Shown: in pieces, positions 1-35,067 of the stretch
Layout of the letters: every line of letters starts with the position of its first letter
Numbering within the stretch: the first letter of the stretch is position 1
NCBI GenBank assembly: GCA_020247005.1
Contig: JADCJN010000285.1
Span: 1-35,067 of the forward strand
DNA length: 35,067 nt
Reading direction: 5' to 3'
Origin: Silvanigrellales bacterium
GTDB lineage: Bacteria; Bdellovibrionota_B; Oligoflexia; Silvanigrellales; Silvanigrellaceae
The notes under the pieces: generated by a model
The model's input: the letters and a program-made list of their open reading frames with translations, nothing else
Databases searched by the model: none
Told to the model about the DNA's origin: nothing
Made by a program: the position numbers and the translations under genes

Positions 1-84
1 AGACACCTGCAAAGCACGAAGCCCCTCCAGCGAAAGCTGATCGATTTCCTTTATGCCGGCGCCAACGATGGTGAGGTGAAACAT
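1..84 (-). CDS. N-terminus of a borosin-like TP-methylase (SAM-dependent methyltransferase), cut by window edge
   Basis: The open frame begins at ATG 84 and runs off the left edge; only 28 residues are visible. They begin MFHLTIVGAGIKEIDQLSLE. This matches the first strand and glycine loop of tetrapyrrole-methylase-fold enzymes. It is closest to the borosin alpha-N-methyltransferases, whose N-termini read like LTIVGTGIESIGQMTLQAL. Ordinary CbiF/CobA-type members usually have a GPGD sequence at this point, which is absent here. Borosin enzymes methylate backbone amides of a peptide substrate, either fused to them or encoded separately. The gene lies downstream of the small peptide gene at 190-372, across a hairpin. 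The ribosome binding site is weak (GGAC ten bases upstream). Seen: the N-terminal motif. Inferred: borosin activity. The rest of the enzyme lies outside the window, so another TP-methylase is possible. Confidence 0.6.
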   Translation of the reverse strand, partial: MFHLTIVGAGIKEIDQLSLEGLRALQVS

Positions 85-101
85 GATCTGTGAGTCCAAT
101 G

Positions 102-152
102 AAAAGGGGCTTCCGGAACATCGCCTTGGAGCGACGCCATGCCGGAAGCCCC
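102..152 (-). terminator. Intra-operon attenuator-like hairpin between peptide gene and methyltransferase
   Basis: The arms GGGGCTTCCGG (106-116) and CCGGAAGCCCC (142-152) are a perfect 11-bp inverted repeat around a 25-base loop. Read on the minus strand, the stem is followed directly by four T residues (105-102). This would partially terminate transcription after the peptide gene. It would give more peptide mRNA than methyltransferase mRNA, an arrangement common in peptide-modification operons. Confidence 0.6.
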
Positions 153-189
153 GTGAGAAGGGAAGGGTAACGAAAACCAGCGGTGAGTG

Positions 190-372
190 TTACTTCTTAT
201 CGCCAGCCGTGTTCGACTTCTGGGTTTCAGCATCTTGCGCGCGGATCTCTGCGAGGATCTTTTCGAGATCGGCAGGCACGACCGCCAGGAAGCGCGGACG
301 ACCGCCGCCCCCACCCCAATCTTGCTTCGACGCCAAAGTGGAACTTTCAAGTGCACTCATTTTAAACAGCAT
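190..372 (-). CDS. Small Gly-rich peptide, candidate methyltransferase substrate
   Basis: This is a 60-residue protein of no family I recognise. I chose ATG 372 because AAGGA lies eight bases upstream; the next in-frame ATG, at 360, has no such site. The peptide has a Ser/Thr-rich N-terminal third, then Trp19 followed by five glycines (20-24). A short hydrophobic stretch (FLAVV, 28-32) leads into a predicted amphipathic helix (PADLEKILAEIRAQDAE), and the tail is polar and lysine-rich. There is no signal peptide. It lies upstream of a borosin-like methyltransferase gene, separated by an attenuator-like hairpin. By position it could be the separately encoded substrate of a split borosin system. 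I cannot see a typical core or binding domain, so this rests on context. Confidence 0.55.
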   Translation of the reverse strand: MLFKMSALESSTLASKQDWGGGGGRPRFLAVVPADLEKILAEIRAQDAETQKSNTAGDKK

Positions 373-645
373 GAATACGGTCCTTCGTTTGTGTTCTGCC
401 GGAAGACAGTCCCGGCAGGGCTGGTGAAGGGTGTCTGTCACCGCCAATGGAAGGAACGGCTGAGGCTTGGGAATGCTGCAGGACTTTCTCAGAGAGTCGC
501 AAAAATTTAAGCTCTTTGGATTTTTTCTCAGGGCCGCAGGTTCCCATGGCTGAGGGGTAAAGGCCCTGCTCGGCCTCGTTCATGATCGTTGCACCTTCAA
601 CGACGGAAGGTGTCCGATGGGTGCCCACTCGCCCCTGTTATTGCG
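373..645. other. Intergenic region upstream of the peptide gene, with a leader hairpin
   Basis: I see no convincing gene here. A 7-bp inverted repeat, CTGCCGG (396-402) and CCGGCAG (412-418), with a 9-base loop lies about 24 bases upstream of the peptide start. It would form a stem in the 5' leader of the minus-strand transcript. No clear sigma-70 promoter could be assigned. Confidence 0.4.
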
Positions 646-1401
646 TTACGGCTCCGCGAGCCCCCGGAGGAACGGCGCTTCGTATTCGTCCATGGCGAAC
701 GAGCATGTGACGCGCAGGAGCTTCTCCTTAGGAAACACCTTCGTGTTGTAGTGCGATCTCTTGCGGAAATCGGCGGCGATGCGCTGGAACGATTCCTCGA
801 GTTCCTTGGCGTCCTCGGGCGTGAGGGAGTGCACATGGACATCGAGGCGCGTCGTTCCTTTCGCCAGGTACGATCGTCCCACATGGTTTGAAAAATCGAG
901 AAAGAGGTCGAGAGCGAGCTTGCGACCAAGGCGGCTTTCCTGGGGCCACGTCAAAGGGGAGCGAAGCTTGAGGCGAACTTTGTCGCCGGGAAGGCGCTCG
1001 AGGATGCGTGCGTTCTCGAGCGCGCCAAGGCGCGACCGCAGTTCGGCGTCATCGATGCCCTCGGCACGCTGGACCTCCTTGGGACTCGCGCCCCGGGCAA
1101 GCTTCACGGTGAACGAAAACAGGGCAGGAAATTCCGCAAAGAGTTCGATCTGTTCTTCGTCGAGCGCACTTCCTTCGGGTTCGCTGCGCGCCGAGGTCTG
1201 CGCGATCTCCTCGAGAGAAAGCCCGAGCCATTCGCAAATGGCGAGGAGGCGCTGAAGACTGACGTCGCCCGAGGCGAGATCCCTCTTCACCGTGGCAAGC
1301 GAAACACCCAAGTGCCGGGCGAGATCGGCGTATTTCAACGCCCGCGCTTTGAGGATGCCCTTGATGGCGCCGGCGATGGCCGCGGCTTGGCGTTGCGTCA
1401 C
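646..1401 (-). CDS. Helix-turn-helix transcriptional regulator, TIGR02147/DUF4423-like
   Basis: A 251-residue protein from GTG 1401, with GAGGG close upstream. The frame stays open to an ATG at 1521, but that extension is Arg/Ser-rich and crosses a cluster of inverted repeats, so I do not include it. Residues about 20-70 form a Cro/C1-type helix-turn-helix (YADLARHLGVSLATVKRDLA, then LLAICEWLGLSLEEIA). The C-terminal half has a winged-helix-like segment and an alpha/beta segment with the spacing of TIGR02147/DUF4423-type proteins, including a final VTCSFAMDEYEAPFL. Proteins of this type are abundant in Bdellovibrionota and Fibrobacteres. It is divergent from the secreted S9 peptidase and may control it, but nothing shows this directly. 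Family assignment is moderate; effector unknown. Confidence 0.75.
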   Translation of the reverse strand: MTQRQAAAIAGAIKGILKARALKYADLARHLGVSLATVKRDLASGDVSLQRLLAICEWLGLSLEEIAQTSARSEPEGSALDEEQIELFAEFPALFSFTVKLARGASPKEVQRAEGIDDAELRSRLGALENARILERLPGDKVRLKLRSPLTWPQESRLGRKLALDLFLDFSNHVGRSYLAKGTTRLDVHVHSLTPEDAKELEESFQRIAADFRKRSHYNTKVFPKEKLLRVTCSFAMDEYEAPFLRGLAEP

Positions 1402-1443
1402 ACTTCCCTCGTTACGACGTGATCCGTTCCTCGCCCCGGGACT

Positions 1444-1529
1444 CGAAGCCGTCGATCGAACGAGGCTTCGATTCCGACACTCCGGGAGCCTCCTGAGGCT
1501 CATGCAATGAGCCCCATCCAAAGGGGCTC
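1444..1529. repeat. Cluster of four consecutive and overlapping inverted repeats in a divergent intergenic region
   Basis: Four 7-bp inverted repeats occur in 86 bases: CGAAGCC/GGCTTCG (1444-1450, 1464-1470); GAGCCTC/GAGGCTC (1486-1492, 1495-1501); GGCTCAT/ATGAGCC (1497-1503, 1507-1513); and GAGCCCC/GGGGCTC (1509-1515, 1523-1529). The last three share arm bases, so as RNA they would be mutually exclusive hairpins. As DNA they would be overlapping operators between the regulator and the S9 peptidase gene. Confidence 0.55.
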
Positions 1530-1631
1530 GCCAAGGGCTTTAAAGGGGAGTCTACCACAGGTGCGTTCCCACCCGGCCGGCCCCGCGAACCCGGCCGCGG
1601 TCGATTCCCAGCCGCCAACGGAGCCCGTTCC

Positions 1632-3605
1632 ATGAACCCTACGCTTCCCCTCGCCTGCCTTTCCCTGGCCACGCTCTCTGCCTCGGGCCAAGCCCTGCCT
1701 CAGGGCGCAGGCGATACCGAATCGCCCTCGGCGCGCATCCTCTCCGCAACGGGCGTGGCACGACTTCCCGAGGCGCCGCGTTACCCCTACGAGGAATTCT
1801 ACAGAACCTCACCTTTGTCGGATTTCCGATTTAGCGCCGATGGCCAAACTGTCTTCTTCCTCAAGTCCGACGGAAACGTGAGGAACGTCTTTTCGCTCGA
1901 CGTCTTGACCCTCCGCACGTCGCAGGTGACCCGCTTCACAAACGCCGTAAGCGCCTTCCGCATCGACGACTCGAATCGTTTCCTAGTGGCGCAGGTCGAC
2001 AATGGGGGTGACGAGAACTTCGCTTTGTTCAAAGTCGATTTGGAAAGCGGACAATCCATCGACGTCTCCCACAACTTAAAGGGGGAACGCAGCCTCCTTT
2101 GCGACCTCTCGCCCGATGGCCGCACGCTCTATTTCTCGCAGAGCAAGGGGGCGAAGAACGCACAAGCACTGAAGGCGGTCGACCTCGCAACGTTCGAGAT
2201 CAAGACTCTCGTGGAAGAGGAAGACGCCCTTCTCTTCTGCCAGGGGCTCTCGCACGATGGCGGCGTCCTCGCCTTCGCCCGTTTCATTGAAAATCGGGAA
2301 ACCCATCTCGCCCTTTTCGATCTCGCGACGAAAGAAGTCATTCCCGTGGGGCAGGAGAAGGGCGTCACCCACGACGCTCTAGCCTTCGACAACAAGCGGG
2401 GGTTTTTCTACTTGAGCGACAAGGATTCCGACACAAAACGACTTTGGCGTTTCGATTTCGACCTCCGTACATCCGTTCTCGTTCCTCTGCCGTTCGAGGC
2501 GAATGCGGACATCGGGGACATCGTATCCGTCGGACTTTCGCGCGCGGGGGAGGTTCTTTCGGCAACCTTTCGCGACGGCCTCCAAACCTCCTTTGAAGAC
2601 TTCCGTCCGGGAGTAAATCAAGAATTCTCAAGCGTATTTTCAGGCAGCCGCGCAAGCGCCGCAGTGTTCTCGAAGACCGATTCTACGACGGCGATTCTGG
2701 TCATCGCGCAGGGCGCCGCACCCGACCGTTACGTTCTTCAGAAGGACTCAAGATTCGACACCTTCTATGACGCGAACGTCTCTGACATCCCCCCGGAAGC
2801 ATTCGCTGTGCCGTACTCCACACGCGTGAACAGCTTCGATGGGTTGCCCATTCCCACACACCTGTTCCTTCCGCCCGCTACGAACTCAAGCACGAAGCGC
2901 CCTGTCGTTGTCTGGGTCCACGGCGGCCCGGAAGACCACGTCGACCCCGGCTATTCCGAGAGACTCCAATTCCTGGCGAATCAAGGATACGTTGTGGTTG
3001 CGCCCAATGTGCGGGGCAGCTCGGGATTCGGAAAAACCTACACGTCCCTCGACGATGGCGATTGGGGGGGAGGCCACATCCGCGACCTCGTCGCCGTTGC
3101 GCGCTGGGCCAAGACCCTCTCGTTCGTCGACCACGAGCGGGTGTCGGTGGTGGGGGGGAGTTTCGGGGGTTTCAGCGTCCTGTCGCTTGTTACGCAGTTC
3201 CCCACGGAGTTCAACGCCGCCGTGGACGTCTTCGGTCCGGCGGAAATGGCCAGCTTCGTCGATTCGTGGCCCGAGAGCGTCGTGCCCACGTGGCTTCGTG
3301 AGTTGGGAACCGACCCGCGCGAGGACGAAGCCTTCAACAGGCGGGTGTCACCTTACTACCACCTCGAGGACATCGCGGTGCCCCTGCAGGTGCACCAGGG
3401 CGCCCGCGACACGCGTATGCCTCAGGAACAATCCGACAGGCTCGTGGAGGCGCTCGTGCGCTTGGGGAAGCCCGTGGAGTATCACGTGTACGAAGACGAA
3501 GGGCACGGTTTCCGCAAGTTCGCGAACGCCCGCCTCGCCTTCACCCGCATCGCAGAATTCCTCGCCGCAGCGAGACCGCTCGCACTCACACCGCCGAAGC
3601 CTTGA
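1632..3605 (+). CDS. Secreted prolyl-oligopeptidase-family (S9) serine peptidase
   Basis: A 657-residue protein. The start ATG is preceded by GGAG at eight bases. Residues 1-20 form a signal peptide ending near SASGQA. Residues about 50-380 are a WD/PD40-like beta-propeller (for example FRFSADGQTVFFLKSDG and CDLSPDGRTLYFSQ). The C-terminal third is an alpha/beta hydrolase with HGGPEDH, the nucleophile elbow GGSFGG (Ser510), Asp593 (GARDTRMP) and His625 (DEGHGF), so the catalytic triad is complete. The length fits dipeptidyl/acylaminoacyl peptidases. It probably cleaves peptides outside the cytoplasm. It stands alone, divergent from a regulator gene. The next gene converges on it, and I see no strong terminator in the 108-base gap. 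Confidence 0.93.
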   Translation: MNPTLPLACLSLATLSASGQALPQGAGDTESPSARILSATGVARLPEAPRYPYEEFYRTSPLSDFRFSADGQTVFFLKSDGNVRNVFSLDVLTLRTSQVTRFTNAVSAFRIDDSNRFLVAQVDNGGDENFALFKVDLESGQSIDVSHNLKGERSLLCDLSPDGRTLYFSQSKGAKNAQALKAVDLATFEIKTLVEEEDALLFCQGLSHDGGVLAFARFIENRETHLALFDLATKEVIPVGQEKGVTHDALAFDNKRGFFYLSDKDSDTKRLWRFDFDLRTSVLVPLPFEANADIGDIVSVGLSRAGEVLSATFRDGLQTSFEDFRPGVNQEFSSVFSGSRASAAVFSKTDSTTAILVIAQGAAPDRYVLQKDSRFDTFYDANVSDIPPEAFAVPYSTRVNSFDGLPIPTHLFLPPATNSSTKRPVVVWVHGGPEDHVDPGYSERLQFLANQGYVVVAPNVRGSSGFGKTYTSLDDGDWGGGHIRDLVAVARWAKTLSFVDHERVSVVGGSFGGFSVLSLVTQFPTEFNAAVDVFGPAEMASFVDSWPESVVPTWLRELGTDPREDEAFNRRVSPYYHLEDIAVPLQVHQGARDTRMPQEQSDRLVEALVRLGKPVEYHVYEDEGHGFRKFANARLAFTRIAEFLAAARPLALTPPKP

Positions 3606-3713
3606 TCTGCCAGCCCAACGACGCGGTGGCGGTTTTCTGCGAGAACTCGCGAGGAACCTAGCAACTGGATGAGGCGATGACGGCCGCGTGAACCTTATAT
3701 TTCTTCAAAAATC

Positions 3714-4424
3714 TTAGACAACCGCACCGAAAATCGTTCCAATTCCTGCGGTGATGCCCATCGCCAGAGCTCCCCAGAATGCGACCCTCGCGGCTCCCTT
3801 CCAGGCACCCGCTCCACCCACCCGTGCCGCCAAAACACCGAGCATGACCAGGAAGGCGAGTGAGGCGACCGAAACGACGACAATAAGATTCTTCGGAGAA
3901 GAAACGACAACCATCACGAGAGGCAACGCGGCTCCAACAGCAAAGGCACCAGCCGATGCCGACGCAGCCTGTATGGGCCGCGCGCTCAGTTGCTCGGTGA
4001 TTCCCAATTCGTCGCGCGCGTGACTACCGAGGGCATCGTGGGCCATAAGCTGTTCGGCCACCTTGGCCGCAACATCTGCCTCGACACCACGGCTCATGTA
4101 AATTTGCGCGAGTTCCTCGCGTTCGAATTCCATATTCGATGCGAGTTCCGCTTTCTCGCGTGCCAAATCTGCCTTCTCGGTGTCCTCTTGGGAACTGACG
4201 GAGACGTATTCTCCGGCGGCCATCGACATGGCACCCGCAACCAGGCCCGCGATTCCCGTCATGAGGATGCTTTGGTGCGAAGAGTTTGCAGCGGCGACAC
4301 CCAAAATAAGACTCGCAGTCGACACGATCCCATCATTCGCACCCAGCACAGCCGCACGGAGCCAGCCAATATGTTGGGAGCGATGGGATTCAGGGCGCAT
4401 CGGAGAAGGCTTTATTTGAGCCAC
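3714..4424 (-). CDS. VIT1/CCC1-family iron/manganese transporter
   Basis: A 236-residue membrane protein starting at GTG 4424, with GGAGG six bases upstream. The N-terminus has the family signature, with GWLRAAVLGANDGIVSTASLILGV split over the first membrane helix. It continues with GLVAGAMSMAAGEYVSVSSQEDTEKADL, the acidic metal-handling segment. A cytoplasmic helical stretch rich in Glu follows (EFEREELAQIYMSRGV), and then three C-terminal membrane helices. The family moves Fe2+ or Mn2+ out of the cytoplasm, or into vacuoles in eukaryotes. No ferritin-like domain is attached, unlike MbfA. It lies 153 bases downstream of a P-type cation ATPase on the same strand, so shared cation detoxification is plausible. 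Metal preference cannot be read from the sequence. Confidence 0.92.
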   Translation of the reverse strand: MAQIKPSPMRPESHRSQHIGWLRAAVLGANDGIVSTASLILGVAAANSSHQSILMTGIAGLVAGAMSMAAGEYVSVSSQEDTEKADLAREKAELASNMEFEREELAQIYMSRGVEADVAAKVAEQLMAHDALGSHARDELGITEQLSARPIQAASASAGAFAVGAALPLVMVVVSSPKNLIVVVSVASLAFLVMLGVLAARVGGAGAWKGAARVAFWGALAMGITAGIGTIFGAVV

Positions 4425-4577
4425 GTTTTTCCTCCACCGGCAGGTCTACGCCCGAATGCCTCGCGACGCGAACATTATGTTGGCGGCTGGAACTTCGAAA
4501 AACGATTTCGGAACCCGATCCCGCTCGCCTGGACTCCTCCTCTTTCGCAATGCGCGGAAAACGGAAGTTGAAGGGTT

Positions 4578-7412
4578 TTATGAGAAGACCTCCTTCGAAG
4601 GCGTCCGTTTGGGCGCAAAGACGGCCTTGACCGCCTCCATCAATGCCAGAAGCACGAGGGCCATGCCCGCGCACAGGCCGAGGCGTTCCCACGAAAGCGC
4701 AGTGGTCTCGAAGAACGGGAGGACAGGAGCGAAGGTCACACTCACGACTTGCAGCACGATGGCGACCGCGACCATGGCGAGCAGGGCCTTATTGCCCGTC
4801 ACGCCCGTCGAGAGCACACTGCGCGAGAACGAGCGAGCTGAGAACGCACGCGCCACCTGAGTGAACGCGAGGGCAGTGAACAGAGTCGTTCCCCACAATG
4901 TCAGAGACTCTGGCGTTTGGTCCTTGGGCCAGAGGAAGAAGCCCAGGATCATGAGCGCGGCGCCGAGCATTGGTCCTACGAGCACGATGTGGAGGCCCAC
5001 GCCGCGTGCGAACACTGACTCGTCGGGCTTAAAGGGCGGCCGCGACATGGTGTCCTTCTCGGCCTTTTCGAGCCCCATGCCCAGGCCAAGAAGGCCGTCG
5101 GTGAGAAGGTTCGAGAAGAGGATCTGGATGGGCGTGAGCATGGCCTTGAGGCCCACAAGCGGCGACACGACCACGAGGATAACCTTTGCCACGTTGCCCG
5201 AGAGCGAGAACATGAGAAAGCGACGCAGGTTGTCGTAAACGACACGGCCCTCTTCGATGGCGGCAACGATGGTGGCGAAGTTGTCGTCGAGAAGGACGAT
5301 GTCGGCTGCTTCTTTCGCTACGTCAGTGCCTGTGCCCATCGCCACGCCGATGTCGGCCTTGCGAAGAGCAGGCGCATCGTTCACGCCGTCACCGGTCATA
5401 GCCACAATATGCCCATTGGCTTGCAGTGCGGCCACGATGCGCAACTTCTGCTCGGGGGAGACGCGTGCATAGACCTTCGTCGACTCCACGATTCCGCGAA
5501 GTGCCCCTTCATCAAGGGTTGAAAGATCCGCACCCGTTACGGCCTCGTCGTGCCTGTCGCAAACCCCGAGGTCGAGCGCAATCGCTTTGGCTGTGGCAGG
5601 GTGGTCACCCGTGATCATCACCACGCGCACGCCCGCTTTGCGGCACGTGGCTACAGCCGCGCGGGCCTCCGGTCGCGGAGGATCGATCATTGCGCACAGA
5701 CCTATGAACGAGAGGTCATCTTCCCATGAAGCGCCCGCTTGCTCGAGTGCCGGTTGGGAAAGCCCGCGTGCAGCGACCGCGAGCACGCGCTCACCACCGT
5801 CGGCCCACAGTTCGGCCTGGCGAACCATCGCTGCCTTCATTCCCTGGTCGAGGCTGACAACGCGGCCTTCCAGGAACGCCGTGCGACAACGCGAAAGGAC
5901 CTGTTCCATGGCGCCCTTCGTGATGGCGACGTGACGATGGTCCGATACGGTTTCTAACCAAGCTGTGTGCTGAGAAACAGGCATGGTCGTTCCGGCGGAA
6001 CGGGCGCTGTCGAGGTCGTGCACCGTGGTCATCAGCTTTCGGTCCGAATCGAAGGGATGTTCTGCAACGCGAGGTGCTGAACCAACCAGGTTCAACTTCA
6101 AGAACCCCGCTTTTTCCGCTGCTTCCACAAGGGCAATTTCGGTGGGGTCGCCTATGAGCTTGCCACTGTCGCGCTCAACATCCGTGCAGAGCGTAAAGGC
6201 CTGCAAAACCACCGAAGGCCCAGGAGCGAGGGTACGTTCGGGTGCCAAAAAGCTTGCATCGAGAACCTGGCCCGAGGCGTCCATCACACGCGTAACCGTC
6301 ATGTGATTTTGCGTCAGGGTACCAGTTTTGTCGGAGCAGATGGTCGTAACTGAGCCTAGGGTTTCTACCGCCGGCAGCTTCCTGACGAGGGCCTTACGCT
6401 TCAACATACGTTGCGCACCCAGGGCAAGAGTGAAGGTCAGCACGGCGGGCAGACCTTCAGGCACCACCGCCACGGCGATGCTGATGGCGAGAACGAGGAC
6501 ACTCGACCAAGACTGCCCTTCGATGAAGACGCCTATGAAAGCCACCGCCATGGCGATGGCCAAGGCAAGGAGACCGAGAGCCTTTCCGAGCTTGTCGAGC
6601 TTTTTTTGCAATGGAGTCTTCGACTTTTTGACCGCTTGGATAAGCGTGGCAATACGCCCCAGCTCCGTGCGCTGTCCGGTCTCGACAACGAGAACCTTTG
6701 CGCGCCCAAAAGTCACTGCTGAGCCGAGAAAGACCATATTGATACGATCTCCGACTCCAAGACTCGGGTCACTCAGCGCCTCGACCTTCTTCTCTACCGG
6801 CTCCGATTCCCCCGTGAGTGCAGATTCCTGAACTCGAAGACTCTGGACCTCCAGGAGCCGGCCATCCGCAGGAACGGTATGCCCTGCTTCGAGCAGCATC
6901 ACGTCGCCGGGAACCAACTCTCGCGAAGGCACGGTCGTGGGCGTTCCATCACGCATCACGCGGACGCTTGGCATCGACATTTGCTTGAGTGCGGCAATGG
7001 CCTTCTGCGCCCGGTACTCTTGCAACGTGCCCAGCACCACAAAAAGCACGACAATTGCAAAAATGGCCACGGCATCGACCGGGAAACCGCTCCCGCCCTT
7101 GAAGATGAGCGCGAGCACACCCGCCACGAGCAGGATGAGAATCATTGAAGAGGAGGCTTGCTCCCAAAAGATGCGGCCAAGTCCGTTGCCCGAAGTCTCC
7201 TCGAGTTCATTGGGTCCTAGGGTGCGCAACTTCTCGGTGGCTGCCGACGCACTCAGGCCGCTTCGCGTGGAACCGAGGTCGCGCAGCGCATCCTCGGCTG
7301 AACGCACGTGCCAAGTTGCATGGCCTTCTGACTGAGGCACTCTTTCTCTTTGCTGGGTCGATTCTTGCTCTGAAGCAAGAGTTTTTGAAAGTCTAAATCT
7401 CACAATGCTCAC
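4578..7412 (-). CDS. P2-type cation-transporting ATPase (Ca2+-ATPase-like)
   Basis: A 944-residue P-type ATPase. The start is GTG 7412 with GGA close upstream; the exact start is uncertain. The cation-ATPase N domain comes first (HVRSAEDALRDLGS), then the actuator with TGES (200-203). Membrane helix 4 carries PEGLPA (318-323), the phosphorylation site DKTGTLTQN has Asp361, and the hinge TGDGVNDAP lies at 673-681. Membrane helix 6 has Asn768 and Asp772 (SNLLTDG). These place it with SERCA/PMCA-like P2 pumps. In the M5 motif (SGNVAKVIL) the position of SERCA Glu771 is Lys743, so at most one Ca2+ site is expected; Na+/K+ or Mn2+ transport cannot be excluded. No heavy-metal CPC motif or N-terminal CxxC is present. 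It lies between the baeRF-like gene and the VIT transporter gene. Confidence 0.93.
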   Translation of the reverse strand: MSIVRFRLSKTLASEQESTQQRERVPQSEGHATWHVRSAEDALRDLGSTRSGLSASAATEKLRTLGPNELEETSGNGLGRIFWEQASSSMILILLVAGVLALIFKGGSGFPVDAVAIFAIVVLFVVLGTLQEYRAQKAIAALKQMSMPSVRVMRDGTPTTVPSRELVPGDVMLLEAGHTVPADGRLLEVQSLRVQESALTGESEPVEKKVEALSDPSLGVGDRINMVFLGSAVTFGRAKVLVVETGQRTELGRIATLIQAVKKSKTPLQKKLDKLGKALGLLALAIAMAVAFIGVFIEGQSWSSVLVLAISIAVAVVPEGLPAVLTFTLALGAQRMLKRKALVRKLPAVETLGSVTTICSDKTGTLTQNHMTVTRVMDASGQVLDASFLAPERTLAPGPSVVLQAFTLCTDVERDSGKLIGDPTEIALVEAAEKAGFLKLNLVGSAPRVAEHPFDSDRKLMTTVHDLDSARSAGTTMPVSQHTAWLETVSDHRHVAITKGAMEQVLSRCRTAFLEGRVVSLDQGMKAAMVRQAELWADGGERVLAVAARGLSQPALEQAGASWEDDLSFIGLCAMIDPPRPEARAAVATCRKAGVRVVMITGDHPATAKAIALDLGVCDRHDEAVTGADLSTLDEGALRGIVESTKVYARVSPEQKLRIVAALQANGHIVAMTGDGVNDAPALRKADIGVAMGTGTDVAKEAADIVLLDDNFATIVAAIEEGRVVYDNLRRFLMFSLSGNVAKVILVVVSPLVGLKAMLTPIQILFSNLLTDGLLGLGMGLEKAEKDTMSRPPFKPDESVFARGVGLHIVLVGPMLGAALMILGFFLWPKDQTPESLTLWGTTLFTALAFTQVARAFSARSFSRSVLSTGVTGNKALLAMVAVAIVLQVVSVTFAPVLPFFETTALSWERLGLCAGMALVLLALMEAVKAVFAPKRTPSKEVFS

Positions 7413-7494
7413 TTCGTCCTATCCTACCAAGATGTGTCGAACACCGGTGGACGAGATGTTCTCCCACCTGCGCCGTAAAGGGTTCCTGCGTCGG

Positions 7495-8520
7495 TTACAC
7501 TGCAAGCAGGAGGGCTCCTGGAGGGAGACAGGTAGCATCAGTGTGAACGATTCGACAATGCTCACGTAAGGCGCGTTCGACGATATCGTCGAGAACACAG
7601 TCACCATAGCCAGACGAGGCAGCCTCTCTGCACAGGGCGCCCGCGCGCCAATCGACCCGTCCGCGCACATTGCCCTCATCGGAGATCGCAAGCGCACGGA
7701 TTCCTCCATTCCGGAGCCGCGCCACGACTTCCTCAGGGCGCGTAGTCGCCCGGCCGCGTGCGTACTCCTTCCTGAGGTCTGTCAGGATGGCATCGGTGCG
7801 TGTGAGGAGGTGAAGCTTGACCCTCGGCCACAGCTGAGTAGGGGCAAGAGAATCACCGCGAGTGGCACCGTCGGTTCCCACAAAAGGCGTGCTGAGAATC
7901 GACGCTGCCTCAAGGCCGTCGAGGTCTACCTTCACATCGTCGGGAGCAGCTACGACGAGCGGTGCCGCACCCGGATGAGCAAGCCTCTCGAAGACCCAAC
8001 GTTCAAGCTTTCCAGCTGCGGTAGACTTCGTACGAAGCCGGTTCGCTCCAGTCGAGCACCGCGCGATGAGCTCGCCCGCATCAGCCGCACAACGGAACAG
8101 CATTGAGCTGTCATCGCCGATGATCAACGCATGCCAACGCGAAGCTGGGTTCAAATAAGGCAAGAGTGGACGTATGTGGAAAGAATTTGAGACAATGACC
8201 GCACCCCTCGTGCGAACCGGAAGTGGGAACCAGCCCAGGAAGGAAGGCGAGGCAAACAATGCGACGCCATGAGGAAGGTCGTGGCCCTTTTCAAGGATGT
8301 AGGAGCCAAACCCACGCAGGTTGTTCAGCAGCCGCGTCTTCGTCTGAAGGCGCGCATTCGACCCGAGCACAGACTCAGCTCTCTTTACGAGAGCGCGATA
8401 ATGGCCTTTGAACCCTTCTGACGCCGAACCGTTCACCGGACGGCTCAAGTAAATAGAAACACAGGCCTCGGAATCACACTCAAGAAGGGAAGGGAGATCA
8501 GCGAGGGAAAGGCGTAGCAT
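7495..8520 (-). CDS. baeRF-family protein (bacterial homologue of archaeo-eukaryotic release factor eRF1)
   Basis: A 341-residue soluble protein. I chose ATG 8520 because AGGAGG lies six bases upstream; the open frame runs further but without coding character. The N-terminus (LADLPSLLECDSEACVSIYLSRPV) has the CVSIYLP-like strand typical of baeRF families, followed by the helix ALVKRAESVLGS. The middle has a Vms1/eRF1-like core (WHALIIGDDSSMLFRCAADAGELI). The C-terminal third resembles an L7Ae-like domain (LRNGGIRALAISDEGNVRGRVDW, then the sequence around VLDDIVERALREHC). baeRFs are thought to act on stalled or hibernating ribosomes, though most are uncharacterised. I see no GGQ motif. It is in the same orientation as the P-type ATPase, 82 bases upstream of it. 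Confidence 0.75.
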   Translation of the reverse strand: MLRLSLADLPSLLECDSEACVSIYLSRPVNGSASEGFKGHYRALVKRAESVLGSNARLQTKTRLLNNLRGFGSYILEKGHDLPHGVALFASPSFLGWFPLPVRTRGAVIVSNSFHIRPLLPYLNPASRWHALIIGDDSSMLFRCAADAGELIARCSTGANRLRTKSTAAGKLERWVFERLAHPGAAPLVVAAPDDVKVDLDGLEAASILSTPFVGTDGATRGDSLAPTQLWPRVKLHLLTRTDAILTDLRKEYARGRATTRPEEVVARLRNGGIRALAISDEGNVRGRVDWRAGALCREAASSGYGDCVLDDIVERALREHCRIVHTDATCLPPGALLLAV

Positions 8521-8911
8521 GGCGGTCCTCCTATGGCACCGCGCCGCGTCCCCTGAAAGAGGGGTACGAGACGTTGGCGCCTCCAATGATGGATGCGTCG
8601 CAGTCTCGCCTTTCCGCCCACTCCGTGATTGCCACGGCATCGTTCGGACTCCCCACCAGCCGCCCTTTTCAGAGCAGCGTATTGGTGATGGGGTTCCCAT
8701 TCCTGTGAAGGAACGGTCGGGCTACTCCCTTGCATTTAACATAATTGGCATCGGAGCGTAGGTCCAAGTTCTTAAGGATGATAATTGAGAAGTGGTCCAT
8801 CGATTTTCTCGAAGTGTCGCTTGAGCGCACGCCTGTCAGCGTTGCTGCATGATCCTACTTTTCAGAGTTCGGAATTTCGAACACGTCGATTCTTAATGAG
8901 GGGGACGGGGC
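8521..8911. other. Divergent intergenic region with an inverted repeat before the ferric-reductase operon
   Basis: This 391-base stretch separates the baeRF gene and the ferric-reductase gene. I see no gene in it. GTTCG-GAATTT-CGAAC (8867-8882) is a 16-base palindrome with one mismatched pair, 29 bases upstream of the reductase start. It could be an operator. A GATAAT-like half site at 8779 is not enough for a Fur box. Confidence 0.35.
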
Positions 8912-10123
8912 ATGGCCGCCACATACTCGGGTTTCCTTACGCTTTTTCTGCTCGTCTTCGTTTTGTTGCCGCCATTGCGCATGACGGCAATTGGCAAAGC
9001 GTTGGGCGGATTGCCCAGGTCATTCCGACTGCATCATGTTGTCGGCGTTTCTTTGCCTGTAGTGGGAGGCGTGCACGCAGCTCTCGCCATGTTTCCTTAC
9101 CTTGCTGCAGCCGAAAGTTTCCCCGAGGCCGTTGGCTTCTTTCTTGACTTCTCGGACACACAAGTCGTCTCAGGGACCCTGTCCTGGCTCCTGCTCACGT
9201 TCACGGTCGTTGCGAGCTACTGGACAAAGCTGCATCGGACTCCCTGGCTTTGGCTGCACCGCGTCTCCGTCCTCGGATTTTTGTTCGCGCTCGTGCACTT
9301 CTTTCTGGGGCCCATGGAGGCGTTCTCCAGTCCGAGCGGATGGGCCGATGTCGGTCGGTTGGCAGGCGCAGCCCTATCGATAACGGCGCTCGTCGGTGTT
9401 TTGTTGCACTTCGCAAGGCCAGAGATATTGGCCAACCATAGAAAATTCGTGGTCACGGGCATCGAGCGAGTCGGTGGGAACGTGGTCGAGCTGACTCTGG
9501 AGCTTGGTAAGGGACGAGGCACGTGGCACGGCGGCGATTTCGGCTACTTCCGATTCGACTGCCGGGGCGAGTGCGGGGTTTCCCGCGAGCGCCACCCGTT
9601 CACCATCGTCGACATGATCCACGACACGACGATGAAAATCGTCGTGAAGGCGGTCGGTGCCGACACCGCAGGCATTCAACACATTCTTGTCGGCACGACC
9701 GGAGAAGTCAGCGGTCCCTATGGAACGTTGTCTGATCTCCTCTCCCAACGTAGCGCCCAGCTTTGGATCGCGGGTGGGCTCGGCATGATGCCGTTCTTGG
9801 GTCTGGCGCGGCGGCTCGGGGATCGAAGCGCCGAGGCAGCCGACGTCGCACTCATCGTGTTGCACCGCCCCGGGCAAGAGCCACCGCGCCTGAGTGAATT
9901 GCAAGAGCTCGCTGCCCGACGCCCGGGTCTGAAAATTATGGCTTTTGAAAGTGTCCAAAATGCTACGGTGGGAATTGAAGCCGTCGCAGTGGCTGTTCCC
10001 GACTGGAAGCAGCGCACAATTGCCCTCGCCGGGCCGCACGCCATGATTGATGACTGGACAAGGACGCTTCGCTCCCGCGGGATCCCCCAGTCGAACATTC
10101 ACACGGAGGACTTTACGAAATGA
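8912..10123 (+). CDS. Ferric-reductase-like membrane flavocytochrome b
   Basis: A 403-residue protein of the NOX/FRE type. GGGGGA lies six bases upstream of the ATG. About six membrane helices (residues 5-185) carry histidine pairs typical of two stacked b hemes: His41/42 with His55 in one helix, and His116 with His129 in another. A ferredoxin-reductase-like half follows, with an FAD motif (RHPFTIVDM), the GPYG loop and an NAD(P)-binding turn (IAGGLGMMPFLGLAR). Such proteins pass electrons from NAD(P)H through FAD and heme across the membrane to Fe(III), O2 or a partner. The stop codon overlaps the start of a cytochrome-b5-domain gene (ATGA), so the two are translationally coupled and may form one electron chain. 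The acceptor is unknown. Confidence 0.9.
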   Translation: MAATYSGFLTLFLLVFVLLPPLRMTAIGKALGGLPRSFRLHHVVGVSLPVVGGVHAALAMFPYLAAAESFPEAVGFFLDFSDTQVVSGTLSWLLLTFTVVASYWTKLHRTPWLWLHRVSVLGFLFALVHFFLGPMEAFSSPSGWADVGRLAGAALSITALVGVLLHFARPEILANHRKFVVTGIERVGGNVVELTLELGKGRGTWHGGDFGYFRFDCRGECGVSRERHPFTIVDMIHDTTMKIVVKAVGADTAGIQHILVGTTGEVSGPYGTLSDLLSQRSAQLWIAGGLGMMPFLGLARRLGDRSAEAADVALIVLHRPGQEPPRLSELQELAARRPGLKIMAFESVQNATVGIEAVAVAVPDWKQRTIALAGPHAMIDDWTRTLRSRGIPQSNIHTEDFTK

Positions 10124-10395
10124 TGACCCTAGCGCTACTCGCCGCGTCGACCTTTTCGATGACGGACGTCGCAAAGCACTCTTCGAAAACCGACTGCTGG
10201 GTTGCCATCGAAGGCAGAGTTTATGACATCTCGACATACGTCGCCGAACACCCTGCGCCGGCCGGGGTCCTGGTCGACGCCTGCGGCAAGGACTCTACGG
10301 AAGGTTGGAAGACCAAAGGAAAGAAGGCCAAACCTCATTCGCGCAAGGCGGAGGTCCTGCTCAAAAGCTTCCTGAGAGGCAAGCTGAGCGAATAG
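10120..10395 (+). CDS. Small cytochrome-b5-like heme-binding protein
   Basis: A 91-residue protein whose ATG overlaps the upstream stop (ATGA). A short hydrophobic N-terminus (MMTLALLAASTFS) may be a signal or anchor. The body is a cytochrome b5 domain: VAKHSSKTDCWVAIEGRVYD, then STYVAEHP, then CGKDSTEGW, then KPHSRKAEVLL. The two axial histidines would be those in EHP and in PHS. The usual HPGG is HPAPAG here. Coupling to a ferric-reductase-like flavocytochrome suggests it is its electron acceptor or donor. A hairpin terminator follows at 10484. Confidence 0.88.
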   Translation: MMTLALLAASTFSMTDVAKHSSKTDCWVAIEGRVYDISTYVAEHPAPAGVLVDACGKDSTEGWKTKGKKAKPHSRKAEVLLKSFLRGKLSE

Positions 10396-10483
10396 TGCAA
10401 GTGCATTGTGGCCACGCTCGGGTATTTTAACGCGCGTGTGCACAGTGCGAATTCTCGGAAACCTCAACCAGTTTTCATGGAAC

Positions 10484-10510
10484 CCACCGATGCGGTGGTT
10501 TTCTTCTTTT
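10484..10510 (+). terminator. Rho-independent terminator of the ferric-reductase/b5 operon
   Basis: Stem CCACCG (10484-10489) and CGGTGG (10493-10498) with loop ATG, followed by TTTTCTTCTTTT. It lies between two convergent genes and has the T tract on the plus strand. Confidence 0.75.
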
Positions 10511-10527
10511 CTAAAGCCGCTGGTGAC

Positions 10528-10650
10528 TTACTTCGACGGCTGCTTCTTTTTGGCGTCCTGCACAGCTTGCGCTGCCTTCGCGGCGTCGGTTTTTGCGTTG
10601 TCCTTCGCGCTTTGCTTCTTTGCTTTGTCCTTCGGACTCTTGTCTCCCAT
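10528..10650 (-). CDS. Small basic conserved protein (MGDKSPK type)
   Basis: A 40-residue protein, too short for many gene finders. It starts MGDKSPKDKAKKQSAKDNAK and ends in KKKQPSK; nearly a third of the residues are Lys. AAGGA lies eight bases upstream of ATG 10650. I recognise the MGDKSPK start from small hypothetical proteins annotated in many bacteria; their function is unknown. The composition suggests an unstructured, possibly nucleic-acid-associated polypeptide. It is convergent with the ferric-reductase operon. Confidence 0.7.
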   Translation of the reverse strand: MGDKSPKDKAKKQSAKDNAKTDAAKAAQAVQDAKKKQPSK

Positions 10651-10849
10651 GGTTCCGTTCCTTCACGTGAGAGGGTATTCGACTGAACTGAGAAATCCTG
10701 CGGATCCGAAACTTGGCTGATGAACAATTGTCTCTTGAAGAGTGCAGATTCGCTCGCATAAGGTCAAGTGTCACGCCTGAACATGTGCAGACGTGGGCTG
10801 AAAAGAAGACTCGCCAGGTCGAGACATACCACAAGAGCTCGTGCCTAGC

Positions 10850-13588
10850 TCAGGGCGAGACGACAACCGTCGCACTTGCCGAGTCTGCGGACTCACTCGT
10901 GTCGGTATTGCCGCTCATGCGATAGTAATACGTGCGACCGGGCAATGGTGTTTCATCTTTAAAGCTCCCGGAATCGCGGAAAAAGGCCACAGTTAAAAAA
11001 GGTCCATTCGGATTGTCTGAACGTTTCACGTTGTACGTTTTGAATCCAGGAGCCGACTTCCACTGAACCGTAACAACCTTGCGAACAAGATCGGTTAGAC
11101 CCGTTCTTTTCCTGCGCGCTTCGCCCGTCACAGAAGCCGTGGGCGCCGCCGGCGCCGCGCCAACAGTTTCCCGCACGCTCAGCCATGGGTTCGTCGGCAC
11201 TCCGCTGGAATTCAGGCCTGGCCACATCGCAAGACCGAAATTCAGCCTCGCGTTGATCAGCGCTGGGTGAAGAATCTTTTCCGCCTTTGCAAGCCTCAAA
11301 AACTTCCACGTTTTTAGAGCGGCACTTCGGTGATGGGTTTCGGGACTATAGTTGCCCTCGAGTTTAAAGTTTTTGTCTTCCCAATTGCCGCCATCTTCCG
11401 AGGGATTAAAGGGTGCACCGTCTCGTGTCACGTACTGTTCCGGAAGCCAGGAAGCCATTTTTTCTGCATTGACTTGCTGAAGCACTGAAAGCACTGCTTT
11501 GCTTTCGGGCGTGGCCCTGCCAAACCAGAATGGGTGTTTTTCACCTTCACCGAGGGGAGCAATATTCAAGGCCGACATACCCGTTCTTCGAAACGACCAG
11601 CCGTCAGGGCCCGGTAAATTTCCATTGTCGGCTTCGTCCATCCCGCGCAGCTCCCACATCACGGCATGCCCGTTCATGTTGTAGCCTGTGGCTGCATTCA
11701 TTCCGCCCATAAACCCATGGGCGTAGCCAAAGTCAACCGCACGGTGACCTCCGGCTCCGCGTTGGCCACCATTGAGCAACAGCTGGAGTGTGTACCAAGA
11801 ATTGCTCAGGTAATCGTAATTGAATGAGTTGTTTCCCGAATTGCTGCCCGTGACTGGGCTCGGCAAAGCCGACAAGAAGGGCGATGTGTCGAAAACAATG
11901 CGGTCGATGCCAATCCAAGCTCGGGGCAACGTCTGTTTTTCATCGAGTCCTATCCACCATGCCCCGCGAACTTCCGGTCCCATTCCAGTGAGCTGGAATT
12001 CCTCTTGAAGCTCAAAAATCTTTACGAGACGAAACACTCTCATGGCATATATTTTCTGAGCCACAAGTGGATCCTTGAATCGTCCGTTGGCGTCTTCGCC
12101 AGAACCCTGACTGGCTGCATCCGCGATGTCCTTCAACGTGTCTGGCCAATCACGAAATGCGAAATAACCCGTTGGGAATCGAGTTCCTCCGTTGCTGGTG
12201 CTGGATGTCGCGTACCAATTCTTGATTTCGGCCGCGCTTTTCCCTTTCAGCTGCTGAGAAATCTTGTTGAAGTGATTCAGATCTTGCCACTTCGCGGTCC
12301 ATTCCTCTCCGAATGCGTCCAAGGGGTGAATTTCTGGCAGCCAGTGGTTCCAGTCCGGCAATTGCAAGGCGATGGGTGTATCGTGCGCTGAGAAGCGCTT
12401 TATATTGTTGGTGTCGCCCTCTACGATGGCGCTGCGCTTAATGCCATCGGGAAAAATGTGCTTGATGGTGTCCCAGTCCTCGTCCAAGACATGGTCAATT
12501 CCCGCACCCGCAGCCCACTCGCTGTTGGGTTTGCTTGATGTGCCGGGCCCCGGTTGATACGGAGGATTCCAAGGCCTCCCCACAGCTTTCACGGGCAAGC
12601 TTCGAATGTAACTCGCGACCTGCTCGCCTTCCTTCTGTGTCATCCCATGAAACTTGGAGCGCTCGACGATGGAAAGATTCGAGAACCCGAAGTACTTGAG
12701 GTCGAAGCCTGTTGTCGTGTGACAGCTGGCGCACTTGGCCTTTATCGGCACCGCACCAGGTAAGTAACTAGACACCAGGTTGCGGTTCATCCAGAGCTGC
12801 TTTCCGGCCTCTATGTCGGCGGAGGCATTGCTTGGCGGTGTCCACGACGAAGGAAGGGATTCACGGAAATTTTCGTCGGCAATGAGCTTTTTTCCGCTGG
12901 CATCCAGAACGTTGAGCTTGACGATCCGATATCCCATCGAATGACTGTCGCTTTTGTTGAAGCGAAAAGTCACGCTGTTTTCGCCCACCTTGAGCTCGGC
13001 TTTCTCCAAGGGAACCGACATCTTCAAAGTGGCCAAGGAACCCCCGACACCTCCATAGGTCTTGCTTGTTCCGTGCATTTCGGCAGACACGTTGTTCAAG
13101 TCAATCCACTTTCCGTTGTTGACTTTCACACTCGCTTTTTGCGGATAACGAACATTGTGCGTTTGCAACCAAAGTCTTTTCGCCGCTTGAACTTGGGCCT
13201 GATCAAGGTTCAGCGCTACGGTTGTTTGTGTTCCTTCTCTACCAAAAATTTCAATGGGCAGTTCAAGCTTCAAGGACTCGGGGACGCTCGAAACGCTTCC
13301 CGGCGTTCCGGCTGGTTTCTCGTCCTCGGAAGGCGGCAGTCCAGCCGCTTGAGCCGCATCTTCACGTCCTTCCATCGCGCCACTCGTCTGCCCGGCGCCC
13401 GTGCCGGAACCTGATTCAGTGCTTGAATCGGAGGTCGCATCGGCGCCCGAGCCAGCAACCGGCGCTGTCCCTGGAAGTTTTGCCGTCCCACAATTGAGCA
13501 TCACGAGTGAGGCCAAGGGAACACAAACGAGCGAAACCAAGTGCGTTCGGGAAGATCTCTCGAGGGCCATGCGTTTTCTTCTCATCAT
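10850..13588 (-). CDS. Large c-type cytochrome lipoprotein with C-terminal fibronectin-III-like domain
   Basis: A 912-residue protein. I chose ATG 13588 because GGAG lies eight bases upstream; a lipobox follows (ASLVMLNC, lipidated Cys33). A Ser/Gly/Thr-rich linker (40-100) precedes a beta-rich domain (about 105-235, ending KLNVLDASGKKL). A heme-binding CASCH (Cys286, Cys289, His290) comes next, and its cytochrome segment includes FHGMTQKEGEQVASYIRSLP, where the Met may be the distal ligand. The long middle part (350-800) is Trp/Asn/Gly-rich with no fold I recognise. The last 100 residues look like a fibronectin type III domain (VTVQWKSAPGFKTYNVKRSD, then RTYYYRMSG). It is probably surface- or periplasm-exposed and redox-active. 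Function unknown. It is transcribed alone. Confidence 0.85.
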   Translation of the reverse strand: MMRRKRMALERSSRTHLVSLVCVPLASLVMLNCGTAKLPGTAPVAGSGADATSDSSTESGSGTGAGQTSGAMEGREDAAQAAGLPPSEDEKPAGTPGSVSSVPESLKLELPIEIFGREGTQTTVALNLDQAQVQAAKRLWLQTHNVRYPQKASVKVNNGKWIDLNNVSAEMHGTSKTYGGVGGSLATLKMSVPLEKAELKVGENSVTFRFNKSDSHSMGYRIVKLNVLDASGKKLIADENFRESLPSSWTPPSNASADIEAGKQLWMNRNLVSSYLPGAVPIKAKCASCHTTTGFDLKYFGFSNLSIVERSKFHGMTQKEGEQVASYIRSLPVKAVGRPWNPPYQPGPGTSSKPNSEWAAGAGIDHVLDEDWDTIKHIFPDGIKRSAIVEGDTNNIKRFSAHDTPIALQLPDWNHWLPEIHPLDAFGEEWTAKWQDLNHFNKISQQLKGKSAAEIKNWYATSSTSNGGTRFPTGYFAFRDWPDTLKDIADAASQGSGEDANGRFKDPLVAQKIYAMRVFRLVKIFELQEEFQLTGMGPEVRGAWWIGLDEKQTLPRAWIGIDRIVFDTSPFLSALPSPVTGSNSGNNSFNYDYLSNSWYTLQLLLNGGQRGAGGHRAVDFGYAHGFMGGMNAATGYNMNGHAVMWELRGMDEADNGNLPGPDGWSFRRTGMSALNIAPLGEGEKHPFWFGRATPESKAVLSVLQQVNAEKMASWLPEQYVTRDGAPFNPSEDGGNWEDKNFKLEGNYSPETHHRSAALKTWKFLRLAKAEKILHPALINARLNFGLAMWPGLNSSGVPTNPWLSVRETVGAAPAAPTASVTGEARRKRTGLTDLVRKVVTVQWKSAPGFKTYNVKRSDNPNGPFLTVAFFRDSGSFKDETPLPGRTYYYRMSGNTDTSESADSASATVVVSP

Positions 13589-13902
13589 TGAAACGTCTCC
13601 AGAATTCCACACGGCTTGCATCCCGAATTCGGTTTGACCCGACTTTTCCTTTTTCGGTTTTTGGCTGCGAAACTGAAGTTAGTGCGCAAAAGCCTAAATA
13701 TTCAGGAGAAAATGACACTCCTTCATTTCAGCGAAAGCTTCGCTCCAGAGAGCTTTTGTCTGCGCCAGTTCAACGATGCCGGACGTGTCCGCGTGCCACA
13801 CACACAGTCGTTCGTTCCCTGTGAGGTCTGGGATGGTGGTCCCTCTTTGGCGGTGCTACATTCACCTCCTTCAGGAGCAAATCATGCGGGCATTTTTATA
13901 GG
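13589..13902. other. Divergent intergenic region with one inverted repeat and a doubtful short reading frame
   Basis: This 314-base stretch lies between the large lipoprotein gene and the DHFR-like gene. AGCGAA/TTCGCT (13730-13735, 13739-13744) is a small dyad. A reading frame starts at ATG 13712, with AGGAG only three bases upstream, but it runs on through the DHFR-like gene in another frame. I do not call it a gene. Confidence 0.3.
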
Positions 13903-14478
13903 GTGGAGAAGGTGTCAAATTTGCCGAAAGTATCTGTGTTTATTGCAACAAGCCTTGATGGTTTTATTGCTCGCAAAGATGGAAAAATCGATTGGCTGGA
14001 AAAGGCGAATACGACTTTGCCAACCGGTGAGGATTGCGGATACCAATCCTTTTTTGAGTCCGTCGATACACTTGTGATGGGTCGAAAGACTTTCGAGACC
14101 GTGCTTTCTTTTGAAGCTTGGCCTTATGGAGACAAGCGGGTCATTGTTTTGAGCACCCAGCTCAAACACGTCCCGCCAAGCTTAGAAAAAACAGTTTCTG
14201 TCTTTTCCTGCACTCCAAGAACCATTCTTGAAAATCTTGCTGCTGAAGGCTCGAGACACATTTACCTCGATGGTGGTCGAACCATTCAGAGTTTTATAGC
14301 AGACAATCTTGTCGATGAGATGACAATCACAACTCTTCCAGTTCTCTTGGGTGAGGGCATACCTTTATTTCGTAAAGTCATGTCTGATATTGCTCTCACG
14401 CACATGAAAACTCACACCTATGCCAATGGCTTTGTGCAAAGTCGGTACCGCATCCAAAAAGAGTGCCTAATTCTTTAG
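13903..14478 (+). CDS. Dihydrofolate-reductase-fold protein (RibD C-terminal-like)
   Basis: A 191-residue protein. It starts at GTG 13903 or at GTG 13912, the latter with GGAG only three bases upstream; the start is uncertain. Family marks are VFIATSLDGFIARKDGKIDW near the N-terminus, the NADPH-binding VMGRKTFETVLSF, KRVIVLST, IYLDGGRTIQSF and TTLPVLLGEGIPLF near the C-terminus. These are typical of the YyaP/YwjB-like group of DHFR-like reductases, whose substrates are mostly unknown. The gene is clearly more AT-rich than its neighbours, which suggests recent acquisition. Its stop codon overlaps that of the convergent fasciclin gene by four bases. Confidence 0.88.
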   Translation: MEKVSNLPKVSVFIATSLDGFIARKDGKIDWLEKANTTLPTGEDCGYQSFFESVDTLVMGRKTFETVLSFEAWPYGDKRVIVLSTQLKHVPPSLEKTVSVFSCTPRTILENLAAEGSRHIYLDGGRTIQSFIADNLVDEMTITTLPVLLGEGIPLFRKVMSDIALTHMKTHTYANGFVQSRYRIQKECLIL

Positions 14479-15062
14479 CGCAGCTTCTTGGCGATGTCAG
14501 CGGGAATCATCACGTTGTCGATAACGTGAATAACCCCGTTGGACGCCGCGATGTCGGCCGTAGTGACCTTGCTCTTGCCGCCGACAGTAACCGTGGCCTT
14601 GTCTCCCTTGCCGCGGACCTTGATGGCGATGTCACCACCACCAAGGGGCTGAGCTGTTTTCAATCCAATCACGTCGGCCGCCTTCACGTTGCCGCTCACA
14701 ACGTGGTGCTTGAGCACTTCGCCAAGGAGTTCTTTGTTGGCCAACAGCGCTGCAAGCTGCTTCTTCGGCACTTTGGCAAACGCCGCGTCGGTGGGAGCGA
14801 ACACTGTGAAGGGCCCGGCACCCTTGAGAGTCTCGACGAGGCCCGCTTCCGTCAACGCCTTTTGAAGGGTCGTGAAGTTGCCGGCGGCAACGGCGGTATC
14901 GACGATGTCCTTCGTGGCGGAAGGCTGGGCTGTTGTCTCGGTGCCGCTCAAGCTCGCGCCCGTGGCGGCATCGGTTCCCGTCGTCCCCGAAGCCTGGCCC
15001 AGGGCGACAGAAGAAACCAGGGCGAAAAAGACGGTGGTGGTGGCAATGAGGTTCTTACGCAT
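14475..15062 (-). CDS. Secreted fasciclin-domain protein
   Basis: A 195-residue protein with a signal peptide (residues 1-22, ending ALG-QA), a Thr/Ala/Gly linker and one FAS1 domain. Visible FAS1 marks are DIVDTAVAAGNFTTLQKAL, then AGLVETLKGAGPFTVFAPTD with AAFAKVP, the H-box-like region LKHHVVSGNV, and NGVIHVIDNVMIP at the end. FAS1 domains mediate adhesion or protein binding at the cell surface. A palindrome lies about 40 bases upstream of the start. The gene is probably monocistronic. Confidence 0.92.
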   Translation of the reverse strand: MRKNLIATTTVFFALVSSVALGQASGTTGTDAATGASLSGTETTAQPSATKDIVDTAVAAGNFTTLQKALTEAGLVETLKGAGPFTVFAPTDAAFAKVPKKQLAALLANKELLGEVLKHHVVSGNVKAADVIGLKTAQPLGGGDIAIKVRGKGDKATVTVGGKSKVTTADIAASNGVIHVIDNVMIPADIAKKLR

Positions 15063-15101
15063 GGGGTTACCTTTTGTGATGGGGACTCCGAACGCGTCCG
15101 A

Positions 15102-15115
15102 AAGAAACGTTTCTT
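15102..15115. promoter_or_regulatory. Perfect 14-bp palindrome upstream of the fasciclin gene
   Basis: AAGAAACGTTTCTT is a perfect dyad centred about 46 bases before the fasciclin start. This position suits an operator over or near the promoter. I do not know which regulator would bind. Confidence 0.4.
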
Positions 15116-15243
15116 CGAATGCGCGTTACGACGGGAACGTTAGCCCCTGCGTCTGAGCTCCGACAGGCATTGTTGGGCGCGCTTCGAAGAAAGGGAGTCC
15201 GTAAACTGGAGCGGCCACGGATTCCCCGGTGTCTCTCTCTCTC

Positions 15244-16596
15244 TTAGGGTCCGAGCGTCTTCAAGAACGCGATGAGCGCCTCTGATTCCTCATCAGCAAT
15301 AACGAACCCTCTTTTCACCCGTTCATCGGTGAAGGGATTCGCGCCCGTTTTTCCTAACGTTGCGCGCCCGCCAGCCGCGTAGTGGCTGACCACGGCGTTG
15401 AGGTCGGGAAGCGAACCATCATGACCGTAAGGCGCAGTGGCCGCCACGAATCGCAACGGCGGCGTCCGGAACCGCCCCATCCATTCGGGATGCCTCTTGA
15501 GCTCGTCGGCAGTCGCGAAACCGGTGTTCCCCAAAGGGTAGGCGCCGCGGCCGTCGACGTTGTACAGACCCGTGTTGTGGAATGCCTGAGCAGAGAAGGC
15601 CTTTCCATCACGTACATAACGAAACGAATCTGAAAGAAGGTAACCGGAGTGGCACTGCGCACAGGGGAGGTTCGTTCCCGAGGCGAGTGCGTCGAATCCG
15701 TAAAACAGGCGAAGTCCTCGTGTTTCGAGAGCATCAAAACGTTCATCTTCGCGGGCGCTACCCAGCAGAAAACGATCAAATTTCGTATCGAAGCGGATGA
15801 GCGATCGTTGGTAGGCTGCAAGCGCGGTCGTGATATAAGTGTAGTCTGCGCCAAGCGCATCGATTTGTTCGTCGGACTTTAGTCCGTATGCCGCCGAGAG
15901 TAGCGCGCGGTAGCCGCGATCGGCGCGCAGGATGGCCATGACGTCGGCCTCTTTGCCACGCAGGCCCATTTCCACGGGATCGTTTCCAAACAAAGGGATC
16001 TTGGCCTGCATCTCCAGAACCGGAAACACGCGGTTTGCCCAGGTCAAAGTGGAGTTGTAGGCGACGTTGAAGAGCGTCGGCGTGTTGCGCCGCGTAGACG
16101 CCCCATCCACGCCGCGCGAAAGTTTTTTTCCGTCGACGAACGCCCCGCGAGTCGGGTGGCAAGTTGCGCAACTGAAATCGCTCGCAAAGCCCTTCTCGTG
16201 GGAAAAGGACAGGCGCGTTTCAGAGAACAGGGACTGGCCGAGCGCGATGAGGGGCGCGGAAAGGAAAGGCGCTCTTGCCAGGCGGAAGTCGCCATTCGCC
16301 ACACCCAATGCACCGGTGGGCAACAAGGGCTCGGGATAGCCATTGGGAATCTTGTCGCGCAATACGGAAACACTCGCTTCATGCTCTTCGCGCTGCGAAG
16401 GAGTCAGCAGTTGCACATGGGCTTGCATGCGCTCCGTCTCCGCGAAGGACTCGATCACGCGCTGCGCGAGTGCCGCGTCGTCCGAGGCCCCTGCCCCTTG
16501 GTCGCCGCACCCCGTCGTGAACGCCAGGCTCGCTGCAAAGCAGAGAAAGAGGGGTGGGCCTGCGGAAACCCTGGCGCCGCGAAAAGTCAGCTTCAC
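15244..16596 (-). CDS. mbnH: MbnH-family di-heme oxidase (MauG/CcpA relative), pair A
   Basis: A 450-residue protein starting at GTG 16596; the start overlaps the stop of the upstream MbnP-like gene (GTGA). The lipobox is AFTTGC with Cys30. The first c heme is CATCH (143-147) and the second is CAQCH (312-316). Trp187 in NSTLTWANR lies between the hemes, where MauG and CcpA carry the electron-transfer Trp. Other family marks are RRNTPTLFNVAYN, AFHNTGLYNV, GRFRTPPLRFVA and APYGHDGSLPDL. Established for the family: MbnH from a methanobactin operon forms a high-valent di-heme state and oxidises a Trp of MbnP to kynurenine, giving MbnP a Cu(I) site. By coupling, this protein should act on the MbnP at 16593-17612. 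Confidence 0.9.
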   Translation of the reverse strand: MKLTFRGARVSAGPPLFLCFAASLAFTTGCGDQGAGASDDAALAQRVIESFAETERMQAHVQLLTPSQREEHEASVSVLRDKIPNGYPEPLLPTGALGVANGDFRLARAPFLSAPLIALGQSLFSETRLSFSHEKGFASDFSCATCHPTRGAFVDGKKLSRGVDGASTRRNTPTLFNVAYNSTLTWANRVFPVLEMQAKIPLFGNDPVEMGLRGKEADVMAILRADRGYRALLSAAYGLKSDEQIDALGADYTYITTALAAYQRSLIRFDTKFDRFLLGSAREDERFDALETRGLRLFYGFDALASGTNLPCAQCHSGYLLSDSFRYVRDGKAFSAQAFHNTGLYNVDGRGAYPLGNTGFATADELKRHPEWMGRFRTPPLRFVAATAPYGHDGSLPDLNAVVSHYAAGGRATLGKTGANPFTDERVKRGFVIADEESEALIAFLKTLGP

Positions 16597-17612
16597 GGGG
16601 CAACCGAGAACACCGTTTGTGCCGAAGGCGCGCCCGATCCTTTGACCTCAAACCCAAATGCCTTGAACGCATGCGCGCAGTTGACGTCACTTTCACTCGG
16701 CAACGACGTGTTGTTGTTGCAAGCGTTTTCGAGCCCACTTGCGAACGCGGCACCAGACGCCGGAAACATTTTCGCGAGATCCATGTTCACGGCAATCCGC
16801 GCCTCGCCGTTTGCACCGACGGACAGATTGATGGGCAACTCGAGCGTCACCTTTTTCTCGCGGGTCAGCGCGTTCAGAAGCTTCGAAGCCGACCCGCGCG
16901 AGGCACCCGTGTTGGTCTCTATTTGCAAATCGGCGGGGTAGTGTTCCCACATCCAACCCATGTCGCTTGGCGCCATGGCGGCAGGAATCGCGACGAGGCG
17001 CGCATCCATGGCAGGGTATGGCAGACCAAGCTGGAAGCGCAGCGTCTTGTACTGACCTGCATTCGCGGTGCCTGTGAGCGACGTTTTGACGGCTCTCGTC
17101 GCGTCGGATGAAGCGCACTCTGCGTCGAGGAAATTCAACAGCGCGATGGAGGTGCCTTTGCCGTCGGTGAACTGGAGGTCTTGGGGCTCGAGTGCCATGC
17201 GTGAAACCCGACCCGCTCCGTCCACCAAACTCAAGTTGCTCACGAAAAGCCGGACGTCCGTAAAAATCTGACCCACCGCGACCATCGCATCGCTTTTGTC
17301 AGAGCATGCCAGGTCGGCTGAACCAACCTTCGGCAGGAAGGAGATTGAGAGCGGCTGTTGCCCACTTTCCGTCAGGTCGGTGCGCTCTTGGTTTCCCGGC
17401 TTCGTTTTGTCGACGTTGCGCGCTGGCACCTGGCCTTCATCCTGACGTTTTGGCTCCGAAACCCTGGTGGCTTTTGCCGGCCCCTGCGCTGCTTCCGGAT
17501 CCTTTGCACCCTCGCCGCAGGCGCTCAGAGCGAACACACCCAAACCAACCATTCCCAGGGAGCTCATTTTCCGAAGAGTTCCGGGCGCTCCCGTTTTTAC
17601 CGACCGATTCAT
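16593..17612 (-). CDS. mbnP: MbnP-family putative copper-binding lipoprotein, pair A (divergent)
   Basis: A 339-residue protein. I chose ATG 17612 because GAGGAG lies about six bases upstream and a lipobox follows (VFALSAC, Cys32). A Lys/Glu/Pro-rich linker runs to about residue 87. The MbnP domain shows the four-cysteine pattern (Cys103, Cys166, Cys298, Cys312), the strand sequence QYKTLRFQLGLPYPAM, and Trp220/Trp222 (GWMWEHYPADLQ), which align with the WxWxxGYK region of the family. The HLGSTGC segment present in copy B is absent, so the metal site may differ. The partner oxidase gene overlaps its end. Copper binding after Trp-to-kynurenine oxidation is inferred from the family. Confidence 0.82.
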   Translation of the reverse strand: MNRSVKTGAPGTLRKMSSLGMVGLGVFALSACGEGAKDPEAAQGPAKATRVSEPKRQDEGQVPARNVDKTKPGNQERTDLTESGQQPLSISFLPKVGSADLACSDKSDAMVAVGQIFTDVRLFVSNLSLVDGAGRVSRMALEPQDLQFTDGKGTSIALLNFLDAECASSDATRAVKTSLTGTANAGQYKTLRFQLGLPYPAMDARLVAIPAAMAPSDMGWMWEHYPADLQIETNTGASRGSASKLLNALTREKKVTLELPINLSVGANGEARIAVNMDLAKMFPASGAAFASGLENACNNNTSLPSESDVNCAHAFKAFGFEVKGSGAPSAQTVFSVAP

Positions 17613-17675
17613 TCTGCTCTCCTCTGGCGACTGTTGAAAAACCCGAATAGCCTCTGAACGTCGGCACAACGACAT

Positions 17676-17694
17676 CCGAGAGCTCCCCTCTCGG
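17676..17694. promoter_or_regulatory. Inverted repeat between the divergent MbnP genes
   Basis: CCGAGAG (17676-17682) and CTCTCGG (17688-17694), spaced by five bases, lie in the 237-base region between the two MbnP/MbnH operons. A shared operator is possible; no known copper-regulator consensus is evident. Confidence 0.4.
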
Positions 17695-17849
17695 CGGCGA
17701 TACACCCAACCTCCCCACAGCCACAAGCAACCAAATGTTGCACCCCTTCACACCCCGAATCCGCTACCTTGCAGCGAGCTCCCTTTTGGCGGGCAATGAG
17801 GAGACTGGCGCTCGCGTTCGCGCCCTGCGATTGCAAAGGACCCCATGCA

Positions 17850-18755
17850 ATGAAACGACATTTGCGCCTCTCTCATTCTACAGCAGTTTTGGGCATTGTG
17901 GGCCTCACCCTGGGTTCCGCTTGCAGCGATTCCAGCGCAACGCAGGTCGACGAGCCTCGTCCTTTCCAGCTCGAGTTTGTTGCCACCGCCTCTGGCCAGC
18001 CCCTCCGTTGCGCGCAGACACTCTCGGGGCTCGGCTCGAAGAAAACGCAGGGCAAGCTCCTCGATTTTGCGTTCTACGTGCGAGGCCTCTCGTTCATTCG
18101 GGCCGATGGAAGTGAAGTCGCGGCGGAGCTCGACACGAATGCCTGGCAAAACCAGAACGTCGCCCTCCTCGATTTCCAAGACCTCTCGGACGAGTGCAAG
18201 GGTGCCGCCAAGCCCACAAACACCATCATCAAGGGCCAGGTGCCCACACAAGACGAGTTCTCGGCAGTCCGCTTCACGGTCGGCCTCCCGCCGGCGCTCA
18301 ACCATGCCAATCCTGCCAGTGCAAAGGCGCCCTTCAACGTGCAACGTCTCTTTTGGTCGTGGCAGAGCGGCTACAAGTCCATGCGTCTCGACATCGCTCC
18401 CAAGGGCGGCATCACGCGGCCCTCCGATCCTAGCTTTTCAGGTACGAATTATTTTTTCCATCTGGGCAGCACCGGGTGCACCGGAAATCCCGAGTCGGGA
18501 AGGCCCGTGAAGTGCTCGCGGACGAATCAGCCTGTTGTCACGTTATCGAATTTTGAGTTCCAGAAAAGCAAGGTTTCCATTGACGTGGCAACGTTGCTGG
18601 CAGACCTCGATTTGAACACCGACGCTGCCGACACGCCAGGCTGCATGTCGGATGTTACAGACACGGAATGCAAGGCATTCTTCAAGGCGATTGGACTCGA
18701 ATTCGAATCGGGTGCCGTATCACAGTCTCCCCAAGTCACGTTTAGGCTCTTATGA
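17850..18755 (+). CDS. mbnP: MbnP-family putative copper-binding lipoprotein, pair B
   Basis: A 301-residue protein. I chose ATG 17850 because AAAGGA lies about nine bases upstream and a lipobox follows (LTLGSAC, Cys25). This is a more canonical MbnP than copy A. It has FQLEFVATASGQPLRC, LLDFAFYVRGLSFI, VRFTVGLPPALNHANP, LFWSWQSGYKSMRLD (Trp169, Trp171), FFHLGSTGC (His204, Cys210) and the C-terminal pair in TPGCMSDVTDTECKAFFKAIGL. Besides Cys25 the mature domain has six Cys (54, 116, 210, 222, 265, 274). In the family, a Trp is converted to kynurenine by MbnH and the protein then binds Cu(I); Trp169 or Trp171 is the likely site here. The stop overlaps the mbnH start (ATGA). Confidence 0.92.
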   Translation: MKRHLRLSHSTAVLGIVGLTLGSACSDSSATQVDEPRPFQLEFVATASGQPLRCAQTLSGLGSKKTQGKLLDFAFYVRGLSFIRADGSEVAAELDTNAWQNQNVALLDFQDLSDECKGAAKPTNTIIKGQVPTQDEFSAVRFTVGLPPALNHANPASAKAPFNVQRLFWSWQSGYKSMRLDIAPKGGITRPSDPSFSGTNYFFHLGSTGCTGNPESGRPVKCSRTNQPVVTLSNFEFQKSKVSIDVATLLADLDLNTDAADTPGCMSDVTDTECKAFFKAIGLEFESGAVSQSPQVTFRLL

Positions 18756-19930
18756 AGATGACTTTGACCCAGCGCCTTCTCCGTTGCGTCGCCGCGGCTT
18801 TTCTTTGCGCGGGCCTTGCCGGCGCATGTTCGAACTCTTCGTCAACCGAAGTCATTTCCGCGTCCTCCGACGCAGGCGACTTCCTTTGGAACATTCCCGA
18901 CGGAATCCCGCTTCCTATCGTCCCATCGGAAAATCCGGTGAACGAGCTGAAATTCGAACTCGGCCGGCGCCTTTTCTACGACAAGCGCCTCTCTGGCAAC
19001 GGGAGCATGAGCTGCAGCGGATGCCATGAGCAGAGCCGGGCGTTCACTGATGGAAAGAAGGTCGCCCTAGGTTCGACCGGAGAAGCACATCCCCGGGGTT
19101 CACAGGCGCTCGTGAACGTTGCCTACAATTCCACACTGACGTGGGCGAACCCCACTCTTCTCTCACTCGAACGCCAGATCCTCGTGCCGCTTTTTGGCGA
19201 AACACCCGTGGAGCATGGACTCACCGATGCGAACTGGCCCGAGGCGAAACGCCAATTGGAAAAAGAGCCGGTGTACCAGCGGTTGTTTCCGAAAGCGTTC
19301 CCTGGCGAAGCTGCCTTTTTTTCGAAAGATCAGATTGTGAAGGCGCTCGCCACGTTTGTGCGCGGACTCAATTCTTTCGGCAGTCCCTACGATCGCTTTC
19401 TGGCAGGAGACGACACTGCGCTCGGAGAGAAGGAGACGCGTGGAAAGGCCCTTTTCTTCGGCGAGCGCCTCGAGTGCTTTCACTGCCATGGTGGTTACAA
19501 TTTTTCCGACTCCACTGCCGATCGCACAATGACCTTCATCAACCGCCCGTTTCATAACACGGGACTCTTCAACATCGCGGCGTCGGGCGCGTACCCCGCG
19601 CCAAATCGGGGCGTGTTCGAAATCACGGGCACACCATCGGACATGGGCCGCTTCCGTGCACCCACGTTGAGGAACATCTCAAAAACCTCGCCCTACATGC
19701 ACGACGGCAGCGTGGCCTCTCTTGGCGAAGTGGTGGAGTTCTATGCCGCTGGAGGCCGTAACATCGCTTCGGGCCCCGAGCAGGGGGACGGTCGGAAAAA
19801 TCCTTACAAAGACGGATTCGTGACGGGGTTCTCGTTGTTGCCCAGCGAAAAGCAAGACCTTATTGCGTTTCTTGAAAGCCTGACCGACGAAGGGTTCCTT
19901 CGAAATCCCCGATTCTCAAATCCCTGGTGA
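18752..19930 (+). CDS. mbnH: MbnH-family di-heme oxidase, pair B
   Basis: A 392-residue protein translationally coupled to the upstream MbnP (ATGA). The lipobox is AGLAGAC with Cys26. The c-heme motifs are CSGCH (88-92) and CFHCH (242-246). Trp131 in NSTLTWANP lies between them as in MauG-like enzymes. Other marks are LKFELGRRLFYDKRLS, RPFHNTGLFNI, DMGRFRAPTLRNI and SPYMHDGSVASL. The expected role is H2O2- or oxidant-driven oxidation of a Trp in the paired MbnP in the periplasm. An outer-membrane barrel gene follows after seven bases, so the unit is likely a three-gene operon. Confidence 0.92.
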   Translation: MKMTLTQRLLRCVAAAFLCAGLAGACSNSSSTEVISASSDAGDFLWNIPDGIPLPIVPSENPVNELKFELGRRLFYDKRLSGNGSMSCSGCHEQSRAFTDGKKVALGSTGEAHPRGSQALVNVAYNSTLTWANPTLLSLERQILVPLFGETPVEHGLTDANWPEAKRQLEKEPVYQRLFPKAFPGEAAFFSKDQIVKALATFVRGLNSFGSPYDRFLAGDDTALGEKETRGKALFFGERLECFHCHGGYNFSDSTADRTMTFINRPFHNTGLFNIAASGAYPAPNRGVFEITGTPSDMGRFRAPTLRNISKTSPYMHDGSVASLGEVVEFYAAGGRNIASGPEQGDGRKNPYKDGFVTGFSLLPSEKQDLIAFLESLTDEGFLRNPRFSNPW

Positions 19931-19937
19931 GCAATCC

Positions 19938-21146
19938 ATGCAGAATTTTCGAGCCTTCGCCCGATTGTTACTGAGTGCTGGCACCTTTTATTCGGTGCCG
20001 GCACTGGGGCACCTTTTCGACTCCATGGAATTGCCTCCGGAAGGGTTGCATGCGCATCTCGCCGTTTCGGGGGCCTACCGAACGAAAGGTCTCGTGAAGA
20101 AAAGTGAGTCCTGGACTGTGCCTGGAACTCTCATGGGCGGCGAAGCATTTCCGTTCGAGGCGGGCTTGGCTCTCGACGAGGTCTTTCTCACGCCGATCTA
20201 CAGGCAGGGTGAGTCCTACGCCATGCTGAAGGTGGGAAAACATGCGGGCGCGCAGGAACTCGAGCTCGACCACGCCCTCGTCGGTTTCCACCTTTCGGAG
20301 AACGTGGCCTTCGAAGGCGGAAAAATGGCGGCCATCTTCACGCCATTCAACGGTGAGCACGCGAGCGACCTGGGCTTTTCGGCGCGCCGATTGGGATACG
20401 ACGTCTTGTGGGGCGGACAATTCAACGACGAAGGTGTGCGCGTAAAAGCACGTTTCCTTGGACTCGACCTTGGGGCGGAGGCCTGGCGCGGACAGTCGTT
20501 TCCGGCCTACCAGAGTGGCTCGAGCAGGCCGGCATTCGATTTCTTCGGCCGTTACAGCCTGGGCGACGGGAGTTTCAAGTTCCAGGCAGGTGGCTTCTTT
20601 TTCAATTCCAAACCCCAGTCGCGAGACGACGACCGCTCTGGTGGTTCGCATTCTCATTCCACGGGAGCCGTCACCATCGACCCGACTTTTTTTGAAGGGA
20701 GCGAGAGAGTCTCCGGAGCCTTCGGAAAGCTCACGTGGAACTCGCAGGAGTCGCTCCGCGCGGGCGTGCAAGGAGAGGTGAGCCAGGCGAACTCCAAGGG
20801 GCACCTTCGAGATGCCACGCGCGAGGCTTCGTTCGAGAACAGGACAAGAGCGTATTGGGGCGAAATGTTTCTTGGCTACGGAGACGAAACGGTGAGCATC
20901 CGTTCGGAACGCTTGAAAGTGAACAACACTCTTCGCGGCAATGCCGCCGCCGCGCTTTCACAGAAGCTTGGGTTCCTCGCGAGTCGCAAAGACCCTTATC
21001 GGCACACGCTGAGCTTTCAGCACACTTTCGGCGAACATTACAGAATGCGCGCCGAATGGATCCGTGACCTCACCACTCTGCGCAAGAAAGATGTGTTCGT
21101 CGTGAGCGGGGTGTGGAGCGGAATGGTTTTTCACTGGGCGGAATGA
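19938..21146 (+). CDS. Outer-membrane beta-barrel protein with a short His motif, MbnP/MbnH-linked
   Basis: A 402-residue protein with a signal peptide (cut near ALG, residue 24). It shows repeated alternating amphipathic strands typical of porin-like barrels, for example VAFEGGKMAAIFTPFNGE, VRVKARFLGLDLGAEAW and HTLSFQHTFGEHYRMRAEW. The terminal segment ends VVSGVWSGMVFHWAE rather than in Phe. A loop near residues 230-242 reads DDDRSGGSHSHSTG, a possible metal-binding site. I recognise no TonB plug, so this is a channel-like barrel rather than a TonB-dependent receptor. In an operon with MbnP and MbnH, a role in copper passage across the outer membrane is reasonable but inferred. Specific family not identified. 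Confidence 0.75.
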   Translation: MQNFRAFARLLLSAGTFYSVPALGHLFDSMELPPEGLHAHLAVSGAYRTKGLVKKSESWTVPGTLMGGEAFPFEAGLALDEVFLTPIYRQGESYAMLKVGKHAGAQELELDHALVGFHLSENVAFEGGKMAAIFTPFNGEHASDLGFSARRLGYDVLWGGQFNDEGVRVKARFLGLDLGAEAWRGQSFPAYQSGSSRPAFDFFGRYSLGDGSFKFQAGGFFFNSKPQSRDDDRSGGSHSHSTGAVTIDPTFFEGSERVSGAFGKLTWNSQESLRAGVQGEVSQANSKGHLRDATREASFENRTRAYWGEMFLGYGDETVSIRSERLKVNNTLRGNAAAALSQKLGFLASRKDPYRHTLSFQHTFGEHYRMRAEWIRDLTTLRKKDVFVVSGVWSGMVFHWAE

Positions 21147-21161
21147 AAAGCGCCAGCTGCA

Positions 21162-21629
21162 TCAAGGCACTTGGACGGGGATTTCGACGACGTCTTCTTG
21201 CCCATCCACGAGCAGTCGGACGTTCAGTTCCCACGGACCAGACATCGAGAAACCGAGCTGACTGACAGTAAGGACGTTTTCCTTCGCCTCGGCAATGGGC
21301 CGGTCCCCTGGCGCGCCGTGTCCGTGGATTTTCATGTAAGGGAAGACCTCGCGCACTGCAATTGAGGTCGGTTTCGTTCCATTGGGGAGCACAAGGGTCA
21401 CTTGAAGGCTATTGAGGCTTTCCTCACCAAAGGTGACACGCGGACCTGCGAACCATGCTGTGATTGCGGCTCGAAACACTCCCTTCTTCGACGTCTGTCC
21501 TAGAGTCGAATCCGGCGCGCTCGTCGCACGAGGTGCAGGCACCTCACCAACTGAAGTTTGCTTGCTGCAAGCCAAAACAAGGGAACAGGCAAGCAGGACG
21601 GAAAGTCGCCTCAAGGATCTTCGGCGCAT
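21162..21629 (-). CDS. YtkA/FixH-like periplasmic lipoprotein
   Basis: A 155-residue protein. GGGAG lies five bases before the ATG, which overlaps the end of the MNIO partner gene by 19 bases. The lipobox is CSLVLAC (Cys21). The domain has the single immunoglobulin-like fold pattern of YtkA/FixH proteins: LNSLQVTLVLPNGTKP, PYMKIHGHGAPGDRPIAE and QLGFSMSGPWELNVRLLVDG. The Met/His motif MKIHGHG resembles the copper-binding MxxMxHG motif of related proteins. It is the last gene of the MNIO cassette and ends only 15 bases from the convergent barrel gene. A periplasmic copper-handling role is inferred. Confidence 0.75.
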   Translation of the reverse strand: MRRRSLRRLSVLLACSLVLACSKQTSVGEVPAPRATSAPDSTLGQTSKKGVFRAAITAWFAGPRVTFGEESLNSLQVTLVLPNGTKPTSIAVREVFPYMKIHGHGAPGDRPIAEAKENVLTVSQLGFSMSGPWELNVRLLVDGQEDVVEIPVQVP

Positions 21630-22465
21630 GGAATCTCCCGTCGGGCACAGCCATCGTCACTGCCAGGGCGCTGCCAGAGTCCGAGGGAAAGACCTGTCGA
21701 GAGCCATTCGCCCAAACTTCCCGCCAACTCATCTTCCGAAACCATTGTCAGCAGAACGTCGAGGGCATCTCCTAGGGAACACTCTCGCAGCGCGGCGTAA
21801 AATGACGCTTGCGCAGGCGACAGGGGAATCACCATCGTACTCGTGCCCTTGCGACAAAGGAGCCAAGGTGTTGCTGCGCGCGTTTCACGGTCTGAATCCA
21901 ACTCCGAGCAAGATGCAGGCTCATGTCGCACGGAGCAATCCATGTCCTCCTTCCGGGCATTTATGAGGACCCAGCTTGGACGCGGCTCGAAAACAACGTT
22001 TTCGAGTGCACTGTCTTCCAACAGGCCATCGGGTAGCGATTCAAGGGCGTCAACTTCGGGCGCGCACCTCACTGTTGCGAAAGCGAAGTCGACTTGAAGC
22101 GTCTCGCGCAAGCGCGTTTCTCCGCGGGGCGAGAGCGCCGCAAGTGGGGCGCTTGAGTTCGAAATGGCATGTGAAATGGTGCGCCAGAGATCTTCAAGGT
22201 TGTGCGCATCGAGGCTGAGTTCCCCCACGATCCGATGCACGAGGAGGTTGACAATTGTAGGGCCGTGCACTGCGGTCGTGAGCGGAAGATCTGCTTGCGC
22301 CGTATTGAAAAGACGGAACCAATACTGTTTCCTGTATTGCGAAACTTGCTCTCGGCCCGACGGAACGATTAAGGCGCGGCCAACCAAGGGGAGCGGTGTT
22401 GTGAGCGCCCCAAGGAATGCGTCCTCGAAGGTTCGCAGCCATTCAGGCGGGGAAACGAGCGTCAT
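21611..22465 (-). CDS. MNIO partner-like protein (BufC/DUF2063-like)
   Basis: A 284-residue soluble protein. I chose ATG 22465 because AAGGA lies six bases upstream; it overlaps the MNIO gene end by 23 bases. An ATG two codons earlier (22471) is the alternative. The N-terminal 90 residues (LRTFEDAFLGALTTP, then SQYRKQYWFRLFNTAQADLPLT, then IVNLLVHRIVGE) have the helix pattern of DUF2063-type partners. Those proteins present precursor peptides to MNIO enzymes. The C-terminal part, including SPAQASFYAALRECSLGDAL, resembles a winged-helix or RiPP-recognition end as seen in several partners, but I cannot prove homology. Five Cys residues lie in the C-terminal half. Position and overlap make partner function likely. 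Confidence 0.7.
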   Translation of the reverse strand: MTLVSPPEWLRTFEDAFLGALTTPLPLVGRALIVPSGREQVSQYRKQYWFRLFNTAQADLPLTTAVHGPTIVNLLVHRIVGELSLDAHNLEDLWRTISHAISNSSAPLAALSPRGETRLRETLQVDFAFATVRCAPEVDALESLPDGLLEDSALENVVFEPRPSWVLINARKEDMDCSVRHEPASCSELDSDRETRAATPWLLCRKGTSTMVIPLSPAQASFYAALRECSLGDALDVLLTMVSEDELAGSLGEWLSTGLSLGLWQRPGSDDGCARREIPCAEDP

Positions 22466-23291
22466 CGGCATTCCTTCGCCCTTTGAGCACTTGTGCGACC
22501 AAAGATTCCCATGATGGAATCTCGGCATCCCATTCAAGCAAAAGCGGATAGGAGCCAAAGTGTTTCTGGGCTTGACGATGCAGAGCCCAGACCCCGTCGC
22601 AGACGGCACGGTTGTGGGTGTCGACCAGCAGCCCGCCTTCTCCTGTTTCGTGGCCCGCTACGTGGGCCTGAAGCAAACGTTTCGGTTCCAAGTGAACGAA
22701 ATAGCACGCTGGATCGAATCCATTGTTCCACGAAGAAACGAACACATTGTTGATGTCGAGCAGATAATGACAGCTCGCCTCGCCCACTACGGCTGCGAAA
22801 AACGCAGCCTCTGTCATGTCACTTTCTGGAAACGTGACATAAGACGAGACGTTCTCAAGTCCAAATGGCCGCTCTAGAATGTCCTGCACCAGGGCTGCTC
22901 TTCGGGCCGCGTAGTGCACAAGATCATGGCGGAAGGGCGTGGGAAGGAGGTCGTGGGAAGCGTGGCGTGCAGTCCGAGTCCAGCACAGATGGTCGGTTAC
23001 GAAAGGGGCATCAACGCGGTCTGCCAGGGCCTTGAGTTTCGTGAGATAGGTGCGATCAAGAGGCTCGGTGCCAAGGATATTCAGGCCGACTGTGTGCACG
23101 ACCGCCGGGAGATGTTCTCTTATGGCGTCAAGATGCGCGTTGGGTAACGGCTGCCCGAACAGGTAATTGTCGCCAAGAATCTCGACATAATCGATGCCGG
23201 CATCCCCTTTCTCCAAGGCAGCGCGGAGTTCGAGGACGTTCTCGGGTCGCAGCGCTATTCCTAGAGCATCACGCTTCAACGCACGCGGCAA
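22443..23291 (-). CDS. MNIO family (DUF692) multinuclear nonheme iron oxidase
   Basis: A 282-residue TIM-barrel enzyme starting at TTG 23291, which has GGGAGGA six bases upstream. All expected iron-ligand positions of the MbnB/BufB/TglH superfamily are visible: His66 (VHTVGLNI), Asp100-His101 (VTDHLCW), Glu146-Asn147 (LENVSSYV), Asp179 and Asn181 (LLDINNVFVSS), His210 (QAHVAGH), Asp224-His226 (DTHNRAV) and Glu253 with Asp255 (LLLEWDAEIP). Members use two or three irons and O2 to convert Cys residues of peptide substrates, for example to oxazolone/thioamide pairs in methanobactin or thiooxazoles in bufferins. Upstream by 45 bases is a Cys-rich cytochrome lipoprotein and downstream is a partner-like protein, so the substrate is probably that upstream product. 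Enzyme family is sure; chemistry is not. Confidence 0.95.
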   Translation of the reverse strand: MPRALKRDALGIALRPENVLELRAALEKGDAGIDYVEILGDNYLFGQPLPNAHLDAIREHLPAVVHTVGLNILGTEPLDRTYLTKLKALADRVDAPFVTDHLCWTRTARHASHDLLPTPFRHDLVHYAARRAALVQDILERPFGLENVSSYVTFPESDMTEAAFFAAVVGEASCHYLLDINNVFVSSWNNGFDPACYFVHLEPKRLLQAHVAGHETGEGGLLVDTHNRAVCDGVWALHRQAQKHFGSYPLLLEWDAEIPSWESLVAQVLKGRRNADDARFPA

Positions 23292-23336
23292 GACCGATCC
23301 TCCCTCGACGGAGGAACTTTGCGCAGAGCCCCAGTG

Positions 23337-24125
23337 TCACTTGGGATCCGTCCACGGCTTGACCTTTACGGGCAGGGTGCGGATGTGGGCCACGACGCGC
23401 TCGACCTCGGCACGCGAATAGAAACCATGGTAACCAGGCATATTCGCGTATGCCACCCCTGTCGCTTTGCGTCCTTTCAGTCCGAACGCGATGGCAGACA
23501 TGAGTGCCTCGTCCGATTTCTTCGCGAACTCGGTTTCCTTCGCCTTTACATTCGACCCTGGAGGCACGGGCAATACGAAGGCGTCCTTGCCATCGCCATG
23601 GCAGAACGCGCACTGAACCTCGGAGCCAACCTTTTCTTCCCCTTTCTTGCCTTGCAGTATCTCGGCACCCTGAAGGCCCGCGTCGGCAGGCAAAACCACG
23701 CAAGACATGCCGGCACAGGTGTTCATCGCACGGCACGTATGGTCTATTCTCGTGCCATAGCTGAACGAGAAGCCCTTGCAGCTATTGACCCCGGCGCAGC
23801 TCGCATGAATTTCCACGATGCCGGCCGCCGTCTTGCACTCTTGCGTGAACGACTTCAGGGTCACACCCTCGAGCTTTTCAGTCTTTTTGGTGATCTTCGG
23901 CTTCACAGCGGGCACTTCGACAATCCGCTCCTTTGTGATGACTTCAGGGTCGGCGGACTCGCTTCCGCAGGCAGCCAACAGCCCTCCCGCAACAAGAGCG
24001 CTCCCAGAAAGAGCCATCCGCGCCACCGACAAGAGCCGGCGCTTGTTGACTTCGACCTGACGTGGCTGGTTTGAGCAAGGCTGGATGGGCTCGGTGGGGT
24101 GGGTAGGCTCGGCCGGAAGTTCCAT
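23337..24125 (-). CDS. Cys-rich domain fused to c-type cytochrome, lipoprotein; candidate MNIO substrate
   Basis: A 262-residue protein. I chose ATG 24125 because AGGAG lies nine bases upstream. After a 27-residue N-region comes a twin-arginine-like signal (NKRRLLSVARMALSG) ending in the lipobox GGLLAAC (Cys53). A Lys/Glu/Val-rich linker follows. Residues 97-142 form a six-Cys domain (Cys97, 110, 116, 131, 137, 142) with two copies of C-x3-N-x-C-x-G (SCAGVNSCKG and TCRAMNTCAG). This pattern is seen in Cys-rich precursors next to DUF692 enzymes (BufA-like). A class I cytochrome domain follows, with CAFCH (172-176) and a Met in YANMPGYH. It is the first gene of the MNIO cassette and lies 102 bases after the RegA-like gene. 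A copper- or redox-active RiPP-cytochrome hybrid is inferred. Confidence 0.88.
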   Translation of the reverse strand: MELPAEPTHPTEPIQPCSNQPRQVEVNKRRLLSVARMALSGSALVAGGLLAACGSESADPEVITKERIVEVPAVKPKITKKTEKLEGVTLKSFTQECKTAAGIVEIHASCAGVNSCKGFSFSYGTRIDHTCRAMNTCAGMSCVVLPADAGLQGAEILQGKKGEEKVGSEVQCAFCHGDGKDAFVLPVPPGSNVKAKETEFAKKSDEALMSAIAFGLKGRKATGVAYANMPGYHGFYSRAEVERVVAHIRTLPVKVKPWTDPK

Positions 24126-24182
24126 GTCTTCAAACTCCTGCAAAAAAGGTGAATTCCAAGCTACGGCACCAGGAGTCAGAGG

Positions 24183-24205
24183 CACCGCAGCAAATTGTTG
24201 CGGTG
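24183..24205 (-). other. Hairpin between the RegA-like gene and the cytochrome/MNIO cassette
   Basis: CACCGCA (24183-24189) and TGCGGTG (24199-24205) are a perfect 7-bp inverted repeat with a 9-base loop. No T tract follows on the minus strand, so it looks like an attenuation or processing site rather than a strong terminator. A run of nine G (24216-24224) lies next to the regA stop. Confidence 0.45.
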
Positions 24206-24227
24206 GAAGAGGGTTGGGGGGGGGAAT

Positions 24228-24845
24228 CTAGTTCGTGTGGTCGGCCGCGTCGTCTTCCAAATCGTCGCCGGCCTCCATTCCCACAAAAGTTGCAGCAGCA
24301 GGATACTTGCGGAGTTTTCGCTGAAGACTTTGGCGGTGTAAGCCAAGTCGCCTTGCTGCCTGCGTAATATTCCAATCGCATTGAGCAAGCACAAACTCGA
24401 TAAGCTCGTACTCGTATTGCGCAAGGCGTGATGACTCCCCATCTGTCTTCGACAGGTCGAAGCCGTCTGCCACGCCCTCAATCCACAGGGCTTGTTCAAT
24501 GAGTTCGATGTTCGAGGGCTTGAGAATGCAGTTCACAGCGCCGCCCCTCATCGACTCCACAGTTGTCGCGGTGGTGGGATAGCCCGTGAGCATCACGGCT
24601 CGACAGGAACTGTTTGCCGACAAAAGCGGTTTGAGCAAGCGAAAGCCGAGCTCACCTCTCACGCGAAGATCTAAAATAGCAAAATCGAATGCACACCCAC
24701 TTTCTATGGCGCACTTGGCGTTTTCGAGAGTGGAAGCTTCGAAGACAGTATAGCCGCGCTCTTTGAATTCGAGCACGAGTGTTTGCCGGAAGGCATCGTC
24801 ATCGTCCACAATAAGAAGACTTCGACCTCGAGATTTTTCATTCAT
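24228..24845 (-). CDS. regA: RegA/ActR/PrrA-like redox response regulator
   Basis: A 205-residue response regulator. I chose ATG 24845, which overlaps the sensor kinase stop by eight bases. The receiver has the acidic pocket LLIVDDDD, phosphoacceptor Asp59 (FAILDLRVRGELG), Thr87 (MLTGYPTTAT) and Lys109 (ILKPSN). The C-terminus is a Fis-type helix-turn-helix (CDWNITQAARRLGLHRQSLQRKLRKY), which matches the RegA family ending closely. RegA orthologues lack an AAA+ domain and act at sigma-70 promoters to control respiration, cytochromes and related genes. The next genes downstream on the same strand are the cytochrome/MNIO cassette, and cytochrome bd-like genes are divergent nearby; both are natural targets. 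Confidence 0.9.
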   Translation of the reverse strand: MNEKSRGRSLLIVDDDDAFRQTLVLEFKERGYTVFEASTLENAKCAIESGCAFDFAILDLRVRGELGFRLLKPLLSANSSCRAVMLTGYPTTATTVESMRGGAVNCILKPSNIELIEQALWIEGVADGFDLSKTDGESSRLAQYEYELIEFVLAQCDWNITQAARRLGLHRQSLQRKLRKYPAAATFVGMEAGDDLEDDAADHTN

Positions 24846-26115
24846 CAGTGCGGCCCTCATTGGCGATGGGCAACTCAAGTTGAACACAGGACCCTCGTTC
24901 AGAAGCATCTTCAACTCTGAGTGACCCACCCATGGCATGGCAGAGGGTGTGTGCATGGTAAAGCCCCAATCCGCTTCCCTCCGCGTGAGTGGAAAAGAAA
25001 GGCGAGCCTAAATTCTCTCGAATGAGCGCAGGGAAACCCGGCCCTTCATCTTTGACGCGGAGAGTCACGATTCCCTCGCGAGGGCACTCGAGCAGGACTG
25101 TTATAGATTCCCCTCGCGTCGCTGCATTGGCCCTCCAGGCGTTGTCGAGCAAGTCGAGAAGCATCTGCGTGAACGATACGAGTGGCGCGCGCACGGACAC
25201 CCCCGACGTAAGGTCTACGATCTCAACCTTGGACTTGTCGGACTCCCAGCCGCGCACAGTCTGGGCAACGAGCGGCGAAAGCGCGTGAGTGCCGAAGTCG
25301 GCCTCTTCCGGAGCCATCTGGCGTTGAAGCAACGTGCGCAAGGAGCGCTCGCAGCGGGCACTGGCCTCGATAGCTTCCTTGAGGTCGGCGTTCCCCTCCA
25401 GCAAATCGTTGCGGGCGAGCCTGGCAAGGCGCAGGCGCAGGGTCGCGAGCGGCGTGGCGAACTCATGTGAAAAACCGGTGGCAATGACTCCAAACGCGCG
25501 CAGCCTGTCGATGCGGTGCCGGCTTTCGCGGACGCGCTCGAGTTCTTTTTTCCGGGCATCGATTTGATGCGCAATCCAAGCCAGGAGCCCGACAAGAAAG
25601 AGCAACAAAACAGCTTGCGCAGGATAGAGTTGCGCGCTTGGCGTCGGCTGTGAATAGAGCGCCTGAGGCACAACTGGATCCCAGTGCAGCACGACAAGTG
25701 CCCACGCGAGAAACAGAACGTAATATGTGAGCCAGGCACCGCGGAGCAGCAATGCGCCAAGTGCGCCGTGAAAAAGAAGCAGCGGCGCAAATGGATTCCA
25801 CGGACCACCGGTGAGCATCAGAAGTAACGTCAAAGACAGCGCATCGAAGGCGAGTTGGAAGAACAGAAATCCTTTCGTTGCGTCTATGCGCCTACGGGCA
25901 AGAACACCTCGACTGACGACGGTGAACAGCGCCATGAAGGCGATGATCGCCATAAAGGACAAGAGGCGATCGCCTGGAAGCCAACCGAGGCGAAGCGCGG
26001 GCCAAACCGCGAGAGCCTGGCCGCCAAGTGCCCACCACCGAAGTCTGAGGACGAGGTCGACTCCCACTGCGTCGTCATTGGACGTCATGGATGCCCTTTT
26101 TTCAGGTGACGTCAT
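24838..26115 (-). CDS. regB: RegB/PrrB-like redox-sensing histidine kinase
   Basis: A 425-residue membrane kinase. Its ATG begins one base after the LRR gene stop, so translation is coupled. About six membrane helices (residues 25-185) include GGPWNPF (103-109), the GGxxNPF quinone-sensing motif specific to RegB/PrrB/ActS. The H-box is GFSHEFATPLATLRLRLARL with His217. The ATPase domain has LLDLLDNAWRANA (N box), VKDEGPGFP (G1) and GSGLGLYHAHTL (G2). RegB orthologues respond to quinone pool redox state and to oxygen. It is followed by the cognate regulator gene with overlap. I do not see the redox-active Cys at its usual place after the H-box. Confidence 0.9.
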   Translation of the reverse strand: MTSPEKRASMTSNDDAVGVDLVLRLRWWALGGQALAVWPALRLGWLPGDRLLSFMAIIAFMALFTVVSRGVLARRRIDATKGFLFFQLAFDALSLTLLLMLTGGPWNPFAPLLLFHGALGALLLRGAWLTYYVLFLAWALVVLHWDPVVPQALYSQPTPSAQLYPAQAVLLLFLVGLLAWIAHQIDARKKELERVRESRHRIDRLRAFGVIATGFSHEFATPLATLRLRLARLARNDLLEGNADLKEAIEASARCERSLRTLLQRQMAPEEADFGTHALSPLVAQTVRGWESDKSKVEIVDLTSGVSVRAPLVSFTQMLLDLLDNAWRANAATRGESITVLLECPREGIVTLRVKDEGPGFPALIRENLGSPFFSTHAEGSGLGLYHAHTLCHAMGGSLRVEDASERGSCVQLELPIANEGRTDE

Positions 26116-26116
26116 G

Positions 26117-27136
26117 TCAATTCAAACTCGCGCACACGTCTGCCACTGCTCGCGAAAGTGCATCTTGAGGGCACTCGTCCTTCGAAATGGGATTGTCTCG
26201 AACTGAGAGAGTTGTGATTTTCGCAAGCGACCTGAGGGGTGTGAGAGAGGCCACGCTGTTGTTGCGAACATTGAGAAGAGCGAGATTCGGGACATCGGCG
26301 AGCGGCGAGAGCGAAGTGATACTGTTGCCCCACAGAGCGATTGCTTGAAGCGCGCTCAGACCTCGGAGCGGCGAAAGATCTGAAATTCTGTTCTTTCCCC
26401 CGATGACGACATTCAGCCCTTTGAGGGCCACAAGCGGAACAAGATCATTCACGCTATTGTTCGTGAACTCCAAGACCCTGAGCGCCGACAGGCTCGAAAG
26501 TGGCGAAAGCGAAGCGATGCGGTTGCTTGAAATGATAATGCGCTGAAGCTGTGTCAAGGAGCGCAGAGGGCCAAGATCTTCGATGTCGTTCTGACTGGCG
26601 GAAAGAACTTGTAGACGCGATGCTCCTGCCGCGAGGGGAGTCAGATCGCGTATCTGATTCCGTGCGATCGAAAGATCTACGAGTGACGCGAGCCTCGGAA
26701 GAGTCTCGAGTCCAACATCGTTATTGCTGACCCAAAGCGTGCGGAGCTTCTGCATGGAAGCAAGCGGGGAGAGATCAACGATACGGTTGTTCGACAGGTA
26801 AAGCTTATCGAGTGACGTGAACGACGAAAGCGGACCAAGATCGGAGATGGACTCGTTCTGGAGATCGAGTTCGAACAGTTGCATGAGGCGCGAATTCGCT
26901 TCGTCGCAATCTTCCGTGCCGGCCCGCGCGAGCAGGGCCTTCACCGTCACCCGAGTTTCGAGCTTGGGTTCCGCGTCCTTGCAAGAGGAAAGAAACGATG
27001 GAGTTGCGCGCATCTGCAAGAGCCGCGCATCGCTCCGAACGGCACGGCCACATGCACTGAGCAAAGGCAGGACGACGATGGCAACCGAGAGCGGAATCAA
27101 ACCCCAAAAGGCACGGCAACCCATAAAGCTTGTCAT
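26117..27136 (-). CDS. Leucine-rich-repeat lipoprotein coupled to the RegB-like kinase
   Basis: A 339-residue protein. I chose ATG 27136 because GGGAG lies five bases upstream and a lipobox follows (VLPLLSAC, Cys29). Residues about 85-325 hold ten 21-23-residue repeats of the form N-x-I-x-D-L-x-P-L (for example NNRIVDLSPLASMQKLRTLWVS). This is the SDS22/internalin-like class of leucine-rich repeats, giving a curved binding surface. It is divergent from the YcnI-like gene and one base ahead of the RegB-like kinase gene. A periplasmic protein co-made with a membrane sensor could be an accessory sensor or ligand receptor; this is inference from position. Confidence 0.88.
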   Translation of the reverse strand: MTSFMGCRAFWGLIPLSVAIVVLPLLSACGRAVRSDARLLQMRATPSFLSSCKDAEPKLETRVTVKALLARAGTEDCDEANSRLMQLFELDLQNESISDLGPLSSFTSLDKLYLSNNRIVDLSPLASMQKLRTLWVSNNDVGLETLPRLASLVDLSIARNQIRDLTPLAAGASRLQVLSASQNDIEDLGPLRSLTQLQRIIISSNRIASLSPLSSLSALRVLEFTNNSVNDLVPLVALKGLNVVIGGKNRISDLSPLRGLSALQAIALWGNSITSLSPLADVPNLALLNVRNNSVASLTPLRSLAKITTLSVRDNPISKDECPQDALSRAVADVCASLN

Positions 27137-27265
27137 GGAATCTCCCTGAGTCTGGATTGAAAACGCGAACGTTACCACAAGGTCAAGTCTCGGGCGGAAG
27201 ACGCAACGATAGGCTGCACCCATGGCAGGTTCAACTCGCGAGGGAGTAGGATCCCCTCGCATCCT

Positions 27266-27286
27266 TTGATTCAGATACCGAATCAA
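27266..27286. promoter_or_regulatory. Inverted repeat between the LRR/regBA operon and ycnI
   Basis: TTGATTC (27266-27272) and GAATCAA (27280-27286), with a 7-base spacer, lie in the 194-base divergent promoter region, 45 bases before the YcnI start. It is a good operator candidate. The spacing differs from the Zur-like sites at the right end of the window. Confidence 0.45.
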
Positions 27287-27330
27287 GAGCTTCCAGAGCG
27301 CCGTCAACGAAGCCCTTCGGAGATCCCACG

Positions 27331-27876
27331 ATGAAAATCCCAAAGTCTCATTTCCTTCGCGTCATGGTTTCTGCCGCCTGTTGTCTTCCAACATCGAATT
27401 CGGCCTTTGCGCACGTTGTCATAACAAGCCCGAGCGCAAAGGCGGGAGGTTACGCGAAGCTCACAATCGGCATTGGCCATGGCTGCGACGGTTCCCCGAC
27501 AAAGGCCATCACAGTGACGATTCCTATAGAAATTATAGCCGCGAAACCTCAAATCCATTGGAACTGGAGCTCGACGACGAAATTGGAAAAGCTCGAAAGG
27601 CCCTACACGAGCCATGGAACGACAATCAGCGAACGCGTTGCGGTCGTGACATTCGTGGCCAAGGAGCCGGTCGCCGACGACCGCTACGATGAACTCGGAC
27701 TGAGCGTGCGTGTCGCACAAGACGCAAAAGGTGACCTCGTGCTTCCCGTGAAGCAGGAATGTGAAAAGGGCACGATCGAATGGAAAGACGGGAAAGAGGC
27801 GAAATCGGAGTATCCAGCTCCGAAACTGCGTGTGCAGAGGAACCGAACGGAACAAGGAAACGCTCACTCCCACTAG
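27331..27876 (+). CDS. ycnI: YcnI-like (DUF1775) periplasmic copper protein
   Basis: A 181-residue protein; GGAG lies eight bases before the ATG. The signal peptide is cut after NSAFA (27), so mature residue 1 is His28 (HVVITSP). This N-terminal His is the copper ligand in the monohistidine brace described for YcnI. The DUF1775 body has GGYAKLTIGIGHGCDGSPTKAI, TVTIPIEI, KPQIHWNWSST, and AVVTFVAKEPVADDRYDELGL. No C-terminal membrane anchor is present; the tail is polar and ends HSH. It lies upstream of the cytochrome bd-like genes with a 162-base gap. A role delivering or buffering copper in the periplasm is expected. Confidence 0.9.
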   Translation: MKIPKSHFLRVMVSAACCLPTSNSAFAHVVITSPSAKAGGYAKLTIGIGHGCDGSPTKAITVTIPIEIIAAKPQIHWNWSSTTKLEKLERPYTSHGTTISERVAVVTFVAKEPVADDRYDELGLSVRVAQDAKGDLVLPVKQECEKGTIEWKDGKEAKSEYPAPKLRVQRNRTEQGNAHSH

Positions 27877-27948
27877 CGCAGAGACCCATCCAACACCTTC
27901 GTTCCCTTCCACGGATTGAGCAGTCCAGTGACCGAGCCATAGCGCTGT

Positions 27949-27978
27949 GCAGCACATTGTTGCGCAACGGCGTGCTGC
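27949..27978. promoter_or_regulatory. 30-bp nested dyad upstream of the CydA-like operon
   Basis: Outer arms GCAGCAC (27949-27955) and GTGCTGC (27972-27978) are perfect inverted repeats. Centred between them is a perfect 10-bp palindrome, GTTGCGCAAC (27959-27968), with 3-base spacers on both sides. It lies 60 bases before the first CydA-like start. No T tract follows, so an operator is more likely than a terminator. Confidence 0.5.
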
Positions 27979-28038
27979 ATTGAATGAAACTCCGCAACAC
28001 CGATAACACCTCGCACTCAACACGCGAGGAACGGCTGC

Positions 28039-29445
28039 ATGGATTTCCCTCTCTTCCACATGGACTTCTTCAACAATCGCATTCTGATTGCCGGTGTCGC
28101 CATCCTTCACGTCCTCATCAATCATGCCCTGGCCGTGGGGGGCATCCCGCTCGTGGTCTGGTTGGAGCGAAAAGGCATCGTAACAGGTGACGAGCGCTGG
28201 GATGCCTTGGCGCGCAAGATCATGTTTACGTTCTTCGTTGTCACCACGACCGTGGGAGCCATGTCGGGCGTCGGCATCTGGTTCGCAGCCTCTCTGGTCA
28301 ACCCGGCAGCCATTGGCAGCCTCTTGCGAGTGTTCTTTTGGGCCTGGTTCGTAGAGTGGTTCATCTTCGTCACGGAAGTCATTCTCATCCTCATTTACAT
28401 GCTGACTTGGAAGAGCTGGACGGGTGAAAAGAAGAAGGCTCACTTCCGTTTTGGTGTGTTCCTTTCCGTGGCCTCGTGGATCACCATGGCGCTCATTGTG
28501 AGCATCCTTGCGTTCATGATGGATTCGGGCAGCTGGCTGACCGATCGAAGCCTCTTTTCCGGAATGCTCAATCCTCTTTATCTCCCCCAGCTGGCTTTCC
28601 GCACGCCTTTGGCCTTGGCGATGGGAGGAGCTGCAGCACTTTGCCTCGTTCCCTTCTTCTGCAAAGCCGATCAGGAGTTCCGAGCCAAAGCGGCAAGAGC
28701 CTGCGCGATCTGGACTTTGCTGTGGCTGATTCCCTGCATTGCAGGAAGTGTTTGGTACCACTCACGCATCCCGGCCTCTATGGTCGGCAACATGGCTGTT
28801 GCTCTCACGACGCAAGCCTTCACGGACTGGTATTCGCTGTTGAACTGGGTTCTCATCGGTGCCGTCGCAACAGTCCTAGCGCTCTGTTTCTTTACTGTCC
28901 TCGTGCCAAGGCGAATTCCCAGTGCTGCGAACTTCGTTCCTTTGCTCGCCCTGTGCGCCCTTCTCGGGCTCTTTGAAAGGGTTCGAGAATTCATTCGAAA
29001 GCCCTACGCCATCGCCAACTATCTCTACTCTAATGGTTATCGCTCTGAAGACACGAGTCTTCTGCAGCGAGACGGTGTTCTAGTCCACTCAGCCTTCGCA
29101 CGTGTGCGCAAGGTTACAAAAGAGAACACGCTTGAGGCCGGACGCGAAGTGTTCCTTCTGACATGCACGCGGTGCCATACCACCACGGGAGTCAATGGCA
29201 TTGTTGACGTCGTGGAACGCATGTACGGCACAAAGGCGACACGAGCCGCATGGGATGCGCAGGCTCTTTCCAACTACATCGCCAGTATGCACAACGCACG
29301 ATCCTTCATGCCGCCCTTCCCGGGGTCTGAAGCCGAACGCGATGCGCTGTCAGCCTACATTATCAGCCTTCGAAACTCGCCTCGGACTCTTGAAGGCGCG
29401 CAATCGGCGGGCGTAGGCCCCTTGGCACCAAAGGAGTTTCCATGA
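28039..29445 (+). CDS. CydA-like membrane subunit with C-terminal c-type heme domain (subunit 1)
   Basis: A 468-residue protein; GAGGA lies eight bases before the ATG. About nine membrane helices (residues 12-318) resemble cytochrome bd subunit I. Helix 1 has His24 and His29 (LHVLINHALAVGG); helix 3 has two glutamates (VEWFIFVTE, Glu106 and Glu113), comparable to Glu99/Glu107 of CydA. The segment where CydA has its b558 His reads LPQLAFRTPLAL, without His. The cytoplasmic Q-loop and GRQPW motif are missing. After FERVREFIRKPY comes a cytochrome c domain with CTRCH (376-380) and a Met in SFMPPFPG. Heme-c-bearing groups are known in the cytochrome bd superfamily. It overlaps the next, related gene by ATGA. 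The electron donor may be quinol or a c-type cytochrome. Confidence 0.82.
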   Translation: MDFPLFHMDFFNNRILIAGVAILHVLINHALAVGGIPLVVWLERKGIVTGDERWDALARKIMFTFFVVTTTVGAMSGVGIWFAASLVNPAAIGSLLRVFFWAWFVEWFIFVTEVILILIYMLTWKSWTGEKKKAHFRFGVFLSVASWITMALIVSILAFMMDSGSWLTDRSLFSGMLNPLYLPQLAFRTPLALAMGGAAALCLVPFFCKADQEFRAKAARACAIWTLLWLIPCIAGSVWYHSRIPASMVGNMAVALTTQAFTDWYSLLNWVLIGAVATVLALCFFTVLVPRRIPSAANFVPLLALCALLGLFERVREFIRKPYAIANYLYSNGYRSEDTSLLQRDGVLVHSAFARVRKVTKENTLEAGREVFLLTCTRCHTTTGVNGIVDVVERMYGTKATRAAWDAQALSNYIASMHNARSFMPPFPGSEAERDALSAYIISLRNSPRTLEGAQSAGVGPLAPKEFP

Positions 29446-30752
29446 CGACATTCCCGTTCAAAGACATCCCGCTGCCCTTGCCGGCTCCTGAGCTGTTCCT
29501 TCAAGGTGCGCTCGTCTTGGCTTTCGCTGCGCATATCCTCTTCGTCAACCTCGTCGTCGGCGGCAGCCTCCTCACGCTCTTCTTTCAGATTCGCGGACTC
29601 AAAGATCCCAAGTTCGACGAGCTGGCTCACGCCATCGCCAACACCATCACCGTGAACAAGAGTCTCGCGGTTGTTATGGGCGTGGCTCCGCTCTTGCTTC
29701 TCAACGTCCTTTATACGGTGTTTATTTACTCGTCTAACTCTCTCACCGGGTTCGCTTGGTTCCTCATCGTTCCTCTCGTGACGGCAGCGTTCGTGCTCAC
29801 CTACGCCCACAAATACAGCTGGGATGCCATGGCCGACAACAAACCGATTCACATTGCCCTCGGCGGCATGGCCACCATCCTGTTCCTCATCATTCCCCTC
29901 GTGTTCCTCACGAATACCAACCTCATGCTCTTCCCTGACAGTTGGTCGCGCGTGCAGGGCTTTTTTTCGGCTCTTGTGATGCCCAACGTCCTCCCTCGTT
30001 ACCTCCACTTCCTCGCCGCTTCCCTCTCAGTGACGGCGCTGTTTATGGTGGCCTACTCAGGCCGCTCGTCCGACATCCTCGGCTGGTTGCAGCGCCACAG
30101 GCTCCATAAAGGCAGCCTCAAGCGTGACTTTTACGGCATCGTATTCGGGGTAACGCTGGTGCAGTTCCTGGCGGGCCCCTTGGTGCTTGTCACGTTGCCT
30201 TCTCAAGGTCTGTCGTTCTTCATGCTTGCTTTCATTCTCTCGGGAGCCGCGTTAGCGGTCCTCCTCGCCCTGCTCATCTGGAAGGAGATGAAGTCGCCAG
30301 ACAGCGAGGTGGGGAACCGGTTCCCCAGCATCCTCGTGGTCATGACGACAATCGTTGCTTGCATGGTTTTAGGACGACACTTCTATCGCGAAACCGCCCT
30401 TCAGGCGCACAAAATGGAGATGAAAACACGCACAGCCGCGTTTGTCGCAGCCTCCGAGCAGGCTGCCTACGATGCGGCAAATGAGGCGCTGGCACCTAAA
30501 GATCCCCTGGTGGCCGGCAAGAGCGCCTTCGATGCGAACTGCGCCGGGTGTCATCAGCTCGACAAGAAACTGGTGGGTCCGTCGGTTCTGGAAATCGCGT
30601 CCATTTACGCATCCAACGAATCGGGAATCATCGAGTGGTCCAAAGCCCCGGGCAAGAAACGTGCGGACTCCCCGCAAATGCCGGCCATGTCTCATGTGAA
30701 AGACAAGGACCTGGCCGCCATCGCGACGTGGATGCTTGCTCAGAAAAAGTGA
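29442..30752 (+). CDS. CydA-like membrane subunit with C-terminal c-type heme domain (subunit 2)
   Basis: A 436-residue protein translationally coupled to subunit 1. Helix 1 contains AAHILFVNLVVGGSLLTLF (His31), matching the b595 His helix of CydA. A later segment reads NVLPRYLHFLAAS (His189), the place of the b558 His ligand that subunit 1 lacks. About eight membrane helices are followed by a coiled Ala/Glu linker (325-350) and a class I cytochrome c domain with CAGCH (367-371) and Met in QMPAMSHV. Two unequal CydA-like chains suggest a heterodimeric CydAA'-style enzyme with two c hemes and no CydB. Function as O2 reductase is inferred from the superfamily. A Zur-like box starts 21 bases after its stop. 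Confidence 0.82.
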   Translation: MTTFPFKDIPLPLPAPELFLQGALVLAFAAHILFVNLVVGGSLLTLFFQIRGLKDPKFDELAHAIANTITVNKSLAVVMGVAPLLLLNVLYTVFIYSSNSLTGFAWFLIVPLVTAAFVLTYAHKYSWDAMADNKPIHIALGGMATILFLIIPLVFLTNTNLMLFPDSWSRVQGFFSALVMPNVLPRYLHFLAASLSVTALFMVAYSGRSSDILGWLQRHRLHKGSLKRDFYGIVFGVTLVQFLAGPLVLVTLPSQGLSFFMLAFILSGAALAVLLALLIWKEMKSPDSEVGNRFPSILVVMTTIVACMVLGRHFYRETALQAHKMEMKTRTAAFVAASEQAAYDAANEALAPKDPLVAGKSAFDANCAGCHQLDKKLVGPSVLEIASIYASNESGIIEWSKAPGKKRADSPQMPAMSHVKDKDLAAIATWMLAQKK

Positions 30753-30773
30753 AGGTGAGGAGGCAAGCTCTTT

Positions 30774-30801
30774 ACCTTTTGATACGATTGTATCAAAAGG
30801 T
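30774..30801. promoter_or_regulatory. Zur-like box 1, upstream of the PAP2/haloperoxidase gene
   Basis: The 16-base core TGATACGATTGTATCA (30780-30795) sits in a perfect 12-bp inverted repeat: ACCTTTTGATAC, loop GATT, GTATCAAAAGGT. The same core recurs before znuA and, with changes, before rpmG and the CobW gene. It is 41 bases from the start it would control. It could also act as a weak terminator for the preceding operon, but no T tract follows. Confidence 0.75.
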
Positions 30802-30841
30802 GAGAGTCCGAACCCATCCTCTCCTTTGTGAGGTTCCCGTC

Positions 30842-32068
30842 ATGCGACTCCCCCTTGCGCTGGTTGTTCCCGTTGTTTTCCGGCTGGTTCCCTTCGTCGT
30901 CGTGGCGGGGTTCTCGACGGGGCATGCGGACGTTGGCTTGGAGGCCAACCACTATTTCCTCGCGGAAGGAAAAGTGCAGAGGCTTTCACCCCCGCTCATG
31001 GCCCGAAATCTCGCATTGTTTCATTTGGCCTCGTGGAAGGCCGTTCGGGCCCTGGAAAGCGACTCTTCCGATGACGTGCAGAGAGCCCGGGTCCTGGGAG
31101 CGTTCCGTGCCGTTTGGGCAAACGCCTTCGACTGGAAGGGCTCCGATGCTCGCGCCTGGCACGACGAATCATTGGCGAAACTGCAGCAAAACTCCCACGA
31201 GCCCGCCGCTCTCCTCGACGCGTGGGACGAGGGGCGGAGGGTGGGAACTCAGCTCGTCGACGACCGGCGTGAGGACCTGGCAATTGCACAGGCACCAGAC
31301 CACCTCGCCCCCCCCTGGGCCGATGGTTTTCCGACTTGGACACCGGGAGCGCATGCCAAGGCATTGCATCCACGGTGGGGTGAAGTCCGTCCGTTGGTGG
31401 CGCAGGGCGTGCACCATGTGCCAACCCCACCCTCTCCAGCAATGAGCTCATTCACCCGAGACGTGATTTTGACAGCGCGCATGGGAGCCGAAGATGCAGC
31501 AGGTGCGACACCAGAAACCCAGATGATCGCTCGATTCTGGGAGCAAGGCTCGGGAACGGTCACTCCGCCAGGGCAATGGAACGTCATAGCGGTCGATTTT
31601 GCACGAGGCGCTGGCCTATCGCTCCGCGAGGAGGTTCAGTTCTTCGCCCAACTGAATGTTGCGCTCTTCGACGCGTCCATCCACTGCTGGCGCGAGAAAT
31701 ACCGGCATCGAGCGCCGCGCCCCGTCGACGTCATGACCGCGCTTTTCCCAAACCTGGGTTGGACGCCTTTGCTCGCGACTCCCCCCCATCCGGAGTACCC
31801 GAGCGGACACAGCACCTTCTCGGCAGCAGCCGCGGAAGTTGTCGAACACTGGAATGCAGGAGGGGTGAAGCCCCTATCGGTGACTTCTGAAGACACACCC
31901 GGTGTTGTGAGGCGTTTCGCTGACGCCCACGCTCTTGCACGGGAAGCGGGGCTCAGCCGCATCTATGGAGGGATTCATTTCCCGTCCGCAAACCAGGCCG
32001 GCCTCCAACTGGGGAAAGAAGTGGGACGCGTCGTTGTGCTGAGCCTCAGCTCTGAGGACGCTCCGTAA
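30842..32068 (+). CDS. Vanadium-haloperoxidase/PAP2-superfamily secreted protein
   Basis: A 408-residue protein. I chose ATG 30842, with GAGG eight bases upstream and a signal peptide (residues 1-29, ending STGHA). The frame is open further upstream but there overlaps the CydA-like gene. C-terminal motifs match the vanadate/phosphate pocket shared by haloperoxidases and PAP2 phosphatases: Lys286 and Arg293 (KYRHRAPRP), PSGH (320-323, in HPEYPSGHSTFSAAAAEVV), and Arg373 with His379 (RIYGGIHFPSANQAG). The N-terminal half is helical, as in vanadium chloroperoxidase relatives. The enzyme needs no zinc, and it sits behind a Zur-like box. A role replacing a zinc-dependent phosphatase under zinc shortage is possible. 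Phosphatase versus haloperoxidase cannot be decided here. Confidence 0.88.
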   Translation: MRLPLALVVPVVFRLVPFVVVAGFSTGHADVGLEANHYFLAEGKVQRLSPPLMARNLALFHLASWKAVRALESDSSDDVQRARVLGAFRAVWANAFDWKGSDARAWHDESLAKLQQNSHEPAALLDAWDEGRRVGTQLVDDRREDLAIAQAPDHLAPPWADGFPTWTPGAHAKALHPRWGEVRPLVAQGVHHVPTPPSPAMSSFTRDVILTARMGAEDAAGATPETQMIARFWEQGSGTVTPPGQWNVIAVDFARGAGLSLREEVQFFAQLNVALFDASIHCWREKYRHRAPRPVDVMTALFPNLGWTPLLATPPHPEYPSGHSTFSAAAAEVVEHWNAGGVKPLSVTSEDTPGVVRRFADAHALAREAGLSRIYGGIHFPSANQAGLQLGKEVGRVVVLSLSSEDAP

Positions 32069-32104
32069 CAGTCTTCAAACGAACTTCCGCCATTGATGTA
32101 TTCT

Positions 32105-32120
32105 TGATTCAACTGTATCA
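32105..32120. promoter_or_regulatory. Zur-like box 2, upstream of rpmG
   Basis: TGATTCAACTGTATCA differs from box 4 at two positions. A TAGAAT (-10-like) lies at 32122-32127, directly next to it, so a bound repressor would block the promoter. It is 28 bases from the rpmG start. Confidence 0.65.
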
Positions 32121-32147
32121 GTAGAATTTCACTCACAGGAGGCCACC

Positions 32148-32309
32148 ATGCGCGAAACCATCAAACTCGTCGGAATCGGTCCCGACGGCAAGCCAACGGG
32201 CTCAGTTTACATGACCACAAAGAACAAGAAGACCATGCAGAAAAAAGTCGAGCTGAAGAAGTATTGCAAGTTCACTCGCAAGCACATCGTCCACCGCGAG
32301 GCGAAATAG
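32148..32309 (+). CDS. rpmG: Ribosomal protein L33, zinc-free (C-minus) paralogue
   Basis: A 53-residue protein; AGGAGG lies five bases before the ATG. The sequence starts [18 protein letters not shown], has [19 protein letters not shown] and ends in [12 protein letters not shown], a clear L33. Zinc-binding L33 has two CxxC pairs; this one has a single Cys (40), so it cannot bind zinc the usual way. In many bacteria such C-minus paralogues are repressed by Zur and replace the zinc form to free zinc from ribosomes. The Zur-like box 28 bases upstream and znu genes downstream fit that role. A hairpin follows the stop codon. Confidence 0.95.
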
Positions 32310-32334
32310 GCGTTGCCTCTTGGAAGGCAGCGCC
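32309..32334 (+). terminator. Hairpin after rpmG
   Basis: GGCGTTGCC (32309-32317) and GGCAGCGCC (32326-32334) pair over nine bases, one of them G-T, with an 8-base loop. It begins at the last base of the rpmG stop codon. There is no strong T tract, so termination may be partial. Confidence 0.5.
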
Positions 32335-32340
32335 TCCGGT

Positions 32341-32366
32341 GTTATTGATTTTATAATATCACTAAC
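32341..32366. promoter_or_regulatory. Zur-like box 3, upstream of the CobW-family gene, containing TATAAT
   Basis: The 16-base core TGATTTTATAATATCA (32346-32361) has one mismatched pair. Outer arms GTTA/TAAC extend the dyad to 26 bases with two mismatched pairs. A perfect -10 element, TATAAT (32352-32357), lies inside it, so repressor and polymerase would compete directly. Confidence 0.7.
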
Positions 32367-32380
32367 ACTCGAGAGTCCCT

Positions 32381-33706
32381 ATGCCCAACGACACGCGCTT
32401 GCCTGTGACGGTCCTGTCCGGATTCCTTGGTGCCGGAAAGACGACGCTCCTCACGCACCTGCTCAACAACCGTTGTGGCCTGCGGGTCGCTCTCATCGTC
32501 AACGACCTGAGCGAGGTGAACGTCGATGCGGCGCTGGTGAAGCAAGGAGCGGCCTCGCTGACCCGCACCGACGAAAAGCTCGTCGAAATGAGCAACGGCT
32601 GCATCTGTTGCACGCTCCGCGAGGATCTTCTCGTTGAGATCCGGAAACTCGCGGAAGTAGGCCGCTTCGACGCACTCATCATCGAGTCCACAGGAATCTC
32701 GGAGCCCCTCCCTGTCGCCGAAACCTTCACATTCGCGGATGATCAAGGACGGCGCCTCGACGAAGTCGCTCGCCTCGACACCCTCGTCACCGTGATCGAC
32801 GCCGAGTCGTTTCTCGACCTTTATCTTTCGCGCGACTCGCTCGCAGACACAGGGCAACAGGCAAACGAAAACGACCACCGGCAAGTCGCTGATCTCCTCG
32901 TGGAGCAGGTTGAGTTCGCCAATGTGCTCGTCATGAACAAATGCGACCGCGTGGATGAGGCTCAACGGGAATGCTTGGTCGGGATCCTCCGAAAGCTTAA
33001 TCCCGAGGCCCAGATTATCCACGCCGTGAATGCGCAAGTGCCTTTCGCTGCGCTGGTCGGTACGGGTCTGTTCTCCTTAGACAAGGCCTCGGCCGCGCCT
33101 GGGTGGCTCCAGGAACTTCGAGGCTCGCACCGCCCCGAAACTGATGTCTATGGACTTTCAAGCTTCGTTTACCGTGCAAGGCGACCTTTTCATCCCGCAC
33201 GGCTCGAGTCGTTGCTGCAACATCCGTTCGCGGGCGTCTTGCGGGCCAAAGGAACGTTCTGGATCGCGAGCCATCCTGAACGTTCCTGGCAATGGTCGCA
33301 TGCGGGCCTGTCGTTACGCGTAGAACCCGGCGAACTCTGGCGCGCTGCCCTTGCGGAAGCAGATGGACCCGATGTTTTCGCGATGTTCGGGGCTTTGAGT
33401 GCCGAGTGGGACCCTGTGTACGGAGACAGAAAACAGGAGCTCGTCTTTATTGGTATCGGACTCGAAAAGGAGGCCCTCTCAGCAAGCCTCGACGACTGCC
33501 TTCTCTCGGACGAGGAGCTCGAGTTCGGGAGAGCCGCATGGAGCTCTCTCACATCGCCTCTCTTCGGCACCGTTCCTCAGTCCAATGTGCAAGGACTCGG
33601 GCAACGCACGTCACCTGGCGTTCGCGAATTTCTTGAGTTCAGTCGCACGCTACTCGATGCACAACACGAGGACGAAACTGAAAAACGATCCACCCTTGAC
33701 AAATGA
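32381..33706 (+). CDS. CobW/COG0523-family GTPase, Zur-controlled zinc chaperone type
   Basis: A 441-residue G3E GTPase. Marks are Walker [10 protein letters not shown] (14-22), the metal motif CICC (74-77, in [12 protein letters not shown]), [10 protein letters not shown] and NKCD (186-189). The C-terminal CobW domain covers about residues 235-375 ([17 protein letters not shown], then [16 protein letters not shown] and [20 protein letters not shown]). COG0523 proteins under Zur control (ZigA/YciC, ZNG1) hand zinc to client enzymes when zinc is scarce. A Zur-like box with an internal -10 lies 15-40 bases upstream. The stop codon TGA lies inside the Zur-like box of the next gene. A His-rich loop between domains, common in other members, is not seen. 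Confidence 0.93.
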
Positions 33707-33721
33707 TACAATTGTATCATT
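33696..33721 (+). promoter_or_regulatory. Zur-like box 4 with overlapping -35, upstream of znuA
   Basis: AATGATACAATTGTATCATT (33702-33721) is a perfect 20-base palindrome. A consensus -35, TTGACA (33696-33701), abuts it, so binding would cover the promoter spacer. The site overlaps the end of the CobW-family gene and is 37 bases from the znuA start. This is the best-conserved of the four boxes. Confidence 0.8.
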
Positions 33722-33758
33722 AAGAAAGAGGACACTTCTTTCTGCACGAGGCGCCTCT

Positions 33759-34691
33759 ATGTTGTTTTCCCCATTCCCGACCGTCCGAATCCTCTCACTC
33801 ATCGTTTCGAACCTTGTGATCTCCGTCGCATTCGCAGCGCCACTGCGCGTCGTGGCAACGACCCCACAGATAGCGGAGGCCGTTCGACTTGTTGGAGGCA
33901 ACGAAGTTGAGGTGAAGACTCTCGTGGCCCCTGGCCTCGATCCCCACACCTACAAGGCCACGCCTTCCGACGTTGAAGCGCTCAAAATGGCCGATGTCAT
34001 CTTCATTTCCGGACTGCACCTGGAAGCACAGATGGAGAGAGTGCTCAAAGCGCAAGGCGCAAGGAAAGCTGTCGTCATCGTGAGTGACGGCATCCCTCGT
34101 TCCGAACTCCTTCCCGATCCGGAGATCAAAGGACAGTTCGACCCGCATTTTTGGCACGATATTTCACTGTGGCGCAAGGCAGTTGACACAGTGAAAACCA
34201 CGCTTATCAAAACCCGGAAAGCGGATTCAAAGACCTTCGAGGCGAACGCCATGGCCTACGACAAGACCCTCTCGGAACTCGACGCCGACCTCGGCCGCGA
34301 GATCGCCCGCATCCCTCGCTCTTCCCGGGTCCTCGTCACGACGCATGACGCCTTTAGTTACTTTGCTAGGCGGTACGGTTTTCAGGTTGACAATGTCCAA
34401 GGCGTCAATACGGAAAGCGAAGCCTCCGTTGCCGACGTGCGCCGGGTTTCCGATTTTCTCGTTTCACGAAACGTGTCGGCGATGTTCCTAGAATCCTCTA
34501 CGCCCGCGAGATATGCGCAGGCCGTCATTGAGGCAGCCGCCGCCAAAGGTAAGAAGGTCTCCTTGGCCAGTGAACTCTATGCCGACGGACCTGGGGAAGC
34601 GTCCGGGCCCGCTGGAACCTACGAAAGGATGATGCGTCTGAACACGAAGACCATCGTTTCCGCCCTTTCGGGAATCACGGCCTCCAAATGA
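33759..34691 (+). CDS. znuA: Zinc ABC transporter, periplasmic substrate-binding protein
   Basis: A 310-residue cluster A-I binding protein. I chose ATG 33759 because GAGG lies seven bases upstream and a signal peptide follows (ending SVAFA, 26). Likely metal ligands are His63 (LDPHTYKATPSD), His130 (FDPHFWHDIS), His196 (TTHDAFSYFARRYGF) and Asp276 (ELYADGPG). The His-rich loop of enterobacterial ZnuA is absent, and the FDPHFWHD sequence resembles TroA/AztC/MntC types. The sequence alone would not settle Zn against Mn; the Zur-like box and the neighbouring zinc-stress genes argue for zinc. The stop overlaps the ATPase start (ATGA). Confidence 0.9.
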   Translation: MLFSPFPTVRILSLIVSNLVISVAFAAPLRVVATTPQIAEAVRLVGGNEVEVKTLVAPGLDPHTYKATPSDVEALKMADVIFISGLHLEAQMERVLKAQGARKAVVIVSDGIPRSELLPDPEIKGQFDPHFWHDISLWRKAVDTVKTTLIKTRKADSKTFEANAMAYDKTLSELDADLGREIARIPRSSRVLVTTHDAFSYFARRYGFQVDNVQGVNTESEASVADVRRVSDFLVSRNVSAMFLESSTPARYAQAVIEAAAAKGKKVSLASELYADGPGEASGPAGTYERMMRLNTKTIVSALSGITASK

Positions 34692-35067
34692 CCTCCGCCT
34701 TGCGCTTTGAGGCACTCAGCGTGAACCTGCCCGGCGGCGTCACCGCTCTCAAACATGTCTCCTTCGAAGTTCCCAAAGGCACCATTTGCGCCCTTGTGGG
34801 GCCAAACGGCGCGGGCAAGACCACTCTTCTGCGAACCCTGCTTGGCCTCGAGAAATCCCAGCACGGATCGGCCCAAATCCTCGGCGCCGCATTTCAGCCA
34901 GGCGAGACGAGGGTGGCATATATGCCCCAGCGATCTGACGTCGATCTCGACTTCCCGGTCACCGTCGCCGAAATCGTGGCCATGGGTCTTCCCAGCCGAG
35001 GGTATGTCTTCCCCACTCTCTCTGGGCGCCGAAAACGCCGAGCACAAGTCGAGTCTCTCCTCGCTCT
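34688..35067 (+). CDS. znuC: Zinc ABC transporter ATPase, N-terminal part, cut by window edge
   Basis: The first 126 residues of an ABC ATPase. Its ATG overlaps the znuA stop. Walker A is GPNGAGKTT, followed by LLRTLLGLEKSQHG. The Q-loop segment YMPQRSDVDLDFPVTVAEIV and the next MGL are typical of ZnuC/MntB-type ATPases. The signature motif and Walker B lie outside the window. A permease gene (znuB) is expected further right. Confidence 0.92.
   Translation, partial: MTSALRFEALSVNLPGGVTALKHVSFEVPKGTICALVGPNGAGKTTLLRTLLGLEKSQHGSAQILGAAFQPGETRVAYMPQRSDVDLDFPVTVAEIVAMGLPSRGYVFPTLSGRRKRRAQVESLLA

Follow-up and report, generated by a model that had tools for sequence, protein, structure and literature searches.

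An MNIO cassette, conserved in two bacterial groups, whose apparent substrate joins a rearranged Buf2-like cysteine domain to a cytochrome c

The window analyzed here is a 35,067-nucleotide stretch of DNA from a Silvanigrellales bacterium (GCA_020247005.1, JADCJN010000285.1:1-35067). Within it lies a cassette that encodes a fusion lipoprotein (P0001), an MNIO enzyme (P0002), a partner protein (P0003), and a small YtkA-like lipoprotein (P0004) (Table 1). P0001 is 262 residues long and joins a six-Cys domain, with the motifs C110-AGV-N-S-C116-K-G118 and C131-RAM-N-T-C137-A-G139, to a cytochrome c domain with the heme motif C172-AF-C175-H176. The latter scores 25.3 bits against Pfam PF00034 (Cytochrom_C; cut-off, 21.3) and, with its CxxCH and distal Met, has the features of a class I c-type cytochrome. 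The sole family match on the Cys domain is to the NCBIfam BufA2 model NF050166 (E 2.4e-4); at 21.2 bits it falls well short of the cut-off of 60, as do the relatives of P0001. A structure model of the fusion protein reached a pLDDT of 83.7; in a fold search, its only matches were weak and cytochrome c6-like, and the Cys domain had none.

P0002 scores 270.9 bits against PF05114 (cut-off, 25; Pfam). Its best match among the MNIO models is the BufB equivalog NF050167, at 259.8 bits and thus under the cut-off of 310. The enzyme keeps H66, D100, H101, E146, N147, D179, N182, H210, H214, D224, H226, E253, and D255, all at positions that are also conserved in the solved structures of MNIOs (3bww, TglH, and MbnB). 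The gene for P0003 overlaps that of P0002 by 23 nt. P0003 itself has no Pfam match and does not reach the PF09836 (DUF2063) cut-off of 27.2; its homologues, matched at E 1e-6 to 1e-16, score 51 to 57 bits to DUF2063. A sequence-only reading of this DNA had described an MNIO with intact ligand residues, an overlapping partner-like gene, and a lipoprotein with six Cys, two C-x3-N-x-C-x-G motifs (residues 110-118 and 131-139), and a CAFCH heme domain. All of these elements were recovered, the partner being of the DUF2063 type via its homologues and the lipoprotein carrying the lipobox LAAC53.

Table 1. Features of the cassette and of the adjoining regulatory genes (window coordinates)
Feature	Position	Strand	Remarks
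P0004, small YtkA-like lipoprotein by homology	21162..21629	-	Overlaps partner gene P0003
P0003, partner protein (DUF2063/PME-type, by homology)	21611..22465	-	
P0002, MNIO enzyme (DUF692/PF05114), BufB-like	22443..23291	-	TTG start, GGAGGA upstream
P0001, lipoprotein with rearranged Buf2-like six-Cys domain and cytochrome c, apparent MNIO substrate	23337..24125	-	AGGAG 5' of ATG
P0001, signal peptide and lipobox, residues 1-53	23967..24125	-	LAAC53
P0001, six-Cys bufferin-like domain, residues 88-145	23691..23864	-	C97, C110, C116, C131, C137, C142
P0001, class I cytochrome c domain, residues 171-251	23373..23615	-	CAFCH 172-176, candidate axial Met229
RegA/ActR/PrrA-like response regulator	24228..24845	-	ORF to 24956, likely start 24845
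RegB/PrrB-like histidine kinase	24838..26115	-	GGPWNPF motif (GGxxNPF)

The full fusion was found in 6 of 58 genomes of the same class (Oligoflexia). Two strict peptide patterns run over 84,980 species genomes returned 11 loci, of the Oligoflexia type and from Myxococcota, and a profile search of 318 genomes from one Myxococcota class found the domain in 27 of them. In total, 21 fusion loci (Oligoflexia and Myxococcota) and 12 domain-only loci (Myxococcota) were read. Of the 21 fusion loci, 19 also contain an MNIO; in the two exceptions, just 9 kb and 4.4 kb were read. The prevailing order is fusion, MNIO, partner on a single strand, so that the window and most fusion loci share the BufA2-type order of precursor, MNIO, and partner; MNIO and partner precede the fusion gene in L016 and L078. 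The heme-less loci have an MNIO in 10 of 12 cases; in nine of these, MNIO and partner form a convergent unit of one or two genes. A clear cytochrome gene was not seen immediately next to these loci. Because the domain also exists without heme, the heme is best regarded as an add-on to it. All six Cys are invariant across 32 aligned sequences, and the 33rd, from L095, has lost one of them. Among the fusions, CxxCH is present in 20 of 21 (L079 has CxxxCH) and the candidate Met ligand is kept in all 21. No relatives were found in viral contigs or in plasmids. The number of fusion loci, the MNIO near 19 of the 21, and the six Cys invariant in 32 rows show that the cassette is not a chance arrangement.

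Several further features of these loci were recorded. The L095 sequence with the lost Cys (CGGVVSGRG) is a heme-less relative adjoining an intact MNIO (L095:6380-6796, minus strand). In L082-L086 and L088, which come from large myxobacterial genomes, an EF-hand-like loop (e.g., DADGDGQIS) immediately precedes the first domain Cys. In L011 (5764-6123, plus strand), a gene upstream of the fusion cassette encodes a small protein that combines a twin-Arg signal with an iron-sulfur-like arrangement of Cys; it looks HiPIP-like by eye and has no Pfam match. A large DUF2271 gene stands directly 5' of the fusion gene at L016:4241-6925 (+) and L077:463-2835 (+).

The rearranged Cys domain occurs once per fusion locus. 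Canonical short Buf2 was absent from all 20 fusion loci scanned, and among short ORFs near the MNIO, 32 had at least four Cys and none was a conserved separate precursor. Antisense ORF matches were also considered as precursors and were rejected as shadows of conserved genes. The sequence-only reading had named the Cys-domain/cytochrome protein as the only candidate substrate, had proposed a genome search for MNIO genes beside proteins with both Cys repeats and CxxCH, and had pointed to a conserved short precursor in relatives as the result that would speak against it. The search yielded the fusion loci above, no such precursor emerged from the 20 scanned, and P0001 stands as the sole conserved Cys-rich candidate. 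Its architecture, its conservation, and its linkage to the enzyme are established by these loci.

In line with this, the MNIOs of the fusion and heme-less loci group in a single clade (100/100) that excludes every canonical Buf2 MNIO, in a tree whose bootstrap is not fully settled and in which P0002 sits on a long branch. A second MNIO of the same genome, beside a canonical Buf2, falls in another part of the tree. The separate clade, together with a second enzyme that serves canonical Buf2, indicates that the fusion protein has a dedicated MNIO. That the MNIO instead has a different precursor as its substrate, e.g., the canonical Buf2 found on another contig of the same genome, and that P0001 is an unmodified disulfide-rich heme lipoprotein, is very unlikely. 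Such a reading could draw on the lack of a strong bufferin-type signal core in P0001; however, that Buf2 has its own MNIO-partner fusion of a different MNIO clade, and the fusion gene is near an MNIO in nearly all fusion loci. The substrate assignment is strong overall, and the Cys domain of P0001 is very probably what P0002 modifies. The second MNIO-partner gene, on contig C131, encodes 605 residues with an Ala-Ser repeat linker (L002:496-2313, minus strand) and is overlapped by the canonical Buf2 gene (L002:2310-2663, minus strand).

A Lys after the modified Cys of BufA2 has been proposed to contact an Asp beside the MNIO catalytic Asp (BufA2B2; PMC13097082). Among the pairs examined, nine substrates have a Lys after the second motif Cys, and eight of these pair with an MNIO that has Asp after the D255 equivalent; where substrates lack that Lys, the Asp is found in 4 of 19 MNIOs (one-sided hypergeometric P of ~0.001, worked by hand from the counts, for sequences that are not independent). 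The proposed rule fits the MNIO-substrate pairs of the relatives. P0001 and P0002 are the one exception among the nine, with Lys in P0001 and Ala in P0002 where MNIOs of the Cys-Lys type have Asp.

Judged by its motifs, the Cys domain of P0001 is a rearranged relative of the BufA2 (Buf2) bufferins (NF050166; Buf_6/12Cys, Antoine et al. 2025). Both have six conserved Cys and two CxGxNxCxG motifs, invariant here in the aligned rows, and both are exported precursors encoded next to an MNIO and a partner; some Buf2 proteins are lipoproteins as well. In a single profile comparison with canonical Buf2, both CxGxNxCxG motifs aligned (Prob 86, E 5e-6). The order of the elements differs: canonical Buf2 of the same class reads [CxGxNxCKGxGxC][CxGxNxCKG][CxxxGG], whereas the fusion family reads [CxxxGG][CxGxNxCKG][CxxxNxCxGxSC], and so departs from the canonical Cys order. 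CxxxGG is therefore N-terminal in P0001 and C-terminal in canonical Buf2, and in P0001 the lone extra Cys comes after the second motif; P0001 further differs in being a lipoprotein with a C-terminal cytochrome c and in scoring under the BufA2 cut-off. When the displaced CxxxGG element was compared with its canonical counterpart, where just 9 columns align, the match was beaten by 1 of 200 column shuffles, and by 0 of 200 with the Cys column fixed. A permuted alignment of the whole domain to canonical Buf2 brought no gain. In the models, a helix with its Cys followed by a strand lies at opposite ends of the domain in the fusion and the canonical protein, the canonical model being weak (pLDDT 63). 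These comparisons are no more than suggestive of a circular permutation of canonical Buf2, which is plausible.

The usual route of cytochrome c is unfolded export by Sec, with heme added outside the cytoplasm. The P0001 signal had been read as Tat-like, a reading that is not supported: P0001 has a twin Arg, but this is not conserved in relatives, which carry Sec/SPII lipoprotein signals with a lipobox. Tat export of P0001 was rejected on this conservation, and the normal route of cytochrome c gives it no support either. Furthermore, the lipobox Cys is invariant in sets A1/A3, and the genome contains Cytochrom_C_asm genes (Ccm-type). A signal core like LLxAAxxGL, common to canonical bufferins, was found in 12 of 14 family lipoproteins, rows that are related to one another, and in none of 24 other lipoprotein-like signals of these loci; it was not found in P0001 itself. 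Preliminary results given in the text of Antoine et al. indicate that recognition by the bufferin MNIO complex involves the signal peptide (PMC12452194). For MNIO lipoproteins, cytoplasmic modification before export is the published scheme, and one modified lipoprotein has been produced in E. coli (PMC12636315).

The surroundings of the cassette lean toward copper. Besides the YtkA-like lipoprotein, the window holds two MbnP/MbnH pairs back to back (15244-16596 and 16593-17726 on the minus strand; 17769-18755 and 18752-19930 on the plus strand), one MbnP scoring over its family cut-off and the other divergent (69.6 bits against 140), and a DUF1775 (YcnI-type) gene at 27331-27876 (+). After the latter come two genes with C-terminal cytochrome c domains (28039-30752, plus strand). 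These neighboring copper genes are not conserved, except for the YtkA-like lipoprotein, which is in or near the cassette in some relatives' loci. MbnP/MbnH genes are cassette neighbors only in the window and in L077 and hence are not part of the conserved cassette.

Directly upstream of the cassette (26115-24228), as part of the same-strand run, is a RegB/RegA-like pair whose best matches are NF033792 for the kinase (133.6 bits, under the cut-off of 350) and NF033791 for the response regulator (105.4 bits, under the cut-off of 250). A like pair stands beside the cassette in L012, L015, L017, and L078. This pair raises a serious rival, namely, that the product is a copper chaperone for respiration whose modified Cys domain supplies copper to a cuproprotein such as a heme-copper oxidase, with the cytochrome domain as a docking or electron-carrier module and RegB/RegA-like control tying the system to the respiratory redox state. 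In Bacillus subtilis, both the YtkA-like family and Sco have been implicated in the assembly of CuA (PMC13344008), and cytochrome genes lie downstream within the window. However, no oxidase genes were seen among the neighbors examined, the bufferins characterized to date confer protection from excess copper, and heme-less relatives exist; we consider the chaperone role unlikely, if worth keeping in mind.

Less probable still is that the MNIO modifies the Cys domain but yields a product for another metal or stress, or makes a modification other than a thiooxazole. Other metals are suggested by MerC-bufferin fusions and by gold-induced bufferin operons, both described in the text of Antoine et al. 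(PMC12452194), and the Cys order of the P0001 domain is new. In contrast, the PME1-type MNIOs studied so far make Cu-binding thiooxazoles (PMC13097082), and the genomic context leans toward copper.

The family chemistry and the copper theme of the window lead us to read P0001 as a lipid-anchored copper-binding protein that carries a heme nearby. MNIO-PME1 clusters broadly install Cu-binding 5-thiooxazoles on Cys, with a change of -4 Da each and a band at 305 nm (PMC13097082). By analogy, P0002 with P0003 would act in the cytoplasm and oxidize core Cys of the six-Cys domain. The likeliest targets are C110, C116, C131, and C137, each of which would become a 5-thiooxazole (-4 Da), and C97 and C142 might then pair in an outer disulfide. 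The precursor would then be exported by Sec, lipidated at C53, and supplied with heme by the Ccm system, and the mature lipoprotein would bind copper via its modified Cys beside the c-type heme. Copper chelation could couple to electron transfer, with copper held in one redox state or Cu(I) oxidized. Of these steps, a thiooxazole-type change is likely, copper binding by the modified protein only slightly less so, and a redox action of the heme on that copper is conceivable at somewhat under even confidence. For the whole explanation, a cassette that makes a lipid-anchored, MNIO-modified metalloprotein with copper near heme, we lean modestly in favor. Counting against it are the divergence of P0001 and P0002 (below-cut-off scores, long branch) and a Cys order unlike that of canonical Buf2. 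Heme is dispensable in 12 related loci, which argues that copper-heme coupling is not needed for basic function. It is doubtful, in our estimate, that the bufferin-type domain, with its permuted Cys order and dedicated MNIO clade, forms a copper-thiooxazole site in electronic contact with the covalent heme of the same lipid-anchored protein.

Periplasmic copper proteins tied to c-type heme proteins have a precedent in MbnP/MbnH, in which the heme enzyme, encoded on its own, modifies MbnP and MNIO chemistry is absent. The sequence-only reading had held that a modified-Cys copper site next to a heme would be a new kind of RiPP or electron carrier, a claim that is weakened by published work. The text of Antoine et al. 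2025 (PMC12452194) already reports Buf1|Cytochrom_C fusions (WP_017136223.1), lipoprotein Buf2s, and protein-sized MNIO substrates; the Buf1 fusion also joins a bufferin domain to a cytochrome c domain and differs in being of the DUF2282/Buf1 type with four Cys. DybA and NedA are MNIO-made lipoproteins that share the SPII signal; unlike P0001, they are short precursors without a cytochrome domain (PMC12636315). Captophorins (the thiooxazole metallophores fontiphorin, oxazolin, and bufferin 1; PMC13097082) likewise combine an MNIO and a PME-type partner with Cys-rich precursors, but their studied products are peptides or repeat proteins without heme, and the modification of P0001 is a prediction. 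On the side of novelty, the text of Antoine et al. names neither a Buf2|Cytochrom_C fusion, of which an unlisted case could lie outside the main text, nor a rearranged Cys order. As described there, the first pass of that survey took signal-peptide precursors of <200 residues, so most P0001-type proteins would be missed (PMC12452194). What appears new is the Buf2-like rearranged Cys order, the fixed cytochrome c fusion in two groups, the MNIO clade of its own, and the heme-less relatives.

The products of MNIOs make up some of the largest classes of RiPPs, and most views of them are of peptides that soak up metals. The cassette extends the known bufferin family and is conserved across two bacterial groups, and a family that combines a modified-Cys domain with heme suggests a redox or electron-transfer use besides chelation. 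With only three genes and natural heme-less relatives as controls, the system makes such a use directly testable; if the proposal is true, it would represent a genetically encoded copper-heme redox unit.

Follow-up and report, generated by a model that had tools for sequence, protein, structure and literature searches.

The window, a 35,067-nucleotide stretch of a Silvanigrellales bacterium genome, carries two forward-strand genes whose open reading frames (ORFs) overlap by 4 bases, at the positions given in the initial annotation. The upstream gene (28039..29445, +) encodes a CydA-like protein of 468 amino acids with eight long helices and a C-terminal c-heme domain (chain 1, the putative catalytic subunit), and the downstream gene (29442..30752, +) encodes a CydA-fold partner of 436 amino acids with a c552-like C-terminal domain (chain 2). 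Pfam placed a cytochrome c domain at residues 364-441 of chain 1 and 357-433 of chain 2, bearing out the CxxCH domain that had been assigned to each; the membrane parts of both chains had no Pfam match above the cut-offs, and neither chain matched PF01654, the CydA family, at E values up to 10. Because the pair recurs across phyla with ~50% identity, as described below, we ruled out a chance pairing of ORFs.

The immediate neighbors of the pair are genes for a DUF1775 (YcnI-like) protein, 162 bases upstream of chain 1 (27331..27876, +; Pfam PF07987, E 2.8e-35), and for a PAP2 protein; no dihaem cytochrome c4 gene is adjacent to the pair in the window. Farther upstream, on the reverse strand, lie genes for a sensor kinase (24838..26115, −, start provisional) and a response regulator with a Fis-type helix-turn-helix (24228..24956, −, start provisional), for which the closest NCBIfam models were RegB/PrrB/ActS (133.6 bits, below the cut-off of 350) and RegA/PrrA/ActR (105.4 bits, below the cut-off of 250), respectively. 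This RegB/RegA-like gene pair reads away from chain 1 and chain 2, and the same layout is found in a Bdellovibrionota relative (locus L008), which has a CopC gene downstream. Beyond the regulators are bufferin-type genes (21611..24185, −) comprising a BufB maturase (22443-23291), a BufA2-like precursor with a cytochrome c domain (23337-24185), and an ORF (21611-22609, −) that had no Pfam match. MbnP and MbnH family genes follow at 17769..19930 (+), with a second MbnP/MbnH pair diverging from the first (15244-17726, −). Downstream of the pair are a COG0523 GTPase of the ZigA type, a zinc metallochaperone (32381..33706, +; 559.9 bits against a cut-off of 600), and a ZnuA-like metal-binding protein (33756..34691, +, start provisional; Pfam PF01297, E 1.7e-73). 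The initial annotation was silent on these copper and zinc genes.

The genome from which the window comes, which is 92% complete, has two COX1 genes, one of them beside an SCO gene. No match to PF01654 or PF02322 (the CydA and CydB families) was obtained anywhere in it, so that the absence of CydB noted from the locus holds for this assembly as a whole and these searches leave the pair as the one candidate for a copper-free oxidase in the genome.

Both chains are predicted to have the CydA fold

We predicted the structures of the two chains with AlphaFold, using a 54-row alignment for chain 1 (mean pLDDT 82.4) and a 49-row alignment for chain 2 (mean pLDDT 92.4). The top structural match of the chain 1 model was CydA 5doq_A, subunit I of the Geobacillus bd oxidase (Z 28.2, 314 residues aligned, 3.5 Å), and that of the chain 2 model was CydA 7ose_A (Z 26.2, 296 residues aligned, 3.4 Å). 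CydA chains matched the chain 1 model at Z 25-28, well above all other folds; the weaker matches of both models were to the membrane subunits of alternative complex III and polysulfide reductase (Z about 15-19). At the sequence level, chain 1 matched 5doq_A over residues 15-162 (E 2e-6; profile E 2.8e-9), sequence searches with chain 2 reached cytochrome c domains only, and the profiles of the two chains matched each other with an hhalign E value of 3.8e-18, a match that includes the cytochrome c domains. Judged by these models, both chains are CydA-like members of the bd superfamily, as had been claimed for them, and the CydA fold of both rules out a relative of the heme-copper oxidases.

Chain 1 has eight long helices, and its N and C termini therefore lie on the same side of the membrane. 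The N terminus of CydA is periplasmic, which would place the c-heme of modeled chain 1 in the periplasm as well.

Ligands of the dihaem site are conserved in chain 1

Conservation was counted over chain 1 rows of at least 400 amino acids (n = 84) and chain 2 rows of at least 300 amino acids (n = 77). A global hhalign alignment of the whole of chain 1 with CydA put the C-terminal half wrongly across the Q-loop, and the C-terminal part was therefore realigned alone. His24 of chain 1 (codon at 28108..28110, +), the equivalent of the active-site heme ligand His19/His21 of CydA, lies opposite H21 of 5doq_A and is present in 84/84 rows. The paired glutamates that had been noticed in the sequence, Glu106 and Glu113 (28354..28377, +), align with E101 and E108 of 5doq_A and are conserved in 84/84 and 83/84 rows. 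The motif E317-F-I-R320-K-P322 (28987..29004, +) corresponds to CydA AEFGRQPW in the C-terminal hhalign alignment, which has a weak score and is carried by the shared E-F-x-R-x-P motif; we take the glutamate of AEFGRQPW (Glu445) to be the b595 ligand. The dihaem-site set (equivalents of His19, Glu99/107, and Glu445) is thus complete in chain 1 as H24, E106, E113, and E317. Invariant in all 84 rows are H24, H29, H135, E106, E313, E317, R320, P322, and CxxCH, the last of these (residues 376-380; 29164..29178, +) being the predicted site of covalent c-heme attachment; Met424, kept in 83 of the 84, is its likely second ligand as judged from the alignment.

Two features of canonical CydA are missing. 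Helices 6 and 7 of the chain 1 model (residues 212-249 and 259-288) are separated by a gap of ~10 residues, so there is no Q-loop, and the position of the b558 ligand His186 is occupied by Phe187 (hhalign), next to an Arg188 found in 84/84 rows (28597..28602, +); the initial annotation had read both losses correctly. Chain 1 shares its fold and dihaem-site ligands with canonical CydAB (5doq), whereas the pair differs from it in having no PF01654 match, Q-loop, chain 1 b558 His, or CydB and in having gained c-hemes, and a canonical bd oxidase was ruled out on these grounds.

In chain 2, His31 (29532..29534, +) is the hhalign equivalent of CydA His19 and is present in 77/77 rows. The histidine previously seen at the b558 position is His189 (30006..30008, +), opposite His186; the alignment refines that observation, as the residue is H in 66 of the 77 rows, E in 10, and F in 1. 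Chain 2 has no glutamates at the remaining dihaem ligand places, and the C-terminal part of chain 2 gave no usable hhalign alignment with CydA. The earlier suggestion that the ligand sets are divided between the chains is thus only partly right, since chain 2 keeps just the His19 and His186 equivalents and the full active-site set resides in chain 1. The predicted covalent c-heme site of chain 2 (CxxCH, residues 367-371; 30540..30554, +) is complete in 64 of the 77 rows; two of the other 13 end at the edge of the locus, and the rest are mostly from Alphaproteobacteria.

These features bear on the electron donor, which had been left open between quinol and cytochrome c. One reading is that the pair oxidizes quinol, as CydAB does, and uses its c-hemes for another branch. 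The CydA fold of both chains and the histidine at the b558 place in most chain 2 rows would suit such an enzyme, but the missing Q-loop, F187 at the b558 place of chain 1, the lack of a CydB gene, and a c-heme motif on every chain 1 row make it highly improbable. Because the Q-loop and the chain 1 b558 His have been lost and c-hemes are attached, we favor cytochrome c over quinol as the donor.

The pair is widespread and forms a separate clade

A scan of the genome collection gave at least 586 pattern matches, at least 557 of which encode relatives of the pair. The best 80 of these relatives, with best-segment identities to chain 1 of 47-60%, were kept; they span nine or more phyla and nearly always occur as the same two-gene pair. 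In the tree table, which covers nine phylum groups, an 82-row clade is separate both from CydA and from a distant type (L004, L005, and L095). Chain 1 and chain 2 sequence distances correlate across 75 pairs (Mantel r 0.824, a value reached in 0 of 999 permutations). Such a correlation would be expected of subunits of a single complex, although shared species history also contributes to it.

Copper genes recur near the pair in some groups

We clustered the ORFs around the pairs and ran Pfam on several representatives of the neighbor clusters. Recurrent neighbors were AraC regulators (23 loci), kinase/regulator genes (22), SCO1/SenC (18), DJ-1/PfpI (16), TonB receptors (12), and MbnH-type dihaem genes (11). 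A small protein from Bacteroidota that carries an SCNGRC motif had no Pfam or NCBIfam match. With tblastn seeds, a copper gene or sMMO was found at 28 of the 80 loci, many of which lie on short contigs. The counts were uneven: 18/38 in Bacteroidota, 6/11 in Alphaproteobacteria, 2/9 in methanotrophs, 1/4 near the branch of the window, 1/10 in others, and 0/8 in Planctomycetota. Some groups thus show a strong association with copper genes, and in others none was seen. The ORF lists of Planctomycetota, Bacteroidales, Zixiibacteriota, and others showed no shared neighbor theme.

Linkage was then assessed genome-wide in 50 genomes, namely that of the window and those of 49 of the 80 loci, which were selected for long contigs and spread. 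With Poisson expectations that treat copies as independent, and in a sample dominated by Bacteroidota, the 12 kb around chain 1 held 12 MbnP copies from 9 genomes (0.24 expected), 14 SCO copies from 11 genomes (0.55 expected), 3 CydA copies (0.22 expected), and none of 109 COX1 copies (0.56 expected). The COX1 set comprised 109 of the 110 matches above the cut-off, a partial row from G099 being excluded; the SCO set comprised 102 matches down to E 1e-7, with weaker rows left out, and the CydA set comprised 45 rows, with weak or fragmentary rows left out. Canonical CydA was also present in 36 of the 50 genomes, and in many cases the pair is therefore not the sole copper-free oxidase of its genome. 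The idea that it is a general stand-in for missing CydAB fails for this reason, although the genome of the window has none.

The presence of MbnH-type dihaem genes near the pair (10 loci by tblastn seed) raises the question of whether it is a terminal oxidase at all. It might instead reduce NO or peroxide, or hand electrons on to copper in the periplasm or to enzymes of the MbnH type, and the fold matches to subunits of alternative complex III and polysulfide reductase (Z 16-19) could be read in the same way. However, every ligand of the bd dihaem site is kept in chain 1, and the CydA matches stand well above those other folds, so we consider a role of this kind rather doubtful.

The close-type pair is linked to sMMO in methanotrophs

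sMMO is the iron enzyme to which methanotrophs turn only when copper is lacking (PMC4831470). In one methanotroph genome (G114), mmoX, mmoY, mmoZ, and mmoC lie 1.1 kb beyond chain 2 on the strand that carries the pair. MmoX is also close to the pair at three other loci (L016, L020, and L098) and was not found at L018 or L097. Across 121 Methylomonadaceae genomes, MmoX was present in 6 of the 7 with a close-type chain 1 versus 20 of the 114 others (Fisher P = 3.6e-4). The two genes are no more than 5 kb apart in 4 of those 6 genomes, distant in one (G211), and on separate contigs in another (G186). One genome that carries the distant chain 1 type (G122) has no MmoX.

Relation to known systems

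The closest described counterpart is MCA1187 of Methylococcus capsulatus, a CydA-related membrane c-type cytochrome that, in the portions of the report at hand, was 28.3-fold upregulated in copper-limited cells, was detected in membranes only under copper limitation, and is encoded with MCA1186 and the dihaem cytochrome c4 MCA1185 (PMC4831470). Copper-independent cytochrome c oxidases termed “cytochrome cbd” were postulated there for proteins of this kind, and the likeness to our pair is extensive: a CydA-like chain with eight helices and a C-terminal CxxCH, dihaem ligands kept, Q-loop and b558 ligands lost, and a membrane-protein neighbor (PMC4831470, same portions). As far as that text goes, the pair belongs to a kind already proposed in print, and with relatives at so many loci it can no longer be called unusual, as the initial annotation had it. 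The MCA1187 cluster is sMMO linked and induced without copper, and the close-type pair adjoins sMMO in several methanotrophs; the cluster has a separate dihaem c4, whereas our pair carries a c-heme on chain 2 instead. The adjacent c4 gene belongs to the M. capsulatus cluster and lies outside the definition given by the cytochrome cbd authors in the text available. The L095 locus (in G122) has the MCA1187-MCA1186-MCA1185 gene order, from which we infer that it is of the MCA1187 type; its protein shares 25.8% identity with chain 1 and does not group with the 82-row clade. What is added here is a c-heme on each chain, the wide spread, and the copper-gene and sMMO link of the close clade. We found no account in the open literature of the close form, in which both chains carry a c-heme.

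Murali et al. (2021) reportedly described an OR-C family within the bd superfamily that carries heme c and lacks a quinol site; by this description, our pair is probably covered by the OR-C group. The family names qOR, OR-C, and OR-N appear in the available parts of later work (PMC13189123, PMC10839748, PMC11707229). By description only, the pair also resembles OR-N CydAA′ of Nitrospira and Nitrospinota, which has two CydA-like chains and is proposed to be a cytochrome c-oxidizing O2 reductase; the excerpts of these accounts mention no copper-gene context (PMC10839748, PMC12342949, PMC6606698). Canonical bd oxidase, for its part, is needed under copper limitation in Bordetella pertussis and backs up respiration in copper-starved Mycobacterium tuberculosis, according to the accessible sections of PMC12914433 and PMC12140626.

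Copper excess has to be weighed against copper scarcity. Bufferins answer copper excess, as the part of PMC12452194 at hand describes, and their genes in the window count against a low-copper reading. They would suit a protective oxidase that burns off O2 or peroxide when copper harms the usual chain or under oxidative stress, and tblastn seeds detected Fe/Mn superoxide dismutase genes at 6 loci and DJ-1/PfpI at 10. Against this, the sMMO link and the induction of MCA1187 without copper point to scarcity, and the DUF1775 protein YcnI is part of a copper-import operon in Bacillus subtilis (excerpt of PMC13344008). We therefore regard a protective function as unlikely.

A candidate copper-independent cytochrome c oxidase

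We propose, with a probability of roughly 60%, that the two chains form a heterodimer belonging to the bd superfamily and acting as a copper-independent cytochrome c:O2 reductase, which is made when copper is too scarce for heme-copper oxidases. O2 would be reduced at the dihaem site of chain 1, where the ligands are conserved and the hemes and activity are presumed. Electrons would pass from a periplasmic cytochrome c to the c-heme domains of one or both chains and on to the dihaem site, along a route that may include a chain 2 b-heme at H31 or H189. Quinol would not be expected as the donor, since chain 1 lacks the Q-loop and the b558 ligand. In the window, the RegB/RegA-like pair may turn the oxidase genes on when electron flow via copper oxidases fails. 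Use at low copper is suggested by the neighboring genes in many bacteria; the recovery of a copper gene or sMMO at just 28 of the 80 loci, and the frequent co-occurrence with CydA, argue against it.

A broader version of this proposal, which we put forward tentatively and at slightly less than even odds, is that the pair represents a dedicated low-copper respiratory module that reached many phyla by transfer or deep descent. In such a module, a CydA/CydA′ heterodimer with two separate, covalently bound c-heme entry points would serve as a copper-free cytochrome c oxidase, coregulated with copper-acquisition genes and, in methanotrophs, with sMMO, and chain 2 would be a true electron-input subunit, taking the place of the quinol site as well as of the soluble donor. 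To our knowledge, terminal oxidases fed by cytochrome c are regarded as copper enzymes. If the proposal is true, a common copper-free alternative would explain how cytochrome c chains keep running in many bacteria when copper is bound up, and a large family, the membrane part of which was matched by no Pfam model here, would be given a function. The idea is directly testable, as the family is carried by cultured genera (Flavobacterium, Sphingobacterium, Methylobacter, and Agrobacterium). Among 56 related genomes searched, chain 1 was present in two, that of the window and one other.

Relatives of chain 1 and associated genes

A chain 1 paralogue that carries a c-heme is found at two loci (L117 in genome G077 and L118 in genome G063), and the tree placed it outside the main, 82-row chain 1 clade. 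At a further locus, L082, a second chain-1-like protein (76-2730, +; 884 amino acids) is fused to a multihaem cytochrome part and carries eight CxxCH motifs; such a second protein is also noted in genome G086 (C3:3555-4889). An 869-amino-acid frame in G086 and a 935-amino-acid CydA-like frame in genome G059 may be similar to this fusion. The chain 1 at L035:3997-6081 has 694 amino acids and two CxxCH motifs.

When open reading frames around the pairs were clustered, one cluster, present in 24 loci, contained a small protein from Bacteroidota (L074:5152-5544) whose sequence includes the motif SCNGRC and whose gene lies near SCO and AraC genes. Comparison with Pfam and NCBIfam gave no match; the protein may bind metal.

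Other genes in the window

Immediately downstream of chain 2 lies a gene for a PAP2/vanadium haloperoxidase-like protein (30842-32068, +), and a leucine-rich-repeat protein (26117-27343, -) is encoded between the RegB-like sensor kinase and DUF1775 genes. Adjoining the BufB maturase gene, a single protein (23337-24185, -) combines a bufferin-like cysteine motif with a C-terminal cytochrome c domain. Fusions of Buf1 with cytochrome c are listed in PMC12452194; the motif in this protein belongs to the BufA2 type (a weak match, 20.9 bits). Two MbnP/MbnH pairs, one strong and the other divergent, lie back to back and diverge at 15244-19930.
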